A stretch of DNA of 64,000 nt from Luteibacter sp. UNCMF331Sha3.1 (GTDB taxonomy: Bacteria; Pseudomonadota; Gammaproteobacteria; Xanthomonadales; Rhodanobacteraceae): contig NZ_FOBU01000001.1 in assembly GCF_900109915.1 (NCBI RefSeq), forward strand, positions 626,764 through 690,763, written 5' to 3'. The translations under genes and the position numbers were made by a program. How positions within the stretch are numbered: position 1 is the stretch's first letter; each line of letters opens with the position of its first letter. Shown in pieces: positions 1 through 64,000 of this stretch. The notes under the pieces are model-generated. The model had not been told where the DNA came from. It made no database searches and was given only the letters and a program-made list of their open reading frames with translations.

Positions 1-206
1 CGCGTCGCGGCTACATCGGCTCTTCGCCGACAGACCGCAGCGCACATCGATGCGATGCCATCGCCCTACCGGAAACCGGGGCGGTGGGCCCCGGCCTGCG
101 CCAGGGCGACGAGCGGGCTATGCGATGCCATCGTCGCACCGCAACCTGCCGGGCAGCCCCCATCGTGCGCAGGGGCGACGAAACGGCCGTGCCGAACGTC
201 ATGCTT

Positions 207-222
207 GACTACAGGTGTCGTC
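207..222. promoter_or_regulatory. BlaI-type operator half of a pair (upstream copy)
   Basis: The sequence is GACTACAGGTGTCGTC. TACA and TGTC surround a GG centre, and the flanking GAC/GTC continue the dyad with one mismatch. BlaI/MecI repressors bind dyads of the form TACA-NN-TGTA. The copy lies 40-55 bp before the repressor start codon and is the weaker of two sites. Confidence 0.55.
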
Positions 223-233
223 AGGCGCACGCT

Positions 234-249
234 GCCTACACTTGTAGTC
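234..249. promoter_or_regulatory. BlaI-type operator (proximal copy)
   Basis: CTACACTTGTAG at 236-247 is a perfect dyad of the BlaI/MecI form TACA-NN-TGTA. It lies immediately before the AGGAG ribosome binding site (250-254) of the repressor gene. With the upstream copy, centred 27 bp away, it fits negative autoregulation of the repressor-protease operon. Confidence 0.65.
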
Positions 250-261
250 AGGAGTGGCGGC

Positions 262-645
262 ATGAGCAAGAAGACGATCGGCGACCAGGAGCTGGCGCTG
301 CTGCAATACATCGAGGAGGCGCCGAAGAGTTCGGTAGCCGAGGTGTGCGCCGGATACGGCGAAGCGCGCGGCCTGGCCCGTTCCACGGTGCTCACCATGA
401 TGGAACGCCTCCGCACGAAGGGTTATCTCGTCCGGCGGCGCATCGACGGCAGCTACCGCTACAGCGCGACGAACGGCACGGGCGAAGTCATGACCGGCGC
501 CGTCGCACGCTTCGTGGAGAAGACCTTGCAGGGTTCGGTATCGCCGTTCGTGGCGTGGATGTCGGAACGCGGCAAGGTCAGCGACAGTGAGCTCGCGGAG
601 CTGGAAGCGCTGGTGGACACGCTGCAACGGCGCAAGGACCGCTGA
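262..645 (+). CDS. blaI: BlaI/MecI/CopY-family transcriptional repressor
   Basis: A 127-residue winged-helix repressor of the penicillinase repressor family. The N-terminal two thirds hold the helix-turn-helix and wing (RSTVLTMMERLRTKGYL followed by a basic stretch); the C-terminal third is the dimerisation and protease-cleavage segment. The start at 262 is chosen over an in-frame start at 55 because AGGAG sits 7 bases before it and the protein begins exactly like the family (MSKKTIGDQELALLQYI). Two BlaI-type operators overlap the upstream region. The stop is followed after one base by the start of an M56 metalloprotease, the usual partner that inactivates such repressors. No beta-lactamase gene is visible in the window, so the regulated target is unknown. 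Confidence 0.9.
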   Translation: MSKKTIGDQELALLQYIEEAPKSSVAEVCAGYGEARGLARSTVLTMMERLRTKGYLVRRRIDGSYRYSATNGTGEVMTGAVARFVEKTLQGSVSPFVAWMSERGKVSDSELAELEALVDTLQRRKDR

Positions 646-646
646 C

Positions 647-2374
647 ATGGACGCCTTCCTCGAGACCCTGTTTTCACGGCTCGCGATCGCCTCGGTGCAG
701 GCGCTGCTGCTCGGCGCCCTCGTCTACGCGGTGTGCCGCCTGTTCCCGGCATTGTCCGCGGCGGCGCGCAGCTCGCTGTGGTGGTTGCTCGGCGCGCAGC
801 TCGTCGTCGGTGTCGTCTGCCCTGCCCCGTTCCAGCTGCCGCTGCTCCCGGCGGCGCCCGCGGCGGCGGTCGGTATCGTCACCGTCGACGCGGCACCGGC
901 CGCTGTCGTCGACGCGACGACGGCGACGGATGGCGGCTGGGCGGCATCGTGGCTGGCCATCGTCCTCGCGGTCTGGGCACTCGCCGTCCTCGCGCAACTC
1001 GTCGTGGCGGCCGTGCGCGGGCACCGGCTCGCCGGTGTCGTCCGCCGCGCCATGGCGCACGACGACATCCGCGTGGAAACGCTCTGCGCCCGCCGTGCAC
1101 GCGAGCTGGGCCTGCGGCGCTCGCCGCGCCTCGCCGTGTCGCCCGAGGTCGATTCGCCGCAGGTCATGGGCCTCTGGCGCCCCACGATCCTGCTGCCCGT
1201 CGACGACCGGCTCGACGACGATGAACTCGACATGGCGCTGATGCACGAGCTCGCGCACGTCCGCCGCGGCGACCTCGTACTGGGCTGGGTGCCGCTGCTC
1301 GCGCGCACGCTGTTCTTCTTCCATCCCCTCGTTCATCTCGCCACGCGCGAATACGCCCTGTGCCGCGAGGCGGCCTGCGACGCGCTCGTCGTCTCGCGCG
1401 GGCGCCAGGCGCCACGGACGTATGGACGCCTGCTTCTCCGCCTCGGCGTCGCCCCGCATCCGCATCATGCGCTGGCAGGCGCCTCGCCCACGTTCCGCAC
1501 CCTGAAAAGGAGACTCGACATGCTCGGTCAGGCAACGTCCGCACCCCATCCGTTGATCGCGTGGTCCCTCGTCGCCGTCGTCGCCCTGGTCGGCGTGACG
1601 CCATGGCGCGTCGTCGCCGCGGATGGCACCTCCACCACGCCCGTCGCGTTCGTCACCGCGCCGCCCGCACCGCCGGCTCCCGTGCAAGCGCCTCGCGCGG
1701 CGGCCCAGGTACCGGCGGCGCCCGACGCGCCCGCGCCGCCGGATGCACCCGATGCACCGCCCGCGCCTCCCGCGCCCGCGGCACCGCCCGGTGTCGCCGT
1801 CCCCGGACCGAACCGCACGCCGGACCATGCCTTCATCTTCTTCGGCGACGACATTCACGTGATGAACGGAAGCAACGTCGACTTCCAGCGTGCCGAAGCG
1901 GCACGCGACGGCAAGGGCGACTTCGTGTGGTATCGCGACGGCAAGCAGGCATGGGTGCTGAAGGACCCCGGGTACGTGAAGCGCATCCAGAAAGCGTTCG
2001 AGCGCGCCTCGGTCCCCGCGGAAAGTGGGCGGGTGAACGCCGAGAAGATGGCGAAGCTCGATCAGCAACAGGCCGTCCTCAACGAGCAGATGGCGAAGCT
2101 GGCCCAGCGCCAGGCCGAGCTCGCCGTGAAGGAAACGATGCCGATGCGCCCGACCGATCGCGCGGCGTATGCGGCCGGTCATGCCGCGATCGGCAAGGAG
2201 CAGGCCGATCTCGCGAAACGGATGGCCGCGATCGGGCAGACCCGCGCCCTCGACGGAAAGACCATGGCCGAATGGGGCCGCCAGCAGGCCGAGGCGTCGC
2301 GCAAGGCGACCGACGAAGTCAACGGGATCCTGGCGGAAGCGATCCGCAACCACGCGGCGACGGCGGTACGCTGA
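647..2374 (+). CDS. M56-family (BlaR1-like) membrane metallopeptidase with coiled-coil tail
   Basis: A 575-residue membrane protein. The first 330 residues form the BlaR1/MecR1 peptidase core: membrane segments near 10-55 and 105-125, the zinc motif HELAH at 200-204, a likely third ligand in REAACD (Glu near 241), and a last membrane segment near 303-322. BlaR1 normally continues into a penicillin-binding sensor. Here that is replaced by an Ala/Pro-rich linker (about 340-400) and a tail rich in Gln, Lys and Ala with heptad-like repeats (EQMAKLAQRQAEL and similar), probably periplasmic coiled coil. The ligand is therefore unlikely to be a beta-lactam acylating a serine. It starts one base after the repressor stop and is probably the sensor-protease of that pair. 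Confidence 0.85.
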   Translation: MDAFLETLFSRLAIASVQALLLGALVYAVCRLFPALSAAARSSLWWLLGAQLVVGVVCPAPFQLPLLPAAPAAAVGIVTVDAAPAAVVDATTATDGGWAASWLAIVLAVWALAVLAQLVVAAVRGHRLAGVVRRAMAHDDIRVETLCARRARELGLRRSPRLAVSPEVDSPQVMGLWRPTILLPVDDRLDDDELDMALMHELAHVRRGDLVLGWVPLLARTLFFFHPLVHLATREYALCREAACDALVVSRGRQAPRTYGRLLLRLGVAPHPHHALAGASPTFRTLKRRLDMLGQATSAPHPLIAWSLVAVVALVGVTPWRVVAADGTSTTPVAFVTAPPAPPAPVQAPRAAAQVPAAPDAPAPPDAPDAPPAPPAPAAPPGVAVPGPNRTPDHAFIFFGDDIHVMNGSNVDFQRAEAARDGKGDFVWYRDGKQAWVLKDPGYVKRIQKAFERASVPAESGRVNAEKMAKLDQQQAVLNEQMAKLAQRQAELAVKETMPMRPTDRAAYAAGHAAIGKEQADLAKRMAAIGQTRALDGKTMAEWGRQQAEASRKATDEVNGILAEAIRNHAATAVR

Positions 2375-2450
2375 CGTCGCCACGATGCTCCGGTATGGTG
2401 AGGGATTGGCGCGTGCGACATCGCGTCCTCCCCACCTTGCCGGAGCCATC

Positions 2451-3116
2451 ATGCGACTCGAACCCGGGACGATCGTCGAAGCCAGCGCCCTGCTCTTCGA
2501 CATGGACGGCACGCTGATCGATTCGCGTGTCGTCGTCGAGAAAATCTGGAAGCGCTGGTGCGACGAGAACGGCATCGACTGGCACGAGGTGCTGCCTCGT
2601 CTGCACGGCGTGCGGATGCTCGACTCCGTGAAGATGTTCGTGAAGCCGGGCATGGATGTCGACGCGGTCTACGAACGCCTCTACCGCGAAGAGGTCGAAG
2701 ACGTCGACGGCATCGTGCCCATTCCGGGCGCCCTCGAACTCCTCGCGTCGCTTCCGGCGGACCGCTGGACCATCGTGACGTCGGCCGACACCGTGCTCGC
2801 GACCGCGCGCCTCGGCGCCGCCGGCATCGTGCCGCCTCCGCGCATGGTCACCGGCGAGATCGTCACGCACGGCAAGCCGGACCCGGAAGGCTATCTGCTC
2901 GGCGCGGAACGCATGGGCGCGGACCCGCGGGACTGCGTGGTGTTCGAAGATGCGAAAGCGGGCATCGATGCGGGCCTTGCCGCGGGGTCGCGCGTCATCG
3001 CCATCGGTGGCGACCACACCGGCGAGGTGCCGCCCGACGTCGAATGGATAACCGACCTGACGCATCTGCGCTTCGACGGCGTGCACGAGGGGAAGGTGCG
3101 GCTGATCGTGGGGTGA
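2451..3116 (+). CDS. HAD-superfamily sugar/polyol phosphatase
   Basis: A 221-residue haloacid dehalogenase-like hydrolase of the beta-phosphoglucomutase/YfbT group. Motif I is DMDGTLID near residue 15, where the first Asp is the nucleophile and the second the acid/base. Motif II is the SADT region, and the acidic motif IV is CVVFEDAKAGIDAG. The small helical cap between motifs I and II is typical of small phosphosugar or polyol-phosphate substrates, but the substrate cannot be read from sequence. The start follows GGAG by a few bases. It is 76 bp after the M56 gene on the same strand and convergent with the next operon, so it may be cotranscribed with the protease or independent. Confidence 0.85.
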   Translation: MRLEPGTIVEASALLFDMDGTLIDSRVVVEKIWKRWCDENGIDWHEVLPRLHGVRMLDSVKMFVKPGMDVDAVYERLYREEVEDVDGIVPIPGALELLASLPADRWTIVTSADTVLATARLGAAGIVPPPRMVTGEIVTHGKPDPEGYLLGAERMGADPRDCVVFEDAKAGIDAGLAAGSRVIAIGGDHTGEVPPDVEWITDLTHLRFDGVHEGKVRLIVG

Positions 3117-3166
3117 CGGGCCGCCGTGCGGGAGCCACCGTAGCGGCCCCGGCGACACGCGCGGCG

Positions 3167-4600
3167 TCAGTAGACGTCGCGGCGGTAGCGCCCGCTCGCC
3201 GCGAGTGCATTGACCCTGTCGTCGCCGAGGACGGTTCGCAACGCGGCATCGACACCCGGCGCCATGCCGTCGAGGCTCCCGCACACATAGACGCTGGCGC
3301 CCTCGTCGACGTAGCGACGCAGCGCATCCGCCGACGCGCGCAGCCGATCCTGCACGTATCGCTCGCTGCCGCCGTCGCGCGACCACACCAGGTCGAGTCG
3401 CTCGATACGGCCTTGTGCGCGCCAGCGCTCCAGCTCGTCCACGTGCAGCCGATCCACGGCCGCATGGCGTTCGCCGAAGACGAGCCAGTTGCGGTGATGC
3501 CCCGATGCGAGGCGCGCCTTCAGCAACGCGCGCAATCCCGCGATGCCGGTACCGTTGCCGATCAGGACGACCGGCCGGTCGTCGGCAGGCGGGTGGAATC
3601 CGGCGTTGGTGCGTACGCGCAGATCGATCGCGTCGCCCGGTACCGCATGCCCGGTCAGCCAGCCGGAGCCGAGGCCCAACGCCCCGTCCTTGCCTCGCAT
3701 CTGCCGGACCACGAGGTGCAACGCCCCATCCGCCGGTAGCGACGCGATGGAGTACTCGCGGTGCGGCCATACCGTCGAGTCGCCGCGATGGCGTCGCGGC
3801 CCGATCTCGGCGATGTCGCCCGCCTGCCAGTCGAGGTGCGCCGCGTCGGGCGGCGCGAGCGCGACGTGGTAGCACGGCGCGCCTTCGCTGCCGGGATTGA
3901 GCAAGGTGCGCTCGACCAGTCGCCATCGCTGGTACGCCGGCCGGCTCCAGTCGGCGAGACCCGTCGTACCGGCCAGGTGCGCCACGTGGTGTTGCCAGTG
4001 GCGAAGGCTGCCCTCGTCGCCGTTATCCACCTCGACGCGATCGAACAGCGGCATCGCGCCGTTCGTGCGCAACCAGCCGTCGAGTTCGCGCCCGAACGCA
4101 CAGAAGTCGTCGTAGTCGCGGTCGCCGAGCGCGAGCACGCCATAGGAGAGGCCCGCCAGCGGCAGGGGCGACCGCATCGCTTCGCCACGAAAGCGCGTCG
4201 CGGCATCCGGCGCGTCACCTTCACCGGTGGTGCTCGCGATGAAGAGCGCGCGCGTCGCTTCGGCGAGTCGTGCGGGCGTCAATGCATCGATGTTCCGCAC
4301 GTCGACGGCGAGCCCACCGGCGCGGAGCTCGTCGGCGGTCTTCGCCGCCAGCTCCGTGGCGAATCCTGTCTGCGACGCGTGGACGATCAGGACACCGCCG
4401 GGATCGCGCGTAACGTGACGCGCGCCGCGCCGCCCCATCCACACCGCGAAGCCAAGCCACGCGAGCACAAGGCCGCCCGCCGTCGCCAGATGTGTGCCGG
4501 AAGGCGGCGAGACGGCCGAGGCATCCTGCAGGCGCCAGCAGAGCGCGAGCGCGATCAGCAGCACCACGCCGATACCGAGTTGGCCGGCGATCGCCCTCAC
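3167..4600 (-). CDS. Membrane-anchored flavodoxin/FAD reductase (sulfite-reductase flavoprotein-like)
   Basis: A 477-residue diflavin reductase. Two N-terminal membrane helices (about 3-22 and 35-55) precede a flavodoxin domain (HASQTGFATELAAK near 72, STTGEG, ALGDRDYDDFCAFG) and an FAD/NADPH domain of the ferredoxin-NADP reductase fold (REYSIAS, IGNGTGIAGLRALL, VYVCGSLDGM). It ends in an aromatic residue, as in NADPH-dependent diflavin reductases. GTG at 4600 is taken as the start because GTGA overlaps the apbE stop, indicating coupling. Full-length relatives carry a whole PepSY module in the membrane part; here PepSY is a separate gene of the same operon. It probably moves electrons from cytoplasmic NADPH into the membrane for the periplasmic flavoprotein encoded upstream. 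Confidence 0.85.
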   Translation of the reverse strand: MRAIAGQLGIGVVLLIALALCWRLQDASAVSPPSGTHLATAGGLVLAWLGFAVWMGRRGARHVTRDPGGVLIVHASQTGFATELAAKTADELRAGGLAVDVRNIDALTPARLAEATRALFIASTTGEGDAPDAATRFRGEAMRSPLPLAGLSYGVLALGDRDYDDFCAFGRELDGWLRTNGAMPLFDRVEVDNGDEGSLRHWQHHVAHLAGTTGLADWSRPAYQRWRLVERTLLNPGSEGAPCYHVALAPPDAAHLDWQAGDIAEIGPRRHRGDSTVWPHREYSIASLPADGALHLVVRQMRGKDGALGLGSGWLTGHAVPGDAIDLRVRTNAGFHPPADDRPVVLIGNGTGIAGLRALLKARLASGHHRNWLVFGERHAAVDRLHVDELERWRAQGRIERLDLVWSRDGGSERYVQDRLRASADALRRYVDEGASVYVCGSLDGMAPGVDAALRTVLGDDRVNALAASGRYRRDVY

Positions 4601-5625
4601 GATTTCAGCGACGCCACGAAGGCCGGCGACGCCCGCTCTTCGAACCGGCCATCCGCGCCGTAGAGGATGAACAGCACGGCGATACCATGCCGCTTCGCAT
4701 AGGCCATGCCCTCCTCGGGCCCGAGCACCGTCATCGTGGTGCCAAGCGAATCGGCGTGCATGCAATCGTCCGCGACGACGCTCACCGAAGCCACGCGATG
4801 CGCCACCGGATAACCCGTGCGCGGGTCGATGTGGTGGGAATAGAACGCGCCGCCGCTGCGAAAGAAGTGGCGGTAGTCGCCCGACGTGGCGATCGCCCGG
4901 TCGCGGAGCGACACGATGCGCCCGACCTCGTCGGGATCGTCCACCGCGCCCGACGCCGCGCCCGGGCGCTCGATGCCGACGTGCCACGGCGATCCGTCGG
5001 GTTTGCGACCGTGCGCGCGCAACTCGCCGCCGACTTCCACGAGATATGCGCGCACGTGCGAGCGGTCGAGGAATCGCGCGATCTGGTCGACGCCGAAGCC
5101 CTTCGCGACCGACGACAGATCCACGTACGCGCCGCCCGGCTGAAACGCACGACGCGTCGCCGCGTCGAGCCGGATGCGCGACCAGCCCACGCGCTTGCGC
5201 GCCACCGCGATCGCAGCGGCATCCGGCGCTTCGTGCGCGCGCCGGTCGGGGCCGAAGCCCCAGAGGTTCACGAGCGGACCCACCGTCGGGTCATAGGCAC
5301 CGCCGGACGCCTTCGCGAGATCGAGCGCGTAGCTCAGCACGGCGAAGAACTCCGGCGGAAGCGTGTGCCACGTGCCGGCCGGTGCACGATTGAACCGGCT
5401 GAGGTCGGAGTCGGCCTCGTACGTGCTCATCTGCGCGACGACGCGATCCACCTCGAGCTGGATGCCGCGTTCGATGGCACGATCGTCCGCACCGTCGGGC
5501 AATACGGCATTGACGGACCAGGTGCTGCCCATGGTCTCGCCTTCGAACCGGCGCACGTCGGTGCCGTGCGCCGCGCAGACGACGAGCCCGAGAACGAGGC
5601 CGGACAGCCGCATCAGCCGTTTCAT
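4597..5625 (-). CDS. apbE: FAD:protein FMN transferase
   Basis: A 342-residue ApbE-family enzyme with an N-terminal signal peptide (MKRLMRLSGLVLGLVVCAAHG), so it acts in the periplasm. It transfers FMN from FAD to a Thr or Ser of a target protein through a phosphodiester bond. Family landmarks are present: GETMGSTW near 29, VDLSSVAKGFGVDQIA, IATSGDY, HHIDPRTGYPV, and the Mg-binding CMHADSLGTTMTVLG segment. It lies in the middle of a five-gene operon. The obvious substrate is the DUF2271 protein two genes upstream, which contains DGVSGAT, the flavinylation consensus. The gene is followed with a 4-base overlap by the membrane diflavin reductase. Confidence 0.95.
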   Translation of the reverse strand: MKRLMRLSGLVLGLVVCAAHGTDVRRFEGETMGSTWSVNAVLPDGADDRAIERGIQLEVDRVVAQMSTYEADSDLSRFNRAPAGTWHTLPPEFFAVLSYALDLAKASGGAYDPTVGPLVNLWGFGPDRRAHEAPDAAAIAVARKRVGWSRIRLDAATRRAFQPGGAYVDLSSVAKGFGVDQIARFLDRSHVRAYLVEVGGELRAHGRKPDGSPWHVGIERPGAASGAVDDPDEVGRIVSLRDRAIATSGDYRHFFRSGGAFYSHHIDPRTGYPVAHRVASVSVVADDCMHADSLGTTMTVLGPEEGMAYAKRHGIAVLFILYGADGRFEERASPAFVASLKS

Positions 5626-5631
5626 CGTCGT

Positions 5632-6441
5632 TTACTGCGGCAGCACTTCCAGCGTCGCCGTATAGGCGAGCCGGCGCTGCGTGGCGTCTTTCACCGACGT
5701 CTTCGCGTCCTCGGTCGACGCGTTCACCCAGTACATGCCGGCTTCCGGCCACGTGAAGCTGAACCTGCCGTCCTTGTCCGTCGTGGTGTCCAGTTCGTCC
5801 TGCTTGTTGCGGTAGCGCGTGCCGCCGTCGATGGCGACGACCTTGAGGTTCGCCGCCGGCTTGCCGTCGATGAGCAGCTGGAACGTCGCCTTCTCGCCCG
5901 CCATGAGGTCGTTCGGCTTCGTGACCGGCACGAGCTCCAGCCCCTTGTTGGTGGGCTTGAGCGCACCGTCGCTCGGCGAGCCCTGGGTCACGAACGTCTC
6001 CACGCGCGACGACATCTCGCTGACCTGCACGTTTTTCGCGCCAGCCGGGATCGCCGCCTTCAGTTCGGCAGGCGTGCCACGCCAGCGCTTCTTCTTGCCG
6101 TCGACCTCGTAGCTGGCGAACACGCCCTGGTTGACCAGCGCGAGGCGATAGGTGCCCTTCTGCGGCACGGCCAGGTCGAACGTGCTGCGGTACTTGCCCG
6201 TCGCTTCGTTCTCCGGCTTCACCGTCGAACCGTCGGGTGCGGTGATGACGAGCTGGTCGAGGCGGGCCGGAAAGTGGTCGGGGTAATACAGATCGTTGGA
6301 GACAGCGGCGTCCACCGTCACCCAGGCGTCGTCGCCGGAGATCACGGTGGCGGACGGCACCATCCACATCTTGTGCGCCTGCGCGGCGGCGGGCAGGACG
6401 AGGGCGGCGCAAAGGACCGCGCGTGCGAGAGCGTGCTTCAT
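5632..6441 (-). CDS. DUF4198 periplasmic protein (nickel/cobalt-transport-associated family)
   Basis: A 269-residue exported protein with a clear signal peptide (MKHALARAVLCAALVLPAAAQAHKMWM). The mature N-terminus His-Lys-Met-Trp is typical of DUF4198/GH25-type proteins found beside metal uptake systems. The body looks like two beta-sandwich domains, the second resembling a carboxypeptidase-regulatory fold (DGKPAANLKVVAIDGGTRY, TDKDGRFSFTWPEAGMYWV). Its molecular role is not established. Co-occurrence with PepSY, DUF2271 and ApbE suggests it binds a metal or ligand at the periplasmic face of the electron-transfer module. It starts 14 bp after the DUF2271 stop and ends 6 bp before apbE. Confidence 0.85.
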   Translation of the reverse strand: MKHALARAVLCAALVLPAAAQAHKMWMVPSATVISGDDAWVTVDAAVSNDLYYPDHFPARLDQLVITAPDGSTVKPENEATGKYRSTFDLAVPQKGTYRLALVNQGVFASYEVDGKKKRWRGTPAELKAAIPAGAKNVQVSEMSSRVETFVTQGSPSDGALKPTNKGLELVPVTKPNDLMAGEKATFQLLIDGKPAANLKVVAIDGGTRYRNKQDELDTTTDKDGRFSFTWPEAGMYWVNASTEDAKTSVKDATQRRLAYTATLEVLPQ

Positions 6442-6455
6442 CGGGAGGCTCCGTG

Positions 6456-6977
6456 TCAGGGATTGATGTCGAGGCTGATCTGGCCGAGCTCTTCGCCGCC
6501 CTTCGCGAAGAGGTGCTGGGGCGTCTTCGCCGGCCAGTCGAAAGCGATGCGCTGCGTATCGTGGCCACCGACTTCGCGGGCGGCCTCCACGACGAGTTCG
6601 TAATGCCCGGGCGCGAGCGTGCCGAGTGGCGCCTTGCCGTCGGTGAAGTGCAACTGGTGCTGGCCGGCGGGACGCGTGGCGCCCGACACGCCGTCGATCG
6701 GCATCGTCTGGTCGCGTCCGCCGCGGCGCCACCACTGCCGCATGTCTTTGAGCCACTTGGTGCCCTCGCCGTCGCCCTTCTTCATCTCGTACCAGACCGC
6801 GAGGTTGGCGACCGTGGCGTTGTCCCGCTCGATCCAGACGGCCACGTAGGGGCGGTGATACTCGCTCACCTTCAGCGTGGGGATCTCCACGGTGATGTTC
6901 ATGTCCGCGGCGCGGACCGGCACGGCAAACGCGAGGCACAGGGCGAACGGCAAAAGTCGGCGCATGAGTAAGTCCAT
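6456..6977 (-). CDS. DUF2271 periplasmic protein, predicted ApbE-flavinylated electron carrier
   Basis: A 173-residue exported protein: a signal peptide to about residue 24 (RRLLPFALCLAFAVPVRAAD), then one beta-rich DUF2271 domain. Residues 95-101 read DGVSGAT (bases 6675-6695), an exact match to the D-x-x-S/T-G-A-T/S flavinylation motif, so Thr101 is the predicted FMN attachment site. ApbE is encoded in the same operon. The start at 6977 shares one base with the PepSY stop (TGATG), which favours it over the internal ATG at 6965. The Trp- and Arg-rich segment before the motif (MRQWWRRGGRDQ) may help hold the flavin phosphate. I infer that it relays electrons from the membrane to a periplasmic acceptor such as ferric iron. 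Confidence 0.85.
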   Translation of the reverse strand: MDLLMRRLLPFALCLAFAVPVRAADMNITVEIPTLKVSEYHRPYVAVWIERDNATVANLAVWYEMKKGDGEGTKWLKDMRQWWRRGGRDQTMPIDGVSGATRPAGQHQLHFTDGKAPLGTLAPGHYELVVEAAREVGGHDTQRIAFDWPAKTPQHLFAKGGEELGQISLDINP

Positions 6978-7600
6978 CAGTGGATGAAAACGAGTGCGAG
7001 CACCACAGGGAGCACGAAACCGAGCGCGACCATCGGCCACGTCATGCCACGCTGGCCCGCGTGCATCTTGAGCAGCAAGAGGCCGGTGATCGCGAAGACC
7101 AGGCAGGCCAGCGCGAACGCGTCGATGAACCAGCTCCACACGGGACCCGTGTTGCGCCCTTTGTGCAGGTCGTTGAGATAGGCGAGCCAGCCGCGATCGG
7201 TGACCTCCGACTGCACCTCGCCGCTTTCGCGGTCGATGCTGACCCAGCCATCGCCACCCGGGCGCGGCAGCGATACATACACCTCGTCGTCGCTCCACTC
7301 GCCGCCGCGGCCTTCGATGGCGAGGCCGGTGCTGTCGCGCACGAACGACGCCACGGACGGTGGCACCGCCGCGCCCCTGGCGTGCTCGCCACCGAGCTGC
7401 CCCCGCAGCGGCGCCGGCAGCGTGGCGGCATGTCGCGTCGCCTGCGGGGACGCTTCGATGCGCGCGGCGTGGTTCAGCGTGAATCCCGTGACGGAGAACA
7501 GGAGCAGCACGACGAGCGACACCGCCGAACTGATCCAGTGCCAGCGGTGCAGGTGCTTGAGCCAAAACGCGCGGCGTTGCCGGTCGACGGTGTCGCGCAT
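6977..7600 (-). CDS. PepSY-associated TM protein
   Basis: A 207-residue membrane protein of the short PepSY_TM_like group. The basic start RQRRAFWLKHLHRWHWISS leads into a first helix (about 22-42). A roughly 100-residue periplasmic PepSY-like loop follows (VYVSLPRPGGDGWVSIDRESG, then WLAYLNDLHKGRNTGPVW), with two or three C-terminal helices. The His residues at the membrane borders could bind haem, as proposed for larger PepSY reductases. ATG at 7600 is chosen; an upstream TTG at 7657 would run over the putative Fur box. It is the first gene of a five-gene operon with overlapping or near-abutting joints, transcribed divergently from a two-component system. Confidence 0.85.
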   Translation of the reverse strand: MRDTVDRQRRAFWLKHLHRWHWISSAVSLVVLLLFSVTGFTLNHAARIEASPQATRHAATLPAPLRGQLGGEHARGAAVPPSVASFVRDSTGLAIEGRGGEWSDDEVYVSLPRPGGDGWVSIDRESGEVQSEVTDRGWLAYLNDLHKGRNTGPVWSWFIDAFALACLVFAITGLLLLKMHAGQRGMTWPMVALGFVLPVVLALVFIH

Positions 7601-7655
7601 GTGCTGGAACGCCCCTTTGGAAACACGGTTTCGACGATCGTGGATGGTAAACCAC

Positions 7656-7674
7656 AATGCGAATCGTTCGCAAT
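7656..7674. promoter_or_regulatory. Putative Fur box / operator
   Basis: AATGCGAATCGTTCGCAAT is a 19-bp 9-1-9 dyad with 7 of 9 positions matching between arms; the core TGCGAA-TCG-TTCGCA is perfect. The length and AATGCGAAT arm resemble Fur boxes of high-GC gammaproteobacteria. It lies 56 bp upstream of the PepSY start, between divergent operons. Iron control is plausible for a membrane flavin-reductase operon but is inferred. Confidence 0.5.
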
Positions 7675-7685
7675 TGGCACCTCCG

Positions 7686-7704
7686 ATGCAATTGGAAATT
7701 GCAT
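7686..7704. promoter_or_regulatory. Perfect 19-bp dyad in the divergent promoter region
   Basis: ATGCAATTGGAAATTGCAT has perfect 8-bp arms around GGA. Its centre is 30 bp from that of the neighbouring Fur-like dyad and about 44 bp from the response-regulator start. It could be a second metalloregulator site or an autoregulatory site for the response regulator. Confidence 0.45.
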
Positions 7705-7726
7705 GCGCGGCCCCGGTGCGGGAGCG

Positions 7727-7732
7727 TATCCT
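7727..7732 (+). promoter_or_regulatory. Candidate -10 element giving a leaderless response-regulator mRNA
   Basis: TATCCT ends six bases before the ATG at 7739, and no Shine-Dalgarno sequence precedes that ATG. Transcription starting 6-8 bases after the hexamer would begin at or beside the start codon. No good -35 is visible. Confidence 0.3.
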
Positions 7733-7738
7733 CCCGCC

Positions 7739-8413
7739 ATGCGCATACTCCTAGCCGAAGACGACGCCGCCATCGCCGCGGCCGTGAAGTCCTCCCTCCA
7801 GCAGGGCGGGCATGCCGTGGACCACGTGTCGGACGGCAACAGTGCCGACCATGCCCTGCGCGACCACGACTACGACCTGCTGGTACTCGACCTGGGCCTG
7901 CCGATGCTCGACGGCAGCGACGTGCTGGCCCGCGCACGCAAACGCGGGTCCGGCGTGCCGGTACTCGTGGTCACCGCGCGCGAGGGGTTGAAGGAACGTG
8001 TCCGGGTGCTCGATCTCGGCGCCGACGACTACCTCGTGAAGCCCTTCGCGCTCGCCGAATTCGATGCGCGCGTGCGGGCCCTGCTCCGCCGGCGCACGAC
8101 CAACGGCACGCCGGAATTCCGCATCGGGCGTCTGCGTCTGGACATTCCCGGTCACCGCGCGTGGATCGGCGACGTCGCGCTCGACCTCACCGCCCGCGAA
8201 TTCGGGCTGGTGGAAGCGCTCGCGGCGCGTGCCGACAAGGTAACCAGCCGCGCGCAGCTCGTCGAAGCCCTGTGCAACTGGGACGAAGACCTCACGGACA
8301 ACGGCCTCGACATCGCGCTGCACCGCCTGCGCAAGAAACTGCAGGGCTCGGGCACCAGCGTGCGGACGATCCGCGGGCTGGGCTACCTGCTCGAAGAAAG
8401 CGCGGATGCCTGA
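7739..8413 (+). CDS. OmpR-family response regulator
   Basis: A 224-residue response regulator. The receiver domain (1-115) has the acidic pair ED at 8-9, phosphoacceptor Asp51 (LLVLDLGLP), a Thr switch (VVTARE) and Lys in YLVKPF. The C-terminal winged helix (about 125-220) ends with the usual NGLDIALHRLRKKL and IRGLGYLL. It resembles QseB/PmrA-type regulators. The kinase gene starts 8 bases before its stop. The gene is divergent from the PepSY-flavin operon and shares a promoter region with two dyads, so it may control that operon, though metalloregulation of the neighbour is an alternative. There is no Shine-Dalgarno sequence before the ATG. Confidence 0.95.
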   Translation: MRILLAEDDAAIAAAVKSSLQQGGHAVDHVSDGNSADHALRDHDYDLLVLDLGLPMLDGSDVLARARKRGSGVPVLVVTAREGLKERVRVLDLGADDYLVKPFALAEFDARVRALLRRRTTNGTPEFRIGRLRLDIPGHRAWIGDVALDLTAREFGLVEALAARADKVTSRAQLVEALCNWDEDLTDNGLDIALHRLRKKLQGSGTSVRTIRGLGYLLEESADA

Positions 8414-9815
8414 ACGCCGCACAGCGGCCGCGCGCCGGCCCGCACGGCCCAGCCTGCGCCGGCGCCTGCTCACCTTCCTGCTCGTGCCGGTGCTCGGCGT
8501 GCTGCTGCTCGACGCGGTGATCGGCTACTACGTCGCGCTGGCCTATTCGAACCGCGTGCACGATGCCGATCTTTCCGACTCCGCGCTCACGCTTTCCGAG
8601 ATGGTGGGCAACGATTCGCTGCGCGGCGAACTGACGGCGCAGGCGCGCTTCCTGCTCGAATACGACCCCGACGGCCGCAACTATTACGAAGTGATCAGCG
8701 ACCGACACGGCCGGATGATCGGTAACGCGGCACTCGCGGGCCCCGGGCATGCCGTCGTCACCGATGCGCCGCCCGTGCTCTACGACACCCTGCTCGGTCG
8801 ACGTCCGCTGCGCGCGGCCGTGATGCGCGTGCCGAGCCATCAGGAACGGGGCGACATGCTGACGATCACGGTGGCCGAGAACCTCCGCGACCGGCACATC
8901 CGGGCGCGCGAGATCCTGTTCCTGACCCTGCCGATGCAGGCGCTGCTGATCGTCGCGGTGCTCTGTCTCGTCTGGCTCGGCGTCAGCCACGGCCTCGGCG
9001 TGCTCGAACCGCTGACGTCGCGCCTGCGGCGTCGCGAGCACGATCTCGGGCCGATCGGCGAGGAAGACGTGCCGGTGGAGATCCTGCCGCTCACGCGCAC
9101 CATCGACGACCTGTTCGCCCGGATGCGCAACATGCTCGGCCTCCAGGAACGCTTCATCGCGGATGCCGCCCATCAGCTGCGCACCCCGCTGGCGGGGATC
9201 CAGCTGCACGTGGAGCGCCTGGAGGGCACGGAGGACACCGCGCAGCGCGCCGAGGCGCTGGGCCACATCCACCGGCTGGCCGCGCGCGCCGCGCGCACGT
9301 CGGCGCAGCTGCTCGCGCTCACGCGCACACAGTCCCCCGACCTGCCCGACCGGGACGGCATGACCATCATCGATCTCGCCGCCGTCGTGCCCGAGGCGGT
9401 AGGCATGCGTGTCCACCAGGCACTCGCGCTGGGCGTCGATCTCGGCTACGAGGGCATCGACGGACCGGTGCTCGTTCGCGGCGACGCGCTGCAGGTGCAG
9501 GAGGTCATCGACAACCTCGTGGACAACGCGTTCCACTATGCCGGGCGCGGACGCTGCGTGACGGTCTCGCTGGCCCGCGCCGGCGACGAGGCGCTCCTCG
9601 CGGTGGAGGACGACGGTCCGGGCGTCGACGACGCCTTCCTCGACCAGCTCGGCGAGCGGTTCTTCCGCGTACCGGGCTCCGACGAAGACGGCACGGGCCT
9701 CGGCCTCGCCATCGTCGAAAGCATCGCCGAACGCCATGCCGCGCGCGTGGCGTTCCGGCGCGCCGCGGCCGGCGGCCTCCGCATCGAGCTCCATTTCCCC
9801 GCCGTGACCCCGTAA
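8406..9815 (+). CDS. Sensor histidine kinase (QseC/TctE-like)
   Basis: A 469-residue membrane kinase. A basic N-terminus leads to a first helix (about 20-42). A periplasmic sensor of roughly 130 residues follows, of the two-component-sensor N-terminal type (NRVHDADLSDSALTL, then RHGRMIGNAAL), then a second helix (about 170-192) and a linker. The phosphoacceptor His256 lies in DAAHQLRTPL. The ATPase domain has the N-box DNLVDNAFHYA and G-boxes DDGPGVDD and GTGLGLAI. It overlaps the response regulator by 8 bases. The signal is not identifiable from sequence; the family includes tricarboxylate-, metal- and quorum-sensing kinases. Confidence 0.95.
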   Translation: MPERRTAAARRPARPSLRRRLLTFLLVPVLGVLLLDAVIGYYVALAYSNRVHDADLSDSALTLSEMVGNDSLRGELTAQARFLLEYDPDGRNYYEVISDRHGRMIGNAALAGPGHAVVTDAPPVLYDTLLGRRPLRAAVMRVPSHQERGDMLTITVAENLRDRHIRAREILFLTLPMQALLIVAVLCLVWLGVSHGLGVLEPLTSRLRRREHDLGPIGEEDVPVEILPLTRTIDDLFARMRNMLGLQERFIADAAHQLRTPLAGIQLHVERLEGTEDTAQRAEALGHIHRLAARAARTSAQLLALTRTQSPDLPDRDGMTIIDLAAVVPEAVGMRVHQALALGVDLGYEGIDGPVLVRGDALQVQEVIDNLVDNAFHYAGRGRCVTVSLARAGDEALLAVEDDGPGVDDAFLDQLGERFFRVPGSDEDGTGLGLAIVESIAERHAARVAFRRAAAGGLRIELHFPAVTP

Positions 9816-9887
9816 GGCGGGAAAGCCCGCTGAAACCCCCTGCTGGGACCATGACGCCATCGAATGAGATGGACGCGAGGCGTCGAC

Positions 9888-10724
9888 GTGAGCAATTCGG
9901 CGGCATTCCAGTACGAAGGCGGGCGCGACGGTGTCCTGCTGATCCATGGACTCACCGGCACGCCGTCCGAGATGCGCGCGGTCGGAAAGGGCCTGAACCG
10001 TGCCGGCTTCACGGTCGTCGGCGTGCAACTGGCCGGGCACTGCGGCAGCGAAAGCGACCTCGTCGCCACCACGTGGGAAGACTGGTATGCCAGCGTGGAA
10101 GCGGCGGCCGACGAGCTGCGCGGGCGTGTCGATCGCCTGTTCGTGGCGGGGCTGTCGATGGGCGCCGTGCTGGCGCTACGCCTCGCCGCCGTGCGTCCGG
10201 CGTGGGTCGCGGGCGTGGGTGTGTTCGGCGCCACGTTCCGCTACGACGGCTGGTCGATCGGCTGGACGGGGCGGCTCTCGTTCCTGCTTCCGGCGCTCAA
10301 GCGCCTCGGCATCGGCCAGCACCGCAGCTTCATCGAACAACCTCCGTATGGCATCCGCGACGAGCGTCTGCGCGCGCAGATCAGCACCGCGATGTTTTCC
10401 GGCGACAGCGAGGCGGCGGGCCTTCCGGGCAACCCCTGGCCCGCCCTCGCCGAAATGGTGGAACTCTCGCGCGACGTGCGCCGACGGCTGCCGCAGGTGG
10501 TGGCGCCGTGCTTCATCGCGCATGCCGCCGACGACGACGTGGCAAGCATCGCCAACGCGGACCTCGTGGCACGACGCGTGCGCGGTCCGATCGAGATGCT
10601 GCTGCTGGCGGACAGCTACCACATGATCACGATCGACCGCGAGCGCCGGATGCTCATCGAACGCACGGCCGATTTCTTCACACGAATCGCGCGCGAATCG
10701 CGACCGCACCGCATGGCGGCCTGA
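9888..10724 (+). CDS. Alpha/beta-hydrolase, Est30-like carboxylesterase
   Basis: A 278-residue soluble serine hydrolase. The oxyanion motif LIHGLTGTP comes near the N-terminus, the nucleophile elbow is GLSMGAV (Ser near 90), and the acid and His are expected in HAADDDVA and SYHMITID. The short N-terminus and internal cap fit the Est30/monoacylglycerol-lipase group. GTG at 9888 has GAGG about 9 bases upstream; an in-frame ATG at 9864 has no clear ribosome binding site, so the true start is uncertain by eight residues. The next gene follows after two bases, and the order esterase, two EamA half-transporters and DegT aminotransferase suggests one operon acting on a lipid-linked or acylated substrate. 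Confidence 0.8.
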   Translation: MSNSAAFQYEGGRDGVLLIHGLTGTPSEMRAVGKGLNRAGFTVVGVQLAGHCGSESDLVATTWEDWYASVEAAADELRGRVDRLFVAGLSMGAVLALRLAAVRPAWVAGVGVFGATFRYDGWSIGWTGRLSFLLPALKRLGIGQHRSFIEQPPYGIRDERLRAQISTAMFSGDSEAAGLPGNPWPALAEMVELSRDVRRRLPQVVAPCFIAHAADDDVASIANADLVARRVRGPIEMLLLADSYHMITIDRERRMLIERTADFFTRIARESRPHRMAA

Positions 10725-10726
10725 CG

Positions 10727-11086
10727 ATGCACGGCCTCGTCCTCACGCTGTGGATCGCCAACGTGGTCCTCGACACCGCGGGGCAACTCGCGTTCAAGGC
10801 GGCGGCCGGCGATGGCCGGGCGGGCGACGGTCTCGCCCGCTGGCGCTACATGTTCGCGCGCCCGTGGATCTGGACGGGCATCGCCTGCTACGTCGCCGAG
10901 TTCGTCGTGTGGATCGCGTTCCTCTCGCTGGTGCCGCTCTCGGAGGGCGTGCTGCTCGGATCGATCAACATCGTGGCGGTGATGGTGGCCGGTCGCATCC
11001 TGTTCCGCGAGAAGCTGAGCCCGCTGCGCGTCACGGGCATCCTGCTCGTCGCCGCGGGCGTGGCGATCGTGGGTGTCGGCTCATGA
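10727..11086 (+). CDS. Half-size EamA/SMR-type membrane transporter (ArnE-like)
   Basis: A 119-residue protein with four predicted membrane helices (about 3-20, 45-66, 72-90, 98-117), the size of one EmrE/ArnE subunit. The glycine-rich end (ILLVAAGVAIVGVG) is typical of the EamA/SMR fold. Such proteins work as homo- or heterodimers. A second half-size member follows with a 4-base overlap, so the two probably form a heterodimer like ArnE/ArnF, which flips undecaprenyl-phosphate-aminoarabinose. The substrate here is not known. The gene starts two bases after the esterase stop. Confidence 0.8.
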   Translation: MHGLVLTLWIANVVLDTAGQLAFKAAAGDGRAGDGLARWRYMFARPWIWTGIACYVAEFVVWIAFLSLVPLSEGVLLGSINIVAVMVAGRILFREKLSPLRVTGILLVAAGVAIVGVGS

Positions 11087-11481
11087 AGCGCTTCTACCTG
11101 GTGGGCTTCGCGCTGCTGCTGGCGTTCGACTCGCTCAACCTCGTCTGCTTCAAGATGGCGGGCACGCATGCGTTGCCCGTGGAGACGAGCGTCGCGTGGC
11201 TCGGGCGCGTCTTCTCGCATCCGTGGATCTACGGCGCGGTCGCGGGCTACGTCGGCGCGTTCGTCACGTGGATGAGCCTGCTGAAACACGCGCCGATCGG
11301 TCCCGCGTTCGCCGCGTCGCACCTGGAAGTCGTCAGCGTGATGCTGCTGTCGTGGTGGCTCTTCGCGGAACCCGTGACGCCCGTGCAGATCGCGGGCGCG
11401 GTCGCCATCCTCGCAGGCATCGCGTGCCTCGCGATCGCCGAGGGCGACGCGGAGGTCGAGCCCGATGCCGTTACGGCCTGA
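11083..11481 (+). CDS. Half-size EamA/SMR-type membrane transporter (ArnF-like partner)
   Basis: A 132-residue protein with four predicted membrane helices (about 4-22, 44-64, 75-93, 100-119) and a short acidic cytoplasmic tail (EGDAEVEPDAVTA). It is similar in plan to the preceding protein (both have WIYG/WIWTG before helix 2) but diverged, as expected for the second subunit of a heterodimeric flippase. It overlaps the upstream gene by 4 bases and the downstream aminotransferase by 17 bases, so the three are translationally coupled. Function as a lipid-linked sugar flippase is inferred from ArnE/F-type pairs. Confidence 0.8.
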   Translation: MKRFYLVGFALLLAFDSLNLVCFKMAGTHALPVETSVAWLGRVFSHPWIYGAVAGYVGAFVTWMSLLKHAPIGPAFAASHLEVVSVMLLSWWLFAEPVTPVQIAGAVAILAGIACLAIAEGDAEVEPDAVTA

Positions 11482-12673
11482 GCGCGAAGCGCCGCCCACC
11501 GCCGGCCTGCCCCTGCGTTGGTCCGACCTGCGCGGCACGGCGCCCGCGCCGCTCACGGCCCTCGCGGCGAACTGGCTCGGCGTCGGGCAGGTGCAGCTCG
11601 AATGCTCCGGCACGGCCGCGCTGACGATCGCGCTCTGCACGTTGTCCGAACATGCGCGCTCACGGCGCGAGGTCGTCATTCCCGCGTTCACGTGTCCGCT
11701 CGTGCCGCTGGCCATCCGCCGCGCGGGTCTCGTGCCGCGTCTGGTGGACCTGAAGGCCGGGCACTTCGACATGGACGCGGAGCGCCTCGCCGCCGCGTGC
11801 AACGAGCACACGCTGGCCGTCGTGCCGACACATCTCGGCGGGCGCCTGGCGGACGTGGCGACCGCCAACGCCATCGCGCACGGCGTCGGCGCGCGGACGA
11901 TCGAGGATGCGGCGCAGTCCCTCGGCGCCCGCGTCGGCGAGTCCTTCGCCGGCACGGTCGGCGACGTCGGTTTCTACAGCCTCGCGGCGGGGAAAGGCCT
12001 GTCGATCTTCGAAGGCGGCCTGCTCGTGGCCCGCGACGACAGCTGGCACGAACGCTTCCAGCGCACCTCGCGTCGCATGAGTCGCTGGCACCCCGGCTGG
12101 GAGATCCGACGCATGCTGGAGCTCGCCGGCTACGCCACGTTCTATCGCCCGCACGGCCTCGGCTTCGCCTATGGGCGGCCGTTGCGCGGCGCGCTGCGTC
12201 GCGGGGACCTGCTGGCTGCCGCCGGCGAGCATTTCAACGCGGATTTCCCCATGCACCGCGTGAGCAGATGGCGCGACGCGGTCGGCGCGCGCGCGTTCAC
12301 GCGGCTACCGGACTTCATCGCGACGACGACGGCGCAGGCGAAGAAACGCCTGCCGATGCTCGACACGTTGCCGGGCGTGACGGTGTTCCGCGACGACGGT
12401 GGCACGTGGCCATATCTGATGCTGATGCTGCCGGACGAAGCGACACGCGATGCGGTGCTGGCGCGACTCTGGCCGTCGCGTTACGGCGTGGCGCGCATGT
12501 TCGTGCACGCGTTACCGGATTACGACTACCTCGGCACGATGCCCGGCGGCGACGACGTGCCGAACGCGCGCGATTTCGCGGCCCGCACGCTGACGATCAC
12601 GAACAGCCCGTGGCTGGACGACGAGGCGTTCGGGGAAGTGCTAGGGGCGATCGAGGCGATCGTCACGCGCTGA
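11465..12673 (+). CDS. DegT/DnrJ/EryC1-family PLP aminotransferase
   Basis: A 402-residue fold-type I aminotransferase of the sugar-nucleotide family. Recognisable parts are the SGTAALTIAL cofactor-phosphate loop, PAFTCPLV, IEDAAQSLGA (pyridine-stacking Asp) and the Schiff-base lysine in LAAGKGLSIFEGG (Lys177). In this family the enzyme usually aminates a keto-sugar, for example ArnB in lipid A modification. The C-terminal half is divergent, so a non-nucleotide substrate is possible. It overlaps the second EamA gene by 17 bases. No other arn gene is present, so the operon is not a standard aminoarabinose locus. A REP palindrome begins 7 bases after the stop. Confidence 0.85.
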   Translation: MPLRPEREAPPTAGLPLRWSDLRGTAPAPLTALAANWLGVGQVQLECSGTAALTIALCTLSEHARSRREVVIPAFTCPLVPLAIRRAGLVPRLVDLKAGHFDMDAERLAAACNEHTLAVVPTHLGGRLADVATANAIAHGVGARTIEDAAQSLGARVGESFAGTVGDVGFYSLAAGKGLSIFEGGLLVARDDSWHERFQRTSRRMSRWHPGWEIRRMLELAGYATFYRPHGLGFAYGRPLRGALRRGDLLAAAGEHFNADFPMHRVSRWRDAVGARAFTRLPDFIATTTAQAKKRLPMLDTLPGVTVFRDDGGTWPYLMLMLPDEATRDAVLARLWPSRYGVARMFVHALPDYDYLGTMPGGDDVPNARDFAARTLTITNSPWLDDEAFGEVLGAIEAIVTR

Positions 12674-12680
12674 AGGCTCT

Positions 12681-12749
12681 GGTGGGAGCCAGCCTGCTGG
12701 CGATGGGTGCTCGCGGCAGGCTCCCATCGCCAGCAGGCTGGCTCCCACC
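12681..12749. repeat. REP/BIME palindrome (GTGGGAGC type, long)
   Basis: Two perfectly complementary 27-base arms (12681-12707 and 12723-12749) enclose a 15-base centre containing TGCTCGCGGCAGGC. The outer ends are GGTGGGAGCC and GGCTCCCACC. It lies between the convergent DegT and tsaB genes and may also stop transcription from both sides. Confidence 0.9.
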
Positions 12750-12759
12750 TCCGGCCCGA

Positions 12760-13449
12760 TCAGGCCTTGCCCTGCTCCACCAGCGTCAGCGCGACCTTGT
12801 CGCGCAAGTACACCGGCAGGGCGAGTTCCGGCGCCACCGCTTCGCCGTCGCGGAAGCGGCGCGCGGCCACCTCCGCGACGTGGCGCGCCTGCGGGAAACG
12901 TGCGCCGTCGGCCGAACGGATGGGCGCGCCGATGCGTTCGCGCAGCGCGGCTTCGTACGTCGCCCAACCGGTACCGACCACGTGCCATGCCGATGCCTCC
13001 GGCAGGACGAGCGCGGCGGCGGTGTCCACGCGTTCGCGATCGATGAGTACCACGCCGCCGTCGTCGTCGCGACGCCAGGCCGCGACATAGATCTCGCCCA
13101 TCCGCGCGTCGATGACGGAGAGGATCGCGGCGTCGTCGTCGGGCGCTTCCAGCGCCAGCGCCTGCAACGACGACACGGTGACCACGGGAATGTCGAGCGC
13201 CATCGCCATGCCCTGCGCGAGCGACACGCCGAGGCGGACGCCGGTGAATGCGCCGGGCCCGCGACCCACGGCGATGCCGTCGAGCGCGTCGCGTTTGAGA
13301 CCCGCCTCGGCCAGCAGCTGGTCGGCCATCGGCAACACCAGCTCGGCATGCCGGCGGGGCGCGATTTCGCTGCGTTCGATCACTTCGTCGCCGTGGACGA
13401 GGGCGACGGAGCAGGCTTCCGTTGAGGTTTCGATGGCGAGGAAGTTCAT
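12760..13449 (-). CDS. tsaB: tRNA threonylcarbamoyladenosine biosynthesis protein TsaB
   Basis: A 229-residue member of the Kae1/TsaD-like ASKHA family. The N-terminus MNFLAIETSTEACSVAL, the PMADQLLAEAG segment and GIAVGRGPGAFTGVRLG are diagnostic of TsaB (YeaZ). It is the non-catalytic partner of TsaD in the TsaB-TsaD-TsaE complex that makes t6A37 in ANN-decoding tRNAs. Length matches E. coli TsaB (231). It overlaps creD by 4 bases (ATGA), so it is expressed downstream of it. The stop lies 10 bases from a REP palindrome. Confidence 0.95.
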   Translation of the reverse strand: MNFLAIETSTEACSVALVHGDEVIERSEIAPRRHAELVLPMADQLLAEAGLKRDALDGIAVGRGPGAFTGVRLGVSLAQGMAMALDIPVVTVSSLQALALEAPDDDAAILSVIDARMGEIYVAAWRRDDDGGVVLIDRERVDTAAALVLPEASAWHVVGTGWATYEAALRERIGAPIRSADGARFPQARHVAEVAARRFRDGEAVAPELALPVYLRDKVALTLVEQGKA

Positions 13450-14786
13450 GGCGTTTCCGTCGAAGCGAGGGGCGGCGGCGTTCCGTAGGCGTACCAGTCG
13501 ATGCGGCGGGTCAGGTACATCAGCAGCGCGATCACCGCCACGAGCACCACCGAGCCGATCAGGAGCGCGTACTGCTCCGCGCCGATCAGGCCGTAGAGTA
13601 TGACGTAAACCAGGGCGAGCACGCCGCCAAGGCACAGGCCGGCGCCCCTCGCGCGCAGGGCCGCCATGGCGTATCCGCCGACGATGAGCACCACCGTGGC
13701 CGCCGCCACGGCGTACGCGGGTCCGAAACCGATCTGCTCGGACAGCGCCAGCAGCAGCACGTAGAAACTGGTCATGGCGGCGCCGATCAGGAGGTACTGC
13801 ACCGGATGCAGGCGCAGGCCTTTCAGAATCTCGAAGAGGAAGAACGCGACGAACGTCAGTGCGATGAACAGCAGGCCGTATTTCCCGGCGCGATCGTTCT
13901 GCTGGTACACGCTGCCCGGTTGGTAGAGCTTCACGCCGAAGGCCGACGAGGCGAGGCGGTTGGCGACGTCGACGTTCGCCGCGTCCCAGTGCTGGCCGTA
14001 GGCTCGGTTGAGGTCGAGCACCTGCCACGTGGCGTCGAAGCCGCTCGCATCCACCCGGCGTTTGCCCGGAAGCATGGCACCGGTGAAGCCCGGGTCCGGC
14101 CAGGCGGAACGGATACGCGCGCTGTTCGTGCGCGCCAGCGGCAACGTCGAGAACGACTCGGTACCGGCGATCCGCAGCGTCGCCGAGAAATCGATCGGGG
14201 TCGTGCGCTCCGGATCGATCTCGATCGGTGCGGAAAGGACCGTATACGGGCCCATGCGCGACGCCGACGACGCGAGCCGCACGGGCCTGCCGTCCACGGT
14301 CACGGAACCGACGTCCTGCACGCCCCGCGTATCGGCGATCAGCAATCGCAGTTCCGCCCTTCCGGTGTACCAGGTGGCGTCGGAATCGGCGGCGAAACGG
14401 CGGATGTCCTCGGGAAGGAGGCGGCCATGCAAGGTGACGTCGCCGGTGTAGACGGGCACCTCGTACATGCCCACGTGGCGGCGCTCGACGGTGAGGTCGG
14501 CCACCGTGGACTGCTGATCGGCGAGGACGATTTCCGTGCCGTCGCGGACGCTGGCCACCTTGCCGTCGCTGCCCTTGGTTTCGTATCGGGTCGGCACGGC
14601 CAGCACGAGGCCACCGAGCGTCTGCGGGCCGCCCCAGCCATCGGCGACACGCACCGATGCCTGCTCCCGCATCGCCTGGCGCTCGCGTACGAGGCCATCC
14701 GCCTGGGTGAGCGGAATGAGCATGATCAGGGCGAGTAGCCCGATGCCCAGCACCTTCGCGGTGATCGACTGCATCCAGCGGAACAT
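13446..14786 (-). CDS. creD: CreD-family inner membrane protein
   Basis: A 446-residue membrane protein matching the CreD (Cet) family in length and plan. There is an N-terminal helix (about 10-28) and a long periplasmic domain (about 30-290: GGPQTLGGLVLAVP, YEVPVYTGDV), with the conserved LGFxxF-type region represented by SSAFGVKLYQPGSVYQQ. A bundle of five or six helices follows (about 295-430, with GLRLHPVQYLLIGAA). E. coli creD is controlled by the CreBC two-component system and affects colicin E2 tolerance and envelope integrity; no creBC is adjacent here. ATG 14786 follows GAGGAG with ideal spacing. Confidence 0.9.
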   Translation of the reverse strand: MFRWMQSITAKVLGIGLLALIMLIPLTQADGLVRERQAMREQASVRVADGWGGPQTLGGLVLAVPTRYETKGSDGKVASVRDGTEIVLADQQSTVADLTVERRHVGMYEVPVYTGDVTLHGRLLPEDIRRFAADSDATWYTGRAELRLLIADTRGVQDVGSVTVDGRPVRLASSASRMGPYTVLSAPIEIDPERTTPIDFSATLRIAGTESFSTLPLARTNSARIRSAWPDPGFTGAMLPGKRRVDASGFDATWQVLDLNRAYGQHWDAANVDVANRLASSAFGVKLYQPGSVYQQNDRAGKYGLLFIALTFVAFFLFEILKGLRLHPVQYLLIGAAMTSFYVLLLALSEQIGFGPAYAVAAATVVLIVGGYAMAALRARGAGLCLGGVLALVYVILYGLIGAEQYALLIGSVVLVAVIALLMYLTRRIDWYAYGTPPPLASTETP

Positions 14787-14891
14787 GGCGGATCTCCTCA
14801 GGGGTAGGCCTCCGAGGGTCATGGCGGCGAGGGCCTGGCACGGGTGCCGGATGGGGCGACGGTGAGGCGTTCGCTGGCAGAACGCTGAAAC

Positions 14892-14917
14892 CTCATGCGA
14901 ATGAGAGTGTTCTCATT
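14892..14917. promoter_or_regulatory. Three alternating CTCAT/ATGAG half-sites between creD and a cupin gene
   Basis: CTCAT (14892-14896), ATGAG (14901-14905) and CTCAT (14912-14916) alternate within 25 bp. The last two sit in AATGAGAGTGTTCTCATT, a perfect 7-bp-arm dyad. The arrangement resembles overlapping Fur/metalloregulator sites but is one base short of the 19-bp Fur spacing. It lies in the divergent promoter region of creD and the cupin gene. Confidence 0.4.
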
Positions 14918-14935
14918 ACAGGGCAGCCCTGTCCC

Positions 14936-15367
14936 ATGGACCATGCACGCACCGCCGTCGCAAGGATCGCCACCATGCCGCCCGCCCAGCTCGCGCTTCC
15001 CCTTGCCCTCATGATCGGTGCGGCCATCGCCGCCACGACGACGCCGTCGAGGTCGGATATCCGGGAGATCGCCGACGCCGTGAGGCTGGCCGGATCGGGC
15101 CATCCCGCCATCGCCCAGCTGATCGAGGCCCACCGCGCCATGCGCATGCTGCGCATTTCGCTACGGCCCGGCGCGGCCCTCCCGTGGCAATCCGGCAACG
15201 CGCCGGCGGCCGGTTACCTCGTCGAAGGCGAGTTGCACGTGCAAGCGCCAACGGGCGACCTGCACGTCATCCGCCCGGGCGACCGCATCGCGGCAGAGGC
15301 CGGACCATCGGCGCATGGTGTCGCCGGGCCATTGGGCGCGACGGTCGTGGCGTTCTTCGCGCTGTAG
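14936..15367 (+). CDS. Small cupin-domain protein
   Basis: A 143-residue protein. The first 40 residues look like an export signal or membrane anchor ([20 protein letters not shown]). The remainder is one small RmlC-like cupin barrel: [16 protein letters not shown], then [25 protein letters not shown] and [16 protein letters not shown]. The metal-binding His residues of motif 1 are mostly missing, so catalysis is doubtful and ligand binding more likely. It is monocistronic and divergent from creD. The TAG stop lies inside a REP-like palindrome shared with the next gene. An in-frame ATG at 14975 is an alternative start. Function unknown. Confidence 0.65.
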
Positions 15368-15400
15368 GAGCACGCGCGGGCGCGCCGGGTGCTCTGCTAC
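15364..15400. repeat. REP-like palindrome (GTAGGAGC type) carrying two stop codons
   Basis: The ends are GTAGGAGCAC (15364-15373) and GTGCTCTGCTAC (15389-15400); the centre is GC-only and also self-complementary. GTAG and CTAC at the outer ends contain TAG in both directions. The plus-strand cupin gene stops at 15365-15367 and the minus-strand helicase gene stops at 15399-15397. Confidence 0.7.
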
Positions 15401-17328
15401 GGCGACGCTTCCGGAGCGTTCGCGGCGAAGAACGCCTGCACGTCCACCAGCTCCCGCGTCCGCGGCATCGGTGGCAGGCTGGCGAGGAAGAGGCGCCCGT
15501 AGCCCTTGGTGCCGAGGCGCGGATCGCACAGCACGAGCACGCCACGATCGTGCACGTCACGGATGAGCCGGCCCGCGCCCTGCTTCAGCGCGATCACCGC
15601 GGTGGGCACCTGCCAGCCCATGAAGGGATTGATGCCCGATTCCTCCAGCGCTTCCAGGCGCGCCTGGAGCACGGGGTCGTCCGGCATGGCGAACGGCAGC
15701 TTGTCGATGACGACGACGCTCAGCGCCTCTCCGGCCACGTCGACGCCCTCCCAGAAGCTCGCCGCGCCAAGGAGCACGCCGCGACCGCTCGCCCGGAATT
15801 CCTCCAGCAGCCGGTGACGTGGCGCCGTGCCCTGCACGAAGAGGGGCCACGGCACGCGTCCCTCGAGCAGTTCGGCGGCACGGCGGAGCGCGCGGTGCGA
15901 CGTGAAGAGCAGGAAGGCGCGACCGTCGGAGGCGTCCAGCACGGGGCGGACCGCCGCGATCACGCGGTCGGTGTAATCGCGCGCGGAAGGGTCGGGCAGG
16001 TTCGCCGGCAGGTAGGCCAGCGCCTGGCGCTGGTAGTCGAACGGGCTTTCGACGTGCAGCGTGTGTGGATCCTCGAGCCCGAGCTGTCGCGCGAAGTGAC
16101 CGAAGTCGCCGGCGATCGACAGCGTGGCCGATGTGTGGATCCACGCCGCGTCGGTGGACATCCGCATCGCGCGCAGTGGCGACGCGAGATCGAGCGGCGT
16201 GGCATGCAACGCGAAACCGCGGGGCCAGGTCTCGTACCAGCGGACGTCGCTGGCGGCGTGTTCCTCGGCGATGCGATCGAGGCGCAGGCTCAGCATCTGC
16301 GCGCGTTCGTACGCGTTGGCCAGGCCGCGCGAACGCTCGCCGAGCGCGGCGAGCAGGTCCGACATCGCCGCCATCACGTCGCGCAGTTCGACCAGTGTCT
16401 CGCGCACCGTCGGGTCGCGGTCGAGCGCACCGAGTGGGCCCCGCGCCGGCAGGGGATCCATCGCCAGGCGCAGGCGCCTGACGAGATCCTGGATCGCTTC
16501 CACGGGCTCGAGCAGCTGGCTGGTGGCGCCCGTGACGCCCTGCGCCTCGGCGAGCGCGTCCTGGCCCAGGTCCACGATCTGCCGCGAGCTCACGCTCTGC
16601 GAGAAGAACTGGCCTGCGAGTTCCGGAATCTGGTGCGCCTCGTCGAGGATGAAAGCGTCGGCGCCCGGCAGGATTTCGCCGAAGCCCTCCTGCTTCAGGG
16701 CCAGGTCGGCCATCAGGAGGTGGTGGTTCACGACGACGACGTCGGCCTCCATCGCCTCGCGGCGCGCCTTGACCACATGGCATTCGTCGAAGAAGCGGCA
16801 TTCGGAGCCGAGGCAGTTCTCCGGCGTCGAGGTGACGCGCGGCCACACCGGCGAATCTTCCGGGATATCGACCATTTCCATCCGGTCGCCGCGCCGCGTG
16901 CGCGCCGACCATGCGCGGATGGCGGAGAGCTGGGAGACGAGCTGGCGGTCCGGGTTGCCCTCTCGCACGGCCTGATCGAGCCGATAGAGGCAGAGGTAGT
17001 TCGCGCGGCCCTTGAGCAGGCTGAGCCTGGCCCGGCTGCCCAGCACGGCGTGCACGCGCGGCAGGTCGCGGAAGAAGAGCTGGTCCTGCAGCGCCTTGGT
17101 GCCGGTGGAAACGATGACCTTGCGCCCCGACATCAGAGCGGGAACGAGGTACGCGAAGGTCTTGCCGGTCCCGGTCCCGGCCTCGGCGATCAGCATGTCG
17201 CGCTCGCCGATGGCCGTGGCGACCGCGGCCGCCATGCGCTGCTGGGCCTCGCGGGGTGCGAATCCCGGTACTTCGCGGGCGAACGGGCCCTCCGCGCCGA
17301 GGATCGCGGCCACTTCGAGTTCAGTCAT
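15397..17328 (-). CDS. yoaA: ATP-dependent DNA helicase, DinG/YoaA type
   Basis: A 643-residue XPD-like superfamily 2 helicase. Walker A is [11 protein letters not shown] near 50 and the DEAH box is LDEAHQIPE. The four Fe-S cluster cysteines lie between them: RANYLC, then [14 protein letters not shown], followed by the family signature [12 protein letters not shown]-terminal motifs include [26 protein letters not shown] and QGAGRLIRD. The length fits YoaA (636) better than DinG (716). YoaA-type helicases unwind 5'-3' at stalled forks and bind the HolC chi subunit, whose gene lies 3 kb away. It is divergent from valS across 75 bp. Confidence 0.92.
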
Positions 17329-17343
17329 CCGGCAAGTATCGCC

Positions 17344-17349
17344 TACAAT
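17344..17349 (+). promoter_or_regulatory. Candidate valS -10 element
   Basis: TACAAT matches the sigma-70 -10 consensus at 5 of 6 positions and lies 54 bases before the valS ATG, between valS and the divergent helicase gene. The -35 region is poor. Confidence 0.4.
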
Positions 17350-17403
17350 GGCGGTCTTTACGTCTTCACAAGCGCGCAAAAGGCGCGCGTCGAGAGCCCA
17401 CGC

Positions 17404-20157
17404 ATGGACAAGAGTTTCGAGCCCAGCCAGATCGAGTCGAAGTGGTATGCCCAGTGGGAGGCCAACGGCTATTTCAAGCCGTCCGGCAAGGGCACGCCGT
17501 ACACGATCATGCTGCCGCCGCCCAACGTCACGGGCACGCTGCACATGGGCCACGCGTTCCAGCACACCCTCATGGACACGCTGGTGCGCTACCACCGCAT
17601 GCGCGGCTACGACACCCTGTGGCAGCTCGGCACCGACCACGCCGGCATCGCGACGGAAATGGTCGTCACGCGCCAGCTCAACGCCGAAGGCATGCAGCGC
17701 GCCGATCTCGACCGCGACGCCTTCATCCAGCGCGTGTGGCAGTGGAAGGACGAATCCGGCGGCACCATCGGCCGCCAGATGCGTCGCATGGGTGTGTCGG
17801 GCGACTGGAGCCGCGAGGTCTTCACGATGGACCCGGGGCCGTCGAAGGCGGTGGTCGAAACCTTCGTGCGCCTCTACGAAGAAGGCCTGATCTACCGTGG
17901 CCAGAAGCTGGTCAACTGGGATCCGGTACTGAAAACGGCGATCTCCGATCTCGAGGTCGTGAGCGAAGAGGAAGACGGTTCGCTGTGGTCGATCCGCTAT
18001 CCGCTGGCCGACGGCTCCGGCGAGCTCGTCGTCGCCACCACGCGCCCGGAAACCATGCTGGGCGACGTCGCGGTCGCCGTGCATCCGGACGACGAGCGCT
18101 ACGCGCACCTGATCGGCCGCATGCTCGCCCTGCCCCTGTCCGACCGGCAGATCCCGATCATCGCCGACACCTACGTCGAGAAGGACTTCGGCACCGGCTG
18201 CGTGAAGATCACCCCGGCGCACGATTTCAACGACTACGCCATCGGCCAGCGCCACGGCCTGCCGATGATCAACATCCTCACCGACGACGCGAAGATCAAC
18301 GACGCGGCGCCGGAGAAGTACCGCGGCATGGATCGCTACGTCGCGCGCAAGGCCGTGCTCGCCGATCTCGAGGCGCAGGACCTGCTCGTCGAGACGAAGA
18401 AGCACAAGCTGCAGGTGCCGCGCGGCGATCGCACCGGCCAGGTCATCGAACCCTATCTCACGTGGCAATGGTTCGTCCGCATGGACACGCTCGCCGCGCG
18501 CGGACTCGAGCTCGTCGAGCAGGGCCACGTCAAGTTCGTGCCCGAGAACTGGATCAATACGTATCGCCACTGGCTCGGCAACATCCAGGACTGGTGCATC
18601 AGCCGCCAGCTCACCTGGGGTCACCAGATTCCGGCGTGGTACACCGACGACGGCGGCATCGTCGTCGGGCGCGACGAGGCCGAGGCGCGGGCGAAGGCCG
18701 CGGCGACCGGCTACACCGGTGCGCTGCGTCGCGATGGCGACGTGCTCGAAACCTGGTTCTCGTCGTCGCTCTGGAGCCATTCCACGCTCGGCTGGCCCGA
18801 CCCGCAGGCGCAGGCCGAGCGCGGCTTCGACCGCTACCTGCCCAGCAACGTGCTGGTCACGGGCTTCGACATCATCTTCTTCTGGGTCGCCCGGATGATC
18901 ATGATGACCGACCACTTCACGGGCGAGGTGCCCTTCAGGGACGTCTACGTCACGGGCCTGATCCGCGACAAGGACGGCCAGAAGATGTCGAAGTCGAAGG
19001 GCAACGTGCTCGACCCGCTCGACCTCATCGACGGCATCGCGCTCGACGACCTGCTCGCCAAGCGCACGCGCGGCCTGATGCAGCCGAAGATGGCCGAGAA
19101 GATCGAGAAGGCTACACGCAAGGAATTCGCCGACGGCATCCCCGCCTTCGGCGCCGACGCCTTGCGCTTCACCTTCGCGTCGCTGGCGACGCACGGTCGC
19201 GACATCAAGTTCGACCTCGAGCGCGCGGCGGGCTACAAGGCGTTCGTCAACAAGCTCTGGAACGCGTCGCGCTTCGTGCTGATGAATCTCGGCGACGGCC
19301 CGGTTGACGCGATGAAGCCGTCGACGGAGGCCGAGCGCTGGATCCTCACCCGCCTGCGCGACACGCTCGCCATGGTGAAGGAACAGTTCGCCCTGTATCG
19401 CTTCGACCTCGCGGCGCAGGCGCTCTACGAGTTCACCTGGAACGAGTTCTGCGACTGGTTCCTCGAACTGTCCAAGCCCGCGCTCAACGGCGACGACGAC
19501 GCCGCGGCCGCCTCGACGCGATACACGCTGGTGCACGTGCTGGAAACGCTGCTGCGCGCGCTCCATCCGCTGATCCCGTTCGTGACCGAGGAAATCTGGC
19601 AGAACGTGCGTCCGGTGCTCGGCATCGACGGCGCCACGATCATGCTGCGCGCGTACCCCGAGGCGACGGACATCGACGGCGACGCCGCCGCCACCGCCGA
19701 GATCGAATGGGTGAAGGACGTGCTCACGGGCGTGCGCCGCATCCGCGCGGAAATGAACATCGCGCCGGGCAAGGTCATCCCGCTGCTCTTCGCCGACGGC
19801 GATGCCGCCGATCGCGAGCGCGCGACGAAGTTCGCCGCGCAGCTGGCGTTCCTCGGCCGCGTGGAGACGCCGCAGTGGGTGTCGGGCGACGAGCCCGCCG
19901 CCGCGGTCGCGGTGATCGGCGGCATGCGCGCACTGATTCCCCTCGCCGGGCTGATCGACGTCGAGGCGGAGAAGACCCGCCTGGCGAAGGAAATCGCACG
20001 CGTGGAGGGCGAAGTGCGCAAGTGCGAAGCGAAGCTCGGCAACGCCAGCTTCGTCGCCAACGCGCCCGCCGAGGTCGTCGAACAGGAGCGCCAGCGCATC
20101 GCCGACTGGACGCGCCAGGCCGACGCGATGCGCGAGCAGGCCCGCAAACTAGGCTAA
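17404..20157 (+). CDS. valS: Valyl-tRNA synthetase
   Basis: A 917-residue class I aminoacyl-tRNA synthetase. The HIGH-type motif is [13 protein letters not shown] (HMGH at 47-50) and the KMSKS loop is at about 527-531 (QKMSKSKGN). The editing domain (about 190-335) includes [17 protein letters not shown]. The C-terminus carries the ValRS tRNA-binding coiled coil ([17 protein letters not shown]). The start [15 protein letters not shown] is the family start; long in-frame upstream extensions are non-genic. In many gammaproteobacteria valS follows pepA-holC on the same strand. Here holC-pepA face it convergently, with a REP between. Confidence 0.98.
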
Positions 20158-20168
20158 GACGACGCTTT

Positions 20169-20194
20169 GTGGGAGCCAGCCTGCTGGCTCCCAC
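20169..20194. repeat. REP palindrome (GTGGGAGC type, short)
   Basis: GTGGGAGCCAGC and its exact complement GCTGGCTCCCAC are separated by CT. It lies 12 bases after the valS stop, in the gap between convergent valS and holC. Confidence 0.85.
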
Positions 20195-20232
20195 CATGCG
20201 AGGGAAGGCCGGTGTGATCGGCTCCCGCCACA

Positions 20233-20655
20233 TCACATATCGTGCTTGTTCACCTCGAAGCCGCCCTTCTTGTACTGCGTCCAGCGGGCACGCGATCCTT
20301 CGCGCTCCGCGGGATCGGCGGCCACGACCTCGAGCACGCGATCGAAATGGCCCGGCGCGCAGACGTCGCGCAGGTTGATCACCATGGGCCGATCGGCGGT
20401 GTCGACACCGGGCGGAACGATGAGGACGGCGGTATCGCCATCGTCGTCGTCACCGGCGAGCTGATGCGGGATGAAGCTGTCCTCGTCGAACGACCAGAGG
20501 TATTCGTCGATCGCCTCGGCCTGCTCGAAATCGCGCGTCAGGATCAGCGTGGGCTGCTGGGCCGCGAACGCGCGCTTGGCGAGTTCGCAGACCAGCAGCA
20601 GCGGATCCTCGCGGAACCGCGGCTTGTCGATCAGGTAGAAGTCGGCGCGAGGCAT
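20233..20655 (-). CDS. holC: DNA polymerase III chi subunit
   Basis: A 140-residue HolC-family protein. The N-terminus (MPRADFYLIDKPRF) and the CELAKRAFAAQQPTLILTRD segment match chi. The middle LWSFDEDSFIPHQLAG and the late VINLRDVCAPGHFDRVLEVVA are family hallmarks. Chi binds SSB and psi in the clamp loader and, in an alternative complex, the YoaA helicase. It starts 10 bases after the pepA stop, the usual pepA-holC order. A short acidic loop (AGDDDDGDTAV) replaces part of the E. coli sequence. Confidence 0.95.
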   Translation of the reverse strand: MPRADFYLIDKPRFREDPLLLVCELAKRAFAAQQPTLILTRDFEQAEAIDEYLWSFDEDSFIPHQLAGDDDDGDTAVLIVPPGVDTADRPMVINLRDVCAPGHFDRVLEVVAADPAEREGSRARWTQYKKGGFEVNKHDM

Positions 20656-20665
20656 CGCGAAGCGA

Positions 20666-22156
20666 TCAGCCGGCCGCGACGCGGTCGAGCAGCCACTGCG
20701 TGAGCAGCGGCACCGGACGACCGGTGGCGAGACCCTTGCGGCCCTCGTCCCACGCCGTGCCGGCGATGTCGAGATGCGCCCAGCGACGACCTTCGGTGAA
20801 GCGCGCGAGGAAGCAGCCCGCCGTGATTGCGCCGGCGTACTTGCCGCCGATGTTCGCGACGTCGGCGAAGCCCGAATCCAGCTGGCTCTGGTAGTCGTCC
20901 CACAGCGGCAGGCGCCATGCGCGGTCGAGCGTGGCTTCGCCGGCGGCGAGCAGTTCGGCCGAGAGCGACTCGTCCTTGGTCATCAGGCCACTGGCGTGCT
21001 TGCCGAGCGCCACGACGCAGGCACCCGTCAGGGTGGCGGCATCGATGATGGTGTGCGGATCGAAGCGCTTGCCGGTGTAGGTCAGGGCATCGCAGAGGAT
21101 CAGGCGCCCCTCGGCGTCGGTGTTCAGCACCTCGATGGTGATGCCCGACAGGCTGGTGAGCACGTCGCCCGGGCGATACGCCGCGCCGTCCGGCATGTTT
21201 TCCACCGCCGGCACCACGCAGACGAGGTTCACCGGCAGCTTCAGCTTCACCGCCGCGACGAACGCGCCGAGCACGCCGGCTGCGCCGCACATGTCGAACT
21301 TCATTTCCTCCATGCCCGGGCCGGGCTTGAGGCTGACGCCGCCGGTGTCGAAGGTGATGCCCTTACCCACGAAGGCGTAGGGGCGGTCGCCCTCGGCGCC
21401 GCCGTTCCACTGCAGGATGACGAGGCGCGGCGCGTTGGCCGAGCCGCGGGCCACGGCGAGCAGGGAGCCGAAGCCCTCGCGCTCCATGTCCGCGCGGTCG
21501 AGCGCCTCGAAGGTGACGCCGTCGTTGGCTTCCGCGAAGGCGCGGGCCTGGTCGGCGATGTAGTCCGGATTGCAGATGTTCGGCGGCAGGTTGCCCAGCT
21601 CGCGGGCGTAGCGCACACCCTCGGCGATGGCGCGTGCCTCGGCGAGACCGGCCTCGCCCTCGGCGGGACCGACGAGCACGAGGCTGGTCAGTTCCGGCTG
21701 GGCCTTGTCGCGCGGCTTCACTGTGGCCGTGTAGCGATAGGCCGCGTGGTCCGTGGCGAGGGCGGCGACGCGCACGCGCCAGGCGGCATCGCGGCCGGGG
21801 ACGTCGATCTCGGGGAGCCAGCTGACCGCCTCGGTCACCGGCAGGCGGCCGATGGCGCGGGCCGCCTCCAGCGTCACCCGCTGGTAGCGCGCGGCGTCGA
21901 AGGTCTTCTGGGCGCCCAGGCCGAGGATCAGCACGCGGGCGGCGGCGATGCCGGCCGGCTGGAGCAGGGTGACGACGTTGCCGACCTTGCCGGTCACGTC
22001 GCCGGCTTCGACCAGGCGCTTGATGGCGCCCTGGGCCGCCGTGTCGATGCGCGCCGCGGCGCTGGTCAGGACACCGTTCTCGTAGACACCGACCACCGCC
22101 ACCGGGGTAGCGGTCGTTTCGGGAGCGTTGGAACCGAGGCTGAACTGAACCGTCAT
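20666..22156 (-). CDS. pepA: Leucyl aminopeptidase PepA
   Basis: A 496-residue M17 cytosolic aminopeptidase. The active-site signature NTDAEGRL is present, with the metal-binding GKGITFDTGGVSLKPG and the downstream EATLDRAWRLPL segment. The family works as a hexamer with two metals per site and also binds DNA in E. coli, repressing carAB and assisting plasmid dimer resolution. Length is normal (E. coli 503). It is divergent from lptF across 98 bp, a neighbourhood conserved in gammaproteobacteria. Confidence 0.97.
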   Translation of the reverse strand: MTVQFSLGSNAPETTATPVAVVGVYENGVLTSAAARIDTAAQGAIKRLVEAGDVTGKVGNVVTLLQPAGIAAARVLILGLGAQKTFDAARYQRVTLEAARAIGRLPVTEAVSWLPEIDVPGRDAAWRVRVAALATDHAAYRYTATVKPRDKAQPELTSLVLVGPAEGEAGLAEARAIAEGVRYARELGNLPPNICNPDYIADQARAFAEANDGVTFEALDRADMEREGFGSLLAVARGSANAPRLVILQWNGGAEGDRPYAFVGKGITFDTGGVSLKPGPGMEEMKFDMCGAAGVLGAFVAAVKLKLPVNLVCVVPAVENMPDGAAYRPGDVLTSLSGITIEVLNTDAEGRLILCDALTYTGKRFDPHTIIDAATLTGACVVALGKHASGLMTKDESLSAELLAAGEATLDRAWRLPLWDDYQSQLDSGFADVANIGGKYAGAITAGCFLARFTEGRRWAHLDIAGTAWDEGRKGLATGRPVPLLTQWLLDRVAAG

Positions 22157-22254
22157 AGCTTACTGTCCTGCATAAGCCCGCCCGGGGTCGGGACAGGCTA
22201 GACTTGTGGTTTGCCGGCCGGGACTGACGCGGCACTAACCGCCAATTCTACCAA

Positions 22255-23358
22255 ATGCTCAGCATCCTCGACCGTTATTTCCTGCGCGAACTTGCCTACG
22301 GGGTGCTCGCGACGGCCATCGTCCTGCTGGTGATCTTCGCCGGCGGGGCTTTCGCGTCCGTCCTGCAGAAAGTCGCCAACGGCAGCATCCAGCCGAGCGT
22401 GATGTTCGAGGTGCTCGGCCTGCAGATGGTCGACCTCCTCTCCACCCTGCTTCCGATGTCGGCCTTTCTCGGCACGCTGATCGCGCTGGGCCGCATGTAC
22501 CGCGAGAGCGAAATGCACGTGCTGGCGTCCTCGGGCATGGGTCCGCGCGGCATGCTGCGGCCGGTCACCCTGCTCGCCGTGATCGCCACCATCGTGGTCG
22601 GCACGGTCTCGCTCTGGCTCGGCCCCCTGTCCTCGCGGACGGCCGACCAGGTGATCGCCGCCGCCAACAAGTCCGTGATCGCCGCCGGCCTCGACGCCGG
22701 CCGCTTCACCGAGCTGCCCGGCAAGGGCGGCATCATCTTCGTCGACACGCTGAGCCGCGACGGCACGGTGCTGGGCAAGACCTTCATCGCCACGGACCGC
22801 GTGGACGGCGACGGCAACCCGCAGGTACGCGTGGTCAACGCCGACAACGGCCGGATGTACCAGGAGAGCGACGGACAGAGCCGCTTCCTCGCGCTCTTCA
22901 ACGGCTGGCAGTTCGAGATTCCGCTCGGGGGCGACAACTGGCGCCGCATGAAGTACGAGCGCAACGACATCTCGCTGTCGAGCATCGCGGACGAGGACGA
23001 CGACAGCGACCCCGCGCACGAATCCTCCACCACCGACCTGTTCAAGGCCGGCACGCCGGAATCGCTGGGCGAGATCGTCTCGCGCTTCGCCGCCCCGGTC
23101 AGCACGCTCGTGCTGATGATGATGGTGCTGCCGATGTCCCGCCAGGCGCCGCGCGACGCACGCTATGGACGACTGCTGATCGCCGTGCTCGCGTACTTCC
23201 TCTACGTGGTCTGGCAGCTGATCGCCCGCGCCCAGATCATCAAGGGCAACCTGCACACGTCCGCCCCGATCTGGGTGCTGCACATCGTCGTCTTCGGCGT
23301 CGCCGCGTGGTACTTCCATCGTCAGTACGCCGTTCGCCGCGTGAAGGGAGCCCGCTGA
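22255..23358 (+). CDS. lptF: LPS export permease LptF
   Basis: A 367-residue inner membrane permease of the LptB2FGC lipopolysaccharide exporter. The layout is the YjgP/YjgQ one: three N-terminal helices (about 12-32, 50-75, 98-120), a periplasmic beta-jellyroll (about 125-265) and three C-terminal helices (about 270-350). The start MLSILDRYFLREL is typical. The coupling region RESEMHVLASSGM and the late VLPMSRQAPRDARYGRL are family features. A -10-like TAGACT (22199-22204) is upstream. The stop shares its last base with the lptG ATG. Confidence 0.95.
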   Translation: MLSILDRYFLRELAYGVLATAIVLLVIFAGGAFASVLQKVANGSIQPSVMFEVLGLQMVDLLSTLLPMSAFLGTLIALGRMYRESEMHVLASSGMGPRGMLRPVTLLAVIATIVVGTVSLWLGPLSSRTADQVIAAANKSVIAAGLDAGRFTELPGKGGIIFVDTLSRDGTVLGKTFIATDRVDGDGNPQVRVVNADNGRMYQESDGQSRFLALFNGWQFEIPLGGDNWRRMKYERNDISLSSIADEDDDSDPAHESSTTDLFKAGTPESLGEIVSRFAAPVSTLVLMMMVLPMSRQAPRDARYGRLLIAVLAYFLYVVWQLIARAQIIKGNLHTSAPIWVLHIVVFGVAAWYFHRQYAVRRVKGAR

Positions 23359-24455
23359 TGGCCACGCTCACCATCAAGCGTGCCGACCGGCTGATCGGCG
23401 CGAGCGTGCTCGGCACGCTGCTGCTCGTCTGGCTCGTGCTCACGGGATTCGACGCGCTGACGCAGTTCGTGCGCCAGCTCGGCAACATCGGCAAGAACGG
23501 CTTCACGCTCTACGACGCGATCGCCTACATCATGCTGACGGTGCCGCGGCGCCTCTACCAGATGTTCAGCAACGCGGCGCTGATCGGCGGTCTGCTCGGC
23601 CTCGGCGGTCTCGCGGCCACCGGCGAACTCACGGCCCTGCGTGCCGCCGGCATGTCGAAGCTGCGCATCGCGGCGTCGGCGGCGGGCGTGATCGCGGTAC
23701 TGACCGTCGGCGTCGTCGTCATGGGCGAAACCGCGGCGCCGTACGGCGACCAGCACGCCCAGGCCATCCAGGTGCGCATGCGCTCGAGCAACCTCGGCTC
23801 GACCAGCAGCGGCCTCTGGGCGCGCGACGGCGGCAAGATCATCAACGCCAAGTCCGCCATCGCCACTCAGGAAGGCGACCTCACGACGGTGAAGCTCGTG
23901 GACGTGCGCGTGTACACGATGACGCCGGACGGCCAGGTCAGCACGTTCGCGCACGGCGACAGCGCCATCCACGACGGCAACCGCTGGGTCATGGCCAACG
24001 TGCGCACCACCTCGCTGGACGCGGAAGGTACGCATTCGGCGCACGAAGCCAGCCAGACGTGGCAGTCGCACCTCAATCCCCACGTGCTCGAGCAATCGGT
24101 GATCCACCCGGAATACCTGTCGATGGGCGACCTCCGGCGCAACATGCGTTACCTGGAAGCCAACGGACAGAATCCCGGCGCTTACGCGGTGGCGTTCTGG
24201 GGTCGCGCGCTGTTCGCCATCAACACGCTGGTGCTGGTGCTCTGCGCGATGCCGTTCGCCTTCGGCTCGCTGCGCTCGGGCGGCCTCGGCAAGCGCCTCT
24301 TCATCGGCATCATCCTCGCCATCGGCTGGTACTTCCTGCAGGGCGCCATGGTGAACTTCGGCACCGTGTACGGGCTGGCACCGCTGCTCGCGAACCTGTT
24401 GCCCACCGTCCTGCTCATCGTCGGCGCGCTCGTCTATTTCCGGAAGTTCAGCTAG
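23358..24455 (+). CDS. lptG: LPS export permease LptG
   Basis: A 365-residue partner of LptF with the same six-helix plus jellyroll architecture. The N-terminal helix is at about 14-34, GELTALRAAGMSKLRI forms the coupling helix that contacts LptB, a periplasmic domain spans about 130-265, and three C-terminal helices include LFIGIILAIGWYFLQGAM. The two genes join as TGATG, so translation is coupled and subunit ratio kept. The last four bases overlap the 3' end of the convergent hybrid-kinase gene. LptF and LptG form the channel that extracts LPS from the inner membrane. Confidence 0.95.
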   Translation: MATLTIKRADRLIGASVLGTLLLVWLVLTGFDALTQFVRQLGNIGKNGFTLYDAIAYIMLTVPRRLYQMFSNAALIGGLLGLGGLAATGELTALRAAGMSKLRIAASAAGVIAVLTVGVVVMGETAAPYGDQHAQAIQVRMRSSNLGSTSSGLWARDGGKIINAKSAIATQEGDLTTVKLVDVRVYTMTPDGQVSTFAHGDSAIHDGNRWVMANVRTTSLDAEGTHSAHEASQTWQSHLNPHVLEQSVIHPEYLSMGDLRRNMRYLEANGQNPGAYAVAFWGRALFAINTLVLVLCAMPFAFGSLRSGGLGKRLFIGIILAIGWYFLQGAMVNFGTVYGLAPLLANLLPTVLLIVGALVYFRKFS

Positions 24456-27400
24456 CCGGCCGCCTCGGGGGTGCACACGGTTTCCAGTGCCGCATCGAGG
24501 TCGTCGCCCGTCATCGGCTTGCGCAGCAGCGCATCCATGCCCGCGGCGCGTATCGCCGACAGCTCGTCGCCCGCGGAGCGGGCGGTGACGGCGACGATCG
24601 GCATGTCGTCGAGATGCGTCATGCGACGAACCATCCGGGCGACCTGAAAACCGTCCATCGCGGGCAGGTCGAGATCCAGGAGCATCGCGTCATACGTGTC
24701 GCGTGCGAGCGACGTCATCGCCGCCAGCCCGTCGGTCGCCAGCGACACGACATGGCCGCGCTGCCTGAGCAGGCCCGCGATGACGTCGCCCACCACCGGA
24801 TCGTCTTCGACGAGCAACAGGCGTCGCCGCGCCGCCACGACCACCGGTTCCTGCGACGTGCCGGCGCACGCGCCGCACGTGCACGGCACCAGCGGCACGC
24901 GCACGATGAAATCGCTGCCCTGCCCCGGGGTGCTGCGCACGCCGATGCTGCCGCCCATCAGCAGGCAGAGCTCATGGCAGATCGCGAGGCCCAGGCCCGT
25001 GCCTTCCGCCCGCTGCGGCGAGCCGCCCTGTTCGAACCGGGAGAACACACGCTCGCAAAGGTCGGCCGACATGCCGGGCCCCGTGTCGTTCACCGTCATG
25101 ACGAGCTCGTCGCCGTCGCGGGCGACATGCAGCGAGACGCGACCGCGATCCGTAAACTTCACGGCGTTGTTGACGAGGTTCTGCAGTATCTGGCGCAGGC
25201 GGATCGTGTCGCCACGTATCGAGAGGGGCACGCCGGCGTCGACGGCGGCCGACAGCCCGATGCGCTTCTCGTGCGCCCGCGCCTCCGCGAGTGCGACGAC
25301 TTCGCCGGTGACGGTCCGTATCGGCACGCATTCGGATTCGAGCACGAGGCGCCGCGCTTCGATGCGCGTGATGTCCAGCGCGTCGTTGACCAGCCGGAGC
25401 AGCGTCGTCCCCGAGCGTCGCACGGCCTCGATATAGGCGCGCTGTGTTTCGTCCAGCGGCGTCCGTGCCATCAGTTCGGCCATGCCCAGCACGCCGGTCA
25501 TCGGCGTCCGGATCTCGTGGCCGAGCGTCGCCATGAAATCCGTCTTCGCCGCATTGGCCTCCTCGGCGAGGCGCTTCTGCTGCTCGGCCAGTCGCAGTTG
25601 CATCGTCTGGCGCACACGCCGGCGCGCACCCGTGACGGCCAGCCCGATGACCAGGATCGTGGCGCTGACGTAGACCAGCCACGCCCACCAGCTCAGCCAC
25701 GGCGGATCGTCCACGACCACGGTGATGGGTCTTGCGAGTTCGCCGTTGACCTCGTCGCGACCGGCGCCGGAGATCACCAGGCGATAGACACCGGCATGCA
25801 GCGGCCCGAAGCTGCGTCGTCCGTCCTTGCCCGTGCGTAGCTCGGTGACGCCTCCGCCATCCTCGAGGTTGAAGACGAGGTGGTTGCGATCGGGATTGAC
25901 GTAGGAAAGCGCGCGGGCGCTGACGACGAGCTCGCGGTCGTTCCAGCGCAGCCGCAGGGTGTCGCCATCGATCGGCAGCGATTGCCGCGAGCCGTCCCGA
26001 AGCACGCTCGCCCCGAGGAGGACGATGGTCGGTTTGCGCGCATGGTCGCGCTGCCGGTCGGGGCGAAAGCCGACGAGGCCACCCAGCGTCGCGCCGTACA
26101 TCGTGCCGTCGTCGAGTTGCACGGTGGTGGCGTTGGTGAATTCGCCGCTGTCCAGGCCGTCGGCCAGTCCAAACGGACGGAACGTCCCGTGGCCCGGATC
26201 GAAGCGCCATACGCCGGTGTGTCCGAACAACCACAGACGCCCGGCGACGTCCCGCCGGATGTTGAGGATGTCGGCCGACGGAAACCCCTCGGCACCGCCG
26301 ATGGAACGGTCCAGCACCGCGTGGCGACCGTCCCACCGGTAGTGCTCCATCGAATCGGGGCGAATCACCCAGAAGGCGCCCTCCTCGGGCTCGAACGCGT
26401 GAATGCGCCCGGGCGCGACCCCGGCGATCGGCTGCATGTGTCCCGAGGCGGGATCGAGACGGGAAAGCCCCGCGACGCTCGCCTGCCAGAGCTGGTCGCC
26501 GACCATCTCGATCTGCCGCGTATCCGCGTCGCCGCGACGCGCGCTGGCGGGAGAGATCGGCGTGGCATGCTTCAGCGCCGCGTCGAGCACGAACAGGCCG
26601 CGCCCGAAGACCGCGACGTAGACCACGCCGTCCGCACCCGCGACAAGCGTGGTCACCGGGCCATCGATGGTGCCGGGAAAGATCCGCCGCCATCGATGTC
26701 CGTCCCGCGCGATCGCAAGACCTTCGGCCGTGCCGATCAGCAGGCCGGCGGGTATCTCGAGCAGCGACTGCACGCGCAGATCGCCGATGTCCAGCGCGGC
26801 CTCGGTGCGCCCCGTCGCGGGGTCGAACGCCCTTATCCAGCCGCGCATGCCGCCGACCCACAAGCGGCTTCCGCCATGCGCGGCCACGGCCGTGACGGTC
26901 CGACCCGGAAAGCTCTGCGGATCGGTCGCCACATGCGCGAAACGGGTGAAGTCCTCCCATGCCGGGCCGAGATACGCGAGGCCACCGTCGCTGAGGGCGA
27001 ACCACAGCCCGTGCTCGCGGTCTTCCAGCATGCCGCGGACGGCGCGGCCCGGCAGGCCGCCGGAGGTGATCCACGATGCGGGCACCGCGTGGAGACGGCC
27101 GTAGCGATCGAGCGCGGAAAGACCGTCGGGGCCGGCCAGCCAGAGGCTGCCGTGGCTGTCGGCCAGCGACACACCGAACGACACCGCGGGCACGCGCCGG
27201 TCACGGCGGAGATGCCCGTCGTGGGAAAGGCGGTAGAGCCCCCGATCGGTGGAGAACCGGAGCTCGGCGGCATGGCCATCGATACGCGACACGCGCGGAC
27301 GACCGCCATCCTCGAAGGGCACCGCCGTGATCCGGCCCGCCGCGTCGACGACGTCGACGCCGCCATCCGAGCCGACCCAGAGCCGCCCGTCGTCGGACGC

Positions 27401-27961
27401 ATGCAGGGCATGGATCGACGCCGACGACAGACCGTCGGGCCCGGGACGTCGCGCGTCGAGGACGGCCCCATCCGGCGCCATGTGCACGAGGCCGTCCGCC
27501 GTGCCCACCCAGATGGATCCGTCGCGGGCCTGCGCGATCGCGCGGATGTCGTCGCTCGCCAGGTCGTCGCGCCAGTGGACGAACGCGGCCGTCGCCGGGT
27601 CGTACCGACCCAGTCCGAAGTCCGGACCGCCCATCCAGAGCCTGTCGGCGCTGTCGACCATCAGCGCCGAGATCTCTCCGGCAGGCAGCGCATCGGCGCG
27701 ATCGCCCCCGACCCGCGGCGAGACGAATTCGACACCATCGAAACGGGACACGCCGACGGATGTCCCGACCCAGATGAAACCCTGGCTGTCCTGCACGACC
27801 GCATGGACCTTGCTGCTTGGCAGGCCTTCGAGGAGACCGTAGCGGCGGAACTGGGGCGTGGGCACCGGCGGCATGGCCGTGGCGGACGCCACGACGGGCA
27901 GGACCGCGATCGATACGATCGCGGCCACGAGGGTCCATCTCGTGATGAGCGTGCTGAACAT
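24452..27961 (-). CDS. Hybrid sensor kinase with periplasmic beta-propeller
   Basis: A 1169-residue one-piece two-component system. A signal/anchor helix (about 8-30) leads into roughly 600 residues of two-component-regulator propeller repeats (SSKVHAVVQDSQGFIWVGT, repeated WxG/WLxG blades). A Y_Y_Y beta-sandwich follows (about 660-760), then one membrane helix (SWWAWLVYVSATILVIGLAV), a HisKA domain with His815 in GHEIRTP, the ATPase domain (NNAVKFTDRG, GTGLGLAI) and a receiver (LLVEDDP, LLLDLDLPAMDG). This architecture is best known for glycan sensing in Bacteroides. Unusually, CTCGAC at residues 1027-1032 places a CxCxxC cluster between ATPase and receiver. No output gene is adjacent. It ends on the lptG tail. 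Confidence 0.92.
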   Translation of the reverse strand: MFSTLITRWTLVAAIVSIAVLPVVASATAMPPVPTPQFRRYGLLEGLPSSKVHAVVQDSQGFIWVGTSVGVSRFDGVEFVSPRVGGDRADALPAGEISALMVDSADRLWMGGPDFGLGRYDPATAAFVHWRDDLASDDIRAIAQARDGSIWVGTADGLVHMAPDGAVLDARRPGPDGLSSASIHALHASDDGRLWVGSDGGVDVVDAAGRITAVPFEDGGRPRVSRIDGHAAELRFSTDRGLYRLSHDGHLRRDRRVPAVSFGVSLADSHGSLWLAGPDGLSALDRYGRLHAVPASWITSGGLPGRAVRGMLEDREHGLWFALSDGGLAYLGPAWEDFTRFAHVATDPQSFPGRTVTAVAAHGGSRLWVGGMRGWIRAFDPATGRTEAALDIGDLRVQSLLEIPAGLLIGTAEGLAIARDGHRWRRIFPGTIDGPVTTLVAGADGVVYVAVFGRGLFVLDAALKHATPISPASARRGDADTRQIEMVGDQLWQASVAGLSRLDPASGHMQPIAGVAPGRIHAFEPEEGAFWVIRPDSMEHYRWDGRHAVLDRSIGGAEGFPSADILNIRRDVAGRLWLFGHTGVWRFDPGHGTFRPFGLADGLDSGEFTNATTVQLDDGTMYGATLGGLVGFRPDRQRDHARKPTIVLLGASVLRDGSRQSLPIDGDTLRLRWNDRELVVSARALSYVNPDRNHLVFNLEDGGGVTELRTGKDGRRSFGPLHAGVYRLVISGAGRDEVNGELARPITVVVDDPPWLSWWAWLVYVSATILVIGLAVTGARRRVRQTMQLRLAEQQKRLAEEANAAKTDFMATLGHEIRTPMTGVLGMAELMARTPLDETQRAYIEAVRRSGTTLLRLVNDALDITRIEARRLVLESECVPIRTVTGEVVALAEARAHEKRIGLSAAVDAGVPLSIRGDTIRLRQILQNLVNNAVKFTDRGRVSLHVARDGDELVMTVNDTGPGMSADLCERVFSRFEQGGSPQRAEGTGLGLAICHELCLLMGGSIGVRSTPGQGSDFIVRVPLVPCTCGACAGTSQEPVVVAARRRLLLVEDDPVVGDVIAGLLRQRGHVVSLATDGLAAMTSLARDTYDAMLLDLDLPAMDGFQVARMVRRMTHLDDMPIVAVTARSAGDELSAIRAAGMDALLRKPMTGDDLDAALETVCTPEAAG

Positions 27962-28062
27962 ACGCCGGCTTCCAGGTGCAGGCCCGATCATGCCATGCGC
28001 GTCCGCGTCGCATAAGCGAACCTCGCTCAGGCACGTGTAGGAATCCCCCCACTCCGTACCCT

Positions 28063-28068
28063 TAGAAT
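28063..28068 (+). promoter_or_regulatory. Candidate -10 element, leaderless start of the GTPase gene
   Basis: TAGAAT ends five bases before the ATG at 28074, and there is no Shine-Dalgarno sequence in between. A transcript starting at the normal distance would begin at the start codon. The -35 region is weak. Confidence 0.4.
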
Positions 28069-28073
28069 GGGCC

Positions 28074-29525
28074 ATGTCCCGCCGGCTTCGCCTCCTCCTC
28101 GCCGTGATCGGCCTCGTCGCCCTCGTGTGGCTGACGCTGGCCGCCGTGGACCGTGCGATCGCGCTGGGCCAGCGTTTCATGGGCCTTCCCGAGGGTCTGC
28201 GCTGGATCGTCGGGCTCCTCGTCCTCTTCGGCGCGGCCCTCGTCGTGGGCTTCGGCGCGTGGTGGTTGCGGCCGCGCCGGCCTCGCACGCCGGTGGTCGC
28301 ACCGGATCGCGCATCGCTCGAGGCGCGGATCGAAACGCTGCGCGAGAGCCGGATCGACGTTGAGGAACTTCGTAGCGAATTGGGCGAGCTGGACCGGCGC
28401 CGCGAGACGGCGCATGTCTATGTTGCCGTGTTCGGCGAGATATCGACGGGCAAATCGACACTGATCGCCGCGCTCGCACCGGGCAACGCGCCCGAGCGCG
28501 ATGCGCGCGGTGGCACGACCCGCGACGTGGCCCACTATGAAACGGATGCCTGGGGCGCGCGCTGGACAGTGGCCGACGTACCCGGCTCGGCCGAATCGGA
28601 CGGCGACGCTCGCGAGCGCATGGCGCGCGACGAGGCGCTGCGGGCTCACGCGGTCGTCTATGTCTGCGCGGGCGACCTCACGCGCACGCAGGGCGAGGAA
28701 CTGCGCTGGCTCGGCGATTTCGGCAAGCCCCTCGTGCTCGCCGTGAACAAGGCCGACCAATGGACGGCCGCCGAGCGGGACAGCATCGTCGGGCGCGTAC
28801 GCGCGCAAAGCGCCGGCATTCCGGATGCCGTGGTCGCGATCAGTGCCGGTGGCGACGAGCGTTTCACGCGACGCCTCGCCGACGGCACCATCGAGAACGT
28901 CGCGCGCCGGCGGCCCGCCGACGTCGAGCCCCTCATGAACGCGCTTCGCCGGATGCTCGCGCCCGGCGCGACGCAGCTCGAGGCGCTACGCGAGAACGCC
29001 GTGCTCGCGGGACTGCACGAACGGACCGGTGAGCGCGAGGCCGAATGGCGCGCCGCCGAAGCCGAGCGCATCGTGAGCCGCTATGCGCGGCGTGCGATCG
29101 TCGGCGCCATGGCCGCCGTCGCGCCGGGCAGCGACCTCGTGATCCAGGGCGTGCTGGCCACCGGCATGGTCCGCGCGCTCGCGGCGTTGCACGACGTGCG
29201 CGTCACCGATGTGGAAATCGACAACCTCCTGCGCCAGGTCCGGATGACCTTGCGAACCGGCACGTCGCTGGTGCTCGCCATTTCGGGAAACGCCCTGAAA
29301 GCGTTTCCCGGCCTCGGCACGCTGGGTGGCGGCATCCTTCACGCCTTCGCCTATGCCCTCATCTTCGACAGCTTCGGCCGCGCGCTGGCCGCCACGCTCG
29401 CGGAACGACGGACGCTCGATCAGGCCGACGCCAGCGAACGCATGCGCGAGCTCCTCGGCGACGCCGGCCAGTCGCGCCTGCGCCGCCTGGCCGAGCTCAC
29501 CGGCGAGGCCCTGCGGGACCGCTGA
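28074..29525 (+). CDS. Membrane GTPase with DUF697-like C-terminus (first copy)
   Basis: A 483-residue protein: two N-terminal membrane helices (about 5-25 and 42-62), a cytoplasmic linker, then an Era/HSR1-type G domain. Its motifs are G1 GEISTGKST, G2 Thr in GGTTRD, G3 DVPG and G4 NKAD. The usual DxxG Gly is kept. The C-terminal 200 residues (IVGAMAAVAPGSDLVIQG, then AISGNALKAFPGLGTLGGG) form a hydrophobic hairpin region like DUF697. It opens an operon-like run of six genes, followed by a small ORF with AGGAGG. A related GTPase closes the same run. Membrane-stress or envelope-trafficking roles are possible; none is established. Confidence 0.8.
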   Translation: MSRRLRLLLAVIGLVALVWLTLAAVDRAIALGQRFMGLPEGLRWIVGLLVLFGAALVVGFGAWWLRPRRPRTPVVAPDRASLEARIETLRESRIDVEELRSELGELDRRRETAHVYVAVFGEISTGKSTLIAALAPGNAPERDARGGTTRDVAHYETDAWGARWTVADVPGSAESDGDARERMARDEALRAHAVVYVCAGDLTRTQGEELRWLGDFGKPLVLAVNKADQWTAAERDSIVGRVRAQSAGIPDAVVAISAGGDERFTRRLADGTIENVARRRPADVEPLMNALRRMLAPGATQLEALRENAVLAGLHERTGEREAEWRAAEAERIVSRYARRAIVGAMAAVAPGSDLVIQGVLATGMVRALAALHDVRVTDVEIDNLLRQVRMTLRTGTSLVLAISGNALKAFPGLGTLGGGILHAFAYALIFDSFGRALAATLAERRTLDQADASERMRELLGDAGQSRLRRLAELTGEALRDR

Positions 29526-29541
29526 CGACAGGAGGCCCCAG

Positions 29542-29652
29542 GTGAACGATGCGTTCGCGGCGAGCGGGCTGACAAGGCGGTCGCGGTCGGCGACACTGCG
29601 CCTCATCGGCCGCGATGCGGTCCCGTCGCGGCAGGTCATCACGCATGCGTAA
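29542..29652 (+). CDS. Possible 36-residue small protein or coupling leader ORF
   Basis: A 37-codon ORF starting with GTG at 29542, seven bases after a perfect AGGAGG (29530-29535), the strongest ribosome binding site in this stretch. The product begins VNDAFAASGLTRRSRSATL and is basic (several Arg, few acidic residues). Its TAA (29650-29652) overlaps the ATG of the next gene at 29645 by eight bases, the arrangement expected if its translation reloads ribosomes onto yceI, which itself has only a weak CAGG. It could be a real micropeptide or just a translational coupler. No family is recognised. Confidence 0.45.
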   Translation: MNDAFAASGLTRRSRSATLRLIGRDAVPSRQVITHA

Positions 29653-30271
29653 CGTTCATCGCGCCCTCGCCTTCCTCGCCGCCTGCGCGCCGTTCGCGGC
29701 CAGCGCGGATGGCGTCGCCTACCGCATGGATCCGGTACACAGCCAGGTGGTCTTCAACGTCGACCACAATGGCTTTTCGCGGTCTTTCGGCCGCCTGCGC
29801 ATCGCCGAAGGCACGGTCGTCTTCGACCGCGACGACTGGTCGAAATCGAAGGTCGACGCCACCATCGACCTCGCTTCCGTCGACATGGGCGATGCGGGCT
29901 GGGACAAGGCCGTCCGGGGCGACGCCCTGCTCGCCAGCGACCGCGAACGCACCGCCCGGTTCGTCAGCGATTCCGTCGAGAAACGCAGTGACGACGAAGG
30001 CGTCGTGCATGGCCGGCTCACGCTGCGCGGCACCACGCTGCCCCTCGATATCCCGTTCCGCGTGAACCGTGTGGGCAAGACCATCTACGGCCTGCATACC
30101 GTCGCGGGATTTTCCGCGTACCTCACGCTGGACCGTACCGCCTACGGCATGACGTCGAACCGCAATTCGATCGGCACGGATGTCTCCGTGTGGATCGAAG
30201 TGGAAGCCATCCGCGGCGACGAGCCGACCACCCAAAAACCGAAGGAGACGACCGATGCCCCTGCGCAGTGA
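29645..30271 (+). CDS. YceI-family periplasmic protein (first copy)
   Basis: A 208-residue exported lipocalin-like protein. The signal peptide ends at ASADG (about residue 23), and the mature part begins YRMDPVHSQVVFNVDHNGFS. Family features are RLRIAEGTVVFDRDDW, the LTLRGTTLPLDIPF strand and TAYGMTSNRNSIGTDVSVWIEVE. YceI barrels bind isoprenoids or amphiphiles in the periplasm. ATG 29645 is preferred because it gives a clean signal peptide; an in-frame ATG at 29615 does not. It overlaps the b561 gene by 17 bases. The C-terminal tail (DEPTTQKPKETTDAPAQ) is hydrophilic and unlike the second copy. Confidence 0.9.
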   Translation: MRNVHRALAFLAACAPFAASADGVAYRMDPVHSQVVFNVDHNGFSRSFGRLRIAEGTVVFDRDDWSKSKVDATIDLASVDMGDAGWDKAVRGDALLASDRERTARFVSDSVEKRSDDEGVVHGRLTLRGTTLPLDIPFRVNRVGKTIYGLHTVAGFSAYLTLDRTAYGMTSNRNSIGTDVSVWIEVEAIRGDEPTTQKPKETTDAPAQ

Positions 30272-30839
30272 GGCGACCCGCTGGAGCACCGTCGCCAAGA
30301 CCTTCCACTGGACGATGGCCCTGCTGATCCTCGGCAACGGCGCCTTCGCCTTCTGGATGGACGGCCTCAAGCCGTCGCTCAACAAGATCAACATGTTCGC
30401 CCTGCACAAGTCGATCGGCCTCACCGTGCTCGCGCTGTTCCTGCTACGCGTGCTGTGGCGCTTCGCCGATCGCCGTCCGCCGCACACACCGGGGCCGCGC
30501 TGGCAGATGGTGGCGATGCATGCGGTGCACGCGCTCCTGTACGTGCTCATCGTCGCGCTGCCGCTGACGGGATGGGCGTTCAATTCCGCGCACGGCTATC
30601 CGCTGCAGTACTTCAGACAGTTCAACCTGCCTGCCATCGTCGGTCACGACGAAGGTCTCGCGAACGTACTGATCGAGGTGCACGAATACCTGTTCTGGTT
30701 CCTGCTGCTTCTGCTCGTGCCGCACGTCGGCGGCGCGCTGAAGCACCACATCGTCGATCGCGACGACACGCTTCGGCGCATGCTGCCGTTCGGTCGAGCG
30801 AAGCGAAGCACCCCCACCCCGCCCGGAGATTCCGCATGA
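30255..30839 (+). CDS. Cytochrome b561
   Basis: A 194-residue di-haem membrane protein of the CybB family. Four helices lie at about 15-35, 48-68, 88-108 and 145-168. Candidate haem ligands are His in VAKTFHWTMAL, FALHKSIGL, MHAVHALLY and EVHEYLFW. CybB oxidises ubiquinol and can pass electrons to superoxide or periplasmic partners. It sits between two yceI genes, overlapping the first by 17 bases and the second by 4. The yceI-b561 pairing is conserved (E. coli yceI-yceJ), which suggests the YceI proteins carry a quinone-like ligand for it. Confidence 0.92.
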   Translation: MPLRSEATRWSTVAKTFHWTMALLILGNGAFAFWMDGLKPSLNKINMFALHKSIGLTVLALFLLRVLWRFADRRPPHTPGPRWQMVAMHAVHALLYVLIVALPLTGWAFNSAHGYPLQYFRQFNLPAIVGHDEGLANVLIEVHEYLFWFLLLLLVPHVGGALKHHIVDRDDTLRRMLPFGRAKRSTPTPPGDSA

Positions 30840-31396
30840 ACCCGATCCTTCGCCGTCTTTCCACCCTGGGCCTAGCCCTTGCCGTGCCCTTCGCCGCCAC
30901 CGCCGCCGACTACAAGGTCGGGCCGGGAAGCACGCTCGGATTCAGCGGCAAGTTCCAGGGCCAGCAGTTCGATGGCACGTTCGGCAAGTTCGATGCCGCG
31001 ATCAGCTACGATCCCGCGAACCTCGCGACCGCGAAGTTCGACGTCACCGTGGACGTCGCGACGGCGAAAACCGGCGACGGCGACCGCGACAACGCGCTGC
31101 CCACCCCCGATTTCTTCGACGCGTCGAAATTCCCCAAGGCCCGCTACGTCACGACGGGCTTCACCAGGGATGCGAAGGGTGGCGTCGTCGCCAACGGCAA
31201 CCTCACGCTGCACGGCGTCACGAAGCCGCTCGCGCTCAAGGTCGCCTTCAAGCCCGCCGCGGGCGGCGCGAATCTGTCGGTCACCGGCACGCTCAAGCGT
31301 CTGGACTTCGGCGTCGGCAGCGGCGACTACAAGGACACCGGCACGATCGCCGACGAAGTGCTCGTCAACGGCACGCTGAACCTGCTGCCGAAGTAA
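30836..31396 (+). CDS. YceI-family periplasmic protein (second copy)
   Basis: A 186-residue exported YceI protein closer to the canonical form than the first copy. The signal peptide ends at ATAAD, followed by YKVGPGSTLGFSGKFQGQQF. The middle DNALPTPDFFDASKFPKARY and the ends GNLTLHGVTKPLALKV and GSGDYKDTGTIADEVLV are family signatures. The two copies differ clearly in sequence, so they are old paralogues rather than a recent duplication and may bind different lipids. It overlaps the b561 stop by 4 bases and is followed after five bases by the second GTPase. Confidence 0.93.
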   Translation: MNPILRRLSTLGLALAVPFAATAADYKVGPGSTLGFSGKFQGQQFDGTFGKFDAAISYDPANLATAKFDVTVDVATAKTGDGDRDNALPTPDFFDASKFPKARYVTTGFTRDAKGGVVANGNLTLHGVTKPLALKVAFKPAAGGANLSVTGTLKRLDFGVGSGDYKDTGTIADEVLVNGTLNLLPK

Positions 31397-31401
31397 GGCC
31401 C

Positions 31402-32745
31402 ATGGCCGCGTGGCGCGAACGCCTTCGCGATCTCACCGGCCGTTTCCGTCGCCGCGGCGCGGTCGCGCCCGCGGTCGACGACCGGGGCGGTCCCGTGGCC
31501 GCGAGCCTGCGCGGCCTGTTGAACGACCCCTCGATTCCCGCCGACGTGCGCGCGTCGATGAGCGCCGACTTCCGGCGCGTCGAGGACATGCTCGACCGCC
31601 TGGAAAACGAGGAGCTTCACGTCGCCGTGTTCGGCCGCGTCTCGGCGGGCAAGTCCGCGTTGGGCAACGCGCTGCTGGGACGCGACGCGTTCGCCGTCGG
31701 CGTGCTCCACGGCACGACGACGGAAGCCGACGCGGCGCGACTCGACGAAGCCGCCACGGCGGGCCTCGTACTGATCGACACGCCCGGCATCAACGAACTG
31801 GGCGGCGAAGCGCGCGAAAAACTCGCGTTCGAGGTCGCGGACGTGAGCGACCTGATCGTCTTCGTCGCCGACGGCGACCTCACGCGCGAAGAACGCGACG
31901 CGCTGCGCACGCTGGCGTCCACGCGTCGCCCGCTGCTGCTCGTGCTGAACAAGGCCGACCGTTACAGCGACGACGAACGCGAGGGCCTGCTAGAGCGACT
32001 GCGCCAGCACGGCTCGACGCTGGTGCGGCGCGAGGACGTGATGGCGGTGGCTGCATATCCGTCGCCGCGCGACATCGTCGAGGTCGACGCGTCCGGCATC
32101 GAGCGTCGCTACGCCGAGCCGCGCGCGCCCGATATCGGTGCGCTCAAGGCGCGGCTGCTCGCCATCGCCGAGCGCGAGGGCAAGACGCTGTCCGCGATCA
32201 ACGCCGGCCTCTTCGCCGGGCGTCTGACCGACCAGATCGGCGAACGCATCGCCACCGCGCGACGCGACGTCGCCAGCGGCGTCATCCGCCAGTACTGCAT
32301 CGCCAAGGCGGTCGGCGTGGCGCTGAACCCCGTACCTGTCGCCGACCTGCTGCTCGCCGGCGGCCTCGACGCGGCGATGGTGGTGCAACTGGGGCGCGTG
32401 TACGGTCTGCCGCTCACGCGGAGCGAATCCGGCCGCCTCGTCGCGGTGATCACCACGCAACTCGCGGCACTGATGGGCGCGGTGTGGGGCGTGCAGCTCG
32501 TCGCCTCCGCCCTCAAGGGCCTCAGCGGCGGGCTGTCGGTCGTCGTCACGGCCGCCGCGCAGGGTGCGCTCGGCTGGTACGCCACGGTGCTGATCGGCCG
32601 GGCCGCCGAGCGCTACCTCGTGGCGGGAAAGTCGTGGGGCGAACACGGCGCGAAGCGCGCGGTGGCGGACATCGTCGCGGGGCTCGATCGCGATTCGATC
32701 CTGCGCGAGGCCCGCGAGGAAATCCTGAGACGTCTGAAGCGCTGA
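31402..32745 (+). CDS. GTPase with DUF697 C-terminal domain (second copy)
   Basis: A 447-residue protein without the N-terminal membrane anchor of the first copy. The G domain starts near 70: G1 GRVSAGKSALGNA, G2 Thr in GTTTEAD, G3 DTPG and G4 NKAD. The C-terminal 200 residues form the DUF697 region, with hydrophobic helical pairs (GVALNPVPVADLLLAGGLDAAMVVQLGRVYG and the following IGRAAERYL), although I cannot define the helix borders. DUF697 GTPases such as YcjF/YcjX are linked to envelope stress. It closes the YceI-b561 run and is convergent with a glutaredoxin-like gene three bases away. Confidence 0.85.
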   Translation: MAAWRERLRDLTGRFRRRGAVAPAVDDRGGPVAASLRGLLNDPSIPADVRASMSADFRRVEDMLDRLENEELHVAVFGRVSAGKSALGNALLGRDAFAVGVLHGTTTEADAARLDEAATAGLVLIDTPGINELGGEAREKLAFEVADVSDLIVFVADGDLTREERDALRTLASTRRPLLLVLNKADRYSDDEREGLLERLRQHGSTLVRREDVMAVAAYPSPRDIVEVDASGIERRYAEPRAPDIGALKARLLAIAEREGKTLSAINAGLFAGRLTDQIGERIATARRDVASGVIRQYCIAKAVGVALNPVPVADLLLAGGLDAAMVVQLGRVYGLPLTRSESGRLVAVITTQLAALMGAVWGVQLVASALKGLSGGLSVVVTAAAQGALGWYATVLIGRAAERYLVAGKSWGEHGAKRAVADIVAGLDRDSILREAREEILRRLKR

Positions 32746-32748
32746 ATC

Positions 32749-32979
32749 TCAGGGCGACTGCGTGAACGCCCTCACCGCGGCTTCGTCGAACGGCCAGTCC
32801 AGTTCCGCACCGTCGTCGCGACGCAGCACGGGCACGCGCACCCCGTAGCGCGCCTCCAGTGCATCGTCGTCGTCGATCCAGACCGAGCCGAAATCGGGCA
32901 GCCGGGCCGCGGCAAGCACCGCCAGGGCCTGGTCGCAGAGATGGCAGTCGTCGCGCTGGAACAAGGTGAATGCGGACAT
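32749..32979 (-). CDS. Small glutaredoxin-fold protein
   Basis: A 76-residue single-domain thioredoxin-fold protein of the DUF836/glutaredoxin-like type: FTLFQRDDCHLCDQALAVL with a CxxC redox pair (DCHLCDQ), then the cis-Pro in YGVRVPVLRRDDG. It is probably a cytoplasmic disulfide reductant or a glutathione-dependent minimal glutaredoxin; the partner is unknown. The full length is normal for this family. It is divergent from the serine deaminase gene and convergent with the GTPase. Confidence 0.85.
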   Translation of the reverse strand: MSAFTLFQRDDCHLCDQALAVLAAARLPDFGSVWIDDDDALEARYGVRVPVLRRDDGAELDWPFDEAAVRAFTQSP

Positions 32980-33012
32980 GCGCAGGTGTATGGGGCCGGG
33001 GACGTGGCAGCG

Positions 33013-33040
33013 TAGAATAGCTGGCTATTTCCCATAGCCA
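33013..33040 (+). promoter_or_regulatory. sda promoter -10 plus adjacent perfect dyad
   Basis: TAGAAT (33013-33018) is a good -10 element. Three bases later TGGCTATTTCCCATAGCCA (33022-33040) forms a perfect 7-bp-arm dyad with a 5-base centre. The dyad covers the expected transcription start, so it may be a repressor site or a 5' hairpin. Confidence 0.45.
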
Positions 33041-33054
33041 ATCCCCAGGCAGCC

Positions 33055-34437
33055 ATGGCAGTCAGCGTTTTCGACCTCTTCAAGATCGGCATCGGCCCGT
33101 CGTCGTCCCACACCGTGGGTCCGATGCGCGCCGGAGCGCGCTTCGCCGAGCATTGGCTCGACGAGAAAGGCGTGCTCGAGCGCGTGGCACGCGTGCGCTG
33201 CGAGCTGTTCGGATCGCTGGCGATGACCGGTCGCGGCCACGGCACCGACAAGGCCGTGCTGCTCGGTTTCGAGGGTGAATGGCCCGATCGTGTCGACCCC
33301 GACACCATCCCCGCCACGCTCGAGCGGATCCGCGCCACGAAGCGCATTCGCATCCTCGGGCGCCGGGAAATCGCCTTCGACGAAAAGTCGGACCTCGTCT
33401 TCAACAAGCGCCAGAAGCTCCCGTTCCACACCAACGGCATGCGCTTCTCGGCCTACGATGCCGACGGCAACGAACTCGCGACGCGCGATTACTACTCGGT
33501 GGGCGGCGGTTTCGTGGTCAATCCCGACGAAGCGGCCGAAGACCGCATCGTCGCCGATACCAGCGAACAACCCTACGCGTTCTCCACCGGCGACGAGCTG
33601 CTGGCACTGTGCAAGGAGCACGGGCTCACCATCGCGCAGCTGATGATGCGCAACGAGAGCATCTGGCGCCCAGAGGCCGAGACACGTACCGGCCTGCTGC
33701 GCATCTGGAAGGCGATGCAGGACTGCGTCGCGCGCGGCCTGCGCTCGCCAGGCGTGCTGCCCGGCGGCCTCAAGGTCAACCGCCGCGCCCCCGCGATGGC
33801 GGCGGAGCTGCGTGCGCAACCCGAGGCCGCGCTGCGCGATCCGCTCACCATCCTCGACTGGGTCAACCTCTACGCGCTCGCCGTCAACGAGGAAAACGCC
33901 GCCGGCGGCAGCGTGGTGACCGCGCCGACGAACGGCGCCGCGGGCATCGTCCCGGCGGTGCTGCACTACTACCGTCACTTCTGCCCCAACGCGTCCGAAG
34001 ACGGCGTGATCGAGTTCCTGCTCACGGCCGGCGCCATCGGCATCCTCTACAAGGAAAACGCGTCGATCTCCGGCGCCGAGGTCGGTTGCCAGGGCGAGGT
34101 CGGCGTGGCGTGTTCCATGGCCGCCGGCGGCCTGACGGCCGCGCTGGGCGGCAGCGTCACACAGGTGGAGAACGCCGCCGAGATCGGCATGGAACACAAT
34201 CTCGGCCTCACCTGCGACCCCATCGGCGGCCTCGTTCAGATCCCGTGCATCGAACGCAACGCGATGGGCGCCGTGAAGGCGATCAATGCGAGCCGCATGG
34301 CGCTGAAGAGCGACGGCAAGCACCACGTGTCGCTCGACAAGGTCATCGCCACCATGCGCGACACCGGTCGCGACATGAAGGACAAGTACAAGGAAACGTC
34401 CCGCGGCGGCCTCGCCGTCAACGTGATCGAGTGCTGA
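33055..34437 (+). CDS. sdaA: L-serine ammonia-lyase (iron-sulfur type, single chain)
   Basis: A 460-residue SdaA/SdaB-type enzyme that deaminates L-serine to pyruvate and ammonia. The N-terminal beta domain starts with the family signature [20 protein letters not shown]. The catalytic alpha domain follows, with the Fe-S ligands expected in [12 protein letters not shown] and [14 protein letters not shown] and the C-terminal NVIEC, whose Cys can occupy the open iron site. Length agrees with E. coli SdaA (454). A dyad overlaps its promoter. A hairpin without a T-run follows the stop. Confidence 0.96.
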
Positions 34438-34441
34438 TACC

Positions 34442-34461
34442 GGAGCGGGACCACCCGCTCC
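34442..34461. terminator. Convergent hairpin, possible bidirectional terminator
   Basis: GGAGCGGG and CCCGCTCC pair around ACCA between the convergent sdaA and lipoprotein-like genes. There is no T-run, so intrinsic termination would be weak; its position favours a terminator role. Confidence 0.45.
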
Positions 34462-34465
34462 CCCT

Positions 34466-34846
34466 TCACCTCGCCGGGCACATCCTGGGCAGCCGGTCGA
34501 CGGTCTCGACACGCACCGGCTCGTCCTCGCCCCACCAGTTGGCGACCGCCGAATAGCAGACCCGGAGCTTGCCCCGTCGGGTTTCGAAGCGCTGCTTGCT
34601 GGTGTACGCGAAGCAGGAAACCGACGACAGGCGACCCAGTTCGCGCATCGCGATGGCGCAGCGCCGCACGGCCTGCACGGGGTCTTCGCCGGGATATAGC
34701 GTGAAGTAGAAACCCTTGGCGGTACGGTCGTACGACTCCGAATCGATCAGCCGCCCGTCGTCGCTCCATCGCTCCTGGGCTGCGGCAATGCCGCATGCCG
34801 TCAAGGCAACGAGCAACACGCCGCTGGCGACCAACTTCGATTGCAT
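34466..34846 (-). CDS. Hypothetical exported protein, possible lipoprotein
   Basis: A 126-residue protein I do not recognise. The N-terminus is a signal sequence (MQSKLVASGVLLVALTACG) ending in LTAC, which fits a lipobox; cleavage after IAAAQ as a soluble protein is the alternative. The mature part has four further Cys (RRCAIAM, VSCFAYTS, RVCYSAV, RMCPAR), so two disulfides are likely, and aromatic segments FYFTLYPGEDP and NWWGEDEPV. It is monocistronic, between the serine deaminase and an amino acid permease on the opposite strand. Confidence 0.65.
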   Translation of the reverse strand: MQSKLVASGVLLVALTACGIAAAQERWSDDGRLIDSESYDRTAKGFYFTLYPGEDPVQAVRRCAIAMRELGRLSSVSCFAYTSKQRFETRRGKLRVCYSAVANWWGEDEPVRVETVDRLPRMCPAR

Positions 34847-35006
34847 CCGACCCCCTTCGTCCATACCGCGTCGGCCAGTGTATATCGACGCGCGTCCACT
34901 TGTGTGCTGCGACCGCGGGCTGACAGGCGCGGCCCGGGCTGTCATCATCCGGCCCTTGTGCCGCCCCGGGGCAGGTTCCCGCCCGCCCCGACCGACCGGA
35001 GTCATC

Positions 35007-36677
35007 ATGTCCCATAGCGCTATCCGCCGCGACGTCGGCGCCTTTGCCCTCATGCTTACCGGCCTGGGCTCGATCATCGGATCGGGCTGGCTGTTCGGCG
35101 CATGGCACGCCGCCCAGCTCGCCGGCCCCGGCGCGATCTACGCCTGGCTGATCGGCGCCGTCATCATCCTGTTCATCGCGCTGACCTACGCGGAACTGGG
35201 CGCGATGTTCCCCGAGTCCGGCGGCATGGTGCGTTACGGCCATTACTCGCACGGCTCGCTCGTCGGCTTCATCGCCGGCTGGGCCAACTGGATCGCGATC
35301 GTCTCAGTGATCCCGGTCGAGGCCGAAGCGTCCGTCCAGTACATGGCCTCGTGGCCGTGGGAATGGGCGGCATGGACGAAGGACCTCTACGTGGTCACCA
35401 ACGGCCACGGCGAACTGACGCCGCCGGGCCTCGCCATCGCGGTGGTGCTGGTGATGGTCTACTTCTTCCTCAACTTCTGGAGCGTGAAGCTGTTCGCCAA
35501 GAGCAACACGGCGATCACCGTCTTCAAGCTCGTCGTGCCGGCGGCCACCGGCATCGCGCTGATCGCCACCAGCTGGAACCCCGGCAACTTCGAGATCGGC
35601 GCGCACGGCGGCAGCCACGCGATCGACATCTCCTCGATCCTGACCGCGGTCGCCATCTCGGGCATCGTCTTCAGCTTCAACGGCTTCCAGAGCCCGGTGA
35701 ACCTCGCGGGCGAGGCGCGCAATCCGGGACGCAGCGTCCCCCTCGCGGTCATCGGCTCGATCCTGCTCGCCACGGTCGTCTACGTCATCCTGCAGGTCGC
35801 CTTCATCGGCGCCGTGCCGCCCGACCAGCTCGGCAACGGCTGGGCCGGCCTCGAGTACGCTTCGCCGTTCGCCCAGCTCGCCACCGCGCTGATGATCAAC
35901 TGGATGGCGATCCTGCTCTACGCCGACGCCTTCGTCAGCCCGAGCGGCACCGGCGCCACGTATACCGCGACCACCGCGCGCATGATCTACGCGATGGAGC
36001 GCAACGGCCATCTGCCGAAGATCTTCGGCCACATCCATCCGCGCTTCGGCATCCCTCGCCCGGCGATGTGGCTGAACCTCGTGGTGAGCTTCATCTTCCT
36101 GTTCTTCTTCCGTGGCTGGGGCACGCTGGCGGCGGTGATCTCCGTCTCGACGATCATCTCCTACCTCACCGGTCCGGTCAGCGTCATGACGCTGCGTCGT
36201 ACCGCGCCGGAACTGAAGCGTCCGCTGCGCATCCCGGGCCTTCCGGTACTCGCCGCGCTCGCCTTCATCTTCGCGACCGAACTGCTCTACTGGGCGAAAT
36301 GGCCGCTCACCGGCGAGATCATCCTGCTCATGGTCGTCGCGTTGCCGCTGTACTTCTACTACACCGCGAAGAGCGGCTGGGACGACTTCCGCCGCCACCT
36401 CAAGGGCTCGTGGTGGCTGATCGTCTACCTGCCGGTCATCGCGTTCGTGTCGTGGGCGGGCAGCAAGACCTTCGGCGGTCGCGACTACATCCCCTACGGC
36501 TACGACCTCGCTCTCGTCGCCGTCATCGGTGCGATCTTCTACTTCTGGGGCATCGCCTCGGGCTGGCGCACGCCGATGGTCGAAGCCGCGCGCTTCCACC
36601 ACGACGAAGTGCTCCCGGGTGAACCGGACCTCCCGCCGAGCGCCGAAGAGGCCGAACGGGTTACCGGTCACAGGTAA
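35007..36677 (+). CDS. APC-superfamily amino acid permease
   Basis: A 556-residue membrane transporter with about 12-14 helices. The first helix carries the unwound GSIIGSGWLFG motif that binds the substrate carboxylate in APC transporters. NGFQSPVNLAGEARNPGRS is the helix 6 region, and PSGTGATYTATTARMIYAMERNG is the conserved helix 8 segment. The C-terminus is an acidic cytoplasmic tail (PGEPDLPPSAEEAERV). It belongs to the amino acid:proton symporter group; the substrate is not readable. A strong intrinsic terminator follows. Upstream lies the serine deaminase region, suggesting but not proving amino acid catabolic use. Confidence 0.9.
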   Translation: MSHSAIRRDVGAFALMLTGLGSIIGSGWLFGAWHAAQLAGPGAIYAWLIGAVIILFIALTYAELGAMFPESGGMVRYGHYSHGSLVGFIAGWANWIAIVSVIPVEAEASVQYMASWPWEWAAWTKDLYVVTNGHGELTPPGLAIAVVLVMVYFFLNFWSVKLFAKSNTAITVFKLVVPAATGIALIATSWNPGNFEIGAHGGSHAIDISSILTAVAISGIVFSFNGFQSPVNLAGEARNPGRSVPLAVIGSILLATVVYVILQVAFIGAVPPDQLGNGWAGLEYASPFAQLATALMINWMAILLYADAFVSPSGTGATYTATTARMIYAMERNGHLPKIFGHIHPRFGIPRPAMWLNLVVSFIFLFFFRGWGTLAAVISVSTIISYLTGPVSVMTLRRTAPELKRPLRIPGLPVLAALAFIFATELLYWAKWPLTGEIILLMVVALPLYFYYTAKSGWDDFRRHLKGSWWLIVYLPVIAFVSWAGSKTFGGRDYIPYGYDLALVAVIGAIFYFWGIASGWRTPMVEAARFHHDEVLPGEPDLPPSAEEAERVTGHR

Positions 36678-36679
36678 CG

Positions 36680-36712
36680 AAAAAAAGCCGCCCTCCCGGG
36701 CGGTTTTTTTTT
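36680..36712. terminator. Intrinsic terminator, bidirectional
   Basis: CCGCCC and GGGCGG pair around TCCC (36688-36703). A nine-base T-run follows on the plus strand and a seven-base A-run precedes, so it can end the permease transcript and also the minus-strand methionine operon. Confidence 0.92.
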
Positions 36713-36768
36713 GGGCTCGGCTTTGCCAGGAGCGTCCCTCGGGGAAAACCGCTCCGGGCAAGCTTTCC

Positions 36769-36794
36769 GTGGGAGCGGCCTTGGCCGCTCGCAC
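36769..36794. repeat. REP palindrome (GTGGGAGC type, short)
   Basis: GTGGGAGCGGCC and GGCCGCTCGCAC pair around TT with one mismatch. It lies 10 bases from the hom stop codon. Confidence 0.8.
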
Positions 36795-36803
36795 ACACAC
36801 GCT

Positions 36804-37871
36804 TCAGATCGCCAGCACATCCCCCAGCAGCGCCTGCGCCGTGATCTCCGGACCCGCGCCGGGTCCCTGGATCACCAGCGGCGTCGAGTGGTAACGCGTG
36901 GTCGTCAGGGCGAACTGGTTGTCGGTACCGGAGAGGCGCGCGGCCGGGTGCTCGGGATTCACCTCGACGAGGCCGACGCGCGCGCGGCCGCGCTGGTTCA
37001 GGCGCGCGAGGTAACGAAGCACCTTGCCGTTCGCGGCAGCCGCGGCATGGCGCGCGCGCAACGGTTCGTCGAGTTCGCCGAGCCGGTCGAGGAACGTCTT
37101 CGTGTCCACGTCCCTCAACGCGTCCGGCACCACACTCTCGACTTCCACCTCGTCGCTGCCGAGCGCGAATCCTGCGTTGCGGGCAATGATGAGCAGCTTG
37201 CGTGCGACGTCTTCGCCGGACAGATCGGAGCGCGGATCCGGCTCGGTGAACCCAAGACGACGCGCCTCGCGCAACAGCTCCGAGAAGGGACGCTTGCCGT
37301 CGTAATGATTGAACAGCCACGATAGCGACCCGGAAAACACGCCTTCGAGGGTCAGGAGACTGTCGCCGCAGTGGCGCAGGCGACGCAGTGTCGAGAGCAC
37401 CGGCAGGCCCGCTCCGACCGTCGCCGCGTCGCCGTAGACCGCGCCCGCCGACGACGCGCTCTGCAGCGCGCGCCATCCCGAAAGATGCCCGCCGGCGAGT
37501 GCCTTGTTGGCGGTGACGACGTGATAGCCGGCCGACAGCCACTCCGCGTGGCGACCGGCCTCCTTCGTACAGGCCGTGGCGTCGATCACGACCTTGCGCT
37601 GCGCGCCGGTCGCGTCGAGCGCGGCGAACAACGGGGCATTGTCGCGCCCCTCCCTGCCGTGGGCGAGGTGCTCCGCGACATCGGCGGGCGACCCACCGTC
37701 CGCCAGCACGTGCTGGCGTGTCGAGTTCGCCGCGGCGACCAGCCGCAACGAGCGCGCGGCGGGCGTGCCGAGAAGGGTGAGCAAGGCGCGCCCCACCACA
37801 CCGGTGCCGAGCAGGATCACGGCCGTGCGCGGCACGAGGGACGCCTGCGGCGCGATCGCCACCGCGCTCAT
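36804..37871 (-). CDS. hom: Homoserine dehydrogenase
   Basis: A 355-residue monofunctional NAD(P)-dependent homoserine dehydrogenase. The dinucleotide motif is ILLGTGVVGRAL near 20. The catalytic domain has TANKALAG (catalytic Lys region), YGDAATVGAGLPVL and the signature GEDVARKLLIIARNAG. It lacks the C-terminal ACT domain and resembles the dehydrogenase half of ThrA/MetL. It supplies homoserine for methionine and threonine synthesis. It is the last gene of metX-metB-hom, overlapping metB by 4 bases, so the SAM riboswitch should also limit homoserine supply from this copy. Confidence 0.93.
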   Translation of the reverse strand: MSAVAIAPQASLVPRTAVILLGTGVVGRALLTLLGTPAARSLRLVAAANSTRQHVLADGGSPADVAEHLAHGREGRDNAPLFAALDATGAQRKVVIDATACTKEAGRHAEWLSAGYHVVTANKALAGGHLSGWRALQSASSAGAVYGDAATVGAGLPVLSTLRRLRHCGDSLLTLEGVFSGSLSWLFNHYDGKRPFSELLREARRLGFTEPDPRSDLSGEDVARKLLIIARNAGFALGSDEVEVESVVPDALRDVDTKTFLDRLGELDEPLRARHAAAAANGKVLRYLARLNQRGRARVGLVEVNPEHPAARLSGTDNQFALTTTRYHSTPLVIQGPGAGPEITAQALLGDVLAI

Positions 37872-39061
37872 GCGCCGACCTTGCGTTTCGACGCGACCGG
37901 CGCGACCGCCGCGGCGCGCGCGAGGCCCGCCTCGATGTCCGCGACGAGGTCGTCGCCATCCTCGATGCCGATCGAGAGTCGGAGCAGGTTGTCGCCGATG
38001 CCCGCGATGCGCCGCGCTTCCGGCGCCATCGAGGCGTGGGTCATCGTGGCGGGATGAGCGACAAGGCTTTCGACGCCACCCAGCGATTCCGCGAGCGAGA
38101 AGTAGCGCAGACCGTCGACGAACGCGCGGATCGCCTCGGTGCCGCCGGCGATCTCGAAACTGAGCATCGCACCGAACCCCGCCTGCTGGCGCTGGGCGAG
38201 CTGGTGCCCGGGATGCGTCGCGAGACCGGGGTAGTAGATACGCTCCACCGCGTCGTGCGCGTCGAGGCAGGCGGCCACGCGATGCGCGTTCTCTTCGTGC
38301 GCGCGCAGCCGCACGGCGAGCGTGCGCACACCGCGCAGGGTGAGGAAACTGTCGAACGGCGAACCGGTCAGCCCGTTGCAGTTGCCCCACCACTTCAGCT
38401 GCTCGGCAACCGCGGCGTCGGCCGCGATCACGGCGCCGCCGACGACGTCGCTATGGCCGTTGATGTACTTGGTGGTCGAGTGCACGACGATATCGGCACC
38501 GAGCCTGATGGGCTGCTGCAAGGCTGGCGAGAGAAACGTGTTGTCGACGACGACGAGCGCACCGACGCTGTGTGCGGCCTGGGCGACGTGGCGAACATCC
38601 GTGATACGCAGCAACGGGTTCGACGGCGTCTCGACCCAGACCAGCGCGGGCCTGGCGGCGAGACCTTCCGCCAGTGCCGCCGGATCGGTGAAGTCGACGA
38701 AACGCACGCTGAAACGACCCTTCTTCGCCCACGCGTCGAGCAGGCGCCACGTGCCGCCGTAGCAATCGTGCGCCGCCAGCACGAGACCGCCCGCCGGAAC
38801 GATCTCCAGAGCCAGTGCCACCGCGGACATGCCGCTGCCGGTGACGACCGTGCCGGCGCCTTCTTCGAGCTCCGTGAGCGCATCGGCGAGAAGATCGCGC
38901 GTGGGGTTGCCGCTGCGCGAATAATCGTAGGCGCGCTTGTTGCCGAAGCCGTCGAAGGAATAGTTCGTCGAGAGGTGCAGCGGCGGGACGACCGCGCCGT
39001 GCTGCGTATCGGATTCGATGCCGGCGCGCACGGCGCGGGTACAAAGACGGGAATCGGTCAT
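37868..39061 (-). CDS. metB: Cystathionine gamma-synthase / O-succinylhomoserine (thiol)-lyase
   Basis: A 397-residue PLP enzyme of the Cys/Met metabolism family. Signatures are YDYSRSGNPTRDLLADAL, GSGMSAVALAL, VDNTFLSPALQQP and the Schiff-base lysine in VHSTTKYINGHSDVVGG. It condenses activated homoserine with cysteine to cystathionine, or with sulfide in some members. The gene begins three bases after the metX stop. The operon context makes the methionine role firm; choice between cystathionine synthase and sulfhydrylase is not settled by sequence reading. Confidence 0.93.
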   Translation of the reverse strand: MTDSRLCTRAVRAGIESDTQHGAVVPPLHLSTNYSFDGFGNKRAYDYSRSGNPTRDLLADALTELEEGAGTVVTGSGMSAVALALEIVPAGGLVLAAHDCYGGTWRLLDAWAKKGRFSVRFVDFTDPAALAEGLAARPALVWVETPSNPLLRITDVRHVAQAAHSVGALVVVDNTFLSPALQQPIRLGADIVVHSTTKYINGHSDVVGGAVIAADAAVAEQLKWWGNCNGLTGSPFDSFLTLRGVRTLAVRLRAHEENAHRVAACLDAHDAVERIYYPGLATHPGHQLAQRQQAGFGAMLSFEIAGGTEAIRAFVDGLRYFSLAESLGGVESLVAHPATMTHASMAPEARRIAGIGDNLLRLSIGIEDGDDLVADIEAGLARAAAVAPVASKRKVGA

Positions 39062-39064
39062 GGC

Positions 39065-40102
39065 TTAGCGGTCTCCGCGACAGTCGTTGAGTGCGTGACG
39101 CAGCACGGGAGCGAGCTGCACGGTTTCTTTGAGAAAGGCGTCGTGTCCGTAAGGGGATTCCACGACTTCGAGGGTGGCGGTGCCGCCCAGACGACGCTGC
39201 AGTTCGCACAGGTCGGCCAACGGCACGAGACGGTCCGACGGAAACCCCACGAGCACGGTCGGCGCGCCGATGCGCTCCGGCTGCACGTCGTGCAGGTCGA
39301 TCGACTCCGAGAGGGCGAGGAAGCGCTCGGGATCGAAGCGCTCGACGAAGCGGCGCCCCGCATGCTCGAGATAATCCTCGACCGGGAAACGGAAACGGCC
39401 GTCGCGCAGTTCCGGTCCGGCGGCGAAACGTCGCGAGAATTCCTCGCTGCCGCGATAGGTGGTCATCGCCAGCTGCCGCGCGAGGGCCAGCGCTTCGTCG
39501 GTACGGCCCGAGCCGATCCCGAGCCGCACGATGCCTCGCTGCACCGATCGCTGCGCCGTGGACAAAGGATGCGGCCGGTGCGCGCCGGCGAGCAGGACGA
39601 GCGACTTCACCTTCGCCGGATGCGCGGCGGCGAACGCGAGGCCCACCATCGCGCCGTACGACGAACCGATGAACGCGTGCACGCGTCCGATGCCCAGTTC
39701 GTCGACCAGCGCAGCGAGTGCGGCGGCCTGATCCTCGCTCGACACGGAGGCGACGTCGCCCAGGTCGGTCGGCACGAGCCAGTCGATGGAGAGTACGCGA
39801 CAGGCCTCGAGGTCGACCGCGGCACCTTCGGCGACGAGTTCCTGCCACCAGCCGCCGGTGCGCTCGCGCCCCGCGCACACATCGCGGTCGGCGGAAATGC
39901 CCCCCTGCACGATCACCGTTGGCGCGTTCGGCGCGCCGCACCACAGATAGCGCACGTCGACCTCGACGATGTCGCTGCCGTACTTCGGCGTGAACGACAC
40001 ACGGCGGGTACCGCGCTGTTCGCTGAGATCGCTCGCGCGACGGGGCGCGGCGGCGACGGTCGCTTCGGGGAAGGAGATCACGGTGGCGGGCTCTGCTGGC
40101 AT
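39065..40102 (-). CDS. metX: Homoserine O-acyltransferase (MetX type, probably O-succinyl)
   Basis: A 345-residue alpha/beta-hydrolase-fold acyltransferase. VIVQGGISADRDVCAG forms the oxyanion region, GSSYGAMVGLAFAAAHP the nucleophile elbow, and late Asp and His are expected in LVGFPSDRLVP and SPYGHDAF. It activates homoserine for metB. MetX enzymes of Xanthomonas relatives use succinyl-CoA, so succinyltransfer is inferred. The start MPAEPATVISF is preceded by AGGAA at 40114-40110. A SAM-I riboswitch lies in its leader, with a sequence that can pair over this ribosome binding site. Confidence 0.93.
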   Translation of the reverse strand: MPAEPATVISFPEATVAAAPRRASDLSEQRGTRRVSFTPKYGSDIVEVDVRYLWCGAPNAPTVIVQGGISADRDVCAGRERTGGWWQELVAEGAAVDLEACRVLSIDWLVPTDLGDVASVSSEDQAAALAALVDELGIGRVHAFIGSSYGAMVGLAFAAAHPAKVKSLVLLAGAHRPHPLSTAQRSVQRGIVRLGIGSGRTDEALALARQLAMTTYRGSEEFSRRFAAGPELRDGRFRFPVEDYLEHAGRRFVERFDPERFLALSESIDLHDVQPERIGAPTVLVGFPSDRLVPLADLCELQRRLGGTATLEVVESPYGHDAFLKETVQLAPVLRHALNDCRGDR

Positions 40103-40189
40103 GTCCGGGTTCCTGCGGTCGGGATCGAGCCTTCGCGGGTACCAATAACGGACTGCCGGCGACGGATGTGCGGACGCACGCCCGGAACG

Positions 40190-40306
40190 GACATTCCCAT
40201 CTATCGGCTGGCGTGCATGCACGCCCCGCAGGAGTTGGCACCGTCGCGGAAATCCGCAGGTTGCCCCGGCTTCAAAGGGCCTGTCCCTCAGCCGGTCTCG
40301 ATGAGT
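40190..40306 (-). ncRNA. SAM-I (S-box) riboswitch
   Basis: Reading the minus strand, the core runs ATCGAGACCGGC, then CTGAGGGACAGGCCC, then TTTGAAGCCGGGGCAACC (40291-40259 for the last two). It closes with GGTGCCAACTCC (40242-40231) and a P4 hairpin GGCGTGCATGCACGCC (40225-40210). These are the S-box P2 arms with the GAGGGA kink-turn, the pseudoknot loop, P3 and P4 in the correct order. It lies between a sigma-70 promoter and metX. The RNA just downstream (40194-40184) can pair with the metX ribosome binding site and start codon, suggesting translational control. P1 is short and its ends are approximate. Confidence 0.92.
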
Positions 40307-40313
40307 GAAACCG

Positions 40314-40342
40314 ACGATACGCGCCGATTCCTGTTGTGTCAA
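40314..40342 (-). promoter_or_regulatory. Sigma-70 promoter of the metX-metB-hom operon
   Basis: On the minus strand TTGACA (40342-40337) is a perfect -35, followed by a 17-base spacer and TATCGT (40319-40314) as -10. Transcription would start about seven bases later, directly before the SAM riboswitch. Confidence 0.85.
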
Positions 40343-40412
40343 CAGCCGTATAGACGTCCAGATGGCTAGACTCTCATGATCTCCAAATGACGCCCTGCTT
40401 GCCGCCAGCCCT

Positions 40413-40481
40413 TGTGGGAGCGGCCTCGGCCGCGATGATTGCCTGCGGCAAGCACCCATCGCGGCCGAGGCCGCTCCCACA
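40413..40481. repeat. REP/BIME palindrome (GTGGGAGC type, long)
   Basis: Perfect 25-base arms TGTGGGAGCGGCCTCGGC...GCGATG (40413-40437) and their complement (40457-40481) enclose a 19-base centre. It lies between the divergent met promoter and cysM and is the same class as the copies near 12.7 and 60.0 kb. Confidence 0.9.
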
Positions 40482-40525
40482 GGTCGGATCCCACGAAGCA
40501 CTCGCTGGGGTTCCGATAGGTCCGG

Positions 40526-40531
40526 TACGAT
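40526..40531 (+). promoter_or_regulatory. Candidate -10 element, leaderless cysteine synthase start
   Basis: TACGAT ends six bases before the ATG at 40538, and only C and T residues lie between, with no Shine-Dalgarno sequence. A leaderless transcript is suggested. Confidence 0.35.
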
Positions 40532-40537
40532 TCCCCC

Positions 40538-41551
40538 ATGACCATTCACACCGACTTCGCCGCCGCCATCGGCAACACCCCCCTCCTCCGCCTGCGCGAG
40601 GCGTCCGAGGCCACCGGCTGCGAGATCCTCGCCAAGGCCGAGTTCATGAATCCGGGCGGGTCGGTGAAGGACCGCACCGCGCTGGGTCTCATCGAGGACG
40701 CCGAGCGCCGCGGCCTCCTCCGGCCCGGCTGCACGGTCATCGAAGGCACGGCGGGCAACACGGGCATCGGGCTGGCCCTGCTCGGCGCCAGCCGCGGCTA
40801 CCGCACCGTCGTGGTGATGCCGGACACCCAGAGCCGCGAAAAGATCGACACCCTGCGGGTCATGGGCGTGGATATCCGGCTGGTGCCGGTCGTTCCGTTC
40901 ACGGACCCCAATCACTACGCACGCGTCGCGAAGGCGATGGCCGAGACCCTCAATGCGGCCGCCCCCGGCAGCGCGTGGTTCGCCGACCAGTTCGACAATC
41001 CCGCCAATCGGGACTGGCACGAGGCCCACACGGGCGCCGAGATCTGGGACGAGACCGACGGCAAGGTCGACGGTTTCGTCTGCGCGGCGGGAACCGGCGG
41101 CACGATCGCGGGCGTCGGCAAGGCCCTCAAGGCCCGCCGGGCGGCCATCCGGATCGCCCTGGCGGATCCGGCCGGATCGATCTTCGCCAGCTATGTGAAG
41201 ACGGGAGAGCTCGTGGGCAGCGGCACCTCGATCAGCGAGGGGATCGGCAACAGCCGGCTGACGGCCAATTTCCTCGCCGCCCCGATCGACCAGGCCTGGT
41301 CCATCCCGGACGACGAGTCGGTGCCGATCCTGCACGACCTGCTCCACCACGAGGGGTACTGCGTGGGCGGTTCCAGCGGGGTCAACGTGGCTGGCGCCAT
41401 CCGACTGGCGCGGGAACTGGGCCCGGGCCACACGATCGTCACCGTGCTGTGCGACGGCGGCATGCGCTATCAGGGCAAGCTGTTCAACCCGGCGTTCCTG
41501 CGCGAGAAGGCGATCCCGGTCCCGGCGTGGCTCGACCGCGCGCTCGGCTAA
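40538..41551 (+). CDS. Cysteine synthase / CBS-like PLP enzyme
   Basis: A 337-residue fold-type II PLP enzyme of the cysteine synthase family. Features are AIGNTPLLRL at the start, the Schiff-base lysine in NPGGSVKDRTA, the phosphate loop GTGGTIAG, and the substrate loop EGTAGNTGIG. The sequence between 95 and 180 (VPFTDPNHYARVAKAM, ADQFDNPANRDWH) is like the CysK-related proteins annotated as cysteine synthase A in Xanthomonadales. It makes cysteine from O-acetylserine and sulfide, which fits its place beside the methionine operon. The ATG lacks an obvious ribosome binding site. Confidence 0.88.
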   Translation: MTIHTDFAAAIGNTPLLRLREASEATGCEILAKAEFMNPGGSVKDRTALGLIEDAERRGLLRPGCTVIEGTAGNTGIGLALLGASRGYRTVVVMPDTQSREKIDTLRVMGVDIRLVPVVPFTDPNHYARVAKAMAETLNAAAPGSAWFADQFDNPANRDWHEAHTGAEIWDETDGKVDGFVCAAGTGGTIAGVGKALKARRAAIRIALADPAGSIFASYVKTGELVGSGTSISEGIGNSRLTANFLAAPIDQAWSIPDDESVPILHDLLHHEGYCVGGSSGVNVAGAIRLARELGPGHTIVTVLCDGGMRYQGKLFNPAFLREKAIPVPAWLDRALG

Positions 41552-41558
41552 GCGCTGG

Positions 41559-41564
41559 TAGAAT
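41559..41564 (+). promoter_or_regulatory. Candidate prfC -10 element
   Basis: TAGAAT lies eight bases after the cysteine synthase stop and 34 bases before the prfC ATG. It has the same form as the -10 at 33013 and 28063, so prfC may have its own promoter. Confidence 0.45.
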
Positions 41565-41598
41565 AGGCGGTTAGCCCGCCTTAGCGACCTTGAGACCG

Positions 41599-43200
41599 AT
41601 GTCCGACCACCTTTCCGAAACGCGCCGTCGGCGCAGCTTCGCCATCGTCAGCCACCCCGATGCCGGCAAGACGACGCTGACCGAAAAGCTCCTCCTGTTC
41701 GGTGGTGCCATCCAGATGGCCGGCTCCGTGAAGAGCCGCAAGGCCGCGCGTCATGCCACCTCGGACTGGATGGCGCTGGAGAAGGAGCGCGGCATCTCGG
41801 TGACGTCGTCGGTCATGCAGTTCCCCTACGACGACGCCATCGTCAACCTGCTCGACACCCCCGGACATGCGGACTTCTCGGAAGACACCTACCGCGTGCT
41901 GACGGCGGTCGATTCGGCCCTGATGGTCATCGACTGCGCCAAGGGCGTCGAGGAGCGCACGATCAAGCTCATGGAGGTCTGCCGCCTGCGCGACACGCCG
42001 ATCATGACGTTCATCAACAAGCTCGATCGCGAGGGTCGCTCGCCGATCGAGCTGCTGGACGAAGTCGAGTCGGTGCTCGGGATCGCCTGTGCGCCGCTCA
42101 CCTGGCCCATCGGCATGGGTTCGCGCCTGAAGGGCGTGTACCACGTGCTGCTAGACGAAGTGCACGTGTTCGAGCCGGGCAAGAACTTCACGCGCCAGGA
42201 TTCCACCATCTTCAAGGGCCTCGACCATCCGGACCTCGCCGCGCGCATCGGCCAGGCCGCGCTCGACGAACTGCGCGACGAACTCGAACTCGTGATGGGC
42301 GCCTCCAATCCGTTCGATCTCGACGCCTATCTCGCCGGCAAGCAGACGCCGGTGTTCTTCGGCTCGGCGGTGAACAACTTCGGCGTGCAGCTGCTGCTCG
42401 ACTTCTTCGTCGAGCACGCACCGTCGCCGCGGTCTCGCGAGACGCTCACGCGCGAAGTGAAACCGGAAGAAGAAAAGCTCACCGGTTTCGTCTTCAAGAT
42501 CCAGGCGAACATGGATCCGGCCCACCGCGACCGCGTGGCGTTCATGCGCGTCTGCTCGGGCACGTACACCGCCGGCATGAAGATGCAGCAGACGCGCACC
42601 GGCAAGGAAGTCCGCATCGCCAACGCGCTGACCTTCATGGCATCGGATCGCGAGATCGTGGAGCGTGCGTATCCCGGCGACGTCATCGGCCTGCACAACC
42701 ATGGCACGATCACCATCGGCGACACCTTCACCGAAGGCGAACCGCTGTCGTTCACCGGCATCCCGAACTTCGCGCCCGAGCTCTTCCGCCGCGCGCGCCT
42801 GCGCGATCCGCTGAAGATGAAGGCGCTCCAGAAAGGCCTGGCGCAGTTGTCGGAAGAAGGCGCCACGCAGTTCTTCCGCCCCCTGATGTCCAACGACCTC
42901 ATCCTCGGCGCGGTCGGCGTGCTGCAGTTCGACGTGGTGGCGTACCGCCTCAAGGACGAATACAACGTCGATTCCACGTTCGAGCAGGTCGGCGTCGCCA
43001 CGGCGCGCTGGATCCACTGCGACGACGCGAAGAAGCTCGAGGAATTCCGCGAAAAGAACGCGGGCAATCTCGCCATCGACGCGGCGGGGGAGCTCGTCTA
43101 CCTCGCGCCCACGCGCGTCAACCTGCAGCTCGCGCAGGAGCGCTGGCCAACCGTGCGGTTCTCGGCGACGCGCGAGCACGCCGCCGCCATCGACGTCTGA
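41599..43200 (+). CDS. prfC: Peptide chain release factor 3
   Basis: A 533-residue translational GTPase that recycles RF1/RF2 from the ribosome. G1 is SHPDAGKTT, the switch region has [21 protein letters not shown]3 is DTPGHADF and G4 NKLD. Domains II and III follow ([32 protein letters not shown]). Length matches E. coli RF3 (529). ATG 41599 is chosen over a TTG three codons upstream. It is followed by a convergent gene eight bases away. Confidence 0.97.
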
Positions 43201-43208
43201 TCCGGGGC

Positions 43209-44867
43209 CTAGATCGGCGAGGGATTCAGGAACCGGTGGATCGCCTGCACCACCACCGAACCCTCGCCGACGCTCGACGCCACGCGCTTGATCGAGCCCG
43301 ACCGCACATCGCCCACGGCGAACACGCCGCGCAGGGTCGTGGCGTACGGTGAGGGCGTGGCGTAGCCGTCGGCGTCGCGACCGGTCAGCACGAAACCCTT
43401 CCGGTCGAGGTCGAGGCAACCGTCGAGCCATCCGGTGTTCGGCTCGGCGCCGATCATCACGAACAGGCTGCCGACCTTGATGCGCACCTGCTTGCCGTCC
43501 GCGCAACGCCAGCCCACTTCACGCAGGTATGTGTCGCCGTCGAGGTGATCCACGTGGCAGCGGGAATGCAGCGTGATCTTCGGCGACTGTGCGATCCGCT
43601 GTACGAGGTAATCCGACATCGTCGCGGCAAGGCCGTCGCCGCGAACGAGGATGTGGACATGCGACACCGTTCGCGCAAGGAACACGGCGGCCTGTCCGGC
43701 GCTGTTGCCGCCGCCCACCACGACCACTTCCTCCCCGGCGCAGAGCGCGGCTTCCATCGCGGTCGCCGCGTACTGGATGCCCTGGCCCTCGAAGCGCTCG
43801 TAGTCCAGATGGTCGAGCTTGCGGTAACGCGCGCCCGTGGCGACGACGACTGCGCGCGCCTTCACGGACGTGCCGTCGTCAAGCAGCAGACGGTAGGGGT
43901 GCGCGGTGCAGTCCACGCCCTTGACGGTGCGCGCCATGGCCATGTGCGCGCCGAATTTCATCGCCTGCACCTGCGCACGACCGGCCAGCGCCTGCCCCGA
44001 GATGCCGGTGGGGAAACCCAGGTAATTCTCGATCTTGGAGCTCGTACCGGCCTGGCCACCCGGCGCGAGGGATTCGAGCACGAGCGTGTCGAGCCCTTCC
44101 GACGAGGCGTAGACCGCCGCCGCGAGTCCAGCCGGGCCGGCGCCGATCACGGCGACGTCGTGCACGTGCTCGGCGTCCAGCACGATCGTGATGCCCAGCT
44201 CGTCGGCCACTTCCGCGGTGGTCGGGCAGCGCAGGACGCGGCGGCCCGGCAGGATCAGCACGGGGCACTCGTTCGGCTGAAGGCCGAAGCCCTCGACCAT
44301 GCGCCTCGCCTCTTCGTCGGCATCGGTGTCGAAGAGCCGGTAGGGATAGGCGTTCCGGATCAGGAAACTGCGCAGCCGCGCGGTATCCGCGGCGTGCGAC
44401 GAGCCAAGCAGGATGACACCGCCCTGCCCGCTCTGCATCAGCCCCACGCGGCGCAGGATGAACGCGCGCATGATGATCTCGCCGATGTCCGGCTCCCCGG
44501 TGATCATCTTGCGGAACGCCGTGGGGTTCATGCGCAGGAGGCGCGAATCCACGCCCGCCCGGGCGCTCACCATGATCTGCCGCTCGCTGAACTGGTTCAC
44601 TTCGCCCGTGAACTGGTTCGGGCCATGCACGACGACGATGCGGGGCGCGCCGTCGTCGTCCAGATCGTAGACCTCGATGCTGCCCTCGACGACGAAAAAC
44701 GAATCCGTGCGCCGGTCGCCACGGCGGAAGAGCACCGTGCCGGCCGGCACGTCCTCCAGCTCGCCGTATTTCACCAGCCGGGCAGCCATCTCCTCGTTGA
44801 GCACGGGAAAGGTCTGCTCGCGCCGGTTCTGCGGACTCGACGGATCGTTTTCTGACGGTATGGCCAT
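43209..44867 (-). CDS. Cyclic-nucleotide-domain FAD oxidoreductase (thioredoxin-reductase-like)
   Basis: A 552-residue three-module protein. Residues 15-140 are a cNMP-binding (CRP-like) domain (VPAGTVLFRRGD, then TGEVNQFSERQIMVSARA). Residues 145-225 form a glutaredoxin/thioredoxin-like segment (VILLGSSHAADTARLRSFL, CPVLILPGRRVLRCP) without a CxxC. The rest is a TrxB-like FAD/NADPH module (AVIGAGPAGLAAAVYAS, VVVGGGNSAGQAAVFLA, GVFAVGDVRSG). The catalytic CxxC of thioredoxin reductase is replaced by ATAMEA. It is therefore a flavin reductase or diaphorase rather than a normal thioredoxin reductase. GTPases and CheY-like genes are not nearby; it is divergent from a CPBP protease. Confidence 0.88.
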   Translation of the reverse strand: MAIPSENDPSSPQNRREQTFPVLNEEMAARLVKYGELEDVPAGTVLFRRGDRRTDSFFVVEGSIEVYDLDDDGAPRIVVVHGPNQFTGEVNQFSERQIMVSARAGVDSRLLRMNPTAFRKMITGEPDIGEIIMRAFILRRVGLMQSGQGGVILLGSSHAADTARLRSFLIRNAYPYRLFDTDADEEARRMVEGFGLQPNECPVLILPGRRVLRCPTTAEVADELGITIVLDAEHVHDVAVIGAGPAGLAAAVYASSEGLDTLVLESLAPGGQAGTSSKIENYLGFPTGISGQALAGRAQVQAMKFGAHMAMARTVKGVDCTAHPYRLLLDDGTSVKARAVVVATGARYRKLDHLDYERFEGQGIQYAATAMEAALCAGEEVVVVGGGNSAGQAAVFLARTVSHVHILVRGDGLAATMSDYLVQRIAQSPKITLHSRCHVDHLDGDTYLREVGWRCADGKQVRIKVGSLFVMIGAEPNTGWLDGCLDLDRKGFVLTGRDADGYATPSPYATTLRGVFAVGDVRSGSIKRVASSVGEGSVVVQAIHRFLNPSPI

Positions 44868-44998
44868 CGTTGCTTCCAGGTGGTCCGGGCGGAGGGCCCA
44901 CGCCCGCGACGTTAACGGACGGGGTAACGCACGATCTTGTATCGGAGCGCCATCATGCCTGCGTAGACTGCGCGTCACAAAAGACCACGAGGCCGCCC

Positions 44999-45898
44999 AT
45001 GTCCGACGCGATTCCCGCCAGGCCGCCGCTCGCGCTGCGGCTGCTCCGCTCGCCACTGGGCCGCATCCTCGCGTTCTTCATCCTGCTCACCGCGCTGACG
45101 CTGCCGGCCCGGCTGCTTTACGACGCGCTCGGCCTCCCCCGCGGCGCGATCCCGTTCGCGGAGGTCACGCCGGTGATCGAGGCGTTCCGGCTCTTCCCCA
45201 CGGTGCTCGCCTACTGGCTGCTCGTGCGCTTCGTCGAGCGACGGCGGGTCGACGAGCTGGCGGGGCGCAAGGCGCTTCCGCACATCGCCCTGGGGCTCGC
45301 GGCCGGCATCGTGCTGTTCTCGATGGTCGTGGGGTGCCTGTGGGCCCTCGGCGCCTACACGGTCGACCGCGTCGACACGGGCGTGCACTGGCTCGGCCCG
45401 GTGCTCGTGATGGGTGTCGGCGCCGGGGTCGGCGAGGAAATCGTCAGCCGCGGCGTGCTCTTCCGCATCGTCGAGGAAGGCCTCGGCACCTGGGCCGCGC
45501 TGCTCCTTTCCGCCGCGATCTTCGGCGGCCTGCACGCATGGAATCCCAACGCCACGACGTGGAGTGCGCTCGCCATCGCCCTCGAAGCCGGCCTGCTCTT
45601 CGGCCTGCTCTACCACGTCACCCGCTCGCTGTGGATCTGCATGGGGCTCCACGCCGCGTGGAACGTGATGCAGGGGCCGTTCTACGGCATCCCGGTCTCG
45701 GGCTTCGAGCAGAGCGGCCTGCTCGTCTCGCACATGCAGGGACCCGGCTGGCTGACCGGCGGCGCGTTCGGTGCCGAAGCGTCGGTCGTCGCACTCGCCC
45801 TGTGCTCGGTGGTGACGGCCGGATGCCTGGCGATCGCCATGCGCCGTGGCACACTTGTCGGGCCCGCGTGGCGGCGGAATCGTCCCACGATCGCGTGA
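44999..45898 (+). CDS. CPBP-family intramembrane metalloprotease
   Basis: A 299-residue membrane protein with about seven helices. The Abi/CPBP motifs are present: GEEIVSRGVLFR (double Glu and Arg of motif 1), FGGLHAWNP (His of motif 2) and MGLHAAWNVM (motif 4). These are the Rce1-type catalytic residues. Bacterial members cleave or process membrane peptides; the substrate is unknown. It starts 131 bp from the divergent cNMP-oxidoreductase and ends 97 bp before a hybrid kinase operon. Confidence 0.88.
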   Translation: MSDAIPARPPLALRLLRSPLGRILAFFILLTALTLPARLLYDALGLPRGAIPFAEVTPVIEAFRLFPTVLAYWLLVRFVERRRVDELAGRKALPHIALGLAAGIVLFSMVVGCLWALGAYTVDRVDTGVHWLGPVLVMGVGAGVGEEIVSRGVLFRIVEEGLGTWAALLLSAAIFGGLHAWNPNATTWSALAIALEAGLLFGLLYHVTRSLWICMGLHAAWNVMQGPFYGIPVSGFEQSGLLVSHMQGPGWLTGGAFGAEASVVALALCSVVTAGCLAIAMRRGTLVGPAWRRNRPTIA

Positions 45899-45995
45899 CC
45901 GGGTACGCATCCCGCCGGGGCCGTCATGGCGTCCGTACCGGCGTGGGTGTACTAGTGACCCGCACGTCCCTTTCCTTCGACTCCCCGGTTCCTGC

Positions 45996-49649
<3,654 letters not shown>

Positions 49650-49650
49650 C

Positions 49651-50490
49651 GTGGACGTCGAGGATATCGAGATCCAGCTTTTCGTTCGTGCGATGCAGCT
49701 TCGCCACGGTCACGACTTCAGCGAGTACGCGCCGGCGTCGCTCAAGCGCCGCGTGCAGCAGCTGGTGCGCACACACGACACGGGCACCATCAGCGAACTC
49801 AACCGGCGCGTGCTCCACGAAGACGGCTTCGTGGGCAGCGTGATCGAGGGCCTTTCCGTTCCCGTGTCGGAGATGTTCCGCGATCCCCAGGTATTCCGCG
49901 CGTTGCGCGAGAAAGTGCTGCCGGTGCTCGCATCGTATCCGCAGATCAACATCTGGCAGGCCGGGTGCGCGCAAGGGCAGGAAGTGTATTCGCTGGCCAT
50001 TCTCCTCGAGGAGGCCGGCCTCTACGACCGTTCGCGCATCTACGCCACCGACTTCAACGACGCGGCGCTCGCCGCCGCGTCGGATGGCATCTATGCCGCG
50101 CGCGACGCGCGCGACTGGTCGCGGAATTACCTGGACGCCGGCGGCACCGTGTCGTTCAGCGATTACTACAGCGCCCGCTACGACTTCATCAAGCTCGACA
50201 AGCGGCTGCGCCGCAACGTCACGTTCTTCAACCACAACCTGGTGACGGACGTGGTGTTCTGCGAGGCGCACCTGATCCTCTGCCGCAACGTGCTCATCTA
50301 TTTCAACAACGCGCTGCAGGACCGCACGCTGGGCCTCTTCCGCGACAGTCTCGTCCGTGGCGGTTTCCTGTGCCTCGGCACCCGGGAAAACATCGACTTC
50401 TCCCCGGCGGCGGGCGGCTTCACCGACGTCGACAACGCGTTGCGCATCTACCAGGCCGGCGGCACCGGCGCGAGACCGTTGACACGATGA
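49651..50490 (+). CDS. cheR: CheR-type protein-glutamate methyltransferase
   Basis: A 279-residue SAM-dependent methyltransferase of the CheR family. The N-terminal helical domain (about 5-75) is followed by the catalytic fold. SAM motif I is WQAGCAQGQEVYSLAI (canonical AGCSTGEEPYS), IYATDFNDAALAAA is motif II, and LCRNVLIYFN is the family signature. It starts with GTG one base after the kinase stop. Without a visible chemoreceptor, its substrate may be the kinase itself or a receptor elsewhere. It overlaps cheB by 4 bases. Confidence 0.93.
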   Translation: MDVEDIEIQLFVRAMQLRHGHDFSEYAPASLKRRVQQLVRTHDTGTISELNRRVLHEDGFVGSVIEGLSVPVSEMFRDPQVFRALREKVLPVLASYPQINIWQAGCAQGQEVYSLAILLEEAGLYDRSRIYATDFNDAALAAASDGIYAARDARDWSRNYLDAGGTVSFSDYYSARYDFIKLDKRLRRNVTFFNHNLVTDVVFCEAHLILCRNVLIYFNNALQDRTLGLFRDSLVRGGFLCLGTRENIDFSPAAGGFTDVDNALRIYQAGGTGARPLTR

Positions 50491-51053
50491 GCGGGTACGA
50501 TGCGATCGTCGTGGGCTGCAGTGCCGGCGGTCTGGCCGCGTTGCAGCGCATGCTTCCGGCGCTGGACGCCACGCTGCGCACGCCCGTCATCGTCTGCTGT
50601 CACACGGGTTCGGCGGACGTATCGCTGCTCGTCGAACTGCTACGCCGCACGTCCGCGTTGCCCGTCGTGGAGGCGCGCGAGCGCGCGCCGATCGCCGGGG
50701 CGACCGTGCACGTCGCCCCCACCGGCTATCACCTCCTGGTGGAAGACGATCTGCATTTCTCCCTCAGCGTCGACGGCAAGGTCGCCTACTCGCGACCGTC
50801 CATCGACGTGCTGTTCGAAACGGCCGCCGACGCGTGGCGCGAGCGCCTCGTCGCCGTGCTGCTCACCGGCGCCAACTCCGATGGCGCCAACGGACTCGCC
50901 GCGGTCCGCCGTGCCGGCGGCCACGCCATCGTGCAGGACCCCGACGATGCCGAGTCCGACGTCATGCCGCGCGCGGGGCTCGACGTCGCGGGCGCGGACG
51001 CCTGCCTGCCCCTCGACGCCATCGCCCCCCATCTGAACCGACTTTGCCTTTGA
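50487..51053 (+). CDS. CheB-type methylesterase lacking a receiver domain
   Basis: A 188-residue protein made only of the CheB catalytic domain. The catalytic triad is readable: Ser12 in VGCSAGG, His39 in CCHTGS and Asp in LTGANSDGANG. VHVAPTGYHLLVED and YSRPSIDVLFETAA are family features. The usual N-terminal receiver is absent, so activity cannot be switched by direct phosphorylation of this protein and must be constitutive or controlled by partners such as the kinase receivers. It overlaps cheR by 4 bases and the next gene by one base (TGATG). Confidence 0.9.
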   Translation: MSGYDAIVVGCSAGGLAALQRMLPALDATLRTPVIVCCHTGSADVSLLVELLRRTSALPVVEARERAPIAGATVHVAPTGYHLLVEDDLHFSLSVDGKVAYSRPSIDVLFETAADAWRERLVAVLLTGANSDGANGLAAVRRAGGHAIVQDPDDAESDVMPRAGLDVAGADACLPLDAIAPHLNRLCL

Positions 51054-52042
51054 TGACTTCCATGCGTCCCAAGATCCTCGTCGTCGACGACACCCCCGCC
51101 AACCTCGTCGCCATGCGCCGCCTGCTCGCCCGCACGGAAGCCGACATCTTCGAGGCATCCAGCGGCAACGAAGCGCTCGCGCTCTTTCTCGACCATCAGT
51201 TCGCGCTGGTGCTGCTCGACGTGAACATGCCGGAAATGGATGGCTTCGAGGTCGCCCAGTTCATCTCCGAGGCCGACCACCTCGGCGAAACGCCGATCAT
51301 CTTCGTGACGGCCGCTTACGCCGATGACATCAACCGCATCAAGGGCTACACAGCCGGCGCGGTCGACTACATCGCCAAGCCGATCAACGACGTGATCCTG
51401 CAGTCCAAGGTGAAGATCTTCCTGGAACTGTATCGTGCCCGCGCGCTGCTGCAGCAGGCTCTCGACGAACTCTCGCTGCGCAACGAGCAGCTCACCAGCG
51501 AAGTCGCCGAACGCACGCGGATGGAGCAGCTGGTCCGTCATCAGGCCACGCACGACGCGCTCACGGGCCTGCCCAACCGCTTGCTGTTCCGCGAGCGCCT
51601 GGAAGCCTCCATCGCCGCCGCGAACGACGGCGGCGGTCCCTTCGCCCTCGCCTATATCGACATCGACGGATTCAAGGGCGTCAACGACGGCCACGGTCAC
51701 GCCGCCGGTGACGAACTGCTCAAGGCCATCGCCGCACGCATCGACACGCGCACGCGCGGCACGGACACCGTGGCGCGCCTGGGCGGCGACGAGTTCGCCG
51801 TACTCCTGCAGGGTGCCGCCGATGGGGGTAGCGCGATGGCACGCTGCCAGACGCTCTGCGACGCCGTAGCGGAGCCGTACACACTGCAGGTGGGCAACGA
51901 CCGGGTGCCGGCCCACGTCGGTGCGAGCATCGGCGTGACACTGTTCCACGCAGGGGCGGGCTACGACGATGTCGTCGCCGCGGCCGACGGCGCGATGTAC
52001 GAAGCCAAGCGCAGCGGAAAGAATCGCTGCGTGCTGCGCTGA
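51053..52042 (+). CDS. Response regulator with diguanylate cyclase (GGDEF) output
   Basis: A 329-residue protein: a CheY-like receiver (1-125, ILVVDDT, LLDVNMPEMDG, IAKPIN) joined by a helical linker to a GGDEF domain. The active site is RLGGDEFAVLL (GGDEF at 244-248), with an RxxD product-inhibition site (RGTD) five residues upstream, so it should make c-di-GMP and be feedback-inhibited. It is the last gene of the kinase-CheR-CheB operon, joined to cheB by TGATG. The ATG at 51053 is used; MRPK at 51062 is an alternative. It probably links the kinase to motility/biofilm control. Confidence 0.93.
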   Translation: MTSMRPKILVVDDTPANLVAMRRLLARTEADIFEASSGNEALALFLDHQFALVLLDVNMPEMDGFEVAQFISEADHLGETPIIFVTAAYADDINRIKGYTAGAVDYIAKPINDVILQSKVKIFLELYRARALLQQALDELSLRNEQLTSEVAERTRMEQLVRHQATHDALTGLPNRLLFRERLEASIAAANDGGGPFALAYIDIDGFKGVNDGHGHAAGDELLKAIAARIDTRTRGTDTVARLGGDEFAVLLQGAADGGSAMARCQTLCDAVAEPYTLQVGNDRVPAHVGASIGVTLFHAGAGYDDVVAAADGAMYEAKRSGKNRCVLR

Positions 52043-52049
52043 GGGCCGT

Positions 52050-52071
52050 CGAGCCGCCACCGGGCTCCTAC
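52050..52071. repeat. Partial REP-like element (GTAGGAGC type)
   Basis: Minus-strand TGTAGGAGCCCGG with GGCTC/GAGCC arms. Its TAG is the LysR stop codon. Only one half resembles the family, so it may be a degraded copy. Confidence 0.4.
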
Positions 52072-52943
52072 AACGAACCCAGGAACGCCTCCAGCACCGC
52101 TCCTCGGTAGCGCTGCCGATGCAAGACCACCGACAGCATCCGCTTCAGGTCCAGGAATGGCGTCGGCAAGACCGTCAGCCGCCCGGCCGTCACCGCATCG
52201 CCCACCGCCACCTCCGGCAGGCAGGCGATGCCGAGGCCGGCGATGACCGCCTGCTTGATCGCTTCGGACTGGTCCAGCTCCAGCACCGTGGTGCCTTCCG
52301 GTAGCTCGGCGAGCGCACGCTCGCTCAAGGCGCGCGTCGCGGACCCGCGTTCGCGCAGCACCCATCGCTCGCCCGCGAAATCGTCGCGGCGCAGGCGCTT
52401 TTTCGACGCGAGCGGATGATCCGGTCGTGCGCAGACCACGAGGCGATCCTCCCGCCACGGACGGACTTCCAGCGACGGATGCGTGACCGGGCCTTCGACG
52501 CAGCCCACGTCGTAGTCGTGATCGAGGACGCCCTGCGCGATGCGAGCGGTGTTCGCCACGCCCAGACGCAGCGACACACCGGGATGCGACGCCGCGAAAG
52601 CCCCGAGCAGCTCTCCTACACGATAGTTGCCGACGGTATTGCTCGCGCCCACGCCGATGTCGCCGGTCAGTTCCGTCGCGCCGCCCTGGGCGCGGCGGCC
52701 GAACTCGGCATGGCGCTCCAGGAGCTCGCGCGCCAGCGGCAGGAGTTCACGACCGCGATCGTTGAGGCGCAGGCGGCCCCGCTCGCGGGCGAAGACCGGC
52801 GCACCGATCTGCCGCTCGAGTTCGGCCAGCGCCATGCTCGCGGCGGGCTGGCTGAGAAACAGGCGCTCGCTGGCTGCCCGCACGCTGCCCGCGGTGGCGA
52901 CCGCGACGAAGACCTCGAGCTGGCGGGGGCTGATGGCATGCAT
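52068..52943 (-). CDS. LysR-family regulator, YeiE-like
   Basis: A 291-residue LysR-type regulator. The N-terminal winged helix (about 5-65) reads ISPRQLEVFVAVATAGSVRAAS and LSQPAASMALAELE; the rest is a two-lobe effector domain. It is divergently transcribed from a YeiH-type transporter, the same pairing as yeiE/yeiH in enterics, where YeiE responds to sulfite in Cronobacter. Its stop TAG lies in a REP-like segment. An AT-rich operator region with three CTTAT/ATAAG half-sites lies between the two genes. Confidence 0.9.
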   Translation of the reverse strand: MHAISPRQLEVFVAVATAGSVRAASERLFLSQPAASMALAELERQIGAPVFARERGRLRLNDRGRELLPLARELLERHAEFGRRAQGGATELTGDIGVGASNTVGNYRVGELLGAFAASHPGVSLRLGVANTARIAQGVLDHDYDVGCVEGPVTHPSLEVRPWREDRLVVCARPDHPLASKKRLRRDDFAGERWVLRERGSATRALSERALAELPEGTTVLELDQSEAIKQAVIAGLGIACLPEVAVGDAVTAGRLTVLPTPFLDLKRMLSVVLHRQRYRGAVLEAFLGSL

Positions 52944-52951
52944 CAGCCTTT

Positions 52952-52987
52952 CTTATAGGATGAATAAGGTATTTTCAATATGCTTAT
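52952..52987. promoter_or_regulatory. LysR-type operator region, yeiE-yeiH divergent promoter
   Basis: CTTAT (52952-52956), ATAAG (52964-52968) and CTTAT (52983-52987) alternate in a clearly AT-rich patch. They give a short dyad and a longer ATAAG-N14-CTTAT dyad containing T-N11-A pairs, as expected for a LysR recognition and activation site. Confidence 0.5.
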
Positions 52988-53036
52988 CGAAGTGGCGCGT
53001 CGACAATGACGGCATCCGATCGTCAGGAAGTCGCCC

Positions 53037-54053
53037 GTGTCCGCCGTCACCGTCGCCACCCCCGCCCCCACGTCACGCCTGCCCGGCCTCGTGCTCTCAT
53101 TCGCCCTCGCCGCTGTCGCCTTCGGCCTCGGGCGCCTGATGCCGCTGGTCGGCGGCGCGGTCTGCGGCATCGTGCTGGGCATCCTCGTGCGGCATTTCAT
53201 GGCGCCATCGGCGCGATACCTGCCGGGCATCCGCTTCGCCTCGAAGCAGGTACTGCAATGGTCGATCGTCGCGCTCGGCTTCGGCCTCAGCATCACGCAG
53301 GTCGCGAAGACCGGCATGGAATCGCTCTCCGTCACGCTCGCGACCGTGGCCGCGGCGGGAATCGCCGCGTGGATCCTGGGCCGGCTGCTCCGCGTGCACG
53401 ACACGCTGAAGCTGCTGATCGGCGTCGGTACCGCGATCTGCGGCGGCTCGGCGATCGCGGCGGTGGTTCCCATCGTGAAACCGGACGAGCACGACACGGC
53501 GTTCGCCATTTCGACGATCTTCCTGTTCAACCTGGTGGCCGTGCTGACCTTCCCGGCACTGGGCCACTGGATGGGGCTGTCGGATCTCGGCTTCGGCCTC
53601 TGGGCCGGTACCGCCATCAACGACACGTCGTCGGTGGTCGCGGCTGGCTACAGTTACAGCCACGCGGCCGGCGATTACGCGACCATCGTCAAGCTCACGC
53701 GCGCCACGCTCATCATCCCCATCTGCCTCGCGATCGCACTGATCGTCGCGTGGCGCGAGAAGCGCGGCGGCGCGAGCGACTTCAGCCTGGCGCGCATCTT
53801 TCCCTGGTTCATCCTCTGGTTTCTCGTGGCCTCGGCCATCCGCACCGCCGGCGTGATTCCGGAAGCTGCACTTCCCGTCATCCATTTCGTCGCCGAGTGC
53901 CTGATCATCGTCGCGCTCACCGCCATCGGGCTGTCCGCCGACCTGCGTCGCATGGCGTCGACCGGCCCGCGGCCGATCCTGCTAGGACTCGGCGTCTGGG
54001 CCGCCGTGGCGCTGACGAGCCTGCTGGTGCAGCACCTGATCGGGCGCTGGTAG
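53037..54053 (+). CDS. yeiH: YeiH-family (UPF0324) membrane protein, putative sulfate/sulfite exporter
   Basis: A 338-residue protein with about 10 helices in the conserved UPF0324 plan: GIVLGILVRHFMAPS, SKQVLQWSIVALGFGLSI, GVGTAICGGSAIAAVVPIVKP and GTAINDTSSVVAAGYSYS are family blocks. GTG at 53037 is the start because AGGAAG lies six bases before it. The divergent LysR gene is its likely regulator. Members are proposed to export sulfur compounds; this is not proven. The last 72 bases overlap the convergent arginase-like gene. Confidence 0.9.
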   Translation: MSAVTVATPAPTSRLPGLVLSFALAAVAFGLGRLMPLVGGAVCGIVLGILVRHFMAPSARYLPGIRFASKQVLQWSIVALGFGLSITQVAKTGMESLSVTLATVAAAGIAAWILGRLLRVHDTLKLLIGVGTAICGGSAIAAVVPIVKPDEHDTAFAISTIFLFNLVAVLTFPALGHWMGLSDLGFGLWAGTAINDTSSVVAAGYSYSHAAGDYATIVKLTRATLIIPICLAIALIVAWREKRGGASDFSLARIFPWFILWFLVASAIRTAGVIPEAALPVIHFVAECLIIVALTAIGLSADLRRMASTGPRPILLGLGVWAAVALTSLLVQHLIGRW

Positions 54054-54932
54054 CAGCTCGGGTGGGAGCCAGCTCCCACCGATCATCGCAAGCAGCCGCA
54101 GGTTCAGCGCGTGCTGCTCTTCCTGCCACGCGCGAAGCCTCGCGACATCCGGTTCGGATTGACCGTCCATCGCACTCAGCCGGCGCTTCCACCACGCACG
54201 ATAGCGATACAGCGAGATCTCGCCCGTCACGTCGCTGGCGAGGATGCGATGACGAAGCGCACCGATGACGCGCGCTCCCTGTGCGAACGTCATGACGCCC
54301 TGATCCCAGTTGGTCGTCGCCACGTCCGGCGCGAACGCGTCCTTGTCGATGGAGAGGTACACGGGCGTCGCCTGTGCGTGCTGCGCATCGGCGAACGCGT
54401 CGGCCAGCGACGACGCGTCGGGAAAGCTGCGGAATGCACGACCCAGGCCGAGCCGCGATGCCCAGCCAACGTCGACGCCCGTCGACCAGTAGGTGAGCCG
54501 ACCGGCTCGCAGCGGGCCCAGGTAGTTCTCCCATGCATGGCCACCACCGATATCCGACGACGTGATGCCCACGACATGCACGTGCGAGACGCGTGGCAGC
54601 ATCGCCACGCGTCGCACCCAGGAGCCGCAGTGCACGCCGAACGGAAAGCGCATGTTGTCCGGGTGGTTGTCGAGCACCACGACCTGGAATGGGTCGGTGC
54701 CGCCCACGCGCCGCACCAGTGGCAACGTCAGGTGATGGAAATCGCCGCTGCCGAGGAAGACCGTGCCGTGCTCGCGCGGCAGCATCGCGTCGAGACGGCC
54801 GGCAAACCGCCGCAGCGTTCGCATGGAGCACCCGAACCGGATCGCTTCCTCCCACTCGCGCAGGGGCAGCACCCGCCGGCCGGGCAAGGGTCCGACGGAA
54901 TCGTCGAGATCAAGAACGACCGGTGGACGCAT
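53982..54932 (-). CDS. Arginase/agmatinase-fold protein (UPF0489-like)
   Basis: A 316-residue protein with ureohydrolase-type motifs in the right order but altered: GSGDFHH (canonical GGDH), VVLDNHPDN (canonical DxHxD) and YLSIDKDAFAPD (canonical SxDxDxxDP). Enough acidic and His residues remain to bind metal, so it may hydrolyse an amidine or amide C-N bond. ATG 54932 overlaps the upstream GNAT-like gene by 23 bases. The C-terminal 40 residues are coded by a REP palindrome and by sequence antisense to yeiH, so the native end was probably shorter. It is the last gene of a four-gene operon. Confidence 0.75.
   Translation of the reverse strand: MRPPVVLDLDDSVGPLPGRRVLPLREWEEAIRFGCSMRTLRRFAGRLDAMLPREHGTVFLGSGDFHHLTLPLVRRVGGTDPFQVVVLDNHPDNMRFPFGVHCGSWVRRVAMLPRVSHVHVVGITSSDIGGGHAWENYLGPLRAGRLTYWSTGVDVGWASRLGLGRAFRSFPDASSLADAFADAQHAQATPVYLSIDKDAFAPDVATTNWDQGVMTFAQGARVIGALRHRILASDVTGEISLYRYRAWWKRRLSAMDGQSEPDVARLRAWQEEQHALNLRLLAMIGGSWLPPELLPAPDQVLHQQARQRHGGPDAES
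54061..54080. repeat. REP palindrome (GTGGGAGC type, minimal)
   Basis: GGTGGGAGC and GCTCCCACC pair around CA. It lies just after the yeiH stop and inside the 3' coding end of the convergent arginase-like gene, where it is read as GGSWLPP-like residues. Confidence 0.85.
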
Positions 54933-55974
54933 CGGGCACTCCCCAGGCACGGTCGCTTTCAAAGCGGTGCGCGAACCGGCGCAGCACGGCACGCAGCAGC
55001 GGATTCCGTACGAAGACGGCGTGTCGCGTGAGGTGGAAGCGCGCACCGAGCGAGGCCTTCACCGCCGGATCGGTCCAGCCCGCCACGTAATGCGTGAGAC
55101 CGCGCCGGAGCGCGTAGTCGAGATTCACGAACCAGCTGACGAAGTACAGGTCGACGTCGCGTGCGGCGGGGTACGCGAAGCCCACGTACTTGTCGAGCAG
55201 CTTCCCGCCGTGCGCGAAGCACAGGTTCCAGCCGACCAGCTCGCCCTCCACGCGGTATGTGAAGACGATGCCGCCCGGATCGCGGAGCACGGCCGCGAAG
55301 AAGTCACGGCCCGGCTTGTCGAAGTGGATCTCGCTCTGCGCGTGCACGTTCTCGAACAGGGCGTAGAACGCGTCGACGGTCGCGTCGTCAGCGAACGACG
55401 CACCGGTAGGCACCTCGTCCACCTGGAGGCGGTCACGGGAACGCAGCTTGCGGCGGAGGTTCTTCCGTCGCGACGGCGACAGCCGTGCGAGGTACTCGTC
55501 GATCGAGGCGAAGTCGATCGGCACATACGCCAGCGCCTGCCCCTCCACGACGAGGTAGCCCGCGTCCCGCGCGGCGTCGAGAAAACGGGCGGTCCATGCC
55601 CGGTCCGTGCCGGTGGTCAGCGGCGAGTCCACGGCGATGTCCTTGACGACGAACAATGCCTGCCCGGCGCCTTGTTCGCGTACCCACGCCGCCGGCAGGG
55701 CCTCCGGCTGGCTCTCTCGGGCGAACACGGCGTACTCGGACACCGTCGTGCCCGCGAAACACGTCCGCAGCGTGAGGCGACGACGCAGCCAACGGCCGAA
55801 CGGTAGTCGATCCACGCGGCGACGCAGGGCGTCGTCGGCGGTGGTGAGAAGATCGAAGGGCGCCACGAAAAGTGGCGCGCCATCCGCCGCGCGGACAGGG
55901 GTGAAGTCCGGCGGCGGATGGCGCTCGAAATGCCCGAGCAGTGCGTCCGGCTCGAGCTGGTTCACGAACGCCAT
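54910..55974 (-). CDS. FemAB/GNAT-like acyltransferase
   Basis: A 354-residue protein with a GNAT-type fold of the FemAB-like (PF04339-type) group. A first domain (about 1-150) ends in VVEGQALAYVPIDFASIDEYL, then a basic helix SPSRRKNLRRKLRSRDRL. The second domain carries the acyl-donor region (IVFTYRVEGELVGWNL, KLLDKYVGFAYPAARDVDLY, NLDYALRRGLTHYVAG). Such proteins transfer an acyl or aminoacyl group to an amine. It lies 18 bp after the aminotransferase stop and overlaps the arginase-like gene by 23 bases. It could acylate the amino product of that aminotransferase; this is inference. Confidence 0.8.
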   Translation of the reverse strand: MAFVNQLEPDALLGHFERHPPPDFTPVRAADGAPLFVAPFDLLTTADDALRRRVDRLPFGRWLRRRLTLRTCFAGTTVSEYAVFARESQPEALPAAWVREQGAGQALFVVKDIAVDSPLTTGTDRAWTARFLDAARDAGYLVVEGQALAYVPIDFASIDEYLARLSPSRRKNLRRKLRSRDRLQVDEVPTGASFADDATVDAFYALFENVHAQSEIHFDKPGRDFFAAVLRDPGGIVFTYRVEGELVGWNLCFAHGGKLLDKYVGFAYPAARDVDLYFVSWFVNLDYALRRGLTHYVAGWTDPAVKASLGARFHLTRHAVFVRNPLLRAVLRRFAHRFESDRAWGVPDASTGRS

Positions 55975-55992
55975 CGCGGCGGCTGCCGGGTA

Positions 55993-57396
55993 TCAGCCGC
56001 GCTTGGCCAGCGTAAGCAGCTGGTCGAGCAACGCGATGGCGAGGTCGATTTCGTCGTGACTGATGTCGAGCGACGGGGCGAACGTGATCACGTTCTTGTA
56101 CCAGCCGCCGACATCGAGCACGAGACCGATCTTCTTGCCTTCGTGAGTGAGACCGCCGGCAAGGCCGATGTCGACCATGCGGTCGAGCAGCGCCTTGTTC
56201 GGCGTGAAACCGTCGTCCGTGCAGATCTCGGCACGAAGTGCGAGGCCGAGGCCGTCCACGTCGCCGATTTCCTTGTGACGCTTCTGCAGGTCGCGCAGAC
56301 CGTCGAGGAAGTGCGCGCCCTTCTCCGCCACCCTGCTGGCGTAGTCGAGCTCATACCCCATGCGGATCACCTCGAGCCCCAGCGCGGTGCCGAGCGGGTT
56401 CGAGTTGAACGTCGAATGCGTCGAGCCCGGCGGGAAGATCTCCGGATTGATGAGCTCTTCGCGCGCCCAGATACCCGACAGCGGATTGAGTCCGTTGGTC
56501 AGGGCCTTGCCGAAGACGAGAACGTCGGGCGTGACGCCGAAGTGTTCGATCGACCACAGCTTGCCCGTGCGCCAGAAGCCCATCTGGATCTCGTCGACCA
56601 CCATCAGGATGCCGTACTTGTCGAGCACCTTCTTCAGGTCGATGAAGAAATTGCGCGGCGGGATCACGTAGCCGCCGGTGCCCTGGATCGGCTCGACGTA
56701 GAAGGCCGCGTATTCGGCTTCGTTGACCTTCGGGTCCCATACGCCGTTGTATTCGGTTTCGAACAGGCGCTCGAACTGGCGCACGCACGCATCGGAGTAC
56801 TCTTCCGGCGTCATGCCTTTGGGGCGACGGAACGGGTACGGAAACGGGATGAACTGCGCGCGCTCGCCGAAATGACCGAAGCGACGGCGATAGCGGTAGC
56901 TCGACGTGATCGACGAGGCGCCGAGCGTCCGGCCGTGATAGCCGCCCTCGAAAGCGAACATCAGGCTCTTGCCGCCACGCGCGTTGCGCACCAGCTTGAG
57001 CGAGTCTTCGACTGCCTGCGCGCCACCGACGTTGAAATGGCAGCGGCCGTCGAGACCGAACTTCGCCTTCGCGTCGAGTGCGATGGTCTTCGCGAGCTCG
57101 ATCTTGCCCTGGTGCAGGTACTGGCTCGCGACCTGCGGAAGCAGGTCGATCTGCGCCTTCAGCGTGTCGTTGAGGCGCTTGTTGCCGTAACCGAAATTGA
57201 CGGCCGAGTACCACATCTGCAGGTCGAGGAACGGGATGTTCTCGCTGTCGTAGATGTAGCTGCCCTCCGCGTGGCGGAAGATCTTCGGCGGATCGACGTA
57301 GTGCACGGTATCGCCGAAGGAGCAGTACTTCGCCTCGTCGGCGAGAAGGGTCGCATCGTCGATCACGACGTCGGGGTTCTTGGTGAGGAGGTTCAT
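55993..57396 (-). CDS. Class III PLP aminotransferase (diaminobutyrate/ornithine type)
   Basis: A 467-residue fold-type I aminotransferase. The Schiff-base lysine is Lys297 in VFGKALTNGLNPLSG. Other features are FNVGGAQAVEDSLKLVRN, FEGGYHGRTLGA, the acidic VDEIQMGFWRTGKLW and HSTFNSNPLGTALGL. Class III enzymes usually move the omega-amino group of ornithine, lysine, GABA or diaminobutyrate. It starts with a 4-base overlap on the HAD-IB phosphatase gene and is followed by a FemAB-like gene. The phosphatase-aminotransferase-acyltransferase order suggests a short biosynthetic route. Confidence 0.92.
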   Translation of the reverse strand: MNLLTKNPDVVIDDATLLADEAKYCSFGDTVHYVDPPKIFRHAEGSYIYDSENIPFLDLQMWYSAVNFGYGNKRLNDTLKAQIDLLPQVASQYLHQGKIELAKTIALDAKAKFGLDGRCHFNVGGAQAVEDSLKLVRNARGGKSLMFAFEGGYHGRTLGASSITSSYRYRRRFGHFGERAQFIPFPYPFRRPKGMTPEEYSDACVRQFERLFETEYNGVWDPKVNEAEYAAFYVEPIQGTGGYVIPPRNFFIDLKKVLDKYGILMVVDEIQMGFWRTGKLWSIEHFGVTPDVLVFGKALTNGLNPLSGIWAREELINPEIFPPGSTHSTFNSNPLGTALGLEVIRMGYELDYASRVAEKGAHFLDGLRDLQKRHKEIGDVDGLGLALRAEICTDDGFTPNKALLDRMVDIGLAGGLTHEGKKIGLVLDVGGWYKNVITFAPSLDISHDEIDLAIALLDQLLTLAKRG

Positions 57397-58133
57397 GCAG
57401 ACAGTTCCTGGATACTCGCCGCGTGGAGGGGCATGACGGTCCGCGGCGGCAGGCGTCCGTCGAGAAGATCGGGAAGGAGGGCCAGCGCTTCGTCGAAGCT
57501 GGCGATCGGGGCATACGGGATACCGGCGGCACGGCAGTGCTCGATCAGCCGGTTTTTCGCGAAGACGAAGTCCACACGATCGGCCGCGCAGAAATCCGAC
57601 GCGCCGTCGCCGATCAGCAGCGTGTAGCCGCCACGGCGGCGAGCCGCGTCGACGCGGGCGCACTTGCACGTGCCGCTGCGACATCCGTCGGCCGCGAACG
57701 GCGAGGAGAGACGCCACGCGCGCGGCCCGGACTGGGCAAGTCGGTTCGCAACGGTCGGCAGACCGTCGATGCCGTGACGTTCGAGGATCGTGTGGATCGC
57801 CTGATCGAGGCCGTCGCTGACGATCTCCATCGGAATGCCGTGCTCGATCGTGGCGGCGACGAAGGCCGCGAAGCCGTGGTCGATGTGCAGGCTACCGAGA
57901 TGGCGCTGGAGATCGTCGCGACTCATGTCGAGCAGTGCGACCTGGCCCGCCATGCATTCGGCGGAGCCGATCAGCCCTGCACGCCAGTCGCGTTCCAGCG
58001 CGTCCCAGCCGGGGCGGCCGTAGCGGTCGAGCAGCGAGTCGATGACGTCCTCGACGGCGATCGTGCCGTCGAAGTCGCACAGGATGTTCCAGGAGGGAGA
58101 GCTGAGCACGTAGTAAGCGCCATCGGCCAACAT
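57393..58133 (-). CDS. HAD-IB phosphatase (MtnX/phosphoserine-phosphatase-like)
   Basis: A 246-residue HAD subfamily IB phosphatase. Motif I is CDFDGTIAVEDVID, motif II the EIVSDGLDQA Ser and motif IV LLIGDGASDFCAADRVD. An insertion with GCRSGTCKCARVDAAR (three Cys and His-poor) replaces part of the core, as in MtnX-like proteins. It releases phosphate from a phospho-acid or phospho-alcohol and is the first gene of the four-gene operon. ATG 58133 has only a weak ribosome binding site; an upstream GTG/TTG cannot be excluded. A 12-bp-arm inverted repeat lies just upstream. Confidence 0.88.
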   Translation of the reverse strand: MLADGAYYVLSSPSWNILCDFDGTIAVEDVIDSLLDRYGRPGWDALERDWRAGLIGSAECMAGQVALLDMSRDDLQRHLGSLHIDHGFAAFVAATIEHGIPMEIVSDGLDQAIHTILERHGIDGLPTVANRLAQSGPRAWRLSSPFAADGCRSGTCKCARVDAARRRGGYTLLIGDGASDFCAADRVDFVFAKNRLIEHCRAAGIPYAPIASFDEALALLPDLLDGRLPPRTVMPLHAASIQELSA

Positions 58134-58153
58134 GGAACAAAGCCTAGGGGGCG

Positions 58154-58190
58154 ATTCCTTTCGAACCCCTTTCCCGGATTCGAAAGGAAT
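58154..58190. promoter_or_regulatory. Perfect 12-bp inverted repeat between divergent genes
   Basis: ATTCCTTTCGAA (58154-58165) and TTCGAAAGGAAT (58179-58190) are exact complements separated by 13 bases. It lies between the HAD-IB operon and the MipA-like gene, so it is a candidate operator for one or both, or a 5' hairpin. Confidence 0.5.
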
Positions 58191-58243
58191 TCGTAAGCAG
58201 GGGCGTGCCACCCTTCGTCGCTCGTCCGCACCGGTATCCGCGC

Positions 58244-59008
58244 ATGCACCGCTGGCGCCCCGCCCTGACCGCCCTGCTCTTCCTTCCGCTGGCCGCGCAC
58301 GCCGCGGACGACGACGCGCCCTCGTATGCGTTCGGCGCGGGCGCGCAACGCATGCCGTCGTGGCAAGGTGCGAAAGACCAGCGCAACCAGCCGATTCCCT
58401 ACGTGGACATCGAAATCCCCGGCGTCGGCGAACTGTCGACGGCGGACGGCCTGACGCTCGACGCGATCGGTGGCGAGCACTGGCACGGCGGTGCTTACGG
58501 CAACTGGCTCTGGGGCCGCACGCGCGACGACCTCGGCGCGCTCGGCGGCAAGGTCGCGTCGCTGTCGCCGCGCTTCCAGGCCGGTGGCTATCTGGAGTAT
58601 GCGTTCGACAAGCGCTTCAGCGTCGGCGGACATGTGGCACACGACACGAACGGTGCGGGCGCCTATGCGGCGCTCTACGCCGATTACCAGTTACCGGACG
58701 TCTGGTACATCCAGCACTCCATCGAAGTGCAGGTCGAAGGCATGAACGGACCGGCGATGCGGCGCTTCTTCGGCCTCACGCCCGCCGAGGCCGCCACGTT
58801 GGGGACATCGTCATGGCACCCCGGTGCCGGCTGGCAGTCGGCCGACGTGGCGTACAACGCGTTCGTGCCGACGTCGCAGCACACGGGCTTCGCGCTGGCG
58901 GTGTCGTATGGACGGCTATTCGGCGACGCCGGCGACAGCCCGCTGGTGCGACGGTTCGGTTCGACGAGGCAGGTCACGGAGACGCTGGCGTTCGTCTACC
59001 ACTTCTGA
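58244..59008 (+). CDS. MipA/OmpV-family outer membrane protein
   Basis: A 254-residue exported beta-barrel protein. The signal peptide is MHRWRPALTALLFLPLAAHA, and the mature part begins SYAFGAGAQRMPSW. It has the repeating short beta strands of MipA/OmpV and ends in aromatic FVYHF, which suits BAM-mediated insertion. The penultimate RRFGSTRQVTETLA block is family-specific. MipA scaffolds murein synthase assembly in E. coli. A GTG at 58205 is possible but would prefix the signal peptide, so ATG 58244 is chosen. It is divergent from the HAD-IB operon. Confidence 0.85.
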   Translation: MHRWRPALTALLFLPLAAHAADDDAPSYAFGAGAQRMPSWQGAKDQRNQPIPYVDIEIPGVGELSTADGLTLDAIGGEHWHGGAYGNWLWGRTRDDLGALGGKVASLSPRFQAGGYLEYAFDKRFSVGGHVAHDTNGAGAYAALYADYQLPDVWYIQHSIEVQVEGMNGPAMRRFFGLTPAEAATLGTSSWHPGAGWQSADVAYNAFVPTSQHTGFALAVSYGRLFGDAGDSPLVRRFGSTRQVTETLAFVYHF

Positions 59009-59029
59009 CCTTACCGGATCGATGAGGCT

Positions 59030-59344
59030 CTAACGATCGTCGCGCGTCCAGATCGCGCCGTCGGCTTCGCGCACCGGGAATACCGTGACGGGCTCGTAAG
59101 CGGGGGGACACGTCACGTCGCCCGACCGCAGGTCGAAGCGCGCGCCGTGACGCACGCATTCCACTTCGAAGCCGTGCACCGGGCCGCCGGCGAGCTCGCC
59201 GCCGTCGTGCGTGCAGACGTCCTCGATGGCGTAGAGCTGGCCGTCGATGTTGTAGACGGCGATGGCGGTGTCGCCGTCCCACACCACGCGATGCTCGCCC
59301 GGCAGCAGTTCGCTTCGCGTCCCGACCCTGATCCAGCCATCCAT
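59030..59344 (-). CDS. Rieske-type [2Fe-2S] ferredoxin
   Basis: A 104-residue soluble Rieske ferredoxin. The cluster ligands are CTHDGG (Cys, His) and CVRHGARFDL (Cys, His), the CxH...CxxH pattern. VEVNG-like GQLYAIEDV and the proline loop PPAYEPVTVFPV are typical of NifX-independent non-haem oxygenase ferredoxins. It starts one base after the GNAT stop (TGATG). It follows sufS/GNAT on the same strand, a placement common in Xanthomonadales suf clusters, suggesting a link to Fe-S assembly. A longer ORF track start is rejected because its upstream part is the GNAT antisense frame. Confidence 0.85.
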   Translation of the reverse strand: MDGWIRVGTRSELLPGEHRVVWDGDTAIAVYNIDGQLYAIEDVCTHDGGELAGGPVHGFEVECVRHGARFDLRSGDVTCPPAYEPVTVFPVREADGAIWTRDDR

Positions 59345-59874
59345 CACGAGAGCACCTTCACCAGATACTCGAAACGCAGATCGTCGCGCTGTGGGAGCCC
59401 GAAGCGCTCGTCGCCATAGGGGAACGGCTTGGTGCGGCCCGTGCGGGCATAGCCCCGCCGCTCGTACCACGCGATGAGTTCCGAACGGATGTCGATCACC
59501 GTCATTTCCACGCGGTCGCATTGCCATTCGTCGCGCGCGATGCGCTCGACTTCCTCGATCACCAGCCGGCCGATGCCCGCGCCCTGGAACGGAGGATGCA
59601 CGGAAAACATCCCGAAGTAGCACGTGCCACCCTGCCGCTCGATGTAGCACGACGCCGCCACGACGCCATCGCGTTCGAACAGGACGAAACGCCCGTTCTC
59701 GCTCGTGAGCAGTTCTTCGATCTCGGTGACGTCGGTACGACGGCCATGGAGGAAGTCGGCCTCGGTGGTCCAGCCGGCGCGGCTGGCGTCGCCACGATAG
59801 GCCGACTCGACCAGCGCGGCGATGACGCCGGCGTCGGCCTGGTTGGCGGTACGGAAAGTGTGCGTGGGAGTCAT
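59344..59874 (-). CDS. GNAT-family acetyltransferase
   Basis: A 176-residue GCN5-type N-acetyltransferase. The acetyl-CoA pyrophosphate loop is FQGAGIGRLVIEEVER, following CYFGMFSVHPP, and the late ELIAWYERRGYARTGRTKPFPY is the usual C-terminal strand-helix. The N-terminus RTANQADAGVIAALVESAY is typical. The substrate is unknown. It shares one base with the Rieske gene and is separated from sufS by 155 bp that hold a long REP element. Confidence 0.88.
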   Translation of the reverse strand: MTPTHTFRTANQADAGVIAALVESAYRGDASRAGWTTEADFLHGRRTDVTEIEELLTSENGRFVLFERDGVVAASCYIERQGGTCYFGMFSVHPPFQGAGIGRLVIEEVERIARDEWQCDRVEMTVIDIRSELIAWYERRGYARTGRTKPFPYGDERFGLPQRDDLRFEYLVKVLS

Positions 59875-59935
59875 GGTCGAATTCTAATCCAGCGCCGCCC
59901 CCGTGGCATGCGGTCGAGCGCGGAGCTTCTGCTGC

Positions 59936-60004
59936 TGTGGAAGCGGCCCTGGCCGCGATGGGAGCCTGTCGCAGGCACCCATCGCGGCCGAGGCCGCTCC
60001 CACA
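59936..60004. repeat. REP/BIME palindrome (GTGGGAGC type, long)
   Basis: TGTGGAAGCGGCCCTGGC...GATGGG and CCCATCGCGGCCGAGGCC...CCACA pair over about 27 bases with two mismatches, around a centre of GCCTGTCGCAGGC. It sits between sufS and the GNAT gene on the same strand and may attenuate read-through. Confidence 0.85.
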
Positions 60005-60029
60005 GGAACGCTTGCCGTCTGGCGCCCTG

Positions 60030-61277
60030 TCAGAGCAGCAGCTTCCGCACCCGCGCGATCGCCTCGATGAACCCGTCCACCTCGGCCTTCGTGTTGTAGA
60101 AGGCCAGCGACGCGCGCAGCGTGGCGGGCACGCCGTAGAACTGCATCAGGGGATGCGCGCAATGGTGGCCCGAGCGTACCGCGACGCCCTGCAGATCGAG
60201 CAGCGTCGCCATGTCGTTGGCGTGGGCGCCTTCGATCAGGAACGAGATCACCGGCTCCTTCTCCTTGGCGCGACCGAAGATCCGCAGGCCCGGGACCTCG
60301 TCCATGGCAGCCGTCGCATACGCGAGGAGATCCTGCTCGTAGGTCTTCAGCCGATCGAAACCGATGCCTTCCAGATAGGCGATGGCTGCCGACATGCCGG
60401 CGAAACCGGCGATGTTCGGCGTACCCGCCTCGAAGCGATGCGGCGGGTCCGCGAACACCGTGCCGTCGAAACGCACCTCGCGAATCATCTCGCCGCCACC
60501 GAAGAACGGCGGCATCGCCATCAGGTGCTCGCGCTTCGCCCACAGCGCGCCGGTGCCGGTCGGGGCAAGCATCTTGTGACCGGTGATCGCATAGAAATCG
60601 CAACCGAGGGCCTGAACGTCGATGGCGCGATGCGGTGCCGCCTGCGACCCGTCGACCAGCAGAGGAATGCCACGCTTGCGGCACTCGCGCGCGATCTCGC
60701 GAATGGGATTCACCGTACCCAGGGCATTGGACACGTGCGTGACGCAGGCCAGCTTGACGTCCGGCGTGAGCATCTCGATGTATTTTTCGAGGATGAGCTC
60801 GCCGTTCTGGTCGATCGGCGCGGCCTTCACCGTGGCGCCCGTGCGTTCCGCGACCAGCTGCCACGGGACGATGTTGGCGTGGTGCTCCATCACCGTGGTG
60901 AGGATGGCGTCGCCGGGCTTCATGCGCGGCATGGCGTAGCTGTATGCCACGAGGTTGATCGACTGCGTGGTGCCGGAGGTCAGCACCACCTCGTCGCGCG
61001 ACGGAGCGTTGATGAAACGCGCCAGCGCATCGCGCGCGCCTTCATAGGCGGCCGTCGCTTCTTCGCCGAGCAGGTGCACGGCACGCGAAACGTTGGCGTT
61101 ATGTTCGCGGTAGTGCCGGTCGACCGCTTCGATCACCGACATCGGCTTCTGCCCGGTGTTGGCGTTGTCGAAGTAGATCAGCGGCTTGCCGTGCACGGTA
61201 CGCGACAGCAGCGGAAAGTCGGCGCGGATGCGCTCGACGTCGAGCGGCGCGGCGAGCGTCTCGGGCTTGGCGTTCAT
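60030..61277 (-). CDS. sufS: Cysteine desulfurase SufS
   Basis: A 415-residue class II cysteine desulfurase of the CsdA/SufS group. The N-terminus YFDNANTGQKP, the Schiff-base Lys in ITGHKMLAPTGTG and the catalytic Cys373 in RSGHHCAHP are present. It provides sulfane sulfur to SufBCD. Length matches E. coli SufS (406). GGAG lies seven bases before ATG 61277. sufD ends 17 bp upstream. No sufE or sufU gene is visible in the window, so the sulfur acceptor may be encoded elsewhere. Confidence 0.95.
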   Translation of the reverse strand: MNAKPETLAAPLDVERIRADFPLLSRTVHGKPLIYFDNANTGQKPMSVIEAVDRHYREHNANVSRAVHLLGEEATAAYEGARDALARFINAPSRDEVVLTSGTTQSINLVAYSYAMPRMKPGDAILTTVMEHHANIVPWQLVAERTGATVKAAPIDQNGELILEKYIEMLTPDVKLACVTHVSNALGTVNPIREIARECRKRGIPLLVDGSQAAPHRAIDVQALGCDFYAITGHKMLAPTGTGALWAKREHLMAMPPFFGGGEMIREVRFDGTVFADPPHRFEAGTPNIAGFAGMSAAIAYLEGIGFDRLKTYEQDLLAYATAAMDEVPGLRIFGRAKEKEPVISFLIEGAHANDMATLLDLQGVAVRSGHHCAHPLMQFYGVPATLRASLAFYNTKAEVDGFIEAIARVRKLLL

Positions 61278-61294
61278 GGCGGGCTCCGGAGGTC

Positions 61295-62617
61295 TTAGTC
61301 GGCGGCGGGGCCAGTGGGCAGGTTCGCCACCAGCAGATCGCCAAGGTGTTCGCGCAGGGCTTCGTTCGGCAGCGATTCCAGCGCCGCGCGACAGAAGGCC
61401 AGCGTCAGCAGGCTGCGCGCCTGCGACAGCGGGATGCCGCGCGACCGCAGGTAGAAGAGCGACCGTTCGTCGAGCTGACCGATCGTCGCGCCGTGCGCGG
61501 CCTTCACCTCGTCGGCGTAGATTTCCAGCTCGGGCTTGGTGTCGATCTCGGCCTGACCGGACAGCAGGAGATTCTTGTTGCTCAGCGACGCGTCGGTGCC
61601 GTCGGCACCCTCGGCCACCACGATCGCGCCGCGGAAGACGCCGCGCGACCGTCCGTCGGCGATGCCGCGCCACAGGGCCTCGGAGGCCGTGTCGCGCGCC
61701 TGGTGCCTCACTTCCAGCTGCGTATCGATGTGCTGGCGACCCGAGAGGGCGAACACGCCACGGGAATCGAAACGCGCACGGTCGCCGTTCACGTCGGCCT
61801 GCAGCTCGTGACGCACGAGCGCACCGCCGAGTTCCAGCACGTGCACCGTCGCCGTGGCGTCGGCATCGAGGCGCGCATGGGTGCGGCGAACGAGCGTGGT
61901 GGCCGTCGAGGCGTCCTGCAGCACGACGAGGCCGAGACGGCCGTGCTCGCGGACCGAGATATCGGTCACCACGGTGCCGAGCTGCGCCGCGTCGCCGAGG
62001 GTGACGTAGTGCTCGACCACGTCCACGCTGGCGGCCTTGCCGATGTCGAGCAACAGACGCACGTGCCATGCGGTATCGGCCTGCCCTCCGCTGGAGACGT
62101 GCACCACGTGCACGGGCCGGGCGATCTCGACGCCGTCGTCGACACGCAGCACGAGCCCGTCCACGGCGAGCGCCGCGTTGAGGTGCGCGAATGCGTCGGC
62201 GGCGCCGTGACGGTAACGGTTGGCGAGCGCGAATCGCAGCGGCTCGGGATTCTGCGCCAGCGCGCCCGCCAGGGGCAGCAGCGTGACGCCGGCCGTCGTC
62301 GCCGTGGAAAGGTCGGCGCGGTACGTGCCGTCGACGAAGACGACGCGATCGCCGTCGACACCGGGCAGCGCGATCCGCGTCGCGTCGACGGCCAGAGCGC
62401 CGGCGGCACCGCGATCGGCGAGCGCGAGCGCGCGCTGTGCCAGCGCGCGGAGCGGGGTGTACTTCCAGGCCTCGCTCCGGCCTTCGGGAAGGCCATCGGC
62501 GGCGAAGCTGTCGAGGTTCTCGCGACGCGCGGCATCCAGCCAGGCGATGCCCGTCGCGGGAATCCCGGCGGCGGCATCGAGCGCCGCCCGCACGAACGGG
62601 GACGGCGCGTTCGTCAT
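61295..62617 (-). CDS. sufD: Fe-S cluster assembly scaffold subunit SufD
   Basis: A 440-residue SufD-type protein. The N-terminal helical part (SEAWKYTPLRAL) is followed by the right-handed beta-helix characteristic of SufB/SufD, ending in KPELEIYADEVKAAHGAT, IGQLDERSLFYLRSRGI and the late Cys/His region. SufD partners SufB and SufC as a scaffold, where SufB-SufD interface residues bind the nascent cluster. It overlaps sufC by 4 bases (ATGA), so the two are coupled. Confidence 0.95.
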   Translation of the reverse strand: MTNAPSPFVRAALDAAAGIPATGIAWLDAARRENLDSFAADGLPEGRSEAWKYTPLRALAQRALALADRGAAGALAVDATRIALPGVDGDRVVFVDGTYRADLSTATTAGVTLLPLAGALAQNPEPLRFALANRYRHGAADAFAHLNAALAVDGLVLRVDDGVEIARPVHVVHVSSGGQADTAWHVRLLLDIGKAASVDVVEHYVTLGDAAQLGTVVTDISVREHGRLGLVVLQDASTATTLVRRTHARLDADATATVHVLELGGALVRHELQADVNGDRARFDSRGVFALSGRQHIDTQLEVRHQARDTASEALWRGIADGRSRGVFRGAIVVAEGADGTDASLSNKNLLLSGQAEIDTKPELEIYADEVKAAHGATIGQLDERSLFYLRSRGIPLSQARSLLTLAFCRAALESLPNEALREHLGDLLVANLPTGPAAD

Positions 62618-63405
62618 GCCGGCACTCCGGTGAGATCGGCCTTGCGCAGCTCGGGATGCTTCTCGGCCAGCCATGCGTAGCCCTGTTCTTCCAGCTTCAG
62701 CGCGAGATCCTTGTCGCCGCTCTCGACGATGCGGCCGCCCGCGAGCACGTGCACGAAGTCCGGCTCGATGTAGTCGAGCAGGCGCTGGTAATGCGTGACG
62801 ATGACGAACGAGCGATCGGGCGAGCGCAGCGCGTTGACGCCCTCCGCCACCTGCTTGAGCGCGTCGATGTCGAGGCCCGAATCGGTTTCGTCGAGGATCG
62901 CGAGCTTCGGCTCGAGCACGGCCATCTGGAAGATCTCGTTACGCTTCTTCTCGCCGCCCGAGAAGCCCTCGTTCACCGCGCGGTGGAGCAGCTCGTCGGA
63001 GATCTGCATCACCTTCAGCTTCTCGCGCACGAGCTTGAGGAAGCGCATGGAATCGAGTTCTTCCTCGCCACGGAACTTCCGCTGCGCGTTGAGCGCGGCA
63101 CGCAGGAAGTAGGTGTTGTTGACGCCGGGGATTTCCACCGGGTACTGGAAGGCGAGGAACACGCCGACCGCGGCGCGCTCTTCGGGCTCGAGCGCCAGCA
63201 GGTCGCGGCCGGCGAAATCGACCGAGCCGGCCGTCACTTCGTAACCGTCGCGACCCGCGAGCACGTTGCCCAGCGTGGACTTGCCCGCGCCGTTGGGCCC
63301 CATGATGGCGTGCACCTCGCCCGGCTTCACGGTGAGCGAAAGGCCTTTGAGGATCTCCTTGCCTTCGACGCGGGCATGGAGGTTGTCGATCTTGAGCATG
63401 TGCAT
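62614..63405 (-). CDS. sufC: Fe-S cluster assembly ATPase SufC
   Basis: A 263-residue ABC-type ATPase. Walker A is GPNGAGKSTLGNV, the signature region FSGGEKKRNEI and Walker B LAILDETDSGLDID with the switch His in VIVTHYQRLL. It drives the conformational change of SufB-SufD. ATG 63405 gives MHMLKIDNLHARV; the common family start is MLKID at 63399, and upstream TTG is less likely. It begins 15 bases after the stop of an ACT-domain gene that separates it from sufB. Confidence 0.95.
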   Translation of the reverse strand: MHMLKIDNLHARVEGKEILKGLSLTVKPGEVHAIMGPNGAGKSTLGNVLAGRDGYEVTAGSVDFAGRDLLALEPEERAAVGVFLAFQYPVEIPGVNNTYFLRAALNAQRKFRGEEELDSMRFLKLVREKLKVMQISDELLHRAVNEGFSGGEKKRNEIFQMAVLEPKLAILDETDSGLDIDALKQVAEGVNALRSPDRSFVIVTHYQRLLDYIEPDFVHVLAGGRIVESGDKDLALKLEEQGYAWLAEKHPELRKADLTGVPA

Positions 63406-63420
63406 GGCGAGACGGTCCAA

Positions 63421-63828
63421 TCAGGGCGTGAGGTGCGAGAGCGCGTCGAGCGCGTCGTCGCGGCGGTCCCAGGGCACGAAGATGTGATCGTGCAGGAACG
63501 CGGAAACAGGATTGCAAGGGATGCCGCGCTTCGCGAGCGCGGCGGAAACGGCGGCCATCATGCCGACGGCGGTGAGACTGGACTGCACGCGCAGTGTGAT
63601 GCACGCCCAGAGCATGGCGCCGCTGGGCGCGTCGTCCGGATCGACATCCACGATGAGCGTCGTGCCTTCGGCCTCGCGGAACATCATCAGCGCATCGGCC
63701 ATGCGCTCGCGCGCCTTGTCGTGCGAGACGTGCAGGAAGCGCTTCGGCACGGGATCGAGCCCCGGATCGAGCGCGGCGAGCAATGCGCGCAGGTCCGAGA
63801 TTCCCGGCGCGGTACCGGCGATACCCAT
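63421..63828 (-). CDS. ACT-domain protein (DUF2241/ACT_3 type)
   Basis: A 135-residue protein with two ACT-like halves. The second half has SSLTAVGMMAAVSAALAKRG, IPCNPVSAFLHDHIFVPW, which match the ACT_3 (DUF2241) family; the first half contains MMFREAEGTTLIVDVD. Such proteins bind small metabolites, mostly amino acids. It starts two bases after the sufB stop and ends 15 bp before sufC, so it is part of the suf operon. A role in sensing a ligand relevant to Fe-S assembly is possible but not established. Confidence 0.85.
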   Translation of the reverse strand: MGIAGTAPGISDLRALLAALDPGLDPVPKRFLHVSHDKARERMADALMMFREAEGTTLIVDVDPDDAPSGAMLWACITLRVQSSLTAVGMMAAVSAALAKRGIPCNPVSAFLHDHIFVPWDRRDDALDALSHLTP

Positions 63829-63830
63829 CG

Positions 63831-64000
63831 TCAGCCCACCGCGCCTTCGAGCGACACTTCGAGCAGCTTCTTGGCCTCGACCGCGAACTCCATCGGAAGC
63901 TCGCGGAACACCTGCTTGCAGAAGCCGTCGACGATCATCGACACGGCGTCTTCCTCGCCGATGCCCCGCGACAGGCAGTAGAACAGCTGGTCGTCGGAAA
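63831..64000 (-). CDS. sufB: SufB C-terminal end (partial)
   Basis: Only the last 56 residues are in the window, read from the right edge. The segment runs through QLFYCLSRGIGEEDAVSM, then FCKQVFRELPMEFAVEA and KKLLEVSLEGAVG before TGA. QLFYxxSRGI and the RELPxEFAVE tail are SufB hallmarks. The gene continues beyond position 64000. Its stop is two bases from the ACT-gene start. Confidence 0.95.
   Translation of the reverse strand, partial: SDDQLFYCLSRGIGEEDAVSMIVDGFCKQVFRELPMEFAVEAKKLLEVSLEGAVG

Follow-up and report, generated by a model that had tools for sequence, protein, structure and literature searches.

A two-module gene locus in Luteibacter as a candidate source of an amine-bearing lipid or amphiphile

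The genes studied lie in a stretch of 64,000 nucleotides from Luteibacter sp. UNCMF331Sha3.1, referred to here as the window. Four are arranged in series on the minus strand. The first encodes an MtnX-like HAD-IB phosphatase (HAD; 57393-58133, 246 aa). Genes for a class III PLP-dependent enzyme (AT; 55993-57396, 467 aa), a FemAB/GNAT transferase (FemAB; 54910-55974, 354 aa), and an arginase-fold hydrolase (ARG; 53982-54932, 316 aa) follow. The original prediction described four ORFs on one strand, joined by a 4-nt overlap (HAD/AT, 57393-57396), an 18-nt gap (AT/FemAB, 55975-55992), and a 23-nt overlap (FemAB/ARG, 54910-54932). Our recomputed coordinates agree. All four proteins exceed Pfam gathering scores, with PF12710 matched by HAD (49.6 bits), PF00202 by AT, PF13480 and PF04339 by FemAB, and PF00491 by ARG. 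Note that the ARG ORF overlaps a convergent YeiH gene (53037-54053, plus strand) by 72 bp, and is around 30 residues longer than many relatives.

Conservation was assessed in a family set of 147 genomes, and in a locus set consisting of the best 80 of 176 relatives (L021-L100). Since the locus set was recruited with the ARG-like protein, ARG is present there by construction. Note also that ORF starts were chosen by script, that some loci are shortened by contig ends and that, because the genomes are related, counts are not independent. The ARG-like query matches 100 of the 147 family genomes; by our own division of the list, 86 matches are strong and 14 are to a distant form only. FemAB is encoded no more than 300 bp upstream of ARG in 80 of 80 loci (best 80 of 176 relatives). 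Given these matches, and linkage kept across loci, the four ORFs are not a chance arrangement. The expectation of conserved, linked, biosynthetic-looking genes is upheld.

HAD passes the NCBIfam model for the MtnX-like HAD-IB subfamily (TIGR01489; 88.8 bits against a cut-off of 81.55). Residues D20, D22, S106, K157, G175, D176, and D180 are invariant in an alignment of 19 rows. MtnX itself, the methionine-salvage phosphatase, shares this subfamily, and PDB 2fea is the closest structure to HAD. However, HAD fails the MtnX equivalog models, scoring 85 and 90 bits against cut-offs of 303 (TIGR03333) and 292 (PRK09552), and its partner here is AT. The latter belongs to the class III PLP enzymes, as indicated by its PF00202 score (240 bits) and by K297, presumably the catalytic lysine, which is invariant in the alignment. 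Mean column identity is 85% across 23 sequences. Among relatives of AT with solved structures are both aminotransferases and amino-acid racemases. Three of these, when aligned, have arginine where AT has the invariant Thr438, although no substrate is deduced from this change. Among the best 25 of 69 NCBIfam models, AT falls below every cut-off (dat, 178 versus 402 bits; Orn_aminotrans, 172 versus 378 bits) and no Ect model appears. The original prediction would have been undermined by an AT that was an ordinary ornithine or diaminobutyrate enzyme acting alone. Instead, no cut-off is reached among these models and AT travels with HAD.

The predicted structure of ARG (pLDDT 85) is poor in its last part. 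Ureohydrolases are its best folds, with query TM-scores of 0.34-0.50 among the 50 matches listed. ARG belongs to the ureohydrolase superfamily by Pfam family, fold, and aligned GD-H, D-x-H-P-D, and S-I-D-x-D motifs, which are invariant in 17 rows except for the serine. The motif residues are those we take to be the six metal ligands of ureohydrolases; H66, H67, D88, H90, D92, H101, D196, and D198 are invariant in the same number of rows. ARG resembles guanidinobutyrase, agmatinase, arginase, and metformin hydrolase in fold and metal-ligand motifs. It differs in that the best sequence match has an E value of 0.004, and the motifs take their own form (GSGDFHH, DNHPDN, and NWDQG). No NCBIfam model matches ARG at E <= 0.001. 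Superfamily membership, and the solved relatives of AT, would suit an ordinary catabolic pair, with ARG as an arginase and AT as an ornithine-type aminotransferase, breaking down arginine, ornithine, or polyamines. We consider this very improbable. The model scores of both enzymes and the threonine in AT count against it, as do co-inheritance with ABH and DegT genes, and linkage to EamA, ketosynthase (KS), and ACP genes, described below.

The predicted structure of FemAB has a pLDDT of 91. In Foldseek, its best 27 matches (E values 7e-12 to 3e-8) comprise FemX, domains of MprF/LPG synthase, and peptide synthases that depend on aminoacyl-tRNA. These matches raise the possibility of an MprF/FemX-like variant system. 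FemAB would aminoacylate a lipid or amine, via aminoacyl-tRNA, with other enzymes altering the amino group and a pair of EamA proteins flipping the product. However, query-normalised TM-scores for these folds are only 0.47-0.56, with 10-20% identity, and many donors are used by dual-GNAT folds. Furthermore, 54 of 84 loci carry KS and ACP genes, suggesting an acyl donor. We therefore regard such a variant as unlikely.

The rest of the locus lies elsewhere in the window (7739-12673), roughly 41 kb from the four genes. All six genes are on the plus strand. They encode an OmpR-type response regulator (RR; 7739-8413, PF00072 and PF00486), a sensor histidine kinase (HK; 8406-9815), an alpha/beta hydrolase (ABH; 9864-10724, exact start uncertain, PF12146), two small EamA proteins (EamA2, 10727-11086; EamA1, 11083-11481; both PF00892), and a DegT/DnrJ/EryC1/StrS aminotransferase (DegT; 11465-12673, PF01041). 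RR is PmrA/TctD-like, and below the cut-offs for TctD (208 versus 337 bits) and PmrA (202 versus 330 bits). Similarly, HK is QseC/PmrB-like at 189 versus 475 and 133 versus 314 bits, respectively. ABH is 72% identical to its X. sacchari equivalent. ArnE and ArnF are the only NCBIfam models matched by the EamA pair, and their cut-offs (92 and 99 bits) are missed by both EamA2 (32 and 25 bits) and EamA1 (21 and 20 bits). The nearest NCBIfam models for DegT are mostly nucleotide-sugar aminotransferases, all far under cut-off. It was originally noted that the four-gene operon contains no regulator or exporter. This is correct for the four genes but does not extend to the locus, whose two-component system and flippase-like proteins are encoded at 7739-11481. 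A PepSY/DUF4198 group beside this second half was considered as a further component. Because the group merely flanks the RR gene in L074, L142, and L143, it is probably a neighbour.

HAD and AT are encoded adjacently in 43 of the 56 loci with both, and 5-11 kb apart in the other 13 (best 80 of 176 relatives). Across the 147 family genomes, 24 of 96 with AT are without strong ARG, and 14 of 86 with strong ARG are without AT. DegT accompanies strong ARG in 85 of 86 genomes. ABH is present whenever AT (96/96), strong ARG (86/86), or DegT (93/93) is found. No gap separates the two halves in Pinirhizobacter (L074), nor in L156, L177, and L178, three genomes from one genus of another family; the same ten genes are thus found in two families. 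Comparison shows that the four genes are where two modules of a larger locus meet. Module A consists of HAD and AT. Module B consists of FemAB, ARG, DegT, and the two EamA proteins, often with KS and ACP. ABH is common to both. The same comparison shows that a rearrangement in this Luteibacter clade has left RR, HK, ABH, EamA2, EamA1, and DegT about 41 kb away.

The original prediction saw the four genes as one self-contained route, in which the enzymes alone would follow an ectoine-like logic to an acylated metabolite of diamino or amidino type. Tight gene overlaps and the enzyme classes are consistent with this, as is a Bartonella plasmid that carries AT-GNAT-ARG, with other locus partners absent from the 25 kb read. 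Even so, such a route now seems improbable. HAD with AT, and FemAB with ARG, are each found without the other; ARG tracks DegT, while AT tracks ABH; and a shared promoter box, described below, extends to the ABH and ACP genes. Enzyme class was the sole support for the ectoine comparison. Unlinking of the four genes in conserved neighbourhoods had been named as evidence against the prediction. This is partly what we see: among 72 genomes with AT and strong ARG, the two are within 15 kb of each other in 49.

A tandem-repeat promoter box, GAAAGG-N5-GAAAG followed by CTAGGCT, precedes the HAD gene (58158-58173, minus strand). The ABH gene is preceded by a weaker copy (9821-9836, plus strand; 9/11 positions). 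Of 56 HAD ORFs, 3 had too little sequence upstream for assessment; the strict box is found before 41 of the remaining 53. The 12 exceptions are L069 and 11 loci, from Comamonas, Delftia, and relatives, with a displaced minus-strand HAD (box in 0/11). Overall, 43 strict sites occur in 1.21 Mb, versus 0.2 expected. All but one, in L085, are before HAD (42 sites, including L047 with a partial HAD). When CTA is included, there are 62 matches in the 147 whole genomes, and 55 are directly upstream of HAD-AT. Note that this longer form is missing before HAD-AT in 41 of 96 AT genomes, some of which have the box without CTA (L138, L140, and L149). Near matches (at least 9/11) precede ABH in 44 of 58 loci and ACP in 39 of 52, compared with 0-3% at random. 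It is strongly suggested that the transcription units of the locus share one OmpR-type response-regulator box and would, therefore, be induced together. The RR/HK pair of the locus is probably the inducer, with the box as its candidate target.

A scan of the window genome for more regulon members, using the box with CTA and one mismatch, gave 42 matches versus 54 in the control. Scanning for promoters and terminators yielded 0 promoter-like sites, and 3 terminator-like sites versus 1.9 expected. A possible mirror copy of the box (58182-58197, plus strand; 10/11 positions) faces a MipA/OmpV gene (58205-59008). MipA is found in 24 of 84 loci, with a box match of at least 10/11 in only 1 of the 24, and its membership of the locus is uncertain. 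An inverted repeat at 58157-58187 was discarded as a conserved element: among the loci compared, leaving aside L117, which is the window's own stretch, its strict form is only in L021, and the direct repeat inside is the conserved feature.

A HlyD-ABC-TolC exporter is attached to the locus in many relatives, an arrangement equally compatible with a membrane lipid and with a product released from the cell. Hence, the same locus might make a secreted amphiphile or chelator, such as an antimicrobial, signal, or metallophore, for export by this route. HAD-AT, without FemAB or ARG, is beside ABC genes in L138, L139, L140, and L141, with TolC in the first two. In addition, a TonB receptor and a DUF4198 gene flank three Delftia-type loci (L087, L094, and L099) and L160. 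A metallophore was considered because of this arrangement, and because the PepSY/DUF4198 group adjoins the second half in the window. However, the TonB/DUF4198 association is confined to one lineage. Moreover, the window genome has no ABC permease match at E <= 1e-8, and of five genomes searched only G246 matched; three other Luteibacter genomes did not. The EamA pair (64 and 61 of 84 loci) and ABH (61) are also commoner than HlyD (50) or TolC (36), noting that short flanks depress the latter two counts. At low identity, matches to the ABC ATPase and some to KS are probably unrelated paralogues. We view a secreted product as possible, on the doubtful side.

Lipid-related genes recur around the locus in relatives. 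Besides KS and ACP, a CFA synthase is found in 12 of 84 loci and a desaturase in Rhizobium (L103). The window genome has no close KS (best 45%). With moderate confidence, we propose that the larger locus, under joint control, makes an amine-bearing lipid or amphiphile that is flipped by the ArnE/F-like pair. AT and HAD would supply an amino head group, by forming it or by removing its phosphate. FemAB might then join this to an acyl chain from ACP, or add an amino acid from aminoacyl-tRNA. Where KS and ACP are lacking, as here, ordinary fatty-acid synthesis could supply the chain. ARG may trim an amidine or amide, DegT may add a further amine, and ABH could cleave or recycle an ester. The EamA pair would flip this lipid across the inner membrane, to its outer face. 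Such a system would serve to alter the cell envelope under regulation, following a logic like that of the arn operon and MprF. In an N-acyl-serinol scheme, AT and HAD would together make serinol from dihydroxyacetone phosphate; an open-access literature search yielded nothing on this scheme, which was not adopted.

The suggestion of a candidate undescribed system holds so far, in that an open-access full-text search found no description of the gene set. Arginase and ornithine aminotransferase genes in PMC11547076 were judged to be ordinary arginine catabolism. Polar lipids reported for Luteibacter mycovicinus include an aminolipid of unstated structure (PMC11165876), and the locus is a candidate source. 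More tentatively, the product may represent a class of amine-bearing envelope lipids not described before. This would have a dedicated acyl or aminoacyl pathway, with its own KS and ACP in many lineages, a diverged ArnE/F-type flippase pair, and a dedicated two-component switch with an almost single-copy box per carrier genome. Its two modules would be separately inheritable, and its range would take in gamma- and beta-proteobacteria together with plasmid-bearing alpha-proteobacteria. If so, many soil and plant bacteria (Lysobacterales, Comamonadaceae, and, on plasmids, Rhizobiaceae) would share an inducible envelope-tailoring system. At present, annotation pipelines label the genes as scattered generic enzymes. 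With the promoter box in hand, the predicted regulon can be tested directly.

A close parallel is the lipid A L-Ara4N operon arn (pmrHFIJKLM), together with PmrAB. Shared elements are two small EamA proteins nearest to ArnE and ArnF, a DegT-type aminotransferase, and a PmrA/PmrB-like pair. In contrast to arn, the matches are below cut-offs, the locus has no further recognisable arn gene, and AT, HAD, FemAB, ARG, ABH, and often KS and ACP, are present. FemAB has the dual-GNAT fold of FemX and of the aminoacyl-phosphatidylglycerol synthase MprF/LpiA, but is without a fused flippase domain. Ornithine lipid synthesis, via OlsB and OlsA, offers a further comparison. A GNAT-type N-acylation of an amine may be common to both; unlike that pathway, the locus has no recognised OlsA-like acyltransferase and includes AT, HAD, ARG, and DegT as extra enzymes.

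Analysis of related genomes shows that the four minus-strand genes encoding HAD (window 57393-58133), AT (55993-57396), FemAB (54910-55974) and ARG (53982-54932) belong to a larger conserved locus of two modules. Module A comprises HAD and AT. Module B comprises FemAB, ARG, a DegT protein and two EamA proteins, often with a ketosynthase (KS) and acyl carrier protein (ACP). An alpha/beta hydrolase (ABH) is common to both. When the ORFs were re-read in the window, their positions, and the junctions between them, were as given in the original prediction. Family searches also bore out its four labels: HAD-IB, class III PLP enzyme, FemAB/GNAT and arginase family. In family model searches, HAD passed the MtnX-like HAD-IB subfamily cut-off, but not that of the MtnX models proper; its closest solved relative by sequence is MtnX (2fea). 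Note that HAD residues Cys60, Cys151, Cys156, Lys157, Cys158, Cys182 and Cys200 are invariant in 19 rows. For AT, the solved relatives nearest by sequence are aminotransferases and amino-acid racemases. Sequence matches of ARG among solved proteins are only marginal (agmatinase, E 0.004; arginase, E 0.0065). The nearest folds to its predicted model (pLDDT 85) are ureohydrolases, and metal-ligand residues are invariant in 17 aligned rows, including Rhizobium and Agrobacterium forms. FemAB has no credible solved relative by sequence. The nearest structural neighbours of its predicted model (pLDDT 91), at query-normalised TM-scores of 0.47-0.56, are FemX, MprF/LPG-synthase domains and aminoacyl-tRNA-dependent peptide synthases.

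The comparison took in 84 loci. Searches with ARG as the query supplied 80 of them (the best 80 of 176), and searches with AT supplied the other four, all on plasmids. Gene presence was scored by tblastn (E <= 1e-6), and counts are lowered where contig ends or the 8-kb flank cut loci. FemAB and ARG were each detected in 84 loci, AT in 71 and HAD in 60. Equivalent counts were 64 for EamA1, 63 for DegT, 61 each for EamA2 and ABH, and 31 for HK. Lipid-type genes were also present (KS 54, ACP 54, CFA synthase 12), as were exporter genes (ABC ATPase 56, HlyD 50, ABC permease 45, TolC 36) and MipA (24). The typical Rhodanobacter order, in locus L026, is HAD-AT, KS-ACP (opposite strand) and FemAB-ARG, with DegT-EamA-EamA-ABH-HlyD-ABC-TolC-HK following on the other strand. 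Among the best 80 of 176, HAD adjoins AT in 43 of 56 loci holding both; in the other 13, of Comamonas/Delftia type, HAD is elsewhere in the locus. Rhizobium and Agrobacterium plasmids have the order HK/RR-HAD-AT-ARG-permease-(desaturase)-ABH-GNAT-EamA-(CFA synthase), and a Bartonella plasmid has AT-GNAT-ARG only. In four distant genomes (L170, L171, L173 and L174) AT, HAD, ABH and KS are present; FemAB and ARG were undetected in the stretch searched. Two of these encode a 245-aa protein adjoining ABH-AT-HAD-KS-ACP (L171:6420-7157 and L173:6828-7565). The copies are alike by eye, and that in L171 has no Pfam match.

The second half of the locus lies elsewhere in the window. ABH of an X. sacchari cluster matches 9894-10679 (72% identity), its EamA pair matches 10721-11442 (60-62%) and its DegT matches 11486-12658 (49%). 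These form a plus-strand series: RR (7739-8413), HK (8406-9815), ABH, the EamA pair and DegT. Both halves form one locus in Pinirhizobacter (L074; HAD AT FemAB ARG, then DegT EamA1 EamA2 ABH HK RR). The same ten genes are together in three genomes of one genus from another family of the order (L156, L177, L178). The split is shared within Luteibacter, to which the best named relatives of the window (G000:C10:626764-690763) belong and which is most likely its genus. The DegT-ARG distance is ~41-55 kb in G010, G033, G047, G112, G133 and G143, the two are on different contigs in G062, and they adjoin in G076, G101 and G123. The modules also occur separately. HAD and AT lack FemAB and ARG in L138-L141 and L149, while FemAB and ARG have no AT nearby in L144-L148 (the L144 genome, G035, has AT elsewhere). 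Genome G089 keeps AT and ABH, with HAD in the AT region; there is no ARG or DegT match in the genome and no FemAB match in the AT region. Some genomes of the family (G016 and G088; loci L152 and L153) have GNAT/ARG/permease genes of the Rhizobium type, along with KS-ACP but no DegT in the neighbourhood of HAD-AT. From these, module B apparently has two interchangeable forms.

Other genes flank both halves. Divergent from RR, at 4597-7597 (minus strand), are PepSY_TM-like and DUF4198 genes, together with what we take, from sequence, to be probable DUF2271 and ApbE genes. The same group also flanks RR in L074, L142 and L143. At 52068-54053, a LysR regulator (nearest model YeiE) is divergent from a YeiH-like transporter, both under model cut-offs; the YeiH gene and the end of the ARG ORF share 72 bp. 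This pair adjoins the locus in L022-L024 and L149. Divergent from HAD is a MipA/OmpV outer-membrane protein gene (58205-59008, plus strand). MipA-like genes are in or beside distant locus versions L104 (by annotation) and L164-L166 (25-28% identity).

Across 147 family genomes, thresholds were E <= 1e-150 for AT, 1e-5 for ARG, 1e-70 for DegT and 1e-60 for ABH. AT was found in 96 genomes, DegT in 93, ABH in 122 and ARG in 100 (86 strong and 14 distant, by our own division of the match list). All four, with strong ARG, occur in 71 genomes and none in 24. The remaining combinations are ARG+DegT+ABH without AT (14), AT+ABH alone (13), distant ARG+ABH (10), AT+DegT+ABH (8), distant ARG+AT+ABH (3), ABH alone (2), distant ARG alone (1) and ARG+AT+ABH without DegT (1). 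Of the 86 strong-ARG genomes, 85 also have DegT. ABH accompanies AT, strong ARG or DegT wherever any of these occurs, and is in 13 of the 14 distant-ARG genomes. Where AT and strong ARG coexist (72 genomes), they share a contig in 58 and are within 15 kb in 49. Among 398 genomes of the phylum, 24 carry an AT orthologue (E <= 1e-180).

A shared cis element is evident among genes of the locus. This putative promoter box, upstream of HAD at 58158-58173 (minus strand), is a direct repeat, GAAAGG-N5-GAAAG, with the 11-bp period typical of OmpR-family sites. Among L021-L100 (the best 80 of 176), upstream sequence was long enough to assess 53 HAD ORFs and too short for three more; the box precedes 41 of the 53. 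The 12 without it are L069 and 11 loci of Comamonas/Delftia type with displaced HAD. Near matches (at least 9/11 positions) precede ABH in 44/58 loci, ACP in 39/52, TolC in 6/29 and FemAB in 11/80, compared with 0-3% of random stretches. In the window, a 9/11 copy is at the ABH gene (9821-9836). Downstream of the box, at a nearly fixed distance, is CTA--cT. Scanning the 147 genomes for box plus CTA gave 62 sites in 60 genomes (13 for a reversed control pattern, rows summed), with 55 of the 62 sites 745-886 bp upstream of AT on the same strand. The window's own genome has one such site, at the HAD-AT-FemAB-ARG operon. Two results weigh against the box: a one-mismatch scan of this genome gave 42 sites versus 54 in the control, and the strict box plus CTA is missing before HAD-AT in 41 of 96 AT genomes, though L138, L140 and L149 have the box without CTA.

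We infer that the product is an amine-bearing lipid or amphiphile. Its assembly would take place in the cytosol or on the inner leaflet, and the EamA pair would then flip it. The direction in which each chemical step runs is a guess. In the window genome there is no close KS (best 45%) and no match to the locus ABC permease. Hence, ordinary fatty-acid synthesis would have to supply any acyl group there, and another route would be needed for export past the inner membrane. The same genome has a tandem ketosynthase pair (G000:C10:314935-317369), 36-40% identical to the locus KS, that we presume may belong to an aryl polyene/xanthomonadin-type cluster. Term searching of open-access literature found no description of the gene set, and no locus gene reached the arn- or Pmr-type model cut-offs tested. 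Parts of the locus nonetheless resemble those of the arn operon, MprF and GNAT-type aminolipid synthesis.
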